Assembly: GCA_033980235.1 (NCBI GenBank)
Contig: CM067067.1
Span: 1,364,001 to 1,428,000 of the forward strand
DNA: 64,000 nt
Direction: 5' to 3'
From: Diadema setosum
Taxonomy: Eukaryota; Echinodermata; Echinoidea; Diadematoida; Diadematidae
Each line of letters starts with the position of its first letter. Positions within the stretch are counted from its first letter, which is position 1. Shown one piece after another: positions 1-64,000 of this stretch. A program made the position numbers and the translations under genes. Under the pieces are notes generated by a model, which saw nothing but the letters and a program-made list of their open reading frames with translations, ran no database searches and had not been told where the DNA came from.

Positions 1-837
1 ATGCCGAAATATAAATTAAAATGCTATGATACAGGAATGATAAGCTAGCCCAGAATAAATTTCGTGTGTTACTTACAAATAACAACTTTGCTTAAACAAT
101 CTCTTAAATGAATATATGGAAGAAGCTGATCTAATTGAATGATCTAGCCTGTTCCATTCAAGTTCAGAGGATACGATTGGGCTGCACTTGTGACAATCAG
201 AGCGAAATCTTGGCACACGTAGATTTCCACTGTCTATTAGCCTTGTATGATGTTCATGTACATCAAGTGCACCTGAAGGTGCGAAGGTGCTAAGTTATGG
301 ACGCATATTATCATAACGCGACTGAACTCAAAACGTCGTGTCGTCCATTTAAGACTTTTGAATAAATCAGCTAGTATTCTTACAAACAAACAAACAAACA
401 AGCAAACAAACAAACAAAAAAATCAGTGTTTAACTATTCAATCGTTTCTCTTCATCAATTCAATAAAGGGTGCTAGGCCATGTGCTCGGGCATTGGAGGG
501 AGGGATCGAGTATAGGAATATATTGCCAGTCGCAATGCTTATTTAGACTGAGGATAATGATAAAGATGCTGGAAAACTTTGAAAGAGATTTCGTGAAGTT
601 GTTGTTGATGGATTGATGACATGAAAAAAAAAGCATTGATAGTGGTGGAAGATTTATTGCTTGTGGTGATATGTATACGATGGTAATACGAGTGATAATC
701 GTGGTGATGATGATAAGATGATATCCAGTTGTGAAATGATAGTAATGGTGTTTATGGTCGTGCATGGTAATCTAATAAAAGCAATGATGGTAGTGATGAT
801 TGGTTGATATATCAAGTGGTACCGTTGTACACATTGA
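1..837. other. Non-coding stretch, no gene seen
   Basis: No reading frame here resembles a protein. A short CAAA-type run lies at about 387-420, and TGGTGATGATGA-like simple sequence at about 600-830. Nothing else is supportable. Confidence 0.6.
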
Positions 838-1275
838 GACTTGAACTGGTATCAACTGGGAACTTCAACTCGTATCAACTTATAATAGACCAGTAGCCTT
901 CATTTGGTATCAACTGCATGGTACAAAATGACACTTGAACTGGTATCAACTAGTACCATGCAGTAAAACTTCAACCGACAGAAACTGTTACCAACTGGTA
1001 CAGTGATATGTACTTGAACTGGTATTACAACTGGCCATCAGTAGACTTTTACTGGTTTCAACTGGTATAAACTCGTACCAGTATGTTTAAACTGGTATCA
1101 ACTGGTACCAGTACGTCTTCAACTGGTTTCAATTAGAATTGCTCATTTTGTGACTGGAAAGTTGGAGTTACCTTGCTGGTTTCAACTGGAACCAGTTGAA
1201 ACCAGTTAAGGCCAGTTAAGACCAGCTAAAACCAGTAACGACAGTTAAAAAGCTTACTGGTTTACTGGTTTTTTA
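838..1275. repeat. Degenerate CAACTGGT/ACCAGTTG minisatellite
   Basis: The words GGTATCAACTGGTACCAGT and AACCAGTT recur many times in both orientations over about 430 bp. Spacing is irregular and many units carry substitutions. The unit is partly self-complementary (ACCAGT/ACTGGT). It looks like an old, decayed tandem array rather than a coding or clearly regulatory block. Confidence 0.75.
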
Positions 1276-1278
1276 CCT

Positions 1279-1828
1279 GGGAAAGGAAACCAAAACCCAA
1301 AGAACAGTATGGATTGAGTGAACGGAGCAACATAAGCAGTAGTATCAGTGAAAGTTTGAGGAAAAATCGGACAATCAAAAGTTATTCGTTTTTATATTTT
1401 GGTGTTGTAATCACTTAATAAAGAGACTACTAGAGACCATGGCGTCTTTAGTGGACAGCAATGTAAAGAAAATATGAAGAGAATTCCACACAAAAAATCA
1501 ATAAAATTACACATTCCCTCAATTTAATTGATACTGACATAATTTATGTTGAGGGTAGTAATCATTCCCCCTACTTTCTGAAAGTGGTTAATCAAATGCT
1601 CTTCCATTATACTCAAGAAGAGTGAAAACATGTTTGTTTTCTTTATATTTTCTTTATGTTGTTGCCCACACATGACGTCATGCAGCCAGTGACGGTTCCA
1701 ACATCAAAACGTTAAAAATTTATAACTTTTGCATCGATTGCCCGCTTTTCCTTAAACTTTCAGTGATGTGTATACTCATGTTGCTGCTTTCACTCAATCC
1801 ACATTTCTTTTTGGGTTTTGGTTTCCTT
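1279..1828. mobile_element. Palindromic inverted-repeat element (MITE-like)
   Basis: The left end (GGAAACCAAAACCCAAAG... then GGATTGAGTGAA) is repeated as reverse complement at the right end near 1790-1828. Inner arms also match (CAGTGAAAGTTTGAGG against CCTTAAACTTTCAGTG). The inner sequence resembles the element at 51464-52020 (CGGACAAT...AAAAGTTAT, ATGACGTCATGCA). No transposase frame is present, so it is non-autonomous. Target duplications are unclear. Confidence 0.65.
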
Positions 1829-2690
1829 CAATGATGGTCGTGGTGGTAGAAATGACGATGGTACGTGATAAGAAGGACTATAGGGTTGGCAATGATAAAG
1901 TGAAAATCAAAAAAATTATTGATAGAGCAATTCAAACCGTGATACTAGATTAATTTTGTACATGTATGGACTGGAAAAATGAATAGAATTTGTTGGAAAT
2001 AGCACATCTTTTGATTTTTGGCCGATCCAAAATGCCCTTTTCAAGCTGATTAAATTAAACTATTTATAGAGAGATTATCGATTAAAATCGATTAAAATCG
2101 ATGATTACTATAGCTCTCCCCCCCCCCCCCCCCCACAGTTTCTCTTCCCTCCCCCATCTTCATCTTGGATGTTATATTATTAATGAGAATGTAATCATAT
2201 ATCTTGATATACATGAACCTGAACTAAAAAGGAGCCTATACTACGCCTTTCTGAATCATCGTGAAGTTGGAGGATAAACCCAAATTAACCCAGTAGTTCA
2301 TCCATGTTACCCAAGACCCAATGCCCACGTCGAATCTGATTTTGTGGGGCTTAATAAACACGATCAATGTTAATAACAATAGCATATCGCTGCAGCTGTT
2401 GGCCTAAATATAATACTCTGATTATAATTTATTCCAAGCTTCAATTAGATTTCCAATTTACTTTTTTGCAAGATATTGATTATAATTTATTCCAAGCTTC
2501 AATTAGATTTCCAATTTACTTTTTGCAAGATATTGATGACAACGTCGAGTTTGCATGCATCCTAGAAACGCAAGTCTTGCGAGACACAGGAAAAGTGTCA
2601 GCAGACGGCGAACAAAACCACAGAAATACCACCTAAGGCAAAGGCGAACGCGATGCCGATGACATGTGAAGTGGAAACCACGCGCGCACA

Positions 2691-2733
<43 letters not shown>

Positions 2734-2734
2734 G
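2691..2734. repeat. (CA)n microsatellite
   Basis: Nearly uninterrupted CA dinucleotides. Valine/cysteine-rich open frames across it are artefacts of the repeat. Confidence 0.95.
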
Positions 2735-3824
2735 CATCACATACCCATATACCCATAAACCCGTTGTTATGTTTCTGTTTGAAGGACGGCGTCCCATTCC
2801 CACATTGTAATTTGATTCTGTAGTTAGCAGACGACCATGCCAATGGTACTGTGTATATACAGTACAAACTCAACGCCTAACTGCCCAAGTCATGCGAAGT
2901 CCACGCACATGCGTACAAAAACCAACTTGTGCACCGATAGTCTTTGCTCAAGTGACACAATTGGCAATTTCGACGCGTTAGGGTTACGGAAAAAAAAATC
3001 GCCAGCGGGTCAACGTACAGACGTGACGCCTTGACGTACGGTTGCGCTCGGCGGCACGTCCTTCTCGTTCACCCAATCGAAAACTCCCTACAGTCAGCTG
3101 ACGGTGGACGGAGATTCTGATGTCGATGATTTAGATTTGTTAGTCTAGACATCTAACTTACAATATTCTAACGTTAACATGATTGATAAATTTACAAATT
3201 TACAGAATTAGCAGAATGCGTCGAGTTCTTAACATATTTTCTAAGTCTTCTGGTATCGATCTAACATACATGAAAAGAACCATAGATATGAAAGTCTTGT
3301 CAGCTGCTTACCAATCCACCGTATTGAGACTGAGGCTGAGCCATGTTTCACCGATTGTATGCTATTGAGTATTGTCAGACAGTTGCTGTGCCTGTGGATA
3401 AGAGCGTGGCGTTGCGTTGCGGGTGCAGTGCATGCAGCATGCAGCTAGCACTCGGCAGTGTCTTTGCTTTGAGCAGGTCGACCAAGCAAATATGAAGCGT
3501 TTCAAAACAGCAATACAGCACCACAGTAGAATTTAGGTCCTTGCCAGCTCGATTCTTTCTTGCGCACTGCAAGTGGCCCCAAGTGGCATATCGTGTGCCA
3601 CTATTGAGTCCCAGTCTTGGTATCAGCGATCACTACTTCTCCGCTTTATTTCGTTCAGCGTTTCAGTCAGTTTCACCCGGTACCACTCATTTGCATTGCA
3701 TTGTCCATAGCGGGCCAAGTGCGTGCTGTGTGAGGGGCTAGACAATTCGACCTAAAAAAAACTTGACCCTAAAAATTCCGACCCAAGCCCTGCACAACTA
3801 AACTTGACTCCACTCAAGTTGCCC
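2735..3824. other. Non-coding stretch with locally higher GC
   Basis: About 2560-3120 and 3390-3700 have more GC and CpG than the surroundings and could include a promoter or unannotated exon. I see no splice-consistent or family-like reading frame. Confidence 0.4.
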
Positions 3825-3844
3825 TATGTTGTTGCTGTTATTGT

Positions 3845-3876
<32 letters not shown>

Positions 3877-3990
3877 TTGTTGTTGCTGCTGCTGCTGCTA
3901 TTGCTGTTGCTGTTGTTGATGTTAATGATAATTCATAATTAATGATGATGATGCTGTTGCTGTTATTGATGGGTTGTTGTTGTTGTATGC
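3825..3990. repeat. (TTG/CTG)n trinucleotide-rich tract
   Basis: Long runs of GTT/GCT triplets (TTGTTGCTGCTGCTG type) with interruptions, ending in an ATGATGATG section. Imperfect trinucleotide repeat. Confidence 0.9.
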
Positions 3991-5363
3991 CGGAGGACAA
4001 CTCGAACCAAACTATTTGTCACCACTTTGTTTGTTTGTGTGTGTGAGTGTTTTTTTTTTCTTTTCTTTTTAGAATAACGCTTTTCCAGATTAGAAAAGTG
4101 GTGTTAAAAGACACTTTCCTGCCCTGAGAATGAAAACGAAACGGCTTTCTCTCTATACACGACAGCCATCATGGCAGCTGCATTCGGTTTGGGAAACATA
4201 TTTTGTCAAAGTTGATAACAATGATGACAGGAGTGTCAAGGAGTGCAGTGGTTTATGATTATAGATTCGCGTTCGACTGTCATAATAGTATCCACATCAA
4301 TGTTTATGATACTGATATCCATAATATATGACAATATTTTGGTCACTGATTTTTGAGTACCAATACCAATCCCGGATGTTTCATGTTGATATTTTCACTC
4401 ACTCATGACAGAAAAAATAATTTGTTCATATCCTGGCACAGCTACAGAGTAAAAACAACCGGCGTCTTTCTAATACACATTTCTAGATGATGGGATGATT
4501 ATGTTTTGCATTTATGTTGAAATTTAGCCTGCTAAAGAACAATAAGTATGACACTGCACAACAGTGAATGTTTGGTTAAATAAAAGCAAATGGGAGTTAT
4601 GAAATTTTGCACAACAGTTTTTGAACTCTGAGTTGATATGAATGATATATTATATGGTGAGGTATAATGATCGATGCCATCACCTCACAATATTATTGCT
4701 TTGCATTAATTGTCTACAAAAAAGAAATGCCGAAAATTATTTTTGCTGGAAGAAAGTGAATCAATGTCTTATTCCTGGTTGAATCATAAAAGAATAATGA
4801 TCAGTTAATATCAGGATTTGAGACTGTACAAACTGCACAGCAAGTTGAAAGTTGATTATCAATTTATTATTTGATAGTCATATTGACTGGCAAGAATATT
4901 TCTACGCCTTATTTTCGGACTATAACTTATTGTTCCCGAATTTCCCTCGCGTTTGCGGTCGGTCGTAAAACCATCCTTTTTTTTTTTTTTTCTACTGCAC
5001 TGACATTTAGGTCTATATGTAGTATTTCAAAACAGAATATATTGTGTGCTACATTTTCATGTGTTAATAGGTATTCCTAACTATTTTCCCTCTGAAAGTG
5101 ACAGCTGACAAAAATAATTCATATACTCGACTTCGTAAGTTATGTTTTCATGAGTCACACAAACTCTGGCATGTAACATTGCGCCGGGCGGCTCTGTCAA
5201 ACTGAAGCGGGTTTAATATCACTGTCCAATGGGAATATTCCGCCTTCAAGCACTGTGAATGTTTCACTATTCGATGTGTTCCTTGAAAAGCAGTTTACTT
5301 TTATATATCGAAGGCCCCTTGAAAGCCAGAGCAATAACGCGGGCACGCGGGAAAGCTCGCCAA
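3991..5363. other. Non-coding stretch, no gene seen
   Basis: AT-rich unique-looking sequence with poly-T runs near 4050 and 4979. No frame here shows a recognisable protein or paired splice sites. Confidence 0.5.
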
Positions 5364-5390
5364 CCAAAGAGGTTCTAACAACCTCTTTGG
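5364..5390. other. Perfect short hairpin
   Basis: CCAAAGAGGTT is followed after a 5-base loop by its exact reverse complement AACCTCTTTGG (11-bp stem). It lies in a GC-richer patch (about 5330-5410). No U-run follows. The function is unknown. Confidence 0.6.
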
Positions 5391-5567
5391 CTCCAACCCG
5401 CGGCCGCTCGTCAACATTTTCCCTATCACAAACCCGACTCTGCAATGGACAACTCGATCTGGTCGAGTTATCCTCTGGTCGAGTTGTCTAGGACGCCTTG
5501 TCCCGCGAGGAAAAAGCATGGCTGTGAATGCATACGGCACTGAATGCATGCTGCGCCTGCTGCCACC

Positions 5568-5603
5568 ACACACACAAACACAAACACACACACACGCACA
5601 CAC

Positions 5604-5634
<31 letters not shown>
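5568..5634. repeat. (CA)n microsatellite
   Basis: CA-dinucleotide tract with a few interruptions. Cys/Val-rich frames on the minus strand come from this repeat. Confidence 0.95.
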
Positions 5635-5640
<6 letters not shown>

Positions 5641-5964
5641 GGTACAAACGTTGAGGGCGCAGTACAGTATGCACCGTAGTCGTGTAAGCACCAGTGGTAA
5701 TACTAAATAGTTCAGAGCGCTTTTACTTTCGAGAAAGTTGTTTTCTATAGTTTGATTATACGTAAATTACTAGCAAATTCGTTTCTGTTCGGTCTAGAAC
5801 ATTTCAAGGATTTCTTTGATATTTCAAAATGTGCACAGATATCTCAATGATTACACGACACTAGTATCGCTTGATTGCATGGTTATTTTTTCCAAAAGCA
5901 TTTTTGTTTTTAGCAAATTCATACATTAGGATGCTTTTGAAGAAAGATTTTTTTTCTTTTTCAG

Positions 5965-6138
5965 CACTCTAAAAACACAAATGTTGAATTAGCATTCAAA
6001 AGGGCCGAGGAGTGACAACATTTTCAAAGTGTTGGTTTTCCTGCTAGATTCAACATTTAAAATGTTATCTTAAAAGCTGGATGCAACACTTCAAAAATGC
6101 TGTCACTCCTCGGCCCAACATTTGCGTTTTTAGAATGA
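5965..6138. mobile_element. Short terminal-inverted-repeat element (MITE)
   Basis: The left end CACTCTAAAAACACAAATG matches the reverse complement of the right end (CATTCTAAAAACGCAAATG). An inner inverted pair GGGCCGAGGAGTGACA / TGTCACTCCTCGGCCC strengthens the fold. It is 174 bp with no coding capacity. Confidence 0.75.
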
Positions 6139-6255
6139 GGCTATCGTATCTTCAAGCTATTTGCTTCTGTATCTGTATGGTTTAGTCAGCAAAATGTCCG
6201 GGAAGACACATCCACGCTAACTTGTAGAGAAGCACTACGTGTGGATAGAGCGCGA

Positions 6256-6681
6256 CTATTGAAATTGCATCAAATTTTGCTTGAACAGGGACAATGATGG
6301 GCATTGAACCACTGCGTTGGGGAGTTGGTTCCAGTCTTTAACAGTCGTTATGAAGAAGGAATCCCGGAAAACTGTAGCTCTGTGTCGTTGTTGAATAAAT
6401 TTTTGATTATTGCCTCTGGTGTCACGTGCGTTGGGTTGGACATAATTATATAGGGGGACGTTGACTAAACCGTTTTTCATTTTGTACAACATGCAAAGCC
6501 TCTGATGCTTTCTTCTTGTCTGGAGCGATTCCCAGCCCAACTCGGATAATGCCCTTGTAACAGATCCCTCTTCCCTGGTATAGGTGTTCGTGCAGAATCT
6601 GGCTGCCTGCCGTTGGATTCGCTCGAGAGAATTAATGGAGTGTTTAGTGGTAGGGTCCCATTTGAGGACAGCCTTCTGCAT
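6256..6681 (-). pseudogene. Non-LTR retrotransposon ORF2, C-terminal fragment
   Basis: The frame contains the usual sequence after the reverse transcriptase of CR1/L2/jockey-like elements: an N-terminal KWDPTTKHSIN...LERIQRQAARF block, then LSELGWESLQTRRKHQRL, LYKMKNGLV and a terminal VKDWNQLPNAVV...SLSLFKQNL block. Family knowledge: these blocks mark the last ~140 residues of ORF2. No catalytic RT residues remain. The expected upstream EYASSVWDP-type sequence is lost, so the copy is 5'-truncated and dead. This is a strong family-level call; the exact clade is not determined. Confidence 0.85.
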
Positions 6682-7639
6682 TCATATACCACAATACGTT
6701 GTGCCGAAATCCAGTCAGATCACTGTTTGCTCCATTAACCCTTTGTATGCCATAGCAATTACCCGTCAATTGTGCAAAATTTATGCACCTTTGACCCATC
6801 GGCAAAGAAAGGGTTTGCTTGAATGGCTCCAAATCGACGTGTTTTGTTTTGAACTGAACTTGAAACTGAACATTATTCTGTTTCATAAAAAACATAACAT
6901 TTTGTACGAAAACAAACAGAAATCAGAGAACGAATGTACAAACATGCAATACGTAGAATCACAAACGAAATATAGAAAATACAACACAAAGATCTGTCAT
7001 TTTACTTCCCAACAAAAAGAAGGTGAAGCGATATTGTTTTGCAGTCACAAAACGAAAAATGAAAATATAACAAAACAGAAATACATTTTGATGCTGGAAT
7101 TTGATGATATAGTGATTAATCATGATACATGTTGTATCTAAAACCAACAGAGAATAAAAACAATACATATATATATATAATCATCGTGCATGTATTCTTC
7201 AATGTGAGATTCTTCTTAAAGGTAGTATAGTAATGGGAGAACATACTGTATCTATTAAAGAATTCCACAGAGCGGGTATACAGTACGTCTGAGTGTGTGC
7301 ATTATATCACTTGATATATTTTATATACTTTAAACAATGATATCTAAAACTAGTTCGTGTGTTATAACTTTAAATCTGATCATTTAATTTAAACGTACCA
7401 ACAAATCTTACGTAACAAACTTATTTAATGCTGAAACATATACCTAAAACTTATAAAATTATACAATTGATGATGTGATATATTCAAAACAAAATCCAGT
7501 CAGATCATTGTTTGTTCCATTTTCCTGAAAATCTCCAAATCAACGTGTTTTAGTTTCTTTTTTCAATCTTAACAGTCCACTGTACACACGAATTTCAGCT
7601 ATGTTCAGTTATGTACAGAGTGTAATATGCCTTATTGTT
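6682..7639. other. AT-rich non-coding stretch
   Basis: Long frames between 6584 and 7168 on both strands show no domain and overlap one another, so I treat them as chance. Two similar pieces (CAGTCAGATCACTGTTTGCTCC at about 6711 and its like near 7497) suggest an old internal duplication or dispersed repeat. Confidence 0.4.
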
Positions 7640-7802
7640 TTCGGAAAAATGACAATTTCATTTGTGATATGTATTATGTTTAATACAGAAAATTCTGAAT
7701 AAATTTAATTGGATTGAATTGAATTGAATTGAAATGAATTGAATGGAATTGAATTGAATTGAATTGAATTGAATTGAATTGAATTGAATTGAATTGAATT
7801 GA
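7640..7802 (+). mobile_element. Probable 3' tail of a non-LTR element ending in (GAATT)n
   Basis: AT-rich sequence ending AATAAATTTAATTG runs straight into about twenty GAATT pentamers (about 7706-7801). Non-LTR elements of the CR1/L2 type often end in short tandem units directly after the 3'UTR, so I infer a tail. The pentamer array itself is directly visible. Confidence 0.6.
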
Positions 7803-10250
7803 AGAACTAGTTTCTTACAAGATACCGAAGCATCATGACAAATATCACGGCTCAACAAAAAGTAGGGATAATCCCAATTTATTAAGTCAAAACAACTCAA
7901 AGAATGTGAAATGTTCATTATACATCTCTTACAGTTGTTTCATCATTCACTTTAAATCTATTTTAAAGTGAAAAATCTCTCGTTCTCTTTTTTTTCTCCC
8001 TGTGTTTTAATCACGGGTGATTCTGTGCACTCGAATTTGAAACGCTTGTATGATAGAACTGTCTATTTTATCTGATTGTTTTCTCGTTGAAGGCTTGCGT
8101 CACCTTGACTTCCCGACAACATTATACCGTATGTCCCCCCCCCCCCCCCCCAAAGGAAAAAAAAATGCAACGGCACCATCCTCAACGATAACTTTAAAAA
8201 ATAGTGAATTAATCCAAATACAATTTCAGGGTATGAAACTATAACTTATTACCCACATCTTACACTAAACCCCGTCAAATTTGGTTCAGTGCTCAAAGAG
8301 AATGAGGATTTTTGTAGAGTTTGTCAGAAATCCCTTCTCTCCAAGTTCTGTTCATTCACTTCCAAGAGCATCCAAGTGCTAAACTTGGAAGAATCAGACC
8401 CATGGCATGTTTTACAACGATCCACATTTCTCCGTGACCACTTAACCAAATTTAATGGGCTTTTCTTCAAAATATAGCTAAGATGTTATATTTTAAGACC
8501 CTGAAATAGCATTCAGACAGTTTAGTCATATTGGAAGTTACCAATGCGAGAATCCAATTGTATTTTTTTTTTTGGGGGGGGGGGGGGCATATACTATAGG
8601 CCTGCTCAGCCTTTAGTTCTCGGAGATCGACATTAATTCTCTATGCCGCAACAGAAATGCTACACTGCACTTTTGCATATCCATTGTGTAATAAATAAAA
8701 ACATCATAATATAGCCAGGGCTCAACATTGCGATGGCCCGGTGACCTGGGACAACTGAAAATTGGTGTTGGGCAACCAAATTTTCCTTTTTGTGATCGGA
8801 GCAACTAACATTCAAAATGGATTGTTACCTTTGATTTGCCTTCGCTTTTATTTCTGGTCACTACATGTCTTTCTTTCGGGCCACCCGCAGACAAACAGTT
8901 ATGTCGAAACCTGATGCAGTAGTGACCCTATAATCGATGTGCAATGAGTGTAGTTATGTTTGCATGATTACGTGGCCACTAAGGGCGAGCTGATATGAAT
9001 CTTAGTTAGTGTGACCTGAGAAACAAACAAAAATAGACGAAGTGAACATGTAAGGGCACTTTTCATTGTCCTGCCTCTCTCATTTTTCTTCTATTCTTGC
9101 ACACAACTATAATTTTCACTGCGTACTTATTTGTACCTTATCCGTAGGACGCGTGTGTAAAGTAGATCTTTATATCCCGTCCGAAGAAGCTATATATAAT
9201 TCTTTTCAAAATCCCCCTTTATTTTGTTGCGCAATTACGTGTAAGGTACTAAAATACTAATCACATAAATGTTTCTATACTCGACAACGGTGGAGGTCTA
9301 TTACATTTTTCTTATTTATCTAGTTCTGATATAATTTTTTCATAGTCAGTTCGATTTCGTTGGTCAAAAAATCCCTTTAAAGAATCCATCTTATAAGACA
9401 ACACAAAATACTTTGTCAGTTATGGAGCATGAGGATGATAAATCCCAAACTTTCAAACTTTTTTGTATAAGATGTAATTTTACCTGAGGAGGAGCTTTCC
9501 TTTGAGATGCAATAAGATATCTTTCAGCATGGTATCACTCAAAGACATTCAAGCTCCGCGAGAAGGCGATTTCTCCCTTCACAGTTCTATTCTATCAGTC
9601 ATAATAAATAGAGTCTTCAAACTACAATGTGTACAGTATGATGATTAAAAGGGAAATATCAGACAAACAGAGGAACCAAAGTTTTCAATCAGATCAAATT
9701 TTATTGATGATGTCTCACATTTGTAACCTTTGACTTTGCCAGAGCTGCAAAAACGCAAAAGCAAGTTTATTTGTTTGCTGTTTGCTTGTTTGATTGTTAC
9801 TAGTATTTTGTTTGCTTTTGTTACGTAGATATATCATGCCGTACGTTGTCGAGGTGGGGTTACTAATGATGTGGCCATGCATGTTCGTTGTATTTGTTGG
9901 TTTTGGTCATTCTTTTCTGGGAAGAGTGTGAGCGATTTTTTTTTTTTTCAATGTGATTTCCACCCAGTTAATTCTGTTCTTTTTTCCCCCCTTCAAATCC
10001 AGGAACAACTTGATAATGTGATGATAAGTATGCATGCGATACTCAGTGCCTGAGAGTTTCTAGTATGTGGAAGGGGGGTTCCAAAATACTTTAGTAGCCC
10101 AGTTCACTGACGCGCAGCCTCCGAGTGAAAAGTGATTTGGGAGACATCGAGGGCCATAGTTTTACCCAGAAACTGTGAATTATCAAAAGACAAAAAAGGG
10201 GGAAATGTTAGAGATGAAGTCGTATGGTGGATGCGATGTTGGGGAGGAAT
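7803..10250. other. Non-coding stretch, no supported gene
   Basis: It contains C-run (8137) and G-run (8574) homopolymers and a dispersed-repeat-like piece near 8716-8830 (GGGCTCAACATTG...GGCCCGG). The frame at 8289-8477 has no counterpart in families I know and no flanking splice sites that define an exon. Confidence 0.4.
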
Positions 10251-10278
10251 CCTATGGTGACCGGCGCGATGTCACGTC

Positions 10279-10309
<31 letters not shown>
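10279..10309. repeat. Poly-T run
   Basis: About 30 uninterrupted T residues. Confidence 0.95.
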
Positions 10310-10311
<2 letters not shown>

Positions 10312-10553
10312 CATTTCACAAAGTGCAGTGACCGACGAAGCGGCGCGCGATGTCAGAATAACTACACATTGTACTTTACTTTCAAATTGTTACATTTTAC
10401 ATAGTGCAATGACCTAAGAAACAGCGCGCGATGACGAAATTGCTTTGTGATGTCACAATTGCTTTCGTTAGGAATTCATACATTTCACATAGTGCAGTGA
10501 CATACGAAGCAGCGCGCGATGTCAGAGTCGCTTTGTGATGTCATAATTGCTTT
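10312..10553. repeat. Tandem repeat units, left block
   Basis: Three imperfect units begin with CATTTCACATAGTGCAGTGAC-like sequence at about 10312, 10393 and 10481. Each contains a CAGCGCGCGATG core and, in the last two, GCTTTGTGATGTCA. A further partial unit (11944-12020) lies beyond the retrotransposon that follows, so the array was split by insertion. Confidence 0.75.
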
Positions 10554-11352
10554 GTATATTGTTACATTCGTTAATCTAAAGCAAATTGAAGCCTTCCATA
10601 CAAATTATTGTAAACGGGTGCTAAGATTAAGAAAAACTACAATGAACTGCATGGCCCTTGGTGAGCTTGGGAGATTTGAAATGTCGCGAACAATAAAGGA
10701 AAGAATGGTTAATTTTTGGTTCCGAACTATAAATGGTAAAGAAGTTAAAATATCTACGATTATGTGCAATATCCTAAAGCTTTTACACCAACATGACGTT
10801 TATTCCTCTCCATGGTTACTACACATCCAGAAAATATTAAACGACTTAGGACTGTCGAATGTGTGGCAAGACTATGGACACTTGTCTATTAAGTGGCTGA
10901 GGCCAGCAATTAAACTCAGGCTTTGTGATTTGTATACTAAAAAATGGATGAATAAAGTTAACACTAGCACGCAGTGCATCAACTATAGGATTTTTAAGAG
11001 CTCCTTATCATTGGATTCTTATTTAACTAAATTGCCATGTTTTTATAGAACTTCACTTGCGAAATTTAGGTGTCTTAACCACCGTTTACCTGTAGTTTCT
11101 GGAAGATATAAGGGAATTGAAAGACAAAACAGACTGTGTAGCTTTTGTAACCTGGGTCGGATAGGGGATGAATTTCATTATTTATTTGAATGCCCAAAGA
11201 TGGAGTCATGCAGAAAAAAGTTTGTCAAACCGTATTATAGGATCCGCCCAAATGCATTGAAGATGAATCAGTTATTCAATACAGAATGTAATAAGGAACT
11301 GCTAAATCTAGCTAAATTTTCGATAGAGATAATGAAGATCCATTTAACATAA
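10519..11352 (+). pseudogene. Non-LTR ORF2 C-terminal region with zinc-knuckle-like motif
   Basis: This open frame of up to 277 residues matches the C-terminus of LINE ORF2 proteins: EAFHTNYCKRVLRLRK and CMALGELGRFEMS blocks, a VNFWFRTINGKE block, then FRCLNHRLPVVSGRY and the cysteine/histidine motif CSFCNLGRIGDEFHYLFECP. The reverse transcriptase core is absent. The first ~12 residues from 10519 come from the flanking repeat rather than the element. The frame is uninterrupted, which suggests fairly recent insertion, but without RT and endonuclease it cannot move by itself. Confidence 0.85.
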
Positions 11353-11943
11353 AACTCTAGTATTGTTCCCTTTTTGATATCTTAATTCTGATGTGTATAT
11401 ATACTGTACAGTTGTGTTTCGTCAGTTTTTTCCTTGTTTGTATATATATTTAATTATTTGGATTGTTTTGTTTTGCTTCACACGTTTTTTAAAATCAATC
11501 TCATATTGTAACAGATAGCAATTTTAAATGATAATGCTAATACCCGGTGTTGCCTAGCAGAAATTTTAATCAATATAATCTAAGATTTTTTTTTTTTTTT
11601 AAAAACCCATCTGCATACTTTGATATATTAATTAACCACATACATTCTCAGTCAAGATTTTCATTCATACATACATGCATCTTTTCTATTGTTGTTTTTA
11701 CTATTGATTGTAAATAATGTAAATAGTTTATCAAACGCATTTCGTTCAAGATTTTCGCCAATTATATCAAATGTATATTATCTACTGTGCTTTGCTGTTG
11801 ATTTGTAAATAACGTAAATAGTAGTTATAAATTGTATTTTTCTTCGTTTTTGTGTTATTACTCTGTGCCATGATTTGATTTTCCCCAATACTCTATATTT
11901 GAGTGACATGGGGGAAAACATTGTCATTGTCATTGTCATTGTC
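10554..11943 (+). mobile_element. 5'-truncated non-LTR retrotransposon
   Basis: The element begins near 10554, just inside the tandem repeat, carries the 3' part of ORF2 (to 11352), an AT-rich 3'UTR and a tail of CATTGT units (about 11921-11943). The tandem repeat resumes directly afterwards. The 5' truncation and short-unit tail are typical of target-primed reverse transcription. The exact left boundary is approximate. Confidence 0.8.
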
Positions 11944-12020
11944 ACATTTATTATATACGAAGCATGTGCGTAACGTCCGAATTATTTTGTGATGTCACAA
12001 TTGCTCAGTGACATATATTA
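11944..12020. repeat. Tandem repeat unit, right block
   Basis: ATACGAAGCATGTGCG followed by TTTTGTGATGTCACAATTGCT matches the units at 10393-10553. It is the other side of the array interrupted by the retrotransposon. Confidence 0.65.
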
Positions 12021-12459
12021 AAAAAAAAAATAGTGCCGGCTTCGGAAAATGTCGCAATGGAGTGTCGTCAACATTACAAAATACAGTAATTTAGAATACA
12101 TACTAGTAATCACGTGAAGCTCACCAATCACTAAAGGATTATTTTTTTTTATCTCAAATATAATACCTCATAGTTTTGTACATTGTGTTCGTCACAGAAT
12201 TCTCAAGGACAATATTGTGAGGTTTGGCACCAAACCGAGAGGACAGAATCCCTAACTTTCTGTTATAGGGATCGATCTGCGATACCGATTACTGTACTAC
12301 CGGTTCTTCGTACACATAATAGCCATGATAATTGTGCATGTGCGTCGTACTCCGAGCTAGCTCCGTACGTCCCTTTCCTGTAAAAAGTCAGGCATACAAA
12401 ATTTTTCCTGTGCCGCTTTAAGTGTGCAGTTTTGCGACGAGTGAGACGCTACATTCATT

Positions 12460-12494
12460 ATGGACTCGAAGAAGACGATTGAAATCGAATACTG
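12460..12494 (+). CDS. SELENOW2: SelW2 exon 1 (coding part)
   Basis: Codes for MDSKKTIEIEY plus TG of Cys12, followed by the strong donor GTAAGT at 12495. The frame and the C-x-x-U continuation only make sense when joined to 23027. This ATG is the first in the exon and gives the normal short N-terminus of SelW proteins. Confidence 0.88.
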
Positions 12495-15400
12495 GTAAGT
12501 ATAGTGTGTTATAGAACTACGTTGCTCTTGGACAATCTAGACGAAATTATCTAGACTTGTTGACTCTGTATGATATGACGAGTACAGTTGTATGCATTAC
12601 TATTTTTGTAAGGCTTCTTCTCTAGGGCCGGTTCACTTCCGACAGCTGCTAGCGAGCTGCCGCTTCGTATGCATCACGCAGTGCAACTCTCGCAGCGGCA
12701 CCGGACCTGCGGTTGTTGATTTTCGGCAGCCGCTCGCCACAACAAAAGTTGCGTGCGGAGAACCAGCGCAGGCGCGGCAGCAACGCCAGATCTTTTGTGT
12801 CGTTACAGCTTGTTGGCCAATCACAGAACAAAATTATAATCATGCTGCAGCAACTCGCAATCATGTGATGGTGTTATTGTAAGCAATATGGCGGCCATGC
12901 TGCAATCGCAGGAGAGCAGACGCTTCAAAAGTGACGGTGATAAAATGGCTACCTCACATGATGATCACGGCTGGACGCACAACAAACTACTAGAATTGGT
13001 TGAAATCTACAAAAGTCTGCCGTGTCTGTATGACAACACAAGTTCCGGCTACCACAATAGAGAAGAGCGAGCAAGATCTTGGGTGGATATTGCTGATCGA
13101 ATGGGAAAAGACGGTGAGTTCTGTGTATGTGAAGACAACAAGCCTTCCTGCTGACACGTTTGCACTGCTGGTGTAACAACAGTGCAGTGGTGATCATGTA
13201 ACATGTGCGTATAAATTTGCATGAATGTTGTGATGGGATGTAAATTTTACTGTAGATCCTATTGTATTAATATTTCCAAAGATTTAGGCCATACGACGTT
13301 TCTACTCTTTGGGTGGCGTTTTTGCTTGGCGAGAGTTTTTTCTTTTAGTATTGTCAGAGCTTACCAAAAAAAAAAAAAATGAAACAATAAAAATTTCTCT
13401 TTTAATCTTTTTTTTTTTTTTTTTTAAATTCTAAAGTCTCTTCTAGATTAGATGTAAAGCATGGACTCTGGTATTGATATTGGTAGGTCTCATGAAGGGG
13501 CGTAATCCACAGACCTTGTCAAAAGTGCCGTTTCATCTAAACTACAAATAGAACCCTATTCATGTTAAAGTCAGATGATTAACAAAGTAGAAAACTAGAA
13601 AACATAAAATTTAATTAGTCAAGATTTTAAAGTTTTTGTACAATCTAAAAACAATATTTTTGCTTCTAGCTGAAGTTGATGAGGGGGGAAAATGTTGTCT
13701 TTCACCTTTTAAGAAAGACTGACATACTTGCATGAGTAATGATCATCTGCTCTCTTTTTTTTCTTTCTTTCTTTCTTGTTGAAATTCATTTCAGACCAAG
13801 AGCTGATAGTGATGGATAAATTGCGTTGTAGTTTTCACAAGATTACAAAGCAATTGGCTTTTTTTTATTGAAGTTCTGGAAAGGAAAAAGAAAAAAAAAC
13901 TGCCTGTTTTCATAATAAGACAGACTGACATTTAACTTGTATGACTATCTTTTCTTTATACTGGTAATCAATTTCTTAATTAGACCAAGCCAAGTAGAGT
14001 TAGCATTGCATCTCCTGCAGTCCTCACCTAACAAAGTTGTTTAGAGATCCTATTCACACATCAATTCAGCAAAAACAAAAAATTTCTCCGAGAAGGCTTT
14101 TAAAGTTTTTTTTAAGTTTAAGATCATTAGATTCAGATAGCTGTAATTTGTTGTCAACTAATAGATCTATCTTTCTTTCAGAGGAGGAAGTGCGTGCCAA
14201 GATGAAAAGCATCCGGACACAGTATGCCCGCATCATTCAGAAGGGACAGCATCCCAAGTGCAAGACTGCATTCACTGTGTCATCTTGGTGGCTCCTCCCC
14301 AAACTCAGCTTCCTGGATGACTTCATAATACCCCGCAAGGCTGACTCCGAGTCCATCAAAGTAATTAGAAAAAGAAAAAGAAATGACAGTCCGTTTTACT
14401 GTCTATGCCATTTGTTCAGTCGTTCAATTCAAGTGAAGAATAATAACCCACCTGTGGCTTATATCAGAAGCGGATCTAGAGGGGGGGGGGGGGTTGGGAG
14501 GGTTGCAACCCCCCCCCCAAAAAAAAAAAAAAAAAAAAAAAAATCCGGGGGCCATTTTTTTTTTATCTTATCTTTTTTTTTAACTTGTAATTTTATTTTT
14601 TTTTTTCTATTTATGGCAATGACCTCTATACCCAAAATAGTGATGTTTTAGATGCAAGAAAACGCCATTTTCACACACAGATTTTCAAAAATTCTCCCTA
14701 CTGTCGGAGGGGGGACACCCCCCTCCCACACCCTCCCCCCCTCGCTCGCTCCACTCGCTCGGGCTCGGTCGCTACGCTCCCTCGCATACCGCCCCAACCC
14801 CCTCCTTTATAAAAAGCTAGATCCGCCCCTGTATATACTGACACCAACCTGTGTCATTGTACTGGCCCAGTCCCTTTAAAGGGGAAGGCTAGTAACTGAT
14901 CAGTGGGAATCAGTGGAAATGCTGGGGGATGATTGTTCCAATCCTTGTGGGATTCATTCAAGAGTTCATTGTATATCTATTGTTGTGTGAAAATGATTTG
15001 CTTCAGAACGGTCTCATATTCAAGTAATGTGCAGATTAATGCTCCGTCACTGACCAGGGACGCTAACCTGGAAGCATTAAACTGCACATTACTTGAATAT
15101 GAGACCATTCTGAAGCAAATCATTTTCACACAGCAGTAGATATATAGTGAACTCTTGAATGAATCCCATAGGGATTGGAACAATTATCTCCCAGCATTTC
15201 CACTGATTCCCACTGATCAGTTACTAGCCTTCCCCTTTAAAGTTATAACACTTCCATTGCCTGTGGCTTTATACACATGTTGGTGCAATATTTATGGAGC
15301 TTTTAATATTGTTATCCTTTGTCTGACAGTGTGATTTTTCCTTTTCCATTGTTTCTGATGTGTCTGTGTAGGTTTTATCAGGCATTGAATCAAATGTACT

Positions 15401-16935
15401 GGTTGATGGGTAGATATCTGTCTATGAGGTGTTGAGCAGTAACTCGTATCACTACAGGAGAGATTGGATGTGTTGGAACAAGACCAGAAATAACTTTTTT
15501 TGTGCTCCTTTCAGTTTAACTTTGCAGAACTAACCCACAGGGCAAAGCGACGTGTGCTTGGTTTGTAAACTGAGTTAAGCAAGCAGCTTAGAAATGAATA
15601 ACAAATGAGCACATTTCATTGATGTACTCATGAAGTTTCACATTGTTTGTTTGTTTGTGTATTTTATCCATTGCAGGAAAATGACTTGCTTGAATCATCA
15701 GTGAATGGAGATATAGCAGATATAATATATGACAATGTGGCTTCTGAGTCGGACATCTCACAGCCTCCAATAAGCACAATCAATACCAATCCATCTCAGC
15801 TAGACCAGCCTATATCGTTGCCCTCTTCCTCAGCATACCAGACACAGTACACCAGGAGAATCTCCCCAATATCCATCTCAAGACCGTCCATATCTCAGTA
15901 CCGCAGCAGCAATAGGTTAAAAGTACGCAGACCACTCAAGAAACTGAAAAAGGACCACACTCCCCTCGTGGATGCCCCTTCCTCATCTACGAAAAGCAGC
16001 ACAGAAGAGATGAGCAGCAACCTGCTACTGAAGACCGTCCTGACGTTTGCCGAACGCACATCGCAAGAGGAGGATGAGGATGCTGTGTTTGGTCGCTATG
16101 TGGGAAACGAGATGAGAGGAGTGACTGACATTCAGGCCAAGCGCATCGCCAAGATGAGGATCCAGAAAGTGCTCTTTGAGGCACAAACAGGTTGGACTGA
16201 GACGTCAAACGAAGGAATCTACCATGCTCCAAGAGATGGGGATGGGACTCACACTCAGGATGGCTACCCTGTGGGAGTGGTGTGTGATACCAACAACAGC
16301 AGGATTCTGTGATGATAGGACTAGGAATTCCAGACTCGCAAAAAGTTTGCCTGGCAGCCTCTCTGTTCCTCTTATAATTAAACAATTATTGAAATGTACA
16401 TGTACAGGTTACAGGATAAAATGTGTTATATTTTTATCAGTCTGAAAGTAAAATTTAAGAATGAGACAATTGTGTGTCTCATCAAAAAATGTTGCCGCAG
16501 AGACTCTGGGTGTTTTTTGTTTTTGTTTTTTTCGAGAAATGCAAAATAAAGAAAAGAGGGAATTTATAGTAGTAGCATCAGATAGGAGTATGTTGTATAA
16601 GCAGGTGCAGGGTCATCTCATTTATAGTGAGGTTGGGTGCAACAAGAATCTGCTTTTAACAAGGTGAACTGTTTGGCCCAAACCCTCCTTTACTTGTTAT
16701 CCTATAGGAATTGAAGTTTCTTTTATTGCAAGATAAACTTCGGGCCAAAAGACAAAGAAAAACAAAGAAGAATTTGTGCATATATCACAAGGCAAACTTT
16801 TCTGAAGGTCCTGAACCAAACATGGCAATACAGAATGTATATGCGGCATGTCAAAAACCAGCAAACTCGTGTTGAATAACCACTCTCTATGCTTGTCAGC
16901 ATTTTCACTGCATAAGTTGACGTATGCCATTTCTC

Positions 16936-16972
<37 letters not shown>

Positions 16973-19147
16973 TTATTATTTATAATGCGCCTTTCCCACA
17001 AGGCCCAAAGCGCTTACAATCAATTCAAAACATGTACGACAGTATGTGTAATTGGATAAATGTTATATATACAGCTACGAACTAGTTGCTACTGAAAAGA
17101 TGTGTTTTCAAGGCTTTTTTGAACACACTGACTGATGGAGACTGTCCAACGGTAAGTGGTAAATTGTTCCAGTGCTTTGAAGCAGACACAGTAAATGTCC
17201 TATCACCGGCTAAGGTTTAGCCATCTGGTTGAAGCATTGAGGTCATCATGATAAAAGCGGCAGGTTTTCTGCTTTTTTTCCTTCAGCTGTCATGTGGAAA
17301 TGTTTATGAAATGGATCGATGCAGAACTTCTTATTCTGGTCTTTAGTGTAGGGTTTGTTTCTAAGAATTCTCCAAAAGGCGCTGGATAAAAGGTGGTATT
17401 TTCAAGCTACATTGGCTTTCCTTGTAATATTCTCCACAGCTCAAAGAATAGCAATGAACTCATTACTGTGTCACCATAAACATATCTGGGCAATTATTCC
17501 GCAAAGACAAATACACCCCCCCCCCCCCCATCCCCCCGCCTTGATACTGGTTAGTGCTGAGGTTAGAGTACAGATTAGGGTTAGGTTTAGGGGTAGAGTT
17601 TGGGCTAGGGTTAGGATTAGGTTCAGGATTATGATTAGGGTTTGGGTCAGGGGAAGAGTCTTGGATAATTGTCCAGGGGGTAATTGCCCTTGAACATCAT
17701 AAATTGCCAAAAGAATGTCAGTATGCTTCCTTTGAAGGGCTGTCATGGAAGGAGGGGATGATTACATAATGTGATATGTTGATGCTCCCTGCAGATTGAT
17801 TTGGGGATATTTGCATCATCATGTGGCTTCTCTTTCATCAGAGTAGGAGATTAGTTTATACAGTTATACGTGACAATTTTGTTGTTGTTGATACTGTATT
17901 TTTCCATGTGAGCAACATTTTTAGGTGTGCTGTTTCAATTTCCATATTTGTAACAGAAACACTGAACATGAAATCTGTAATACTGGCTCCCTTAGCCCAA
18001 TAGTTTCAAGTTTATTTTCACTTATTTCAAAGGGAATATAAAATCTGCAATGTTTTGATGATTTGTACAAATTGTGAAGAAGCCCTAGAATTGACATGAA
18101 ATCACAAGAACTGGATGATGAACTATAAAAGCCCTCAGTAAATATGTGACACGAAAGTGAAGTACTTGTGGCATAAGATCTCGTGTTGAAAACATGTCTC
18201 AATCATGGATTCTCTAATAAAGATGACAGTAAATACATTTTGAGTATTCAAAGATATTTCAAGTAGTATGTCATACTGTAAAACATGATATATTCGCGGC
18301 ATGAAATTTCGTGAATTGGAGCCGACAGCCTTCTTTGCGGCATGAAATTTTGCGAATTGCCACTGGCATTCAGTGCATATAGTATAGACAAGAACTTTCA
18401 TGTGCATTTTAATTTTGCAAATTTTGGCGCTCGCAAAATTCACAAAATTAAAATGCATGCGAACATTCCTCGTTTTACAGTAATTTCCTGCTATTCCTGT
18501 TTCTTGGTACATACTCTACTTGTATTTTGGGCTTCAAGGTAAAGCATAGTTTCCATACACCTGCAGAAACTGTCGATTATTGCTCTGAAATGGACATTTA
18601 GTTAAAAAAGTGCAGTAATGCTTTGAAAATAGGATTTCAGTTGCATAAGATGAAAATGTGAATTATAAGCCAAAAAGATACACCGACAGTATTGCAGTTT
18701 GAGAACATGTACCTGATCATGGTTGCTAAGTAATGTTTTACAATTGATTATTCACAATCAACAAATCGGGCCACAGCAGTATCCATCGACTTTCTGCGCG
18801 AGAGTTGGAAATATGATTGCTACATGGCACAAGCTATTATCACAAAATATTCTACTTAAGTACTACTAAACAGGGAGGGCTCTTCAAGAATAAAAGTTGT
18901 ATGCAAACAGTCAAAATTACTATACTCTTTTTGTCCTAAAATACTCCAAAATGATTCATTAGGCAAATTAATCAGGCTTGTATGATTTTTTTTTTCTGAT
19001 GAGAAGGACATACAAGAATGTCTGACTGTCTTTAGTGTAACGTAATAACAACTCAGTTCAATATGATAGTGTAATCATTCACATCCCTAAGATCAGCTAA
19101 CTTACAAAATGTATTTAATAGATCTAGGGAAAATCATTACATTATTA

Positions 19148-19218
<71 letters not shown>

Positions 19219-22200
19219 GTATTATTATTACAATGTGTTATGATAGGCACAATATTATGTACACTCAGAATCCAAGGTACTACCATACTATTTTATGGAA
19301 CACAATGAATCCTGACTTTTTAGACAAGTAAGATTTCATAACTCGTGTCTGTGAAGTTCTTGATCTGTCATGTGAATTTTCTTGCTTGATTACAGTACTT
19401 GATTCAGCAATTCTCACTGTATTTGGTACACCTGAATACAAATATTTGTGATTAAGAGAAGTTATGGTTATTTTTGTAGAATAAAATTTGCTTTAGAGAT
19501 AAGTCTTAGAAAAATATGTCTGGATTTAATGTTGTATCATAGCTTAATTTTTGTTATGCCTCCGCAACGAAGTGGCCGGAGGCATTATGTTTTCGGGTCG
19601 TCCGTCCGTCCGTCCGTCCGTACGTCCGTCCGTCCCGTTTTGTTTTTGTCGATATCTCAAGAACCGTGTGGTGGTTTTACATCAAACTTGGTATGAGGGT
19701 ATATCCTTGGGGGATAATACTTTGTGTGGATTTTAGGGTCACAGGGTCAAAGGTCAAAGGTCACAGGTTATTTTGTGAAAAAAAATTGAAATTCCACATA
19801 TTTCTCCATATCTCGCAGATGGTTCAAGGTATCTTCATAGAACTTAGTATATATGCTTGTACCGATGGGCAGTGATTATCTAGGGAAGTTGGGGGTCATG
19901 GGTCAAAGGTCAGGGGGTTCAAAGGTCAAGGTCAACTCCTCAAAATATCACTACTTTCCTTAAAATGCAATATGCCTGAAGGTTTTTTTTTTTTTTTAAC
20001 TGGATGTATGGCATGTATTACCCAATATATATTTTTGGGGAAGTTTCTTGCCAATAGGTCAAAGGTCAAAGGTCAAGTGAAAGTACTAAATTGCACTTTT
20101 TCCTCCATATCTCGAAAATAACTCAAGGTATCATCATGAAACTTACATATTTATGCATGTTCTACCTAACAGTGATTCTCTGTGGAACTGTGAGGTCAAC
20201 GGTCAAAGACCAGGTTTAGATAATGCTATTTTCCCATTTGATACTGAAATTATACTTTTTCTCAATACCTTGAAAATTACTCAAAGCATAAACTTATAAA
20301 AGGGTCAAAAGTCAAGTAGAAATCATTAGTTCCCCAAATACCTGCACTCTGACATTTGAATAATTCATCCAATTGAACCTAGTTCTAGGAAAGTGAACAT
20401 TCAGCACATTTGTGGCAAACCTGTCATTTTAATATTTTGCCAATTGTGTGAAACTGTCATCACACATTGTCAAGACATTGTACTATAGACCTATTAGGAG
20501 AACCATGCATGATGGCGGAGGCATATCAGTCGCCGTAGCGATATATCTAGTTACTCTTGTTTTTGTTGTGGACAATTCTCAATCCTTTTAACTGTACATG
20601 AAACACTTCAGAGAATGTTCATTGGATTCACTGTTTTGCCCATTTTTGTTGTAAATAGATTGTTTCTTCATTTCATGTACATAACCGATAATGTAGATGG
20701 TTAATTTGCACTGAGGGTGTATTGTCAGTCGTGACCATGTTTGTATTCATAATCTTATAAATTAAAGAATTTACATGTTTGATTGTAATCATGGTCTAAA
20801 AAAATTCCACACAACTCAACATTTTGAGTTGATTATGATGAACTTGAATGTAATTCATATAATGAAATAAATGGTTATGGCACACATTCATTGATGAAAT
20901 GTAATCAATGGTTATGGACTCCTAATATTGTTTGTAACAGAGTGGTGTGATCAATGCAGACATACTGAGGCTCTCACCCCCCAGCAGTGGCAACATCAAG
21001 AAAAAAGAGATCTAGGACATCATATCAGATTTCATCTGACAGCATGACATTTAATGTCCTACATACATAATATTAGATTTCATTTGATAATGTGACATTT
21101 AAAGTCCTACATGTATATTCTCTAGAGTTTGCACCTCTTTTCCTTTCCTTTTCCCTACTAGAAATACTGACATACAGTCAACCTTGTCTAAGTTAAATAT
21201 ATTTGGCCTGAAGAAATAGCTTTGACTTGGAGAAAAATCAAGTTATGAGGGATTAAAATCAATAGAATATAAAGAGAAGAGGACTTGAAAAGACCTTTGA
21301 CGTAGGCTATTATTCAACTTGCCGATGTCAACAGTACATGTGAAATTCATCATCTGATAAAAACAAAACAAATAAACAATTTAAAAAATAAAGAAGCTTG
21401 GTAAGATTTAAAAGCCAGTTGTCTTCAAAGACACTTTCGTGTACTGCCTTCACTTCCTTTATTGTTGACATGTGACAATAGTAAGTGTCAAGTGAGTCAT
21501 GGTGTAATATGCAATGAAAGATGATGAATTTCTCAGATGTATGACGGCACTGCTACTCTTCTTCTGTTTCATATTACTACCAAACATGCTAATGAATGTA
21601 TGGCACATACCAGCAGGCCAACTAAGTGGAAAGCACTATAAAATGGTAATATGGATCCTCATCAATAGATGTGAAGAGAGGTATCGAGTCAACAGTATTT
21701 GATATTGCCTGAACATCATCCTTTGAACTAACATTTCGATTGACAGATTTTGTGTGTGTGTATGTGTTTGTTTGTGTGTGTGTGTGTGTGTGCTTGTGTG
21801 TGCTTGTGTGTATAAATAAAGATTACTAGAAATAAAGTGTGTGTGTGTGTTTGTAAGGGTTTTTGTGTGATGAATGAAAAATCTGTGGGGGGAGGGGGGC
21901 AGGAGTTGTTTATTTGTTTCATTTCTGTTTTTGTTGTGTTTATAGTTTTTGTATTTGTTTGTTTGTTCGTTTGCGTTTTGCTTTAGAACTTTATTTTTAC
22001 TGGTTCATATTGTGGCATCATCCCTGCATTGTAAGTTTATAAATCTTCATGATACAGTAACAATGCTACTGTAGAAACTCACTGTGGGAAGTAGTGTGAC
22101 ATTTACAGCTTTCTTCAGTAAATAGAGGATGATATTGCAAGAAGTTTCTACCATGCTAAAGGGATAATATGAGATGTGCTGCACCTACAAAGGTGGTGCT

Positions 22201-25200
22201 TGGTGCAGGTGTCTTTAAAATTGCAGATCAAAGTTTTCAAAGACAAAACATGTACATATATACATGTGTAAATACATATAATGTGATATACATGTATATC
22301 TTAATTTGATACAAGTCCACTTTTGTTTAAGTTTATCAGGAAATCTTGCACTGCATAAGAATAATATATAATGTACGTAAGGTTCTGCATTTTATGAATT
22401 TATCAATATATTGTTAGATATCTTCAATTACTGTAAAACCAGTAATTTTCACATGCATGAAACTTTTGCGAAGGAGCTAAGATTTGCAAAAAGTTAAATG
22501 CGTGCAAAAGTGTTTGTCAACATTATGCCCTGAATGCCAGTGATGATGCACTAAAGTTTCATACCACAGAAAAGGCCATTGGCTCCAATTCACAAATTTA
22601 TGTTTCTGGTTTTGCATTATTATTTAGTACACTTGTACTAGTATCTTACATACATAGACATGTAAATTATGCATATTTTGTGTTGATATACAGATAAGGC
22701 TCTTATTAGCTAGGGAACAAATTTACTTTCTCCTCACTGGCAGATATTTGTAACCAACATGTATTCCAGTCACGAAAAAAAATGTTTGGAAATGGGTGAG
22801 GTAAGGGAGGGAAAAAAAATACTCATTTAAAATGTTTGCTCTGAAAGATTGCTTTCCAGGTCGTTTATCCCTGCAACTTTTTGTCGTAATAGAAGTCAAG
22901 TTCTGTTATTACTAACATTACACAGTGACTTGATGTACTATTTTAGATTGCTGATGTGGTTCCACTTGGTCAGCGTTGACTTGATGCCTAACCCACCAAA
23001 CCTGGTTCTTTCTTTCTATCTTTCAGTGGCTCCTGAGGGTACTACCCCCGCTTCCGGGAGCTTGCTGCCCAGCTGGAGGCGGCAGACAGTGAAGCGGTGG
23101 TTACCGGCAAGAAGGGCAGGTCATGTGAGTTGAGCAGTCCTTCCTTTCCTCTCCTCTGCAATGGAATAGTTTACATCCTCAAAAACGTGGTGCTCCTGAG
23201 CTCTGACTCAGCAGATGATTTCATCCACATCTCATGAGTACTTTCATATGCAGAAAGTCTACGAAGAGAACCACATGTATTGTTGAGTAATCATATGTCA
23301 AGGAGTGCTTACAGCTTGATATGGTCAATGTTGCTGCAGAATGTCAGTCAAGCACAAACAATGTGACTTGACAAAATGGCATGACTTGATCATTGATCAC
23401 TTGATACATTTTTGCTTCAATGAAACACAGTTGTGGTGAAGTTATCTCCTCTGATAGTAATTAAAAATAATGCAGAGAGGAGCGTTTTGCATTTCATGAC
23501 TTCATTTCAATATGAAATTAACAATCAAGAATCAATATACTTTGCAGTTTGTATCTGAAGTAGAAGTATGTTCTCAGTGTGTCTTTGATTGACAAGGTCT
23601 TCTCTTTTTTATTTTGACTTGTGATTTCCAGGTCCTCCAGCCCTCACTCATTATATGTTTCTTTCATATTTACATGTTCTTGTTCTCAGCTTCATTCGAA
23701 GTGAAGATGAATGGCCAGGTTATGTTCTCCAAACTCGAGTCTGGAGCATTTCCAGACTTTGAGGAGGTAAGGTTATCCTGCTATTCTTGTCTAGTTTGCT
23801 AAGACTGAAGACAATACCAGTAAAATGTAATAAATGGAAATACTGTATGTCAGTATTAGGAGAGGAGGTTTGTGGAAGAAGTGGCCATAGTTAATTCTGA
23901 AATATGTGACTGTAAGGTCCTACAATGTATGAAATTTCATTGACAAAATCTGTGAGACAGATTGTTTTCATTTACAGATATTAAGCAAATAATCAACGTT
24001 GGTGAAGGTGATGGGACAAACTATCACTTCCGAGGCGATCTGGATGTAGCTATCTTTCCGAAGCGCAGCTGAGGAAAGATAGCGTACACATTCAGATCGC
24101 CGAGGAATTGATAGTTTGTCTCATTGCCTGAAACTAAAAGTTGATTATTTCCTTTGTATTCCACATCTAGGGTCCTAAAAATTCCCATTTTATTCCACAT
24201 CTGAAACCGTTTTAGCTGTCTTTAGGTATCCTTAGGGCAGGGCTTAGGCTACATGTGCGCATAGATGATAAAACAATGAATTTGCTGCGCACACCGCGTG
24301 GCACTGAAGTGAAAGTGCGTTGCACTGTGTACTATCAAGTGACCTAGTTAAATGATAGTCCACAATGCAACGCACTTTTATTTCGCGCGTACTCATCTCA
24401 CGTTAAGACTGTATGGACTGCCAGAGATCAGCAAAACAAACAGCTGTCTTTATAGATGACAAAACAATGAATTTGCTGCGCGCACCACGCGACACTGAAG
24501 GGAAAGTGCATTGCACTGTGTACTATCAAGTGACCTAGTTCTTCTCAGGTGATGTGATGGGCAAAACTACACTTTATCACGTGATCAGCTCTTGGCCAAT
24601 CCTATAGCAAGATTCTTAGTATGTGGAATATAATCCTTACTGTCTCTTTGTTTACTAACTTAGTACTGATTATGATTATTATCATTGTGAGCTCTATCAA
24701 AACTTACCTTCACTTGTATGTTTTATGATGTTTAATTCTATGTAAACACAAAAGGATATCATTGTTTGTTTTTTTCAGCTGATTTCCTGAGCTTCCACTC
24801 AGCTGGAAATACCAACTTTGTATACATTATTTCTGAATGAAACATAAAAGAAGTAATCTCTTTATGTAGTTTCAGTTAAAACCAATCAAACAGCATTCTT
24901 TTTGTTATGGGAAGGACTACATTTTTTCCCCCAAGCAATTTCATTTTGCTATATACTTAGCATCATTGCAACTTTGTAGATTGAAAACAGGTTTGTAGAA
25001 TGCACTCACACCATGTGTGAAAATAGAAAATTCTGTTTGGTAGCATACCATATTAACCTTTATATAATTTTGGCCTTGCTAGATAAAAAGCAAAAACAAA
25101 AACAAAAAACAAATTGAGGTAAATTTTATTCAAGGGAGTGGAGTCCAAGTATTACTCGTGTTCTCAATAGTGGGGTTTTCAGCAGTTTTGTGTCAAATTC

Positions 25201-25440
25201 CCCAGAATGGAAGGTTATCTAGCAAATGTTATTCTGCATTAGTGCATGATTAAAGAAACTGTATGCAGTTTCTGTCTTTAGTGCATTTACAGAACATTGC
25301 ATTGATCCTGATTTGCCTGTTTGGTCTGTTTTTTGTTTGTTTTGTATGTCAAACAGGTCGTCGATGCTGTGAAGAATTACAAGGGTGAAGGGACTGTGCC
25401 AGTTGTGACAAAGACCGAGTCCATGTGCACCATCCTGTAG
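12460..25440 (+). CDS. SELENOW2: Selenoprotein W2 / Rdx12 (MIEN1)-type selenoprotein, four exons
   Basis: Joining 12460-12494, 23027-23124, 23690-23766 and 25357-25440 gives 98 codons (97 residues) if the TGA at 23034-23036 is read as selenocysteine. Every junction is GT-AG with matching phase (2, 1, 0). The Rdx fold is evident: beta-strand TIEIEY, redox motif C12-G-S-U15, GYYPRFRELAAQLEAA helix, VVTGKKGRSSSFEVKMNGQ, VMFSKLESGAFPDFEEVV and a C-terminal helix, ending CTIL. In the family, SelW uses CxxU, while the mammalian relative Rdx12/MIEN1 has CxxC and a CaaX box. Here CxxU and CaaX occur together. The likely role is a thioredoxin-like redox protein anchored to membranes by prenylation. 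Intron 1 is 10.5 kb and holds another gene. Reading TGA as stop would leave a 14-residue peptide, which the conserved downstream exons and the SECIS argue against. Symbol assigned by resemblance. Confidence 0.92.
12888..13113 (+). CDS. MADF gene exon 1
   Basis: Starts ATGGCGGCC and ends GAC G before donor GTGAGT (13114), phase 1. Confidence 0.8.
12888..16312 (+). CDS. MADF/BESS-domain transcription-factor-like protein, three exons
   Basis: Exons 12888-13113, 14182-14360 and 15677-16312 join in frame (phases 1 and 0) to 346 residues. The N-terminus carries a MADF (Myb/SANT-like DNA-binding) domain split over exons 1 and 2: KLLELVEIYKSLPCLYD, YHNREERARSWVDIADRMG, then EEVRAKMKSIRTQYARI and a WWLLPKLSFLDDF end. 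The middle is Ser/Pro-rich and low in complexity, with a basic patch (KVRRPLKKLKKD). The C-terminal part has a BESS-like motif, EDEDAVFGRYVGNEMRG then DIQAKRIAKMRIQKVLF. Family knowledge: MADF binds DNA and BESS mediates protein contacts, and many such genes are lineage-expanded or transposase-derived. It lies on the same strand within intron 1 of SelW2. Splice phases show it cannot be spliced in frame from SelW2 exon 1. The ATG at 12888 is first in the frame. Confidence 0.82.
14182..14360 (+). CDS. MADF gene exon 2
   Basis: Acceptor ATCTATCTTTCTTTCAG. The carried G restores Glu (DEEEVRAKMK). Ends ATC AAA before GTAATT, a weaker donor, phase 0. Confidence 0.8.
14465..14831. mobile_element. 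Short TIR element with G/C runs
   Basis: The left end CAGAAGCGGATCTAG pairs with the right end CTAGATCCGCCCCTG, about 367 bp apart. The interior has G, C, A and T homopolymers and no gene. TATAT flanks both ends. CAGNGGCGGATC-type termini recall hAT-derived non-autonomous elements. Lies in intron 2 of the MADF gene. Confidence 0.65.
14880..15236. mobile_element. Near-perfect palindromic MITE flanked by TTAA
   Basis: The left arm (AGGGGAAGGCTAGTAACTG...) is the reverse complement of the right arm over almost the whole 357 bp, so the same ~68-residue frame appears on both strands. TTAA flanks at 14876-14879 and 15237-15240. A sister copy lies at 40282-40637. Confidence 0.88.
15677..16312 (+). 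CDS. MADF gene exon 3 with BESS motif and stop
   Basis: Acceptor TTTTATCCATTGCAG. The frame begins ENDLLESSVNGDIADII and runs 211 codons to TGA. The BESS-like block is at about 16068-16180. Confidence 0.82.
   Translation, partial: ENDLLESSVNGDIADIIYDNVASESDISQPPISTINTNPSQLDQPISLPSSSAYQTQYTRRISPISISRPSISQYRSSNRLKVRRPLKKLKKDHTPLVDAPSSSTKSSTEEMSSNLLLKTVLTFAERTSQEEDEDAVFGRYVGNEMRGVTDIQAKRIAKMRIQKVLFEAQTGWTETSNEGIYHAPRDGDGTHTQDGYPVGVVCDTNNSRIL
16545..16550 (+). promoter_or_regulatory. Candidate polyadenylation signal of the MADF gene
   Basis: AATAAA 233 bases after the stop. Motif only. Confidence 0.45.
16939..16982. repeat. (ATT)n microsatellite
   Basis: About fourteen ATT triplets with one interruption. 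Confidence 0.95.
16984..17350. repeat. Dispersed-repeat-like sequence (AATGCGCCTTTCCCAC type)
   Basis: The string GCGCCTTTCCCACAAGGCCC followed by AAAGCGCTTACAATC and later AATTGTTCCAGTG-type sequence is characteristic of a widespread animal repeat adjoining microsatellites. Family name not known to me. Confidence 0.5.
17561..17656. repeat. Degenerate TTAGGG-like interstitial telomeric repeat
   Basis: Many GGTTAG/TTAGGG/TTTGGG-like hexamers (ATTAGGGTTAGGTTTAGG, GGCTAGGGTTAGGATTAGG) over ~95 bp directly after a C-run. The canonical vertebrate/echinoderm-type telomere unit is TTAGGG. Here units are diverged. Confidence 0.75.
18274..18482. mobile_element. TIR MITE (TACTGTAAAAC termini)
   Basis: The left end TACTGTAAAACATGATATAT is mirrored by GTTTTACAGTA at the right end, with inner GCGAATT/AATTCGC-like matches. 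A sister copy is at 30572-30744. TA-type ends suggest a Tc/mariner-derived element. Confidence 0.7.
18483..19138. other. Intronic non-coding sequence
   Basis: Lies in SelW2 intron 1. No exon-like or structured feature recognised. Confidence 0.5.
19139..19219. repeat. (ATT)n microsatellite
   Basis: About 26 ATT units with few interruptions. Confidence 0.95.
19553..20560 (+). repeat. Dispersed repeat, CCTCCGCAACG...GTCCGTCCG type
   Basis: Begins ATGCCTCCGCAACGAAGTGG, followed by tandem GTCCGTCC units (19605-19633) and repeated GGGTCAAAGGTCAAAGGTCA blocks. Ends GCGGAGGCATATCAGTCGCC then TAGCGATATATCTAG. This layout is common in marine invertebrate genomes. The arginine/proline-rich frame over it is a by-product. 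Confidence 0.7.
20561..21748. other. Intronic non-coding sequence
   Basis: Within SelW2 intron 1. Two near-identical ATCAGATTTCATCTGA/ATTAGATTTCATTTGA pieces at about 21024 and 21070. No gene seen. Confidence 0.45.
21749..21850. repeat. (GT)n microsatellite
   Basis: GT-rich tract in two blocks with interruptions. Confidence 0.9.
22428..22620. mobile_element. Diverged TACTGTAAAAC-type MITE
   Basis: TTACTGTAAAACCAGTAATTTTC at the left and a mirrored GGTTTTGCATTA at the right, with TTTGCGAA-like internal sequence resembling 18274-18482. More decayed than the others. Confidence 0.5.
23027..23124 (+). CDS. SELENOW2: SelW2 exon 2, contains the Sec TGA
   Basis: Acceptor TTTCTATCTTTCAG, donor GTGAGT at 23125. 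The first base completes Cys12. Then come Gly, Ser, TGA (23034-23036), Gly-Tyr-Tyr-Pro-Arg-Phe and the amphipathic helix, ending in VVTGKKGRS. The two other frames give the unrelated 22849-23133 reading, which is a shadow. Confidence 0.92.
23034..23036 (+). other. In-frame TGA selenocysteine codon
   Basis: TGA sits exactly at the second redox position of CGSU, which aligns with the Sec of SelW (C-G-A-U-G-Y). Conserved coding sequence and normal splicing continue for 82 codons beyond it. Confidence 0.92.
23690..23766 (+). CDS. SELENOW2: SelW2 exon 3
   Basis: Acceptor TTGTTCTCAG, donor GTAAGG. Encodes SSFEVKMNGQVMFSKLESG then AFPDFEE, the most conserved stretch of the Rdx family (FEV..NG..VFSKLE.G.FP). 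Confidence 0.93.
24009..24124. mobile_element. Foldback (hairpin) sequence
   Basis: ATGGGACAAACTATCA...GATCTGGATGTAGCTATC is mirrored by GATAGCGTACACATTCAGAT...TTGATAGTTTGTCTCAT around a short GAAGCGCAGC centre, with ~50-bp arms. Lies in SelW2 intron 3. Confidence 0.75.
24260..24543. repeat. Direct duplication of ~90 bp
   Basis: The block ATAGATGATAAAACAATGAA...TACTATCAAGTGACCTAGTT (about 24262-24350) recurs at about 24451-24542 with few changes. An inverted piece (AATGCAACGCACTTT) lies between them. Confidence 0.7.
25357..25440 (+). CDS. SELENOW2: SelW2 exon 4, CaaX terminus and stop
   Basis: The acceptor is TATGTCAAACAG. Encodes VVDAVKNYKGEGTVPVV, then TKTESMCTIL and a TAG stop. Cys-Thr-Ile-Leu is a CaaX box. 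Leu at the last position favours geranylgeranylation by the known rule, as in human MIEN1. Confidence 0.9.
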   Translation, partial: VVDAVKNYKGEGTVPVVTKTESMCTIL

Positions 25441-25673
25441 GAGAGTGGAAGATTCCAAACACTTTAATTGGCAAAGTGGACATCAGCATGAGATTGACTT
25501 CTGGGATATTCTAAAATCATAGTGGGGGGGGGGGGGGAGGGATAAAGATACACAGCAGGATTGCAAAAAGTCTGGTTTTCCTTGACCTCCATATTTTTTT
25601 TTACTGCCCTGTGCCGAGACTAAATATGTAAAGTCTTTGATGTCATCTATTTCCAAACATTTAAGGTATTACA

Positions 25674-25679
25674 AATAAA
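25674..25679 (+). promoter_or_regulatory. Possible early polyadenylation signal of SelW2
   Basis: AATAAA 234 bases after the stop, upstream of the SECIS. If used, the mRNA would lack the SECIS and could not support Sec insertion. Confidence 0.35.
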
Positions 25680-26116
25680 CAGAGCAGGTGTTTGAAGCCC
25701 GTGCACCTGTGTTCACCCAAAATTCTGAATGTCACATGCAGTAGAAATAGCAGCAGCTATTGTCCCATTTTTCTATGTTTGTAACACAATGGAATGATTA
25801 AAAATTCAGTCTTGTCTGTGTGGTAGCACAGCGCTAAACTATTCACTCTTGGTAGCCGTGAAGATACTTCCATCAGCAGCACCACCTACCAAAATAAATG
25901 CCAAATGACTGCAACTTAAAAGTCTAGGCTTGTATTAAGGCTATTTTGTCCCTCATTTACAATTCATTCCAAAAACTGTTTTGTTGATCCCATGATTACT
26001 GCCATAAACTGTGCAGAGTATCTTGAATTGTCCACTTTGCCTTTTGATGAATGTGTCTTTCATGCAGTCCTTTGTCCTGCTAGAAATCACACTGTTGCCT
26101 ATCCTCACCCACTCCT

Positions 26117-26193
26117 GACCCTGCCTATGACAAGCTGGATTGCAAGGGGAGTAAACCACTCCTCCTATCCAGGCTTTGATATTCCCATGGGTC
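26117..26193 (+). promoter_or_regulatory. SECIS element, type 2 fold
   Basis: Hand-folded. Helix I is GACCC (26117-26121) with GGGTC (26189-26193), followed by an internal loop. The non-Watson-Crick quartet is ATGA (26127-26130) against TGAT (26177-26180), giving U.U, G.A, A.G and C.U. Helix II is 26132-26140 with 26167-26176, 9 pairs and one bulged G. The conserved unpaired AA is at 26144-26145, 13 bases after ATGA. The apical mini-helix GGAGT/ACTCC (26148-26152 with 26158-26162) has loop AAACC. This order is the known type-2 SECIS layout. It lies 677 bases after the stop, in the 3'UTR of the only Sec-TGA gene here. Confidence 0.85.
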
Positions 26194-26365
26194 TGTGGAT
26201 GAGGCTAGACACCAACAGATTTTACTGCAGGTTTACTTTGCATGTGCTATTATGACCATTGCTATGTTTCAGATGTATCTTACTAAATAAGTGTAGATTC
26301 TGACTTTTTTTTTTCAAACATAAAGGGAAGGGGAGGATCAGTTAATAGATAGTGGAATCACAAAC

Positions 26366-26371
26366 AATAAA
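26366..26371 (+). promoter_or_regulatory. Candidate polyadenylation signal of SelW2
   Basis: AATAAA downstream of the SECIS, so a transcript ending here keeps it. Motif only. Confidence 0.5.
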
Positions 26372-26399
26372 TTTTAGAATTTAACACACGTTGTACCTA

Positions 26400-27492
26400 G
26401 TTTGTGTCTCAAGCAGAGGATGTACACATGTTTGAAGTTATGTGTCATCATTCTTTTCAGAATACCCTACCCATCAAGGAAAATGTTGGATTATGTCATT
26501 GTAGTAAATGTACATTGTATGCTGTTATGCAACAAGTTTCCTTCACAATTTGGAAATACTTAATACGGGTCCAGTGGGTGCTTTATGTGTGTATTTGTTT
26601 TATATTTTCACTACGTATCATGTGACTTTGAAAATGCTTTTTAAGCCCTAGAGCCTGTTCTTGCATTGCCTACATTTTGGTTTTAGTTTTCCTTCACTAC
26701 AGAAAGCAATGTAGGTGTAATCCTTTTTTGAATGACATTGTTTTTGTTTTGTTTTTTCCATTGCTTAAATGAATAGAATTTCCTGTCATTTATTGTGGGA
26801 TTTTTGGTATGCGGTGTTCAAGTGGTTACAGCCAATTTCCACAATTGATCATGGTATTCATTAGAAGTCTCATCTAATCCAAGCATGGCTTGTACATGCT
26901 CCCAAACGCCAGCAAATGCTATTAATGTCATGTTGTTGTTATCAAAAGCTCCACGTGTTTAGAAACCTCTATCATTGAAAAATATAGATTACTTGAAGGG
27001 AAGATGTTGTGTTACTCTTGGTTTTCTTCATTTTAATAAAGACTCGGTAGTATGGAGATTCGTGGGCGGTCAAATTCATTCGCTGTCCACCGGGGTACAT
27101 ACAAAAACCACAAACAGCTCTGGTTTAGCGAAAACGTGCATGGAAGCATATGCGCGTGGTTGGTGAGCTCCATCAAGATTCTACACATGTGTGTGTACTT
27201 GCATGAAGATCAGTTGTAAGCTTGTGCACAATAAAGTTCCGGGATTCTGGAATACACATTATATCTGAACCGGGCCAGCCTTCCCGTTCTGTGATATCCG
27301 AAACTGCATGGTCTTTATGGTAGTAAAGTGTGCCACACTGTCCTTGCCATGAGGAGATCTTTGAACTCTTGTGAGAAGGGCTCTTATTGTAACTCTCTTT
27401 CATTCATTTTATTTCATTCTTCAGGTAAAAATAGTAAGAGTTCAAGCGTTTATATATACTCAATATGTACAGGTATGAAAAATGTTTTTAAA

Positions 27493-27497
<5 letters not shown>
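26400..27497. other. Intergenic, no gene seen
   Basis: AT-rich unique-looking sequence. Frames at 26404 and 26975 have no recognisable domain or splice context. Confidence 0.45.

Positions 27498-27540
<43 letters not shown>
27498..27540. repeat. (AT)n microsatellite
   Basis: Uninterrupted AT dinucleotides. Confidence 0.95.
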
Positions 27541-27541
<1 letters not shown>

Positions 27542-27662
27542 GCATGTAACACATACAGAGCTACCAAGTCTCATGCATTGTGAGTGAGACAAGCATTTAG
27601 GGTCTGTCTCACGATTTCACGCATGACACCTATTTTTCTCACGCTTTGGGAGCATAGCTTAA

Positions 27663-28042
27663 AGGGATGGTACAGTCTTGGTTGAGAGGAAAATTGGGCT
27701 TTTAACTTTTTGCGAGATACCAAGAAAACACTTGTGAAATAGTACAGATCATACCATTTTAAGAGGAATTCAAAGTTTATTTGATAAAAATCGGGTTTGG
27801 AATGACTGAAACATCCAAAAACAAAGTAAAACAAAGCGATCGTATTAAAGTGTGGGTCCCACACTTATTAGAATCGCTCTGTTTTGGATATCTCAGGCAT
27901 TTCAAAACCAATTTTCATCAAATAAAAGTTGAATTCCTCATGGAGTTACATGCTCTTTCATATTTCACAAGAGGTTTCTCATTATCTTACAAAAAATTTT
28001 AGAAACCTGAAATTAGGTCTCAGCCAAAACTATACGATCCCT
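27663..28042. mobile_element. TTAA-flanked TIR MITE (AGGGATGGTACAGT family)
   Basis: The left end AGGGATGGTACAGTCTTGG is mirrored by CCAAAACTATACGATCCCT. TTAA flanks at 27659-27662 and 28043-28046. A close copy lies at 42290-42682, sharing the interior (TTTTGCGAGATACCAAGAAA, GTGGGTCCCACACTTA). Confidence 0.88.
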
Positions 28043-29166
28043 TTAAAGGATTAAAGTGAGAGTTGCAATTGAAGGCATATTTCCCTTTTGTCTTTCAAAA
28101 TAAGTAAAAAATAGTCACTTAAGTATGCGCCAGCTTGCACCATTAAGAGCTAAAGATTGAACAAGCTCCCTATACCGTGGGAGGGCGGACACACCCCCCC
28201 CCCCTCCCAATCACCTCCCCTCGTTCAGTTGCTTCGCTCCCTCGCTATGCACATGCGCGCGCGCTGAGATGCTGAGTCATGAAAATCTCACTCATAAAAA
28301 TTTTTTGAACTTGGCATCTATGCTCATACATGTATTTTGAGTCCTAATATTGTCTTAACAGCAATTTTAGGAAGGCAAGTTCACATCAACTTTGAGCTTT
28401 GGAACAATGACGATTAATGTTTATGATGAGAGCTTATTTTCACATACATGGCAAAATGGCCACTTTGGTTTCTGCAATCCCCCCCCCCCCCAAAAAAAAA
28501 AAAAAAAAGGTGGAGGCGAGACTAAGGGAATAAAGTGGCACGTTGTCATTGTTGGTCCAACGTCTCGCTATTATCAACATTTACCTTCAATACTCCTTTT
28601 GACAAATGACTTTTTAAATGTTACTACAAAACTCAAGTTTTGTTACAGATCTGCCTTTGCTTCCACATCAATACATATTAAGGGCTTTCCCCACCCGAGT
28701 TTATTTATTGTTGCTAATCTTTTTTATTAACGAGTGTCATTTTGTCACACTTCTTTTTTCACACCTAGGTACATATTGCTTTTGATTTTATTTCATTTAT
28801 CCATTTCGCATCATACTGTGTGCATTCAGAATTGTCCTAAGTGGGCAAGACACATGGTGGTTGTATGTTTCTTATGGTGTGCTTATGTGTATACGAATGA
28901 ATTTGTGAATACTGTACATGACTCATTACTACCTTATTTTGATATTTTTTAGTTGCACATAAAATCTGCAAAATTGGACATCCTGGACACAAAATCTGAA
29001 ATGAAATTTGAATGTTTGTTAAGAAATCAAATGTTTGATTTATGGTTATTACTATAGAGCTAATTTTGTTAGATATGTTTTTATGGTGTTTGGCTCAAGT
29101 GAGCTGCTGTCATGTGGGCCAAATCATTAACCTTCTACTTCTGCTTGTAGCATGCATCATATATTT

Positions 29167-29192
29167 ATATATATACTGTAAATGTGTATATA

Positions 29193-29253
<61 letters not shown>

Positions 29254-29262
29254 TATATATAT
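29167..29262. repeat. (AT)n microsatellite
   Basis: AT dinucleotides with a few interruptions. Ile/Tyr frames over it are artefacts. Confidence 0.95.
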
Positions 29263-29449
29263 TACATTACATCTTCTTAAAAACTGATGGATGGAACTTG
29301 ACCAAACACAATTATGTGGTAATATATAAAAACACAATTGAGTGGTAGTACCCCAAGGGGGCCCTACAGCTCATAGGGAAGAGCCCAAATATTCATCAGT
29401 TTTCATTACTTTTGACATGTAGGCCTACATCTTTTGAAAATGTCTTTAA

Positions 29450-29804
29450 GGGCATTGTTTACCATTTTCAGATGAAACAAAAACCCAGCTGTAGTGTTTC
29501 AACAGTTCTAAAATGAGAGTTTGGGATAGAAACAACTAATGTAAAAATTTCAATCAGTATAATCAATGTCAAAAGTTGTTAAATATCAAAATGTGAACAA
29601 TAGTTAAAATAAATATGTTTCTAGACTAGACTGTCTACAGTTATGGTTTACTTGGAAAATAGTAATATATCCTTATATTTTGCATTTTATCGTGAAATTT
29701 TTATATGGTAAGATGTTTTGTAATACAACTGACTTACACATATGCATCAAATGTGATATCTTGAACATTTTTAAAATCACTGCTCCCAATGGTAAACAGT
29801 CCCT
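29450..29804. mobile_element. TTAA-flanked TIR MITE (GGGCATTGTTTACC family), copy A only
   Basis: GGGCATTGTTTACCATT at left, AATGGTAAACAGTCCC at right, TTAA on both sides (29446-29449, 29805-29808). Copy B is uninterrupted at this point (near 49482), an empty site. Confidence 0.85.
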
Positions 29805-30571
29805 TTAAAAACCTGGCTCTAGATTTTGACCAAGCATTGCAGGAGTCAAAGAAAATGGATTACAGTGGGAAGGAACCATATGGGGGAGGGGGCGTCCATT
29901 TGATGGAGCCCATATACCCCAAATTAGATTTCTTCTTACATTCCTGACTTCTTGAAAACAAGTTTTGTTTTTGTTTTTTAATTTGACCAAATTTTGGAGG
30001 AATTATCAATGTAGGGGATTTATACTGTTCATAAATGGTGGTTTCCCATGGGTTGAACTGATAAACACTCAAATCAGGTAAATTTACTGTGTATTTGTAA
30101 TTTACAACCTTTCCTTAAAAAAAAAAAATGTCTGAATTTCAACCAAACTTTTGCAGGAATCCTCATTGGGGGAAAAAGATTTTATCTCGCACAAAATGGT
30201 TTTGGTGCCCATTTGGGGCTCAGATAAGCTTATACTCAAAATAATAAGGTGTTGCCCGGGGGACTACAGCAATCCATCATCAAATCACAAAATTTTCAAA
30301 ATAAAATTTGTAGTTAGCCTCGCATTGGAGTCCAAATGAGTTGACCGGATACCTGTGGGTTCCTTTGTTTTATTGCTCACAGACAGCTTGCCATTATTGT
30401 GTAAATAACCTGCTACAGCCATTAATGTATGGTTGTACTGTTTCATTCTTCTCCTTTTCTTTGATATCTATGCCACAGTTAACCTTTAATTCATGCATTT
30501 CTGTTTTAATTTTTGAGGTACACGTTTAGGCTTGATACGTCTCTATCCAACAGTATTCACTCTGTATAATG

Positions 30572-30744
30572 TACTATAAAAGATGATATATTCGCAGCAT
30601 GAATTTTTTTTTTTGCGAATTGCCACTGGCATTCAACGCATATAGTACAAATGTATAGACAAGAACTTTTGTGTGCATTTTAATTTCGCTTATCTTGGTG
30701 TTCGCGAAATGAAAAAGCCCGCGAACATTCTTTGTTTTACAGTA
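30572..30744. mobile_element. TIR MITE (TACTGTAAAAC family), copy A only
   Basis: TACTATAAAAGATGATATAT ... GTTTTACAGTA. Interior matches 18274-18482 (GCGAATTGCCACTGGCATTC). Copy B passes directly through (about 50310-50325), so the insertion postdates the duplication. Confidence 0.75.
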
Positions 30745-30896
30745 GTACACAAGGCTTCGCACTCGTGCCTCACTTTGACAGAGAGAAGGGGGGGGGTGCA
30801 AAATATCTTGTATGCCACTGACAACAATTTACATTGGTCCCAACATGACTGGATTATGATTAAGCATTTATTTGAATGCCAAAGAAGGGAAGCTTC

Positions 30897-30898
<2 letters not shown>

Positions 30899-30965
<67 letters not shown>
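30899..30965. repeat. (AT)n microsatellite, left side of foldback
   Basis: About 33 AT units abutting the foldback element. Confidence 0.95.
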
Positions 30966-30967
<2 letters not shown>

Positions 30968-31017
30968 GTGAAGCGGGCTTGGCCTCGTACGTGGTGGGTA
31001 CTGCATCATTGGTATAT

Positions 31018-31415
31018 GTGAGACGGAAGGAAAACTTGCAGTAAAGACGTTTGCAGTGGTGTTCAGTCTTGCCTTTATTCCCCGAGCTTTCGGCTATTTC
31101 ACTAGCCTTTTTCAAGGGCTTGATGAGACATAACATAAAAGCAAAAAAGCAACCAATTTGCATGCATTTGAACAGAAATAGAAATAGAAATAGTAATAAC
31201 AAGAAGCCAATCAAACGGAATATAGGCAGTGGCACCAATTCTATTTCTATTTCTATTTCTGTTCAAATGCATGCAAATTGGTTGCTATTTTACTTTTATG
31301 TTATGTCTCATCAAGCCCTTGAAAAAGGCTAGTGAAATAGCCGAAAGCTCGGGGAATAAAGGCAAGACTGAACACCACTGCAACGTCTATACTGCAAGTT
31401 TTCCTTCCGTCTCAC
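31018..31415. mobile_element. Foldback element with ~180-bp arms, copy A only
   Basis: GTGAGACGGAAGGAAAACTT (31018) is mirrored at 31396-31415. The arms stay almost identical to a centre near 31215 with GAAATA/TATTTC repeats. Each arm holds a small hairpin GGCTAGTGAAATAGCC followed by GAAAGCTCGGGG. (AT)n tracts lie on both sides, suggesting insertion into an AT tract. Copy B lacks the whole unit. Confidence 0.85.
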
Positions 31416-31419
31416 ATCT

Positions 31420-31431
31420 ATATATATTATA

Positions 31432-31510
<79 letters not shown>
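31420..31510. repeat. (AT)n microsatellite, right side of foldback
   Basis: AT dinucleotides with GTAT interruptions. Confidence 0.95.
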
Positions 31511-33350
31511 GAAGAGTCTGATTGGACAATGGGCAAAGTGCCATTTTCGATGATATGAAAGTGAGCCCATTAGATAAAGTAAAATACACTGTACAACCTG
31601 TCTAATAATACCTCACTTGTTTAACAAGGAATATTTTGAAAATTATTGTGAAACTTAATCCATATTTTAACAGATTTATTGGCAAATCTCAATTTAACAA
31701 GAATGGAATTAGCTCATTTTGAGATCAAACACTTAATACAGAGATTTCTGGATTCATCAAATGCAGAAAAATAGTGATGTATTTGTTCAAAGTGTGAGGA
31801 AAAACTGATAACCCAGTCAACACTTGCACGAATCGTCAACATTTGTCATATCTATACAGTATATCGCCCTCTCTCGATAGGCGTCTCTCGACTCTCGACG
31901 TCCCAATAAATGATCTGAAGAGAAGAGAACCGTTATTTAAGCAGAAATCAATCTATATTTCGAGGACATCAAAATAGCACTTGACCTTGCTCTTCTAGAA
32001 AACAAGAGAAATAATATTCGATTACACATTTCTCTGGACATAACATTTCCAGGGAAAGTGTACTCTTTGTAAGAAACAGGGATTAGTGAAATGCGTATAC
32101 TACAGTACAGTACTATAAGCGGAAGCCTGTGAGCCAATGAAAGCGCTACCAGTATACCTTCACTAATTCGCATAGATAATGTAGTGAATGTGACCATTAT
32201 TGTCACATAAGAACACATTATCTGAATTTGATGTGGCATTGGATTTGTTACGAGAAGGTTAGGGTTCAACCATCTACGACCGTCAACGAGACAAGATGTC
32301 CTACACACAATTTCCCTCTTGACCTAGGTGTAGGGCCTATTTATTAAAAAATATATGAATCTGGGTACCGGTACCTGGGGACGCTGTATGTAACGACAGG
32401 GCCCTCTGGTAAGCCAGAGTTAACACTGAAAAGGCTACTCTAGACATCTAGACTTTGGAGAAAATGGATGTTGCTGTAAACATTGGTAGATTTTTCTATC
32501 CTTTCGCCTTTCTAACGAGAAAAAATTACAATGAAACAAGGGAACAGTGAGAAAAAAAAAGTTGATGAACTATCAACCTATGTGTTGCATCATTGTTGTA
32601 CTTGCCGTTGTGCTTTACCAAACTTATGGCAATTGAATCTCTAAGGGGATGGGATCCCAAGTTGTTTAGATAAGTACAAGAATTATAGTAATCTTTTAAA
32701 ATCTTCTTCTCTAGAACCAGATAGAGCTTAATTAGTGCGAGGAGTAATTACATCGGTGACTGTAGGTTTAAGTTTGTCCATGGGATATCCAGGGATACCC
32801 CCTCAGATTGGGGTTGGCCCTGGGGGATAATCTAGTAGGTAACCAAATTGGGGACCAATATTTCAGCTTCTCCTTGAAGACCCCATACCGGATTTCTACT
32901 AAACACGTAGCAGGTGGCGTCCCTAGGGTGATTTGGATGGGCAGTCTATGCCTATCACCCCCCCCCCCCAGGTTTCAAAAGCCTCCAAGTCAAAATTATT
33001 AATCAAATAATAATAGTGATGATGATAACCAGAAGGGATAGAACTCACTGTTATGTGAGTTAGTACATGAACGGCTGTCGTTTCAAGGTTATTCAATTCA
33101 ATTTTTTCATTTTCATCTTCTTTTAGAAAATGCATAGTCAAATTTTGACGAAACTCGTCTGGAATACTTGCTACGATGTCAGAATGTTCTATATACATGA
33201 AGATGAAGCGTTCAACGTGGTTTATTCAAAATTGCCAAGCTTTCAGTCTTTTCTTTAGACCTTCATCGAGGCTGTTCAGAAGTGATACATAAGTTGACTC
33301 ATAGCAGCACCCGATATAAGTATGCTGCATGTAATAGTATAATTCATATA

Positions 33351-33353
<3 letters not shown>

Positions 33354-33415
<62 letters not shown>

Positions 33416-33427
33416 ATATGTATATAT
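33354..33427. repeat. (AT)n microsatellite
   Basis: AT dinucleotides grading into ATGT units. Confidence 0.95.
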
Positions 33428-34038
33428 GTACAAGATGTTGGGAACCATGCTCAAAGGGGCCGAACACCCACAAATTAGAGAATTTTCACAAAGTCGTCTT
33501 CTGCCGCACCAGAAACACTCTAAATACTGTATACACTTTAGTGAATGTACTTTCAAGCAAAGCCTGCTTTCAAGTTTTTTAATGGCACATCCAGCTGCGG
33601 CCCCCTTGTGGCCAGGACGAAATTCATGGCCATTTCTACATTTTGATTTTCTCTTTGAAAAAGCATGTTCAAATTGTTGATAAACTTAGCACGTATTATT
33701 GCCACTGTGGAAGAATAAGATGGACACCGTGCCCTTGAGGTTCCCCAAACGTATGCCAAAGATCCCAAAGTTTGCTATCTTCGTATAGGCTTCCCTCCCG
33801 AATCTTGCTCCAACCCGGCTATATGGTATCTATCATGATGTATACATTATATCAAACTCAGTCAAACTATATGCTGTAGGAATTTATCCTTGTCATCATC
33901 TATAACTGTAGGCTTTATGCGGCACACTCGACCGTGTATTTCCCGAGAATGTTGCTAAGAATCACAAGTTAGTTCTCGATTTTGTTTTCAGTTCGTGCAT
34001 GAGCAGGAGGCTCTAGAAACGAACACAAACACATTAAC

Positions 34039-34383
34039 ATGGCAGCACGGGTACTTTTGATTCTAAGTGGCTTTTCAGTTTCCTCATATCGTATCACCAA
34101 TATTGTTCCTGAAATAAGAGATGAAACACATTAACCACTTGAGTTTAACGGTGCTTCAGTTCTTGAATTCCTCGCGTACTATCCAGAGCATCATGAATTC
34201 ATCAACCGTGATCAAATTCAGTTGTGTATCAACAAAATAAACGCCAAGTCTATTACAGGATCGTCTCTAGGTGTGCAGTCGTCTGTGCTCCATCTGATGG
34301 CTGTGTGTCCGTGGCTGCATGAATCTTCGCAATTTCGGAAGGGATTCCTGAAGAAATCTCAATCTCTCTTTTCCGTTCTTTAA
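34039..34383 (+). pseudogene. Possible coding remnant in copy A, unknown family
   Basis: An ATG (34039) opens a frame starting MAARVLLILSGFSVSS, signal-peptide-like. A TAA at codon 32 is followed in the same frame by 82 open codons (34135-34380: PLEFNGASVLEF...QIQLCINKIN...FSVL) to TAA. Copy B has the same 82-codon frame with the same stop and no indel (53205-53453). About two thirds of codon differences between copies are amino-acid changing by my count, so purifying selection is not evident. I recognise no family. It could be a degraded exon or chance. Confidence 0.3.
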
Positions 34384-34480
34384 ACCAAAGAATTTTTGTT
34401 TGTGGCGATGTGCTGGAAATGATACCCAAGTAATTCTAGTCTATAACACTCGCATATGGGACAGGACTCGCTCTGCTTAG

Positions 34481-34577
34481 ATTAACTATACGTGGACCGG
34501 TCACACCCACCCCAGAAACGCCATAAGGGACGCGTAGACAAAGACAAGGTCCAAGGAGAACTGGAGGAACACGCAGG
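34481..34577 (+). pseudogene. Exon-like block with splice signals, copy A
   Basis: Acceptor CTCTGCTTAG and donor GTAAAG flank a 97-bp block whose copy-B counterpart (53551-53646) is open in one frame. Here a GC insertion relative to copy B brings in a stop, and all three frames carry stops. If it was an exon, this copy is dead. Confidence 0.3.
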
Positions 34578-35797
34578 TAAAGTGATGGTTTCCCTAGTTA
34601 TATCATCAGTTATTCTTTCTTTAATAAGCTGTTCTTGTGTGCTCTGCCTTATCACATATTTTTTTTTTTCTGTCAACGAAGATGCACATCGTTTTGAGCT
34701 AACTTTGAATTAGGCCTGTAGCCGTGTTTACATATATCTTTTTATCGATTTTAGTTATCAGTAATGATGACTTTTACTGAATCAACCTTACACGCTGATC
34801 ACTTCACGATTATTATAAAGCAAATAAAGAAACAAACATAAGTATAACTATTCTTCAGACCCACTTTACTTTCTGCAGATTAGAATTATGATGAACGAAC
34901 GAAATATCATTTTTCCTTTTTGCAAAAAAAAAAAAAAAGCTAGTACGCGTACAATGTATTCAAAATAGTTTAGTGCTGCCTTCGTATGACGTCATGGTCG
35001 AGCTACCCTGTATGTGTTGAAGACCTTCGGAAAGTTGAGAAAGATAACTATTATTCAATACTGATTACCAATGATAACTATGAATCACTTTATCAACTCG
35101 TTCAGTGGATTTTTGTCGAAATCAAAGCCGGGAAGATCTGAGAAACTCGGCTATTAAAACACTAACTTCTCTTATACAGTTATAATGAACCAATGAAAGA
35201 GGTAAGGATAAAGGTTGATAGTTGGTGGAATTGTATGCATAACTCTGTGATCTTCTCCAGAAAAACACAACAATGTCTATAACCTATATGGTTATTTCTA
35301 AAGCATTTAATTGCCAGAGGATCAGTCATTGAGGATATCGATAATGCTTTTTGAAGAAAAAAACAAACAAACATATTTTTCATATCCTGACAGCTTTAAT
35401 TAATGAAAGATTTGGTGGAGGGAGAGAAACCTATGTAATCTGCGTTGGATTTGCCGAGATTCTTTGAGAAGTTTTGAGTTGTATAACAGGTACATTTCAA
35501 CCAACATTTCCTCTTAGCATTATTAAAGTGAAAAGTAGAATTTTGTTACGTCATTTGGGCCCTAACAACACGTTCACTAGAGCTATTTTAATGGCATGAT
35601 TATCAATGTCTTTTATGTAATATGTTCATAACTTCTTTGAGAATCCTCGTCATGCTCTTAATGTCATGTCTGTATTTCATTAACTTTTCCTTTCTTTTCG
35701 TGACATTTACAGATTTGGGAGATAAATCTCGGTAGATATCTAGTACACTTCATTCGATTCTCTTTTTTTTTTTTTTCAATATTTTTGCCTGAGGCAG

Positions 35798-35865
35798 AAT
35801 GGCAAGTACAACGGAAGCACCAACATCCCTAGGACAGACCTTTGTGTCAACCCAGAGTGCATCAG
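35798..35865 (+). CDS. Membrane protein exon a (Ser/Thr-rich)
   Basis: Poly-T tract then GAGGCAG acceptor, donor GTAACG. In phase 2 it reads as a mucin-like stalk with 22 codons. The ATG at 35799 could be a start. Frame 0 reads NGKYNGST...LCVNPECIR but does not match the phase of the next exon. Confidence 0.45.
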
Positions 35866-38800
35866 GTAACGGCAATAGTTCTTGACTTGGAGGATATAGT
35901 ACCCTCTCATTATACCATCTGCAACTTGTGTATATACAATGCCTATGGCAGTTTGAGCTGTTGATCCTTGAATCTTTCGTGTTGATCCAGAAAACATCTC
36001 TGGAGCTGTCAGCTCTGTTTATTCTTTTTCTTTATTAATTATTACGTTTTTAAATTCGATTATCCTGCGTCGTTTTCACTGACCAAGTGAACACAATGTA
36101 CACAAGCAACAGATTGGCATTGTATTTGTAGGCTGATGAGAATCATCATAGACTGACAGAGAACCTATGCCAGTGTTTTGTTCTCAAAATTTCACCGAAT
36201 ATCATAAAGACAACAAGCAGGCAAAACCCAACAACAACAACAACAATAAACGAACGAACATACAAAAAAAATGCAACATTTTTCAACAAGAAATATTGAT
36301 GGATATGGCATAAACTAACTTCTTTTTTTTTTCTTAATGTAAAAGTCGCGGCCTTGCTATGTATTAATATAAAAGGAATTAGAATAAGAAAAGTTCATTC
36401 CAATCTTCAAATTTGATGCGTGCTATACATGAGAGAGCTCTCCATCTTCGCTTACCTTTCTACCTTTCTTAAATGATCCTGGCCATCTAGACATTCGCAG
36501 CGAAATATCTACTTACCATCTTCCATTCCTGTTGAAGGAAACATACGATCCATGCTTTTTTACTTTCATGTATAAGAAAAAAAGTTCAAAAGAGAGGGGG
36601 TATTTTTGCTGCAAACGGTTGATAATGAAACGTATAGTATTTGGAGTTATTTTACGTGGCCACCCAAAGGATGGATCCATGTAAGGAATTTCCGTAAAAA
36701 AAAAAGGGGGGGGGATTAAGAGAGCGGAGCGAGCGAGAGGGGGGGGGGGTGGGTTCTCTCCCAAGGGAGGGAGTTTTTTAATATTTATGTTGACAATCGT
36801 GCGATTTCATGAATACTTTTGGTATACTTATTATGATTTAATAACTCTTTATAATTGTAGAATATAGTTTTACTCAAAGCCTTTTTTGTCACATCCCCCT
36901 TCAATAGATTTTCTAATATTGCAAATTATCGTTATTTACAGTGCTCTCCTTAAGTACATTTGCTATCTGGGTCGTCGATCCGTTTTCACAGGGGGGGTGG
37001 AGGTAACTTGGAGTTATTGGAGGCTCTGTGCGAGAGAGTTAAGTGTGGGTGAGAAGGGGGTATCCCCCTCCCACTCGAGGGAGATTTTCCATTTTCAGAC
37101 CAGAAATTCAGCGATGTGTTGGACAATTTCAGTGAAAGTTTTGGATTTTTTTCCTATCAGAAAAGCAAGAAAAATGAATATTCAAAGATATGTGAATGAC
37201 TAAATCGTGGTATCTCAGCTCTTGTTTCGCATGTGCGACATCACTGTGTAGGCCTACCAACTAGAAGCTGACGGGGGGGGGGGGGGGTGGGTGGGGGTGG
37301 AAGAGGGTAGCCCCCTCCCACACGACGGAGCTTCTGCATTCTTTTTATAGCTGAAATAGAACAATCTCATGCACATTATTGTGGAACATTAGGAAAATTG
37401 GCGATCCCCAAAGTCTGCCAAATCTAAATCCATATGGATAGGAAACTGGTCGAGGAAAGGTAACTTAAAAGAGAATGACGGAACTTTTGAATTTATTGGC
37501 ACTGAAGTGACAGATCTGGTACACACTTTTTGATAAGATATTCTGAAGTTTGTACTGCGTGTATAGAAAGGGACTTAACTGGTGAGATTTGCATTTTCAG
37601 AATTGAAATTCAGCAATCTGGTGCACACTTTGGGTTTTGAAACACTTGGAGAGTTTTTTATCAAAAAAGTAAGAAAATTTTTCGGGGGGGGGGCAAAATG
37701 ATATGTTTGTTCCAACCCTCCCCCCTGATCGACTCCCCTGTTTGCTTGTGGAGAAATCTATGATTTTCGACTTGGTTTCTGTCATTGTGACTAAACTCCG
37801 TGCCTTCCGTGTTGTATGGCATCGATATCGAGATCGTAACATGTACATAGCCAATCACTACGCACACGCGCACATTGAGGCGGCTGTACCAGTTATAGGA
37901 ATATTAAGAAATAGAATAAATGTCAGAACTTTATACGGATTAAAATTTATAGCCATTAGCTTTCCATTTGCCCCAGCTCACATTATATCAAACAGAAATT
38001 TAAGATAGATAAATACATAAACAAACAGATGAAATAATCCGCCACCGCACCCATTAGTGCTTTCAAGGGACTATAGGGAATAGTTGTAGAACGTCCCCTT
38101 CGTATGTCACTATATATAGCATATGCAAATTATATATTATTACGATAGAGAAATATCGTGGGGAAAATAATGTTTTTTAATTGATCATATATGTTATTGT
38201 CTTTGTGATTTTACGACGGGAATCGTAGCGGCAATGTCATTGCTCACGAAGTCACAGAAAACACAGAGTAAAGACAAGAAACGATACCGGAATCACGACA
38301 ATCGCTTTTTATACGGAACACTACCAATCAGTATCCTCCTGGTTGTGCTCATCATTGTTGTCGCCTTTCGTCCGCATAAAGTCCTGAGAAGGATTAGAAT
38401 CAGGAGATCAAGGTAGGATATTTAATGTCAGGTGTATGTGACTTTCGTTGTAGGTCCATGATGTGACATTGCACATCTGTTACATGCTGAATCATTGGCA
38501 AGGGGTACAGTTCGTCATTCTGACAAGGAAACAAGCCGTTATTCCGGAGGTTCGATAATCCGAAGAAATAAACTTCTTTCATTGACAGCAATGCGGTGTT
38601 GTAATAAAAAAAGGGTAGGATATCACACATTGAAAATTAAATTAAACATGTCACTATGGCAACTGGGTCGTATACTAGTATATGCCTCTCGCATATCGCA
38701 TTGTTCTTTCAATAGGTATAATAGTAGGCTTACATCTTAACATTTTGAGACGACAATTTCCTATGATAAGCATGATTAGCAAAAAAATAAAAATAAATAA

Positions 38801-41800
38801 AATGACATAATTTGAACACTATCTGAAAGTTTGGCACAACCACAAATGTGTTTAGCGTTTACATCACCCATCTGAACCAGATTTCATTTTGATGTCTAGA
38901 TTGTTTCAGAGAGCAATTCGAGCATTTCTCTTGACCTTCACCTTGGTCTTTTGACTCCATGGCCCACAAATTTCTTCACATAATCGCTAACTTTTAATAC
39001 CTTATTTTCACGACAATATTGGGAGCTATTTCCAAAATTGGGGTAATAAATAATGTCATCGTAACATTTTCACTTTTAACGCCCTACAGAATCATTGTGC
39101 AGTTATGCATGTATTATACCTATTGTTAATTAAGTTCATTCATTCAGTAAGATATGGACAAAATAGTGTAGCATTTCAATATGAAACAGAAGTTTAGACT
39201 TTTAGACTGACCTTAAACCCTTTCCCCCATTCAAGAGAATCATTCTTAGGTAGTACATGCATATGTAATAAGTGTCACGAATATTCCTCGAGCCATTTCG
39301 GAGATATAGATAAAAAGAAATTTAATTCCTAGTATTTTCATTTAACCTTTGACCTTCAACTTCATGGCCCATAACTTTCTCTACAGAATCTTTTCCTGTC
39401 AATACGCGTGTGTAGACGCACTAAGTTCCATGAAAATACCATCAGGCATTACAAAGATGAGGGGAAATTATAGTGAAATGTTAAGATTTCGACCTTGACC
39501 TTTGACCTTTTGCGTGTGTACCCGAAGTAATTAGGCACAGATCGTCCACTCATACATAGGCCTTCGTATGCCGTTTCATTTGGATACAACAAACTATTCT
39601 AAGTTAAGGACTGAAGGCAGGATGGACGGACGGACAACCCACCGCAGATTGTTCAATTTTCCGAGTAATGAACCTCCGGAAAAACGAACCGTATTTCGTT
39701 TTCGGATGAACAAACCTTCGGAATAACGAACCTTATTGACCTTTGGAAAATCGCTATAATGTTTAGATTAACGAACCATATTTAATTTCCAGGTTAAAAG
39801 AACGCGTAGATACGAGGAATTTGTGTGTTTTGGAGTTACGAATCTTCGGAAGTAACGAGCATCATCCATTAATTGGCACTTGTGATAAGCGTCAACATTT
39901 GTAATCATTGCACTTAAATTATTTGATCCAAGATTGTTCACACTTGAACCTGGGCTTTAATAACGAGACATCATTATTTCTCTATTCTACAGTGTATTAC
40001 CTATTAGAATGCATTGTATTGGTTTGACTGACAGCTGGCCTCCTCTTTTTATTCCCCAGCGTGTGTGTGTATATATATATATATATACATACATATATGT
40101 ATATACACATATATTATAGTCATTGTCAAGACTCTTGAAGAAGGCGGAGACTGCTGAAATTTCAAGTCAAATATACTCATTCTCTACAGGTCAAAAAAAA
40201 AAAAATCCAAAAATAGAAATGGATATCTTTCCATTATCAATTAAAACTGCATTAGTATGTCAACATATTTTTGTCTCTTAAAGGGGATGGCTAGTAACTT
40301 ATCAGTGGGAAACAATGGCAATGCTGGCGGATGACAGTTCAAATCCTTGTGGGATTCATTTAAGAGCACATTATATATCTATTGTTTTGTGACAATTATT
40401 TGCTTCAGAATGGTCTCATATTCAAGTAATGTGCAGTTTAATGTTTCCAGGTTAGCATGCCTGTACAGTGACAGGGCATTAAACTGCACATTACTTGAAT
40501 ATGAGACCATTCTGAAGTAAATAATTTTCACACAACAATAGATATATAATGTACTCTTCAATAAATCCCACAAGGATTGGAACAATCATCCCCAGCATTC
40601 TCACTGATTCCGACTGATCAGTTACGAGCCATCCCCTTTAAAGTAGCTTATAGCTCTTCGTGAACTTTCGAAGTATAATGATTATGAAATTCCTATTCAG
40701 AGAGACCGGGGTAATAAAAGTAAGTATGCTCTGTGAGTGCTTTACAGAGTGTGTTTAGCGGAATATAGATTCATATTATTGTTATTTGTATTATCATTGT
40801 TATTATTATTATCATCACTATCATCATCATTACTATATACTAGTAGTCTATACAACTTTCGAATGTACGCCTGCTGTTGAAAAAAGAAAGTTTACTGTGT
40901 TTTGAATGTCTTGTTGACCTGTTTTTCTTTTCATATTTCTGCAATTTACTTCACTAACATCCACCAATGAAATTCTATCGAGAAAGCAAAATCAAAACAC
41001 ATTTCCATCTCCCAAAAGGGGATTAATCATATCACAATTAGCAATTCAAATGTATCCATTCTCCTTCTGTTTCACAGGCGTGATGACGCAAAAAAGGGCT
41101 CTAACGAAGGTAAAATATATGGTTCTGTTAAAAAAAAAAAACACCTAAGCGTACATATCCCAAATATATTGTTTTCTATGGTTGTAGCTGAGATTTTTTT
41201 TACCTTATCTACAAGTTCATTACGAGAATTATCTGCGAGTGCCGCATTGGACACCTGAATTTTTTTACTGTGTTCTTTTTGAATAAAAAAGACTTCTATT
41301 CTCCCTCCATTCAGCACGTAATCAATATGTTGCAATATACAAAGGAGGTGTGAATCAATACAAATTCCATTAAAAAAGCCGAATTAGTGAAATCAGGATA
41401 TGAGGAAATCACCAGAATATGAGAAAACGATTGCAGTTTGCATAAGTCAATAAAGTAACATGATAATCTGCTTCATGCAACATTTCACTTAACCCTAAAG
41501 GGGCCGGGCTTTTTTGGCTATGCTCAGGCCGGGGGGGGGGGGGGGGGGGGGGGGGGCGGATTCCGCCCCCCCCCCCCCCCTGAGATCTCGGCCATCGGTG
41601 GCGCGATCGCGATGAAATTTTGCATGCGTGAGACCTGCGTCATAATCTACAAGATTGTGTCATAAGATTTTTTGAAACAATCAATTTCTAATTTTAATTA
41701 ATTAATTATGCAAATTAAGCTCAAGATCATATTTTAGCCTAATTAAAATCTTTGAGAGTCTAATTTTTGGTCTGTAAATCTGTTGCAGCATATTCAACGA

Positions 41801-44800
41801 TTGTACATCACAAAAACTTCCAAAATTCATTTCAATTCTTATGTATTTTATTGTTTTCAGAATTTTTTTATGTATTTCTTTGTTTTTCAACTTTTGTTTT
41901 TTCTTTGTTTTTTCATTGGAAATTGTCACTGACCACTTTTCTACCATAATTAGCACAAAACTAATCAACGAAAGTGATTAATTGTAAAAATAATCAGGTT
42001 TTTATGACTTTCACGACAGAGCACTGTTTTCCATAGGAAATGTACACAAAATCACAAAATTGTGCCCGTTTTGGGGCGACATTCCGTTACAAAAATGGGC
42101 GTGGCTTCGCAAAAGTACGCGCGGACGTCGCAAATTTGGTCTCAAAAGTTGCGCGAGACTTGAACATACAAAGTCAAGAAGCCTCGCGACGAGGCCTTCT
42201 CGCGTAACAGAATTATAGCGCGAAACGTCGAGGGGGGGGGGGGGGGCGGATTCCGCCCCCCCCCCCCCCCCCGGCCCTTTTAGGGTTAAAGGGATGGTAC
42301 AGTATTGGTGGATATGAGAATCAGGCTTTTAACTTTTTGCGAGATACCAAGAAAACTCTTATGAAGTAGCACAGAGCATACCATTTTTGAGAGGAATTCA
42401 AAGTTTATTTGATGAAAATCGGGTTTGGAATGCCACAGGCTCAAACATCCAAAAACAAAGTAAAACAAAGCGATCGTAATAAAGTGTGGGTCCCACACTT
42501 ATAAGAATCGCTCTGTTTTGGATATCTCAGCCATTTGAAAACCAATTTTCATCATATAAACATTGAATTCCTTATGGAATTACATGCTCTTCATATTTCA
42601 TAAGAGGTTTCTCATTTTCTTGCCAAAAAAAAAAAATGTTAGAAACCTGAAATTGGGTCTTACCCAAAACTATACGACCCGTTTAAATGTTGACAATTAG
42701 CCATACTAAAAGTGTTTTCTATTCGGACAATTAACCACATGATTAAAGTTGCATCAAAGTATCTGTGGAATTACAGGTTACAGTTCAATATTCTGAAGAT
42801 TCTTAATTCCGAAGACTCGCTAATCCGAAAATAAAATAAGGTTTGTGATTCCAGATGTTGGTTAGTACGAACTTTTGCATTCGTTTTATTTATTTTTCTT
42901 TTTTTTTTATTTTATTTCATTTGCGGATGAAATAACGAAAATTCGAATTTACGAACCTTCGGAATAATGAATATCTCCAATCATCGTGTTATTTAATGCT
43001 ACTGTAATAATTACAATTTTCATAAGCTCTTTTGTCGATAAATTCATCATGAGCTCCCTCACTGAGACTTTATATTGCATACCTATCATGTATACCTATG
43101 TCGAGTTTGATTTGTTTAAGATTTGGCATGACTTTTTGTCAATATTTTCGGGGCAAATTATTTTTTAAATAGGGTCCCATTTCTTTCTCTCTTCTTTTCT
43201 TTTTCTATTTAAAACAACAACGTCAAAACATTACCCGAATTTCTTCCCCAGTAGCGTTCCGGACGCTAGTTATTTGACCAATGTCAATCTATCCGTTCAT
43301 AAATGATTTATCTCCTTAATGTTATCATTATCCCTACAATGGATGACTTTTTAAATTTCTTTGTATTCATGTTCACGAGTGACAAGCAAAGACAATGCAT
43401 GCTCAGTGATACTGGGCCCTATTTCATAAAGCTGTTCGTAAAGTTACGAACAACTTACGAGCGACTGGTGATCAGTTCTGATGTACTATACTTATCAGAA
43501 TTTCCATAATTCAGCACAAGAACTGATCACCAGTTGCTCGTAAGTTGTTCGTAACTTTACGAACAGCTTTATGAAACACCCCCCTGGTGTTTGTCCCAAC
43601 TTAGTGAATATTGTTGTGCCAGGGATTTGACATCTCCCTGGTTGTGCGAAACGGGGGGCATGGAGCATTTTCAAGGGGAGGGGGTAGGTAGCGTGCCAAT
43701 CGGGAATAGTCAAGGTTCAATGTACAAGAAAATGTAGACATTTTTTTTTTTTAATCTAAATGTGGCCGGAGGGGGAGGGGTCAGCCCTGAGCCTCCAGCC
43801 CCAGACTCCACGGTCCCTGCGTATAACACGAGAGTCTCATTTTCCTCAACTATCTTGTCAAAGGTGGTACCACTGCATATTACGAGAATGTAAACGATTT
43901 GGGCGCAAGTGAAGAGTCAAGAACTAAGTTCTCCCTCTCTCCATTGGAGCGGAGCTCGAAGACTGATAGTCTCCCGTCCATACCTCGGGGCGACTTTGGT
44001 GAGTACACCTTATGTGCCCCCTTTTTAAACTGATTTGTTTACATTCATTTAGCCAAACAGCAATATTCGCGCAACTATGAAAATTACCTAGCATCAATTA
44101 CTGCAGTAATTAAGGCGTAGGAGCCTACAATATCACCATGAGTCGATTACAAAATCATATTCATGTACACGTACAGAAATATGCCAGAGACTGGAACCGC
44201 CCACCATGTCAGTAAGTCCATCTTGAGGTATAGACGTAATTGCAGCTCATATCAGAAATATGGATTTTACTTGCACCCCATGTGTGTTGTAAATACACTA
44301 CAGTGCGAAGAAGAAGAAAAAGGAGTCTTTGCTAAAGGGAACAAATTTCAAAACGAATTAATTATTTAATAAATGTTCCGTATTTGTTGTAAACAGAATG
44401 ACGATTGCTGAAGATGATGATTGTGGTGAAAATATTAATGAAGTAGTTTGCATTATAACATGACTATTGTTGATGATGATTATGATAACATGGTTCTGAT
44501 AACGATAACGCTGACATCATGGCTATTCGATCGTTTATATAAGTGTAGATTTTGATGGATATTATTATACCGATGTTCCAATGTTTCAATGAAATGTTCA
44601 AAATTGTCTGCGAAAAAAAAAAATAAATGTGGGATACCACAGGAATTAAAAAAAGAAAGAAATAATCCCTTCATGTTTGCAATCGCATGCATGCCCCACT
44701 CAATCATTGGTGTTATGAGTTAAGGATATTGGACAGACAAGTAAAAATAATAAAGTATATCAACATGAAATAAGATGACATAAATAAACTACACGCACCA

Positions 44801-46031
44801 ACAATAATTTAAAGAGATTCGCTAACGAGGCGTAAATCAGGTAATAAGTTGAGATTTCAAGAAAAAAAATCACGATAGCATAATCGACATAGTAATTACA
44901 GAGTCTCCTTCCTTACCTTTCGTATTAGTCTCCACATGAATCTTTGAACGCGTTTCATTGAAAATTTAATTTCAGTGTATGTGAAAGTACACAGTCTCAC
45001 TTTACGTACAAAGAGGAAATGCGAATGTACCAGTTACAGCACTAACACGAGTCTAACTTTCAGTGGCTGAGTACAAATTTTATTTGCATTGAGAAAGTAT
45101 AATATAGAGAGCATATAGGGTTTGTAGATACAAATGCCTGATTATTTCACCGAACTTTGTCCTAAGATATGAAGTACGTGTACAAATTTCCACTGAGATA
45201 AATTTTACTACATCATAGTGATAAGATCTGAAGTAAAGTAACATCATATATTTACATTTACATAAGTAAAATGAGAGAACTAATGAAATGGAGGACAGAA
45301 TAACAAAAGATGGTGGATATCATTAGTTCTTGCATGGTGTACAAACAAGTCGTTCCTTATTAAATGTTACCCGGCATCTTCAAAAAATAAATTCTTACGT
45401 ACTCTTTAAAAATACAGAGTAGGATATTTTCTTGAAATCTGGACATGCGAGTAATAAAATTCTCAAATGACGTAAAGGAAGGAAGATTAGTATATCACCA
45501 GGAAGGAAATCTTACACAGCTGGACCATCGTGTATCATGTAGATATATGAGTGAATGCGGGGATCAATATTATGTAGTTTCCTTGTCGACAGTTAAGTGT
45601 GAGTTGACTGTTTTGTTTGACTGAAATATGATAGAAATTGAAGTGGGCAATATATTTCTAATACATAGTGGGATAGCGGTTTTCAGGAAGTTAACATAAC
45701 ACATATTTGGTAATTTTCATATTGGCGAAAGCTACGAGTCATATAGATATATCATTTCATTTCGTTTCATTTTATTTCATTTCCAACAATGCACAACATT
45801 TACATGCACAAAATAACACAATATCAACACAATGTATCGTAACAGAGAAAAATGCGTGAAATTAACAATACTATACTCATCATATATGCAAATAAAATGG
45901 AATTAAAATTTAAGTTGCAGGAAATGGAGAAGACATGCTGAAAAGCCAAGCTTGTATTTTGCAGTCTCCTCGTGGACAAAATTACTGAATAACATCAAGG
46001 AGGATATATATCATACATATATAATCTTATC

Positions 46032-46077
<46 letters not shown>

Positions 46078-47268
46078 GCACACACATACATATAAATATA
46101 TAATCACACATGGAGTATACATTCTACTTGCTCTTGAGTAGGTTCAGCAGTAGGTTCAGCATATTTGCTTGTGTTTGTTTATTTTCATCTCAATTAAATG
46201 TACTATTTTTGTGACTTTTCTCCTCGTATCAAATGGAATTGTTTGGAATATGGAACAATGAAATTAAACAAAAAACATATTATTCTGGCTGTCTTATGTA
46301 TAGGGAGATTGGATTACAACCAGCTGGGAAGTGAAAAATGCGTGGAAAATCCCGTTTACTTCTGTCTCGAGGAAACCGCTGAAAGGAATAGGTCCAAGCA
46401 AGCGGCTGAAGAGGTGGGTAAGTATGACGAGAAATGGGATGGCGCTATACACGTGGATAACGAGAAAAGACGTGGAAACAGCAATGTGGTCGTCGCAACT
46501 TTACACCAATCCCCGAGTAGCACTCTCCCTCCTCTGATCGTCGATCACCTGTATGAAACTGTGCAGGAGACTTTCCAATGCAAACCTGAAGATGATGCTT
46601 CGGTTAGTCAAAGTCGACACGAGTCTGAGTCGGATATCACGACCAGCCCGTACGACAGGCTCAACCGAGGTTTTGTGCTTCCGGTTACTGGTCAAGAGAA
46701 ACCTCCCCAACCCGGACAACCGAACCCAACCGAAGATGAATACAACGATAAAGTGAGTGATGACCTTCCTGGAAAACCCACATTGCAAGACTCGGATAGA
46801 CAAGAGTCCGACTCGGATCCGGGCACGAACAGCCCGTACGACCGGCTCAACGAAGGTTTCGTGCTTCCGGTTACTGGTCAAGAGAAACCTCCCCAACCGG
46901 GACAACCGAACCCAACCGAAGACGAAAACAACGATAAGGTGAGTGATGACCTTCCTGGAAAACCCACATTGCAAGACTCGGATAGACACGAGTCCGAGTC
47001 GGATCCCGGCACGAACAGCCCGTACGACCGGCTCAACGAAGGTTTCGTGCTTTCGGTTACTAGTCAAAAGAAACCTCACCAACCCGGACAACAGAATCCA
47101 ACCGAAGACGAACGCAACGATAAGGTGAGTGATGGCCTGCCTGGGAAGCCCACATTTGAAGACTCGGATAGACAGTCGGAGATACACGTCTACAGTAATT
47201 GCACAGACGAGGGAAAACCAATGGAGGCGAGAGAGACATCTGCAAATCCAGCAAATACAGACAAATAA
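35798..47268 (+). CDS. Single-pass membrane protein with ITIM-like tyrosine tail, five exons
   Basis: Exons 35798-35865, 38229-38412, 41078-41109, 43864-43998 and 46304-47268 join with matching phases (1, 2, 1, 1), giving 460 residues if the ATG at 35799 is the start. Order: Ser/Thr-rich segment (MASTTEAPTSLGQTF...), basic linker, transmembrane helix TLPISILLVVLIIVVAF (38318-38368), basic stop-transfer (RRIRIRRSRR), then a long acidic/Ser/Pro-rich cytoplasmic tail with YYENV, LDYNQL, LYETV, three SPYDRL and VYSN. LDYNQL and SPYDRL fit [S/I/V/L]xYxx[L/V/I], the inhibitory (ITIM) consensus for SH2-phosphatase docking; docking here is inference. Upstream ectodomain exons may be missing, since exon 1 has an acceptor before its ATG. 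No named family is recognised. Confidence 0.62.
35866..38228. other. Intron a, repeat-rich
   Basis: Contains G-runs at 36708, 36740, 37274 and 37684 with GAGCGGAGCGAGCGAGAG-like sequence and CCCTCCCACNCGA pieces typical of decayed short elements. No coding exon recognised. Confidence 0.5.
38229..38412 (+). CDS. Membrane protein exon b (transmembrane)
   Basis: Possible acceptor GGAATCGTAG, donor GTAGGA. An alternative acceptor at 38257 would trim nine codons and change the phase. The helix and following arginines are clear. Confidence 0.6.
38810..39645 (-). repeat. Dispersed repeat related to 19553-20560
   Basis: Repeated TGACCTTTGACCTT blocks and terminal GGATGGACGGACGGACAACC are the reverse-strand counterpart of the GTCCGTCC/GGTCAAAGGTCA repeat. 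Diverged. Confidence 0.5.
39646..39870. repeat. Short tandem/dispersed CGGAATAACGAACC repeats
   Basis: Variants of CTTCGGAATAACGAACC recur several times here, and again at about 38530-38570 and 42780-42970. Confidence 0.6.
40282..40637. mobile_element. Palindromic TTAA-flanked MITE, sister of 14880-15236
   Basis: Left AGGGGATGGCTAGTAACTTATC, right GATCAGTTACGAGCCATCCCCT, TTAA at 40278-40281 and 40638-40641. The interior CTCATATTCAAGTAATGTGC is present in both orientations. Confidence 0.88.
41078..41109 (+). CDS. Membrane protein micro-exon c (32 bp)
   Basis: Strong acceptor CTCCTTCTGTTTCACAG, donor GTAAAA. Encodes RDDAKKGSNE plus one base. Its phases (2 in, 1 out) fit both neighbours exactly. 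Confidence 0.6.
41493..42285. mobile_element. piggyBac-like non-autonomous element
   Basis: Flanked by TTAA (41489-41492, 42286-42289). Inverted ends CCCTAAAGGGGCCGGGC / CCGGCCCTTTTAGGG. TTAA targets with CCCTA-type termini are the piggyBac signature. Near each end lies a G-run, CGGATTCCG and a C-run, a self-complementary hairpin. No transposase. Lies in the intron between exons c and d. Confidence 0.75.
42290..42682. mobile_element. TTAA-flanked TIR MITE, sister of 27663-28042
   Basis: Left AGGGATGGTACAGTATTGG, right CCAAAACTATACGACCCG. TTAA 42286-42289 is shared with the piggyBac-like element on its left. The right TTAA is at 42683-42686. Confidence 0.85.
43414..43585. mobile_element. Hairpin MITE (TTTCATAAAGCTGTTCG type)
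   Basis: The arms CATAAAGCTGTTCGTAAAGT and ACTTTACGAACAGCTTTATG plus CTGGTGATCAGTTCT / AGAACTGATCACCAG are complementary, ~70 bp each. Confidence 0.85.
43864..43998 (+). CDS. Membrane protein exon d (YYENV)
   Basis: Acceptor TATCTTGTCAAAG, donor GTGAGT. Encodes GGTTAYYENVNDLGASEES ... SLPSIPRGDF. Serine-rich with a tyrosine motif. Confidence 0.68.
44000..46035. other. Intron d, no feature recognised
   Basis: AT-rich sequence between exons d and e. Frames here lack domains and splice support. Confidence 0.45.
46036..46074. repeat. (AT)n microsatellite
   Basis: AT dinucleotides about 230 bp upstream of exon e. Confidence 0.95.
46304..47268 (+). CDS. Membrane protein last exon e (tyrosine motifs, 62-residue repeats)
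   Basis: Acceptor GGCTGTCTTATGTATAG, phase 1. Runs 321 codons to TAA. Contains LDYNQL, VYFCL, LYETV, SPYDRL x3 and VYSN. The frame remains open upstream to 46198, but the acceptor phase fits exon d exactly at 46304. Confidence 0.72.
46645..47202 (+). repeat. Coding tandem repeat, three 186-bp units
   Basis: SPYDRLN starts at 46645, 46831 and 47017, exactly 186 bp (62 codons) apart. Each unit reads SPYDRLN.GFVLPVTGQEKP, then QPGQPNPTEDE.NDKVSD.LPGKPT..DSDR. Units are very similar in DNA, indicating recent in-frame duplication. Each unit contains the splice-donor-like string GTGAGT. Confidence 0.93.
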
Positions 47269-47296
47269 ATAAAATCTACAGCAGGATGCTACGTAG

Positions 47297-47790
47297 CGCT
47301 TGCGTGATTGCCCGGGGCAAGTGAAAATCAAAGTCGGGCAAGTGTTTTGGAACAATGAGAACATTTGCCTGCCATTGGGCAAGCAAAAAGTTTTGAAGCC
47401 ACATTTTTTTCACTTTTCCCCTTTCAAACTCACAAAGTCAACCATACAGAAGCCCAAAGATAATGACTGTTTAATGAATAGTGATGTATCGCCCTTTAAT
47501 TTCATTTCAGCAACTTTCCGACACTTATACATGAAGAAGTCCCAAAGAATGCAACACCAACACTCGATCGAACCGAATTTGTTACTCCAATGTGTTTGAA
47601 CGTGCACACCAGCATGTGCTGTTTATTCAAATTATTGTGTTTTGTCAGGCCCTTGTCGACTAACAAGAGATTTTCCGTAACATATTCTTATATTTGGGCT
47701 TTCTTTTCGTGCAAGAAAAATTCATATTCGGGCAAGTCTTCTGCGGCAATTTGAAAATCTGCTCGCCCAATAGAATCGAGCAAGCGGTTC
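47297..47790. repeat. Dispersed-repeat-like sequence with GGGCAAGT words
   Basis: GATTGCCCGGGGCAAGTGAAAA, TTGGGCAAGC and TCGGGCAAGT recur with an inverted GCTCGCCCAATAG. Looks like an old repeat 3' of the membrane-protein gene. Its 3'UTR may overlap. Confidence 0.4.
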
Positions 47791-49126
47791 AAAAAAAAAA
47801 AAGAAGTTAAGTAGCACTCGGCTTACAGTGTCCTATCCTTGAGCAAAAAACATGAAGAAAGAAGAGGATTTACCACACACATCCCGCTATAATTTCTTTT
47901 TTTCTGCAAAACAATACAAAACCATGTTGCTGTCATTATCTTTATAGTGACCAAACGTGTACATAGACTTAGAAAAATTATACAGAATTATTGTGTATTT
48001 GGTTCCTTACTGAATGTGTCTACTTTAAAGGTTTGCAGATCGAAATAATCATCTCCACAAAGGTGTGCTGCACTCCCTGTAAATTTTCAAAATGTACATT
48101 TCTTTATGTATAAAAACGATGCAAAGCCATATAATATAGTGCCTTAATTGATTTGTAATAATGGTGATGTATAATATATCTATGTATCTACGTATACATA
48201 AGCTTGTACTTATCTATCATTAATCTACTCTCGATGTATGTATAGTTTACAACGTCACCTATAACTGTATTTTGTATTTTCATGTAGAATGATGTTCGTT
48301 TTCACTGCGGGGCGACTTTGCAAAGCAGTTTTACAAAACTGGACAGGCCAACCCTGCAGTATGAGTAAAACAAAAGAAATAAATAAGCAGTGATTTTGAT
48401 GTTTATCAAACGCAAAGAGAAATGATTGATTTTTTTTCTTGTTCTCTTGTTTTCTTGTTCTTGACCGTCTGGTCGTGGTCATTGTCGGTCCGACATTTCT
48501 CGCAATTATCAAAATTTGCCGTCAATACTCCTTTTGACAAATAACTTTTTGAATTTTACTGCAAAACTCAAATTTGGTTACAGATCTGATGTTGCTTCCA
48601 CATCAATACGTATATTAGGGCTTTCCCCACCTGAGTTTATTATTGTTGTTCCTTTTTTTTTTTTTTTTTTTACAAAGAGTGTCATTTTGTCACACTTTTT
48701 TTTTACAACTCGGTTCATATTGCTTTTGATTGTACATGTATTTCATTCATTCATTTCACATCATACTGTGAGCATTCAGAATTGTTTTAGTAGGCAAGAC
48801 ACAGGGTAATTGTATGTTTCTTTTGGTGTGCTTATGTGTATATGACTGAATTTGTTAATACTGTACGTGACTCACTACTACCTTATTTTGATAAAGTTGC
48901 ACATAAAACCTGCAATATTGGATGTCCTGGACACAAAATCTGAACTGAAATTTGAATGTTTGTTAAGAAATTAAATGTTTGATTATAAATACATGTATTA
49001 TTATAGAGTTGATTTTTGTTATGTATGTTTCTAAAGTGTGTTTTGGCTCAAATGAGCTTCTGCTTGCAGCATGCATTATGCACATTTTTTTTTTCATGTT
49101 ACATTTTCTTAAAAACTAATGGCTGG

Positions 49127-49990
49127 AATTTGACCAAACTTGACACTCTTCACACTCATTATCAGTGGGGAAGGTATTATAGGTTATGAAAGTAATGGTG
49201 GTACCCCCAAGGGGGGGGGGGGGGGGGGGGCTATATAGGGTAGGGCCCAAATATGCAAAATGCAGCAATTTCCAAAACTTTTGACACAATCCATATTTTA
49301 TTGAAAACAAGTAACTGTAATTTGACCAAACTTGGCAGAAATTATCAGTTGGGAGGAAATTATAACATATACAAACACTGGTGTTACCCCAAGAGGCCCT
49401 TACAGCTCGTAGGGAAGAGCCCAAATATTCACCAGTTTTCATTACTTTTGAAAAATATGCCTACATATTTTTGAAAATGTCTTTATAAACTGGACTCTAG
49501 ATTTTGACCAAACAGTGCGGGAATCAAGAGAAGAGATCACAGTGCGAACGAATGCTTCAATATATGGGGGGTTCATTTGATGGGGCCCAAATACCCCAAA
49601 TTAGCTAGTTTCTTTTTTTTTTCTAATTTTTTTACATTCCTAACTTCTTAAAAACAAGTTTCTTGAATTTGGCCAAACTTTGGAGGAGTTAGCAATGTAG
49701 GGGATTTATACTGTTCATAAATGGTGGTTTCCCATGGGTTTGGGCTGATAAACACCCAAATTAGGTAAATATACAGTGTGTTAATAATTTGCAACCTTTC
49801 CATTAAAAAAAAAAAAAAACGGTGGCTGAATTTCAACCACACTTGGCAGAAACCCTCATTGGGAGAGAAGATTCTGGCTTATACGAAATGGTTTTGGTGC
49901 CCATAGGGGGCACCAATACATTAAAATAGGGCTCAGATAAGTCTACACTAAAAATGATAGGGTGTTGTCCAGGGGCCTACAGCAATCCCA
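49127..49990. repeat. Degenerate tandem units (TTTGACCAAACTTGG type)
   Basis: About five units of roughly 140-180 bp, each with TTTGACCAAAC(T)TGG, AATTATCA(A/G)TGGGG-like sequence and CCCCAAGGGG. The same array is in copy A at 29290-30260. Confidence 0.6.
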
Positions 49991-50511
49991 AATTGCAAGA
50001 TTTTTGGAATACATTTTGTAGTTAGCCTCAGGCGGAGTGAGTGTATTGGAGGCGAAATGAGTCAACCAGTTATCTGTGGGTTCCTTTGTTTCAGTCGCTC
50101 ACAGAAATAATGTAGTTTGCCATTATTTTGTAATTAATCTTCTACAGCGATTAATGAAAGGTTGTACAGGTGTATTACATATTCTGCTGTTTCATTCTTT
50201 TCCTTTTCTTTTTCCACAGTTAAACTTTAATTCTTATATTTCTGTTTGAAGTTTTGTCTTGTCTTGTTTATTTGTCTTGATATGTCTCTATCCAACAGTC
50301 ACACGCTGTATACATGTACAGTACACAAGGCTTCGCACTCGTGCCTCACTTTGACAGAGAGAGAGGGGAGAGTGCTAAATATATTGTATGCCACTGACAA
50401 CAATTTACATTGGTCCCAATATGACTGGATTATGATAATGCGTTTATTCAAATGCCAAGAAAGGAAGCTTGCTAAAAGAAGAAATAAGAATATGAAGAGT
50501 TTGCAGTGGCG

Positions 50512-50652
50512 GAACCAAGGGGGGGGGGGGGGGGGCGCACTGGGCGCCCCCCTTATTTTTTATTTTATTTTTTTTGTTAAAACAAAAGAAATAAAAAGGA
50601 AAAAATGTGTAAAGGCGCCTCCCCTTTACCGAATTCCTGGATCCATCCCTAG
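50512..50652. mobile_element. Short TIR element, copy B only
   Basis: Left CAGTGGCGGAACC with a long G-run, right GAATTCCTGGATCCATCCCTAG. TTTG on both sides. Copy A continues directly (AAGAGTCTGATTGG at 31513), giving an empty site. Confidence 0.7.
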
Positions 50653-51463
50653 TTTGATCGCACAATGGGCAAAGTGCCATTTTCGTTCATTTGAAAGAGT
50701 CCATCAGTTAAAACAAAATAAAACCTTTCGAATGATACCTCACTTGTTGCACAAGGAATATTTTGAAAATTATTGTTAAACATATCTTAACAGATTTAAT
50801 GGTGGGGAAGAACCGATAACCCAGTCAACACTTAGGAGTCGTCAAAATTTGCCATTTCCGTGTATCGCCCTCTCTCGATGGGAACACTACAGTAAGTCGC
50901 GGCGTCCCAATAAATGATCTGAAGAGAAGAGAAACGTGATTTTAGGCAGAAATAGGCAGTCTAGGGTTCGAATCCTGACAGCAGCTTTCCGTCAACGGGA
51001 CAAGATGTCCTACACACAATGTCCCTCTTGACCTATAGGTGTAAGGCCTATACACACATAAATCCGGGTACCTGGTAACGCTGAATGTAACGACATGGCC
51101 CTCTGCTAAGACAGAGTTAACACTGAAAAGGCTACTCTAGACATTAAGACTTTAGAGAAAATGTATGTTGCTGTAGACATTGGTAGATGTTTGTATCCTT
51201 TCGCCATTCTAACGGAAAGAAAACTTACCGATGAAACAAGGGACCAGAGAGAATAAAGTTGATGAACAATCATCCTCTCTTGTATCATGATTGTACTCGC
51301 CGCTGTATTTTTGTAAAACTTGGCAATTGAATCTCTAAGGGAATGGGATCTCAAGTTGTTTAAAATGGGCACAAATTATGGAATCTTTTAAAATCTTCTT
51401 CTATAGAACCAGATAGAGCTTAGTTAGTGCTAGGAGTAACCACATCGATGACTGTAGTTTTAA

Positions 51464-52020
51464 AGGACAAGTTCACCTTCATGAGCATGTGGGTTGAAAG
51501 AATGCAGCAATATTAGTAGAACACATCACTGAGAGTTTGAGGAAAATCGGACAATCCGTTCAAAAGTTATGCATTTTTGAAGTTTCTGCCTAGTCACGGC
51601 TGGATAAGAAGACTACTATAGCTTGTGATGTCACATGTGTACAACGATATAAAGAAAGAATAGAGAAAATTCAACATATTTTCACTTTTCTCGCATAGCA
51701 AAAGAATACTCAACTTCTCTCTTTCAGAAGGCATGGGGAATAATATTACCCTTAGCATACGTCAGTAACAAGTCGAAGAAATGTGCACTTTATTCAAAAA
51801 GTTTTGTGAGGAAATTCTCTTTTTATTTTCCTTATATCGTTGTACGCATGTGACATCATGCACTGTAGTAGTCTTCTCATCCAGCAGTTACTGCGCAGAT
51901 ACTTTAAAAAATCATAACTTTTGAACGGATTGTCCGATTTTCCCCAAACTTTCACAGACGTGTTCTAGTAATATTGTTGTACTCACTCAAACCACATGTA
52001 TAAGAAGGTGGACTTGTCCT
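51464..52020. mobile_element. Palindromic TTAA MITE, copy B only
   Basis: Left AGGACAAGTTCACCTTCATG, right GAAGGTGGACTTGTCCT, TTAA 51460-51463 and 52021-52024. Copy A has a single TTAA at the matching place (about 32768), a clean empty site. Related to 1279-1828. Confidence 0.88.
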
Positions 52021-52428
52021 TTAAGTTTGTTCAGCGGTATCCAATCAGGGTGGGGTGGGCCCTGGGGGGTTAATCTAGTAGGTGACCAAATTGGGGCCTA
52101 ATATTTTAGCTTTTCCTTGAAGACCCCATGCCGGATTTCTGCTAAACATGTAGCAGGTGGTGTATAAGGGTGATTGGATGGGCTGTTTATGCCTGTTCCC
52201 CTCTGGGTTCCAAAAACCCTCCAAATCAAATAATTGATTAAGTAATAATAATGATAATGATCAACCTTCTTCTCTGTAACCAGAAGGTATATAGAGCTTG
52301 TTGTTACGTGAGTTACATTAATGACTGTCGTTTTAAGTTTATTCAATTCAATTTTCACATTTTCATCTTCTTTTTGAAAATGCATCGTCAAATTTTGACG
52401 AATCTCGTCAGGAATATTTGCTACGATG

Positions 52429-52530
<102 letters not shown>

Positions 52531-53204
52531 GCTGAATGTGAACTTTCAAGTTTATTAATGGCACATCCAGGGGCCCCTTGTGACCTGGACCAAATTCATG
52601 GCCACTTTCTACATTTTGATTTTCTTTTTAAAAAAGCATGTTCAAATTGTTGTTAAACTTAGCATGCATTATTGTCAGTGTAATGGAAGAATATACAAAT
52701 GATGGACATCGTGCCCTCCTTGACGTCCCCCAAACGTATGCCAAAGCTCCCGAAGTTTGCTATCATTTTAAAGGCTCCCCTCCCTAATCGTGTTCCAACC
52801 CGGCTATATGGTCTCTATTACGATATATACATTTATCAAACTCAGTCAAACTATGTGCTGTGGGAATAATATTGATCCTTTTCAACATCTATAGCTATAG
52901 GCTTTATGCGGCACACTTGATCATGTATTTCCCGCGAATGTTGTGAAGAATCACAAGAAAGTTCTCGACTTTTGTTTCAGTTCGTGCATGAGCAGGAGAC
53001 GCTAGAAATGAACATAAACACATTAACATGGCAGCACGGGTATTTGTGATTCAAAGTGGCTATTCAGTTTCGTCATATCGTATTACTGTACCAATATTAT
53101 TCCAGGAATAAGATATAAAACACATTAACCCGTTCCATACGGGAATCTGGTGGCCTGTGTATTACGTCTATAGGGATTTCAGAATTCAGTATGGAACGGG
53201 TTAA

Positions 53205-53453
53205 CCACTTGCGTATAACGGTGCTTCAGTTCTTGAATTCCGCGCGGACTATCTAGAACATCACGAATTAATCAACCGTGATCAAATTCAGTTGTGTATT
53301 CACAAAATAAACACCAAGACTATCACAGAATCAAGTCTAGGCGTGCAGTCGTCTGTTCTCAATCTGATGGCTTTATGTCCATGGCTGCATAAGTTTTCGC
53401 AATTTCGGACGGGATTCCAGAAGAAATCTCAATCTCTCTTTTCCGTTTTATAA
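53205..53453 (+). pseudogene. 82-codon open frame conserved with copy A
   Basis: Open from CCA 53205 to TAA 53451-53453: PLAYNGASVLEF...QIQLCIHKIN...LNLMALCPWLH...FSVL. Same length and stop as 34135-34383. No in-frame start near its beginning, so it would be an internal or terminal exon if real. Family unknown. Confidence 0.3.
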
Positions 53454-53550
53454 ACCAAAGAAATTGTGTTTGTGGTGATGTGCTGGAAATGATACCCAAG
53501 TAATTCTAGTCTATAACACTCGCGTATGGGACAGGACTCGCTCTGCTTAG

Positions 53551-53646
53551 ATCTATAACTACTCGTGCACCGGTCACGCCCACCCCAGAAACTCCATAGG
53601 GGACGTAGACAAAGACAGGACCAAGGAGAACTGGAGGAACACGCAG
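53551..53646 (+). other. Exon-like block, copy B
   Basis: Acceptor CTCTGCTTAG, donor GTGAAG. One frame is open throughout (IYNYSCTGHAHPRNSIGD...NWRNTQ). Phase 0 at its end does not fit the next candidate (54087), which weakens the model. Confidence 0.3.
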
Positions 53647-54004
53647 GTGAAGTAATTGTTTCCCTTATACAATTAGTTAATCTTTCTTTGATAAGCTGTT
53701 CTTGCATACTCTGCCTTTTCACATGTTTTTTTTTTTTGTTTTGTTTTTGGTCAACAAAGATGCACATCTTTTTGCGCTATGTCTGAATTAGGCCGATAAG
53801 GCGTGTTCACAAATATCTTTTTTTTTAATCGATTTTAGTTAACAGTAATGATGAATTTTACTGAATCAACATCACACACCGATCACTTCACGATTATTAT
53901 AAAGCAAATAAAGAAACAAACATAAGTATAACTATCCTTTAGACCCACTTTATTTTCTGCAGATTAGAATTATGATGTACGAACGAAATATCATTTTGCA
54001 TTTT

Positions 54005-54005
54005 T

Positions 54006-54048
<43 letters not shown>
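54005..54048. repeat. (CA)n microsatellite
   Basis: About 22 uninterrupted CA units. Confidence 0.95.
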
Positions 54049-54050
<2 letters not shown>

Positions 54051-54086
54051 GACTATTACGTGTGCAATATATTTGAAATACTTTAG

Positions 54087-54258
54087 TGTCTGCCTTCGTA
54101 TGACGTCATGGTCGAGCTACCCTGTATGTGTTCATGAAGACCTTCGGAAAGTTGAGGAAGAGAACGATTATTCAATAATGATTATCAATGATAACTATGA
54201 GCCACTTTATCAACTAGTTCAACGGCTTTTTGTCGAAATGAAAACCGGGAAGATCTGA
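54087..54258 (+). other. Candidate terminal exon, copy B
   Basis: Possible acceptor ATACTTTAG. The frame reads VCLRMTSWSSYPVCVHEDLR, then KVEEENDYSIMIINDNYEPL, YQLVQRLFVEMKTGKI and TGA. Copy A (about 34970-35142) has two small indels that break it. Tyrosine-containing but no known domain. Confidence 0.3.
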
Positions 54259-54770
54259 GAAACTCAGCTATTAACCCTCAATTATTGTCAGTGTGATAGG
54301 TTGGAGTTTGTGTGTGAAATATGTGCACATTTGACTCTTGGCAAAGAATGGATTAAAACAATAGTTGGTGGAATTGTGTGCATAACTCTGTGATCTTCTC
54401 CCGAAAAACACAAGAATGTGCCTATATGGTTATTTCTAAAGCATCTTAGCTATAATTGTCAGAGGTTCAGTCATTGAGCATATCGATAATGCTTTTTCAA
54501 GAAAAAAAAAATCACTTTTTTTTTTCATATCCTGACAGTTTTAATTAATGAAAGATTTGGTGGAGGGAGAGAAACATATGCAATTTGCCGAGATTCTATG
54601 AGAAGTATTTAGTTGTATAACAAGTACATTTCAACCAACATTTCCTCTTAGCATTATTGAATGAAAAGTAGAATTTTGTTACGTCATTTTGGCCCTAATA
54701 ACATGGTTACCAGGGCCATTTTAAATGGCACGATTATTAATGTCTTCTATAAAATATGTTTATAATAGAT

Positions 54771-55440
54771 GGGGGCCTATAAGGGCTCAAAATGGGTTGT
54801 TTGGTTCAGCTTCTTCCAAAAGCACCAAATTTGGCTCATAGGTCCCTTGTACCATACTCTTTCGATTTTTGATGGGCGCCAAGACTTAAAACCCTTTGAG
54901 CCGCCATATTGGTGAAATCCAATATGGCCGTCATCCGGTCAACTGCAGTTACAAATTGAAAAGGTTGATTAATATAATGAATCCCATATGGAAGGGTTTA
55001 CGGGGCTAGAGAATGTGATTCTAAACATCATTTCTGCAATTTAAGGTCACTATCACCTCTGAAGGTTACTTTCAAAGTCAAATAAGCATCAAATCAGGCA
55101 TTTCGGGCATTTAGTCAAAATGGCGTCTGTGAGCATTCAACTGCAATTCACTGGTACCTCTACATGTATTTTGTCCCATTTGTCATCTCTTCCATACTTC
55201 TTCAATGGTCAATTAGGGCAAAGAGCGGTTCCATTCCCCTACATATCAATAATGATTGACAAATAAATGAAAAATTATATTTGATATAAAATATATATAG
55301 TGAAAACTTTGAGCACAGAAGCTTAGATTCCAGGGAATTGAGCTCCTCAATCAATCCAGGTCAGACCAGCATTCTAGGGGCAGTTAACTACATGCGATCA
55401 TTAGAGTCCTTTAATGGGAGTATCTTATCAGAGTAGGTGA
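54771..55440. other. Non-coding stretch
   Basis: Includes the inverted words GCCGCCATATTGG and CCAATATGGCCG near 54900. Otherwise unrecognised. Confidence 0.4.
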
Positions 55441-55699
55441 AGACAATTCAGCTGAAGGTTTTTTTTTTCTTATCTTTTTTATTCTTTTTTTTTAAATCAA
55501 ACGAAACCGTTTCTTTACTGAAGGCGCAAATGACTAGGGAAACTGAACACCTATTGATGTTGTATGGGATACTGATCCTAAAGAAAATGATTTTAACATT
55601 TTTGCGCAGCAACAATGTGCAGTCCTCTGACAAAAGATGGTGATGGCACCACTCAAACCTGAAAACTAAGATTGACAAATATAGGACTGCCCTCATTTA

Positions 55700-56269
55700 T
55701 CAGCGCACAGATCTCCAAGAATAAATGGGACGGAAAACTCATCCTGAGCACCTGATTCGAGACTGCAATATCCAACAGGAATTGTGATCTCACAACCCTT
55801 CAGCTTTCAAACAACTTAGATGCGATCTACGCAAAGATATCCTTACGTAAGGTGACACAATGTTGGAGAACATTTTCTGAAAACAGTATGCAATCGCACG
55901 GATGAGCATAACATCACATTTTCGGTATAGTCTGTTTTTTTTTTAATCCCTTTGATCTGAGGGAGTTGCGGGAGGGTCCTGGTATTGGAAAGATAAAGGC
56001 CGTTTCAGCTCTTCCCTGTACAGCATACCTTTCTTCCAGAGCCCAACAGGCACTGACAGGGTGCAACATTACTTCAGACTTGCTTTGATGTGGCATGCAA
56101 AATGCCTTAGTAGTATGGGCCAGCAAACCAGAGCTCACTGACACATTAACTACACAGATTTCATCCTGGACCTGAGCTCGACGGTATCGAATCCGTCCAC
56201 ATGCAACGGGTAGAACACTTTGATAATCGTGCTCATATGCAGCTAGGGCTGATGAGGAACAAGGTTTAT
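55700..56269 (+). pseudogene. Decayed fragment of a repetitive CxC-type protein family, left part
   Basis: Plus-strand pieces such as GKIKAVSALPCTAYL...AQQALTGCNITSDL resemble the ALPALHALTGCDSTS block of large uncharacterised cysteine-rich (TSO1-like) proteins repeated in marine invertebrates. Several stops and frame changes are present. The sequence continues after the transposon at 57987. Family call from memory, moderate to low. Confidence 0.4.
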
Positions 56270-56277
56270 GGTGCAGC

Positions 56278-57978
56278 CAGTGGCGTATCTGGGGGGGGGG
56301 GGCAAGGGGGGCACGTGCCCCGGGCGCCACTCCTTGGGGGCGCAAAAAAACGAAAAAAAAAAACGAAGAAGAAGAAAAAAAAAAGAAAAAAGAACGAAGA
56401 AGAAAAAAAGAAAAGAAGAAGAAGAAGAAGAAGAAGAAGAAAAAAAAAAAACCTCGCCCGGAAGGGGGAGGGAGAATGGGGGGGGGGGGCAGAAAACCAA
56501 ATCAAACAAGATAAAAACAAAAAATGATGATGACGCGGACAAAATGACAATGTTTATTGTGTTCACACAAACATTCCATGTTCTGTGAGCTGAAATACAA
56601 CAATTTTCGGCTCGCTCGCTGCGCTCGCTCGCCAAAATTTATACAAAAAAGAAGGTAAGAACAAAACGTGATGATGACAAAATGACAGTGTCTATTGTGT
56701 TCACACATGTCATTTTATATTTAGCAGGCAAAATGTTTCACGGAGCAGCGGCTGCAATTTCATTCGTTCTGAAGCGATCGCCAATTGGATCAAAAGAGGG
56801 CGTCAACGGTTTCGAACATACGGGGGGGGGGGGGGGCGCAAAAAACAACAACAAATCAAACAACAACAAATCAAACGAAATGCAATGATGACGCGGAAAT
56901 ATACAAATTTCGGCTTACTCGCTCGTACTAATTTAGAGTATTTTTCAAGTCCTCAGTTTGTTGGTATAAATCGTTATCTATAAGGCCGTCACTATATCTT
57001 GATTAGAATTGTAAGATTTAATAAGCAAAAAATGACAAGAGTTTCATGATTTGTAAGCTGAAATACAAAAATTTTCGGCTCGCTCGCCAAAATTTGTATA
57101 AAAAAAGAGAAGAAGATAAGAACAAAACGTGACGATGACGCGGACAAAATGACAATGACTATTGTGTTCACTCATGTCATTTTATATTTAGCAGGAAAAA
57201 TGTTACACGGAGCAGCGGCTGCAATTTCATTCGTTCTGAAGCGATCGCCGATTGGATCAAAAGAGGACGCCAGCGGTTTCGAACATACGGGGGGGGGGGG
57301 GGCGCAAAAAAATTCAAAAAAGATAAGAAAAAAAAAACGTAATGATGACGCAGAAATATACAAATTTTGGCTCACTCGCTCGTAGTAATTTAGAGTATTT
57401 TTTCAAGTCCTCAGTTTGTTGGTATAAATCGTTATCTATAAGGTCGTCACTATAATTGTGAGATTTAATAAGCAAAAAATGACAAGAATTTCATGTTTTG
57501 TAAGCTGAAATACAAAAATTTTCGGCTCGCTCGCTGCGCTCGCTCGCCAAAATTTATATTAAGAAAAAACAAGAACAATACGTGATGATGACGAGGACAT
57601 TTACAAATTTCAGCTCACTCGCGCGCACTAATTTAGAGTATTTTTTAAAGTCCTCAGTTTTTTGGTTTAAATCGATATCTATAAGGCTGTCACTATATCT
57701 TGATTAGAATTGTAAGATTTGGTAAGCAAAAAATGACAAGAATTCCATGTTTTGTAAGCTGAAATACAAAAATTTTCGGCTCGCTCGCCAAAATCTATCA
57801 CAATTCATTACATTTAAATCACCCTCAAAAGATCCCTTTTAAGTACCTGAAAAAAGCATCATGTGGACTTTGTTTAAAGTGCCTACCGGGATGGGGTTGG
57901 GGTTGAACACTTTTTCAGAAATTAGGGGCGCAATTTTCGTGCTTGCCCCGGGCGCCGTTTTCCTTAGATACGCCACTG
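56278..57978. mobile_element. hAT-like non-autonomous element with 8-bp TSD
   Basis: The termini are CAGTGGCGTATCT and AGATACGCCACTG, exact 13-bp inverted repeats. They are flanked by a perfect 8-bp duplication GGTGCAGC (56270-56277 and 57979-57986). CAGNG ends and 8-bp duplications are hallmarks of the hAT superfamily. Subterminal GCCCCGGGCGCC is also inverted. The interior holds no transposase but does hold tandem ~470-bp units. Confidence 0.9.
56660..57790. repeat. Internal tandem units of the hAT-like element
   Basis: A unit containing GCAATTTCATTCGTTCTGAA, GCGATCGCC and a G-run before GCGCAAAAAA occurs at about 56680-57090 and 57150-57560, with a partial third to 57790. Each unit contains TTTTCGGCTCGCTCG. 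Confidence 0.8.
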
Positions 57979-57986
57979 GGTGCAGC

Positions 57987-58165
57987 TAGCGTCAACGGTA
58001 TAGGTATCATCTCGTCATAACGTGGGAGCAGATCATCAGAAACCACTTTATCTGCTCAAGCAGCGCTGTATCAACACTTAGAAGAAGAGTGCTGCTACAA
58101 GCGAGTTTCTACTGGAATCATGACAGCATGGGTCATGATGTGGTCCCTGAGTTGGAGTAAAGCTG
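57987..58165 (+). pseudogene. Decayed fragment of the same family, right part
   Basis: RRVLLQASFYWNHDSMGHDV then VPELE and a stop, matching the block that normally precedes the C-terminal Cys-rich part of those proteins. With the hAT-like element removed, the two parts are contiguous. Confidence 0.4.
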
Positions 58166-58292
58166 GCACAGGTACATAGCAATTATTATCAGCCACTCTC
58201 CGCAATGCTCAAGTACCAAATTTCATTCTTCTGCACTACAGCTATTTCAAGGCATGCATTGGGAGGTGGAAAATGGAAATGGAATAAAAAAA

Positions 58293-58320
58293 TGAATGAA
58301 TGAATGAATGAATGAATGAA
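58293..58320. repeat. (GAAT)n microsatellite
   Basis: Six to seven GAAT units. Confidence 0.9.
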
Positions 58321-58399
58321 GGTGAAAATACACAATGTAGAGCAGGTGTCAGACAAGCCATGATCAGTAGTTTGAGATTGCTGCAAACTTAAATGGGGG

Positions 58400-58980
58400 G
58401 GGGGGGGGGATTGAGGGCCTATCTGCGGGAGGAGACCTTGTCGCAATGCCAGCGTCTCGAAGAAAATTATTTTCGCTATCACAACTAATGCGATTTCCAG
58501 GGCGACGTCCGAGACGTCTTCACACAAAGGGATAACTTATTTGCTTGGAAATCACGGGGATGTCGGCACGGCTTTTGCAGTCGCAGGGACTTATCAAGAG
58601 ACGTCTTTTATCAGCGACTTCTCCATCTCGTCGCCATTAGGTTATTACGGGTTTCTACAAGATGCGGGGGACATCTCGAAGATGTTGCAGACAAATTTAG
58701 TCCCCACGACATTGCCACAGTGATGGAGACTTCGCGGAGACGTCTCCGAGACAAGCTGGAAGCCGGAAATAGTCTCTGCAAAAAAAAAAAATCGAAAATG
58801 TTTGATTCTCCTGCGACTCCTGGAGATTGGGCTTATCTCCAGGAGACGTGCGTCGTAGAGATGTTGCGTAGACTAGAGTTGCAACCTATAGTCTTCAGAC
58901 CAACGAGATACCAACTTATAAAGTCTTGCGATATCATACCCATTCGCGTCCTAGCACTTTGGATAGAATCTTTTTAGACC
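58400..58980. repeat. Sequence rich in GAGACGTC/GTCTCC words
   Basis: Repeated and inverted pieces (GGAGACGTCTCCGAGAC, GACTCCTGGAGAT/ATCTCCAGGAGAC) suggest an old inverted-repeat element. The frames over it show no domain. Confidence 0.45.
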
Positions 58981-59023
58981 CTAGTCGGTGTCATGAAAGT
59001 TGTACTATAGCATCTGTACCCCG

Positions 59024-59026
<3 letters not shown>

Positions 59027-59112
<86 letters not shown>
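59027..59112. repeat. (GATT)n array, tail of the non-LTR element
   Basis: About 21 tetranucleotide units exactly at the 3' end of the minus-strand element. Confidence 0.95.
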
Positions 59113-59607
59113 TTATTGGTTCCTGCATTATATCATTGCTCATGCAGATACATAACTACACACATATCATATACATTGTTGGTGCCATACATACATAAAC
59201 ATTAATTGTTGATGAAGTAAGTTTCTTCATTGCCTTTACAATGTACAACAAAACATATCAGCGATGCAATGAATAACACAGCAGGGCTACAGCTTAAGCA
59301 TTGCTTGATTTGCATGCAGCCCTCGTACATGATACATAAAATATAGGAAAATAGGAGGGAGGGATGACTTGCATAGAGATAGGATAGAGGAAAGGAGAGA
59401 TGAGAGGTCTGTCTGCTTTCGCTAATACACAAAGTTAGATCACCTGGATCACTGAATAGTAAAGCATGGCAAAGTATTTTCTCACCAAGGTACAGGTGAA
59501 CAGTTACAGGCCATGGTCGGTTACATAACATTACGCAATAAATTCAGAACGGCGATATTTCCACGAGGGAATTTCATATACAATACAATTACAATGACAT
59601 TATAAGC

Positions 59608-59898
59608 TCACTGATATCCAGAGAGCAGCATTATCTTTACAGCTTTCTTAAAAGAGTGCATAGACTTTAAAGTTCGAATTTCAGAAGGAAGAGAGTTCCA
59701 AATATCGGGTCCAGTGTGTCTAATAGATTTCAGAGCCATCACCGTTTTACAATTTTGTAAATGATATTTATCAGATTGCCTAGTGGGATAAGAATGTATG
59801 TCCTTGTTTAACTGAAATGATGAGAAAAAAAGAAGATGGCAACTGAACGTTATACAAACGAAACATAAAAAGTGAATTTTGCAAAAAATTAATGTCAT
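59608..59898 (-). pseudogene. Non-LTR ORF2 C-terminal block
   Basis: HSYPTRQSDKYHLQN, SIRHTGPDIWNSLPSEI and SMHSFKKAVKIMLL are the typical last motifs of ORF2. It is one frame off from the RT part, so a frameshift separates them. Confidence 0.85.
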
Positions 59899-60541
59899 TT
59901 ACCTTTAGTGTTTTTAATTCTACGAACAAAGGATCTGAATGGTCTCGATAACCTGAATAGTTGCATATACGAATAGCTTTCTTTTGTAGGAGCAATATAC
60001 TGTCGATGTGACTTTTTGCAGTTGCCCCAAAAATGTTACAATATGAGATGTTCGATAATATCAACGAATTATAAAGCATAAATAAAATATTCTTTGGGAC
60101 ATAATACTTAAGCTTACAGAGTATACCAACATTACGAGACACTTTATCTGAGATGTATTGCACATGAGCATTCCATTTCATATTTTCATTTATATATATT
60201 CCAAGAAATTTGACACTTTCTTTTTGTTCCAATAATATACCATCGACCATAATATTCAAATTATGCATTTCCTTTGTATGCTTCTTATTATGAAAATAAA
60301 TGAAATTTGTCTTTTTTAAGATAAGTGATAATCTATTGCTCTTAAACCATGTAGATAAATTCGGCAATTCAGTATTAAGAGTTCTTAGAAGCGACTGAAA
60401 ATCAGAATTGGAACAAAATACCTTGGTGTCATCGGCGAACAGAATATACTGCAGTAACTTAGATGAATTTATAATATCATTTGTATACACTAGAAATAGT
60501 AGCGGTCCCAATATGGACCCTTGTGGGACGCCACAATGCAT
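59780..60541 (-). pseudogene. Reverse transcriptase domain (3' half) of ORF2
   Basis: Contains GVPQGSILGPLLFLVYTNDI, the catalytic ILFADDTKVF motif, NRLSLILKKTNFIYF and VKFLGIYINENMKWNAHV (thumb region). Catalytic Asp residues of FADD are kept. The N-terminal RT motifs lie upstream (60542-61120) in shifted frames. Confidence 0.92.
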
Positions 60542-60855
60542 AGGTAAAACTTCAGAGTTTACCGATTCATAGTAAACGTATGCTGTCTATTTGATAAGTA
60601 ATCTTCAAACCATTCCAGTGGAATGCCACGAACTCCATAACAATGTAATTTGCGTGAAAGAATAGTGTGGTCAAGAGTGTCGAATGCCTTAGTTATATGT
60701 CCATGAACACACCAATGACATGTTTTTGTTCAGCTAAGGCAGTTGACACTCTGTCGTACAGTTGGGCTAGTGCCATATCTGTAGAATGAAATTTCCTGAA
60801 ACCATATTGGTCTTGGTTCAATATATCATTTTGTGACAAAAAACCATACAGTCTG

Positions 60856-61119
60856 TTATAAACAAGCCTTCCTATATGACTTCAGAAAGACTAGGAAGAA
60901 TAGAGATAGGACGGTAATTCGAGACAAGAGAAGATTCATCTTTTTTGTATACTGGAATAACTTTTGTAATTTTACATGCGGTCGGAAATACACCAGTTGA
61001 CAACGACAAATTACTTTTATATGTACTAAAGGTGTCAATATACTCCCAGCAATTTGTTTTAAAAGAGATGTGCTCATTTCATCATGACCACATATATGAC
61101 TTGATTTTAAAGAATGCAC
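60856..61119 (-). pseudogene. Reverse transcriptase N-terminal part, frameshifted
   Basis: HSLKSSHICGHDEMSTSLLK is the entry motif of the RT domain (LK..KSxGHDxI). The following residues shift frame. Pieces of the FRKFHSTxxAL and DxxKAFD motifs are traceable in other frames. Confidence 0.75.
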
Positions 61120-61140
61120 AATATTGAATTGAATAACTGA

Positions 61141-62235
61141 AACTGCACCGGTCTTACACTCGAGACACAGTAAACAGTTCCAGCATATTTATTTTCATAT
61201 TTCACATGAGATATACATTTCATCAAAATGCACTAAAAAGAATACAAACCAAGCAAGATACAAAATATGTTATAAATCGGGGCTTGGACAGAAAGTGTGT
61301 CAGCGTATATAATGTACATAAGACAATTCTCTATAACTTGTGAAATATGATGGAACCGCAAAAGCAAAGCTTGTAAACGCAGGTTCCAAGAAAATATACC
61401 AGTGTAAATTTGATATGCATTCAATGGAGATAGGACACAAAGTAATAATGACGAAACTATATAAAAACTAGATTATCAAGGTACAAAGGAAAAAGAAAAT
61501 AAAAGAGATAAAAAAGAAAAGGAAAAAAAAAACCAAGAACCTAAGGAATAACAACAGGGTAAAAAATTAATTTAGCATATAGATACACAAGTATATACTC
61601 ACACATATCTAGAATCAAATTCATAACGAGTACAATAAGTTACTACAATGGTACGGATGCAGTGATTATATAATGGGAGCATAAACCAGAAGCAAACAAT
61701 CATAAACTGCAGGTTGATTCATCATACATTAAATAAGGATACTGCAGATAACATATCAAAGAAAAAATCTAATCAGATTGATTATATTCATTTATTAACT
61801 TTGATTTCAATTTTTGTTTGAATATAAACATACTAGAGCAATTGATTAAATCGGTGGGAAGATCATTCCAGAATTTAGGCCCGGTAAAAACAATTGTTTT
61901 TTGAGCAAGGAGTGTACGAGTACGTGGAAGGTGAAATGAATCTCTTTGTCTTGTTGGGTAAGCATGGACGGCATAGTTTTTCTGAAACATGTGGGTAAAT
62001 ACGTCAGGCAAGCCGTTGGCTGATAACTGAAACATAAATGTGCCTAAGTTATATAAAAACAAGTCAGCAACCTTAAGGAGTCTGTTTTCAAAGAAAAAAT
62101 GATTCGTGTGACAATAAAAATCGGCTAGATTAACTGAACGAATAGCCCGTTTTTGTAGTTTGAAAATTTTATCAATGTGTAATTTGGCACAGTTGCCCCA
62201 GGCAAGTATATCAAGGATCTCACTAAAATCTCAAT
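61141..62235 (-). mobile_element. Second non-LTR element inserted into the first
   Basis: It interrupts the host between its linker (62241 onward) and RT (61130 downward). It carries its own ORF2 C-terminus at 61769-62062 (HAYPTRQRDSFHLPR, TIVFTGPKFWNDLPTDLI). 5'-truncated. Exact ends approximate. Confidence 0.75.
61769..62062 (-). pseudogene. ORF2 C-terminal block of the inserted element
   Basis: YAVHAYPTRQRD...VFTGPKFWNDLP...FIFKQKLKSKL parallels the host block at 59608-59898 but is clearly a different element by sequence. Confidence 0.85.
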
Positions 62236-62264
62236 CTAAAATATCAAGGATCTCACTAAAATCT
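62208..62264. repeat. 24-bp direct duplication at the insertion edge
   Basis: ATATCAAGGATCTCACTAAA plus ATCT occurs at 62208-62231 and 62241-62264. It lies at the left (5') edge of the inserted element. Confidence 0.85.
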
Positions 62265-62991
62265 GTTGGTTTGAAAAATAATGATTTATTGTTTGACGTG
62301 CCTGAATACAGCGAGAAATCTGTCTGTGTATGATCAATCTTAGAAGCTTGACTAGGACCTACATTAACAAAATACTCATTGAAACAGCATGCTACATCTT
62401 TTGGATTACAAAGCGTTTGTCCGTTATTCGTAATTTGCAATGTTGACACCTTCTTTTGCTTACCAATGACCTCATTGATAACCTTCCAAGTGGCGCACAT
62501 ATTTCCGGTAGCATTTTAAAAAGACTCCGTATAATACATTCTACGGGAAAGCCTGATAATCTGTGTAAGTTTATTTCTGTATAATTTATATCGATTAACA
62601 TTATCATTATTAGGATACCGTAAACTATATTTATATAAATCATTTCTTTTCTTAATGGAGCGAAAAATTCCTTTTGTTATCCACGGACTTTTAATTTTTT
62701 GTTGTTTTTCTTTTCAATTGAGGGGATATGTTTGTCAAAATAATAAAGAAATATATTCCAAACGGTCTCATAAGCGATGTTTGGGTCTGCAGAAAGTAAT
62801 ACATCATCCCATGTTTCCATGATTAAATCATCGTTGAGTAATGGTATATTTTCTAATGTGAATTTCCGCTTCTTCTTACGTTCTTTTTTGCTTAACGTGG
62901 GAATACTGTGTGTCGCCACAAATGAAAAATATAGGTAAATGATCAGAAATATCACTATACAAAATACCAGTTTTCTCTTCATCTGTGGCAA
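62231..62991 (-). pseudogene. ORF2 linker between endonuclease and RT
   Basis: Pieces in several frames (IPLLNDDLIMETWDDVL, WNIFLYYFDKHIPS, ATWKVINEVIGKQKK, DVACCFNEYFVNVG) match the usual linker of such ORF2 proteins. Frameshifted and dead. Confidence 0.75.
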
Positions 62992-63366
62992 TATTCGTAA
63001 AAATATTATCGATCAACGTTGATTTTTTTTTCTATTATACATATTGATTTCAACACATGTGCAAACAAATTCATTTCCTTTATACATCAAATCAGGCCTT
63101 ACTTTATACGTTAACGAGTGTGATAAGAACAGGGCGACTCCGCCTCCTCGTCCGCATTTTCTATCAGAACGGACAACAGAATATCCATTAATGTTATATA
63201 AAGGGGGAGATTTGTCGTTAAGCCATGTTTCTGTAGCACCAATAGCGGAAAATTTCATATTTATAGTCGACAATAATAATTGCATATTTTCGTAATTTCT
63301 TAACAGACTGCGGGCATTGACATGTAATACACTGAAAGAATGCTCATTATCAGTAAATTCTGAATT
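62900..63366 (-). pseudogene. APE-type endonuclease domain of ORF2
   Basis: FSVLHVNARSL, AIGATETWLND (catalytic Glu region), GYSVVRSDRKCGRGGGVALF and, after a frameshift, STLIDNIFTN...SDISDHLPIF (catalytic DH). The order and motifs are those of LINE apurinic-type endonucleases. A TAG lies just upstream of the first block. Confidence 0.88.
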
Positions 63367-63877
63367 GAACTAGTCAGACAAATTCACCCATATTTCAAAT
63401 AAGGACAACATAATGGACCATCACGTGACTATCAACATTTGTTTACAAGTTGCTGAAAGCAGACAAGAAGAGAAGGAAGAGAAGGAATATAGCAAGTCAT
63501 ACAGAGTGTAAATTGTTTACGAAGTACTCTCATGAGTAGTGGCCGCATTGGACAGGTGAGATGTCACAGTAAAGATCATTGCTACATCAACTCTCCCTGT
63601 ACACAATAAATATCAAAGTCAGTATATCTTTGGAAATATTCTATTTACAGATGGTAAGCCTATATACACAACATGATATTTGATTACATAAGTACACGTG
63701 GATATTCATGTTTTCCGTGGTGCAGACTTAGAGGTCGTCAGAGAAAGAGAGGCAAAGAGGAGGATGATCGGAGAAAGAGAAATAGACATAGATTAAAGAA
63801 CATGGTTGTGACGTAATGAATCAAAGAAGAGATATTGAGAAGCATTATAGCACATACACGCTGCAGACTGTAGTGAT

Positions 63878-64000
63878 CTAATTGGAAGAGAGAAAGTTGT
63901 GCGGGACTCCAGCTCGGTTTCTCCATTTCCCGGCAAAGAAGCGGAGCTTCACACCGCTCTTGTAGAGCTCCTGAACGGCTGCAGACCACTTCCTCTTCTC
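63878..64000 (-). pseudogene. ORF1 C-terminal fragment at the window edge
   Basis: The frame open to the edge reads KWSAAVQELYKSGVKLRFFA, then GKWRNRAGVPHNF and a stop. ORF1 proteins of CR1-like elements commonly end with a short R/K-F-x-A-G-x-W-R block. About 510 bp separate its stop from ORF2. Its proximity and strand support the link. Confidence 0.55.

What the first reader, a model, noticed from the sequence alone, without database searches (positions are those of the whole stretch)
12460..25440. A selenoprotein W2/Rdx12-type gene hidden by an in-frame TGA
Seen: four GT-AG exons join in phase to a 97-residue Rdx-fold protein, with TGA exactly at the second redox position (C-G-S-TGA-G-Y-Y). 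Known: SelW uses CxxU, while the mammalian relative Rdx12/MIEN1 uses CxxC. Inference: this animal keeps the Sec form of the Rdx12/SelW2 lineage. Standard annotation would give a 14-residue peptide or nothing.
Basis: partly seen in the sequence, partly recalled or inferred. Interest (0 to 1): 0.9.

Follow-up and report, generated by a model that had tools for sequence, protein, structure and literature searches.

The report
Selenium form of the MIEN1 protein
An animal gene that looks broken by an early stop signal is almost certainly an intact gene for a small selenium-containing redox protein, the selenium form of the human protein MIEN1; it is a sound new member of a known family rather than something new.

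Summary
Four GT-AG exons (12460-12494, 23027-23124, 23690-23766, 25357-25440) join to a 97-residue Rdx-fold protein whose only internal stop is TGA at residue 15, in C-G-S-TGA-G-Y-Y. The best solved relative is human MIEN1/C17orf37 (5.6e-14; mouse SelW 0.0039), and the part after the TGA alone still matches MIEN1 (3.2e-9). Added here: (1) a form-II SECIS-like hairpin 688 nt after the stop codon, at 26127-26180, which Rfam did not call; (2) of 215 relatives examined, 37 have W at exactly the Sec position, 36 of them nameless predictions from lgn, jgi or ena, best read as TGA taken for tryptophan (their DNA was not seen); (3) many named fish entries are cut or garbled there; (4) a CAAX box (CTIL) ends the protein, as in MIEN1. 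In a tree of 34 chosen rows it groups with eight such W rows (99/97). Sec-form SelW2 is already reported in fishes, frog and some invertebrates. Verdict: a real selenoprotein W2 gene, a new member of a known kind; a probably lipid-anchored Sec redox centre is its most interesting side.

The parts
12460..12494 (+). Exon 1: ATG to TG of the Cys-12 codon (MDSKKTIEIEYC), donor GTAAGT
   Evidence: in-frame stop upstream at 12442-12444
12495..23026 (+). Intron 1 (phase 2), 10.5 kb, holds a split MADF-domain coding stretch
23027..23124 (+). Exon 2, with the CxxU motif
23034..23036 (+). In-frame TGA, codon 15, read as selenocysteine (inferred)
   Evidence: W in 37 of 215 relatives at this column, 36 of them nameless lgn/jgi/ena predictions
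23690..23766 (+). Exon 3 (FEVKMNGQVMFSKLESGAFPDFEE)
25357..25440 (+). Exon 4 with TAG stop at 25438-25440
25426..25437 (+). Codons of the C-terminal CAAX box CTIL
   Evidence: human MIEN1 ends CVIL
26114..26196 (+). Form-II SECIS-like hairpin; core AUGAC at 26127, unpaired AA at 26144-26145, minihelix, UGAU at 26177-26180, helix I GACCC/GGGUC
   Evidence: not called by Rfam
26366..26371 (+). AATAAA, possible poly(A) signal after the SECIS (two more AATAAA, at 25674 and 25893, lie before it)
27035..27040 (+). AATAAA, second possible poly(A) signal after the SECIS

Best explanation
A functional selenoprotein W2 gene (Sec form of MIEN1/Rdx12). Shown by sequence: the intact four-exon gene, TGA at the second redox position, family membership, a SECIS-like hairpin downstream, a CAAX box. 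Inferred: the hairpin recruits the Sec machinery so that UGA at codon 15 is read as Sec; Cys12 and Sec15 form a reversible selenenylsulfide redox centre on a thioredoxin-like fold; Cys94 is geranylgeranylated so that the protein acts at the cytosolic face of a membrane, as described for human MIEN1, on thiol-regulated signalling proteins.
For: Rdx domain E 6.8e-18, TIGR02174 CXXU_selWTH above its cut-off, MIEN1 5.6e-14 as best PDB match. Post-TGA part alone matches Rdx 5.4e-10 and MIEN1 3.2e-9; 24 of 82 post-TGA residues equal human MIEN1. SECIS-like hairpin: the only site found by the scan in 25441-27060; 15 of 1000 dinucleotide shuffles of that stretch reach its score, 0 of 1000 have all three helices as strong (cut-offs taken from the candidate itself, so only a guide); of 61 sites on both strands of the window it is the only one that meets those cut-offs. 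101-nt fold -36 kcal/mol, 1 of 200 shuffles as good. It has AUGA_AA, the pattern reported for almost all invertebrate SECIS outside sponges (PMC3473315 passage). UGA-to-SECIS 936 nt; mammalian range 207-5207, mean 872 (PMC3316567 passage). W at the Sec column in 37 of 215 relatives, 35 of these 37 with Cys fourth from the end. One group with 8 W-type relatives at 99/97 in a tree of 34 chosen rows.
Against: No transcript, no DNA of a relative, and no Sec machinery of this genome could be examined (genome search gave no answer). Rfam's SECIS model gave no hit at the gathering score or at E up to 10. Two other sites in the window, one 36 kb downstream on the same strand and one on the other strand, have better overall scores than the candidate; the weights are my own. 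Two AATAAA lie before the hairpin, so a short transcript without it is possible. W in the relatives could be TGG; the second search was seeded with W, so 37 of 215 is not a frequency (6 of the 120 rows listed by the first search, seeded with C, have it). Among named fish entries P0172 has Gly and P0202 Gln at the Sec position in an otherwise full-length protein, and P0132 has C, which may stand for U in this database.
Confidence: 0.95

Rival explanations
1. A pseudogene, or a sequencing error, in a Cys-form MIEN1 gene: TGC or TGT became TGA and the gene is dying or the base is wrong.
For: Only TGA itself separates the two readings in this window; the assembly was not checked with reads.
Against: Frame, splice sites and CAAX box are all intact; a SECIS-like hairpin sits where one is expected; the nearest relatives also lack Cys there and have W instead.
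Confidence: 0.03
2. TGA is read as tryptophan or by plain stop-codon read-through, without selenium, because the genetic code differs or leak is high.
For: Nameless relatives are listed with W.
Against: Among the 215 rows W stands in one named entry only, P0190 (Arapaima gigas), whose N-terminus is not the family's; 64 named fish entries are cut, garbled or substituted there, most as expected for TGA read as stop. In the window TGA occurs once in the frame, at a redox position, and TAG ends it. A SECIS-like hairpin is present.
Confidence: 0.01
3. The TGA is a true stop and the full frame is made only from spliced forms that dodge it.
For: Of 10 AGs in exon 2 after the TGA, two (ending at 23089 and 23119) would restore the frame without a stop. 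Fish database entries show predicted isoforms that dodge the place (P0138, P0140).
Against: Both forms lose the whole CxxU motif and the helix after it, which are conserved in the W rows. Skipping exon 2 breaks the frame.
Confidence: 0.01

Closest known systems
MIEN1 / C17orf37 / Rdx12 (human, PDB 2LJK)
   Same: Rdx family, redox motif at the same place, NGQxxFSKLExGxFP stretch, C-terminal CAAX box (CVIL there, CTIL here)
   Different: CxxC in MIEN1, CxxU (TGA) here; 32% identical
Selenoprotein W2 of fishes and frog (SelW2a/b/c; PMC3316567)
   Same: Sec form of the same lineage; CAAX box in named fish entries such as P0109; intron 1 apparently inside the same Cys codon (inferred from database reads EYWY)
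   Different: Named fish selenoprotein W2a entries are 40-42% identical over the post-Sec part (P0109, P0144, P0148)
Invertebrate SelW2 reported in Schmidtea, Schistosoma, Trichoplax, Ciona (PMC3828610, PMC2874816)
   Same: Named SelW2 by their authors, in lists of selenoproteins (passages)
   Different: Their sequences were not seen here, so orthology is not tested
Selenoprotein W1 (mouse 2NPB)
   Same: Redox motif at the N-terminus (CxxU in the natural protein, recalled), Rdx fold
   Different: Much weaker match (0.0039 against 5.6e-14); the two SelW1 rows P0112 and P0119 have no CAAX box and form a separate branch with 100/100 support

Membership tests
Rdx family (PF10262 / TIGR02174) | Profile match above curated cut-off | tested here: met
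   65.1 bits against 22.6; 60.6 against 34.2
MIEN1/Rdx12/SelW2 subfamily | Closer to MIEN1/SelW2 than to SelW1 | tested here: met
MIEN1/Rdx12/SelW2 subfamily | C-terminal CAAX box | tested here: met
   CTIL; in 84 of 112 C rows and 35 of 37 W rows a Cys stands fourth from the end
Selenoprotein (eukaryotic) | In-frame TGA at a redox position with conservation after it | tested here: met
Selenoprotein (eukaryotic) | SECIS in the 3' UTR with GA/GA quartet and unpaired AA | tested here: met
   Features present at 26127-26180, found with my own scoring; that this stretch is in the mRNA is assumed
Selenoprotein (eukaryotic) | Rfam SECIS match | tested here: not met
   No SECIS family listed; I recall the Rfam model as insensitive, which was not tested
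Selenoprotein (eukaryotic) | Sec found in the protein | not testable with these tools
   needs 75Se or mass spectrometry
Selenoprotein (eukaryotic) | Genome has tRNA-Sec, SBP2, eEFSec | not tested
   The genome search gave no answer (8 tries)
SelW1 | Nearest to SelW1 | tested here: not met

The most novel reading that the evidence does not exclude
[quoted passage not shown] In the trees the Cys and W rows separate deeply, and the data reject neither a vertebrate clade (p 0.177) nor a clade of the window, its eight near rows and the fish rows (p 0.457), so a Cys/Sec split older than the tetrapods is open.
Probability: 0.5. Interest if true: 0.5.

Novelty: new member of a known kind. Interest (0 to 1): 0.33.

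Why it matters
It corrects a gene that automatic annotation would cut at codon 14 or drop, supplies its SECIS candidate, and suggests that the Sec form with a CAAX box is widespread. That makes a simple question testable: whether a lipid-anchored Sec protein, and not the Cys protein studied in human cancer cells, is the original design of MIEN1, and what selenium adds to it.

Tried and rejected
Rfam searches for SECIS found none, at gathering score for the whole window and at E up to 10 for 25441-33000 and 25441-27200. The miRNA-family matches are all below their gathering scores; I take them for chance. My first two SECIS scans missed the site: one search placed the quartet one base off, and tied the AA too tightly to the fold; one search changed both, after those two had failed, so the scan was tuned by hand, though not to this site. 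Two other sites of the window score better overall (61348 on the plus strand, 43529 on the minus strand) but have a weak or no apical helix and do not follow this gene closely.

The single-sequence protein search found nothing, although by eye P0113 shares several five-letter words with the query; I have no explanation. The profile searches worked: 321 and 603 hits, 120 listed each. The two lists together hold 215 different proteins, and only these were examined: 112 C, 37 W, 28 gap, 38 other letters at the Sec column. The 66 rows of the last two kinds are 64 named entries and 2 lgn rows (P0203, P0214), counted by hand from the listings. No row shows the letter U; two SelW1 entries that I know to bear U show C, so some C rows, P0132 among them, may be Sec entries. 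What lgn, jgi and ena stand for is not stated by the tool; I take them for environmental or transcriptome collections.

The trees used rows chosen by me: 46 and 34. Rows labelled fish include four unnamed ones (P0069, P0078, P0083, P0121) that I placed there by similarity.

Organism not identified. No structure was predicted: the spliced protein is not contiguous in the window, and MIEN1 is already solved.

Papers: passages found by term searches were seen of PMC3316567, PMC2874816, PMC3828610, PMC3527542, PMC3965025, PMC3473315 and PMC6738349; no whole text. Of other papers only listings. Literature searches were made, which listed 1, 20, 15, 20, 20, 0, 11 and 4 papers. One search (selenoprotein, CAAX, prenyl, SelW) listed 20 of 31; by title none is about a prenylated selenoprotein, but subscription papers are not held.

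Full report
Observation. I read 12201-13200 and 22701-27500 and joined exons 12460-12494, 23027-23124, 23690-23766 and 25357-25440. All three introns are GT-AG. The product is MDSKKTIEIEYCGS-U-GYYPRFRELAAQLEAADSEAVVTGKKGRSSSFEVKMNGQVMFSKLESGAFPDFEEVVDAVKNYKGEGTVPVVTKTESMCTIL, 97 residues. Codon 15 is TGA and codon 98 is TAG; there is no other stop. An in-frame TGA at 12442 precedes the ATG. Of 10 AGs in exon 2 after the TGA, two would restore the frame, but both drop the CxxU motif.

Family. Pfam Rdx E 6.8e-18; NCBIfam CXXU_selWTH 60.6 bits over a cut-off of 34.2. The best solved relative is 2LJK, human C17orf37/MIEN1 (5.6e-14); mouse SelW is at 0.0039. The 82 residues after the TGA alone match Rdx at 5.4e-10 and MIEN1 at 3.2e-9, so the part that a real stop would discard has been kept.

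SECIS. A scan for NTGAN, a 9-14 nt arm, AA or CC, and NGAN closing a helix gave one strong site soon after the gene: AUGAC, AAGCUGGAUUGC, AA and a minihelix (AAGGGGAGUAAACCACUCCUCC), UAUCCAGGCUU, UGAU at 26127-26180, with helix I GACCC/GGGUC outside. This is the plan of a form-II element, as I know it. In 25441-27060 it was the only site; 15 of 1000 dinucleotide shuffles reach its score and 0 of 1000 have all three helices as strong, with cut-offs taken from the candidate. Of 61 sites on both strands of the window, no other meets those cut-offs, but two have a better overall score. The 101-nt fold is at -36 kcal/mol, z -2.76, 1 of 200 shuffles as good. Rfam's SECIS model did not list it. The UGA-to-SECIS distance is 936 nt, against a mean of 872 and a range of 207-5207 in mammals (PMC3316567, passage). 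AUGA_AA is reported for almost all invertebrate SECIS outside sponges (PMC3473315, passage). Two AATAAA lie before the hairpin (25674, 25893) and others after it (26366, 27035 and beyond).

Relatives. Profile searches gave 321 and 603 hits, 120 listed each. The 215 different listed proteins were aligned. At the Sec column 112 have C (by the motif CxPCGF mostly MIEN1), 37 have W, 28 a gap and 38 other letters. Thirty-six of the 37 W rows come only from lgn, jgi or ena and have no name (sources), and these 36 have the motif C-x-x-W-G-Y; the other is P0190, Arapaima, whose N-terminus is not the family's. The plain reading is that gene callers took TGA as Trp. The second search was seeded with W, so the share is not a frequency; the first, seeded with C, lists 6 such rows of 120. 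Of the 66 rows with neither C nor W, 64 are named fish entries. Some start right after the Sec codon (P0109, named selenoprotein W 2a, and P0114, P0144, P0148); others are garbled. Seven have WY at the Cys column; in P0138 and P0140 this reads EYWY, which fits reading through an exon-1 donor TG|GTA at the very place of the window's intron 1, so I infer that this intron is conserved. Against a simple picture, P0172 has Gly and P0202 Gln at the Sec position of a full-length protein; loss of Sec in single fish genes is known (SelW2c of pufferfish has Arg; PMC3316567). P0132, a named fish entry, has C, which may stand for U. The DNA behind the W rows was not seen.

Tree. With 46 chosen rows and 34 chosen rows the window protein groups with unnamed W rows: with P0113 (55% identical; 95/80), and in a set of nine at 99/97. 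SelW1 stands apart at 100/100. Neither a vertebrate clade (p 0.177) nor a clade of the window, its near rows and the fish rows (p 0.457) is rejected, so where the Cys form split off stays open. PMC3316567 supposes a split before the amphibians (passage).

Mechanism. Shown: gene anatomy, TGA place, hairpin, CAAX box. Inferred: Sec insertion through the hairpin; a Cys12-Sec15 redox pair; geranylgeranylation at Cys94, by analogy with MIEN1, whose CVIL end is described as a geranylgeranyltransferase-1 site and which is proposed to act on AKT at the membrane (PMC3527542, passages). In 35 of 37 W rows a Cys stands fourth from the end, so the pairing of Sec with a lipid anchor looks general.

Known or new. 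SelW2 is reported as a selenoprotein in fishes, frog and elephant shark, with Rdx12 as its Cys relative in mammals and other tetrapods (PMC3316567); of its SelW2 genes that paper counts only the duplicates SelW2b and SelW2c as vertebrate-specific. SelW2 genes are named in planarian, schistosome and Trichoplax (PMC3828610) and in Ciona (PMC2874816). This is therefore a new member of a known kind.

Noticed in passing
L001:4995-5225 (IMGVR_UViG_3300008952_002242, a 131,241-bp contig): A small Rdx/SelW-like gene with TGA at the second redox position (CGE-TGA-NY) in a contig filed as viral; one neighbouring gene matches phage family phrog_249, the small gene itself no PHROG. A CCCTTA/TAAGGG hairpin follows the TGA, but 28 of 200 shuffles fold as well. 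No match in 50,697 phage records. A phage-borne selenoprotein, or host DNA in the collection, is possible.
   Followed up: partly
12840-13154 and 14004-14651, + strand: Two parts of a MADF DNA-binding domain (PF10545) inside intron 1, same strand as the gene, perhaps a nested gene or transposon gene.
   Followed up: partly
23978-24384: Inverted repeats in intron 3 (three pairs, arms of 42, 32 and 23 nt), likely small transposons.
   Followed up: no
P0138, P0140, P0146, P0149, P0158, P0171, P0178: Fish entries in public databases with WY at the CxxU Cys column, apparently gene predictions that read through a splice donor to avoid the Sec codon (two of the seven read in full).
   Followed up: partly
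46198-47268, + strand: A 356-codon open frame with, by eye, three similar repeats of roughly 60 residues (PYDRLN.GFVL.VT.Q.KP.QPGQ.NPTED); no Pfam family above its cut-off.
   Followed up: no
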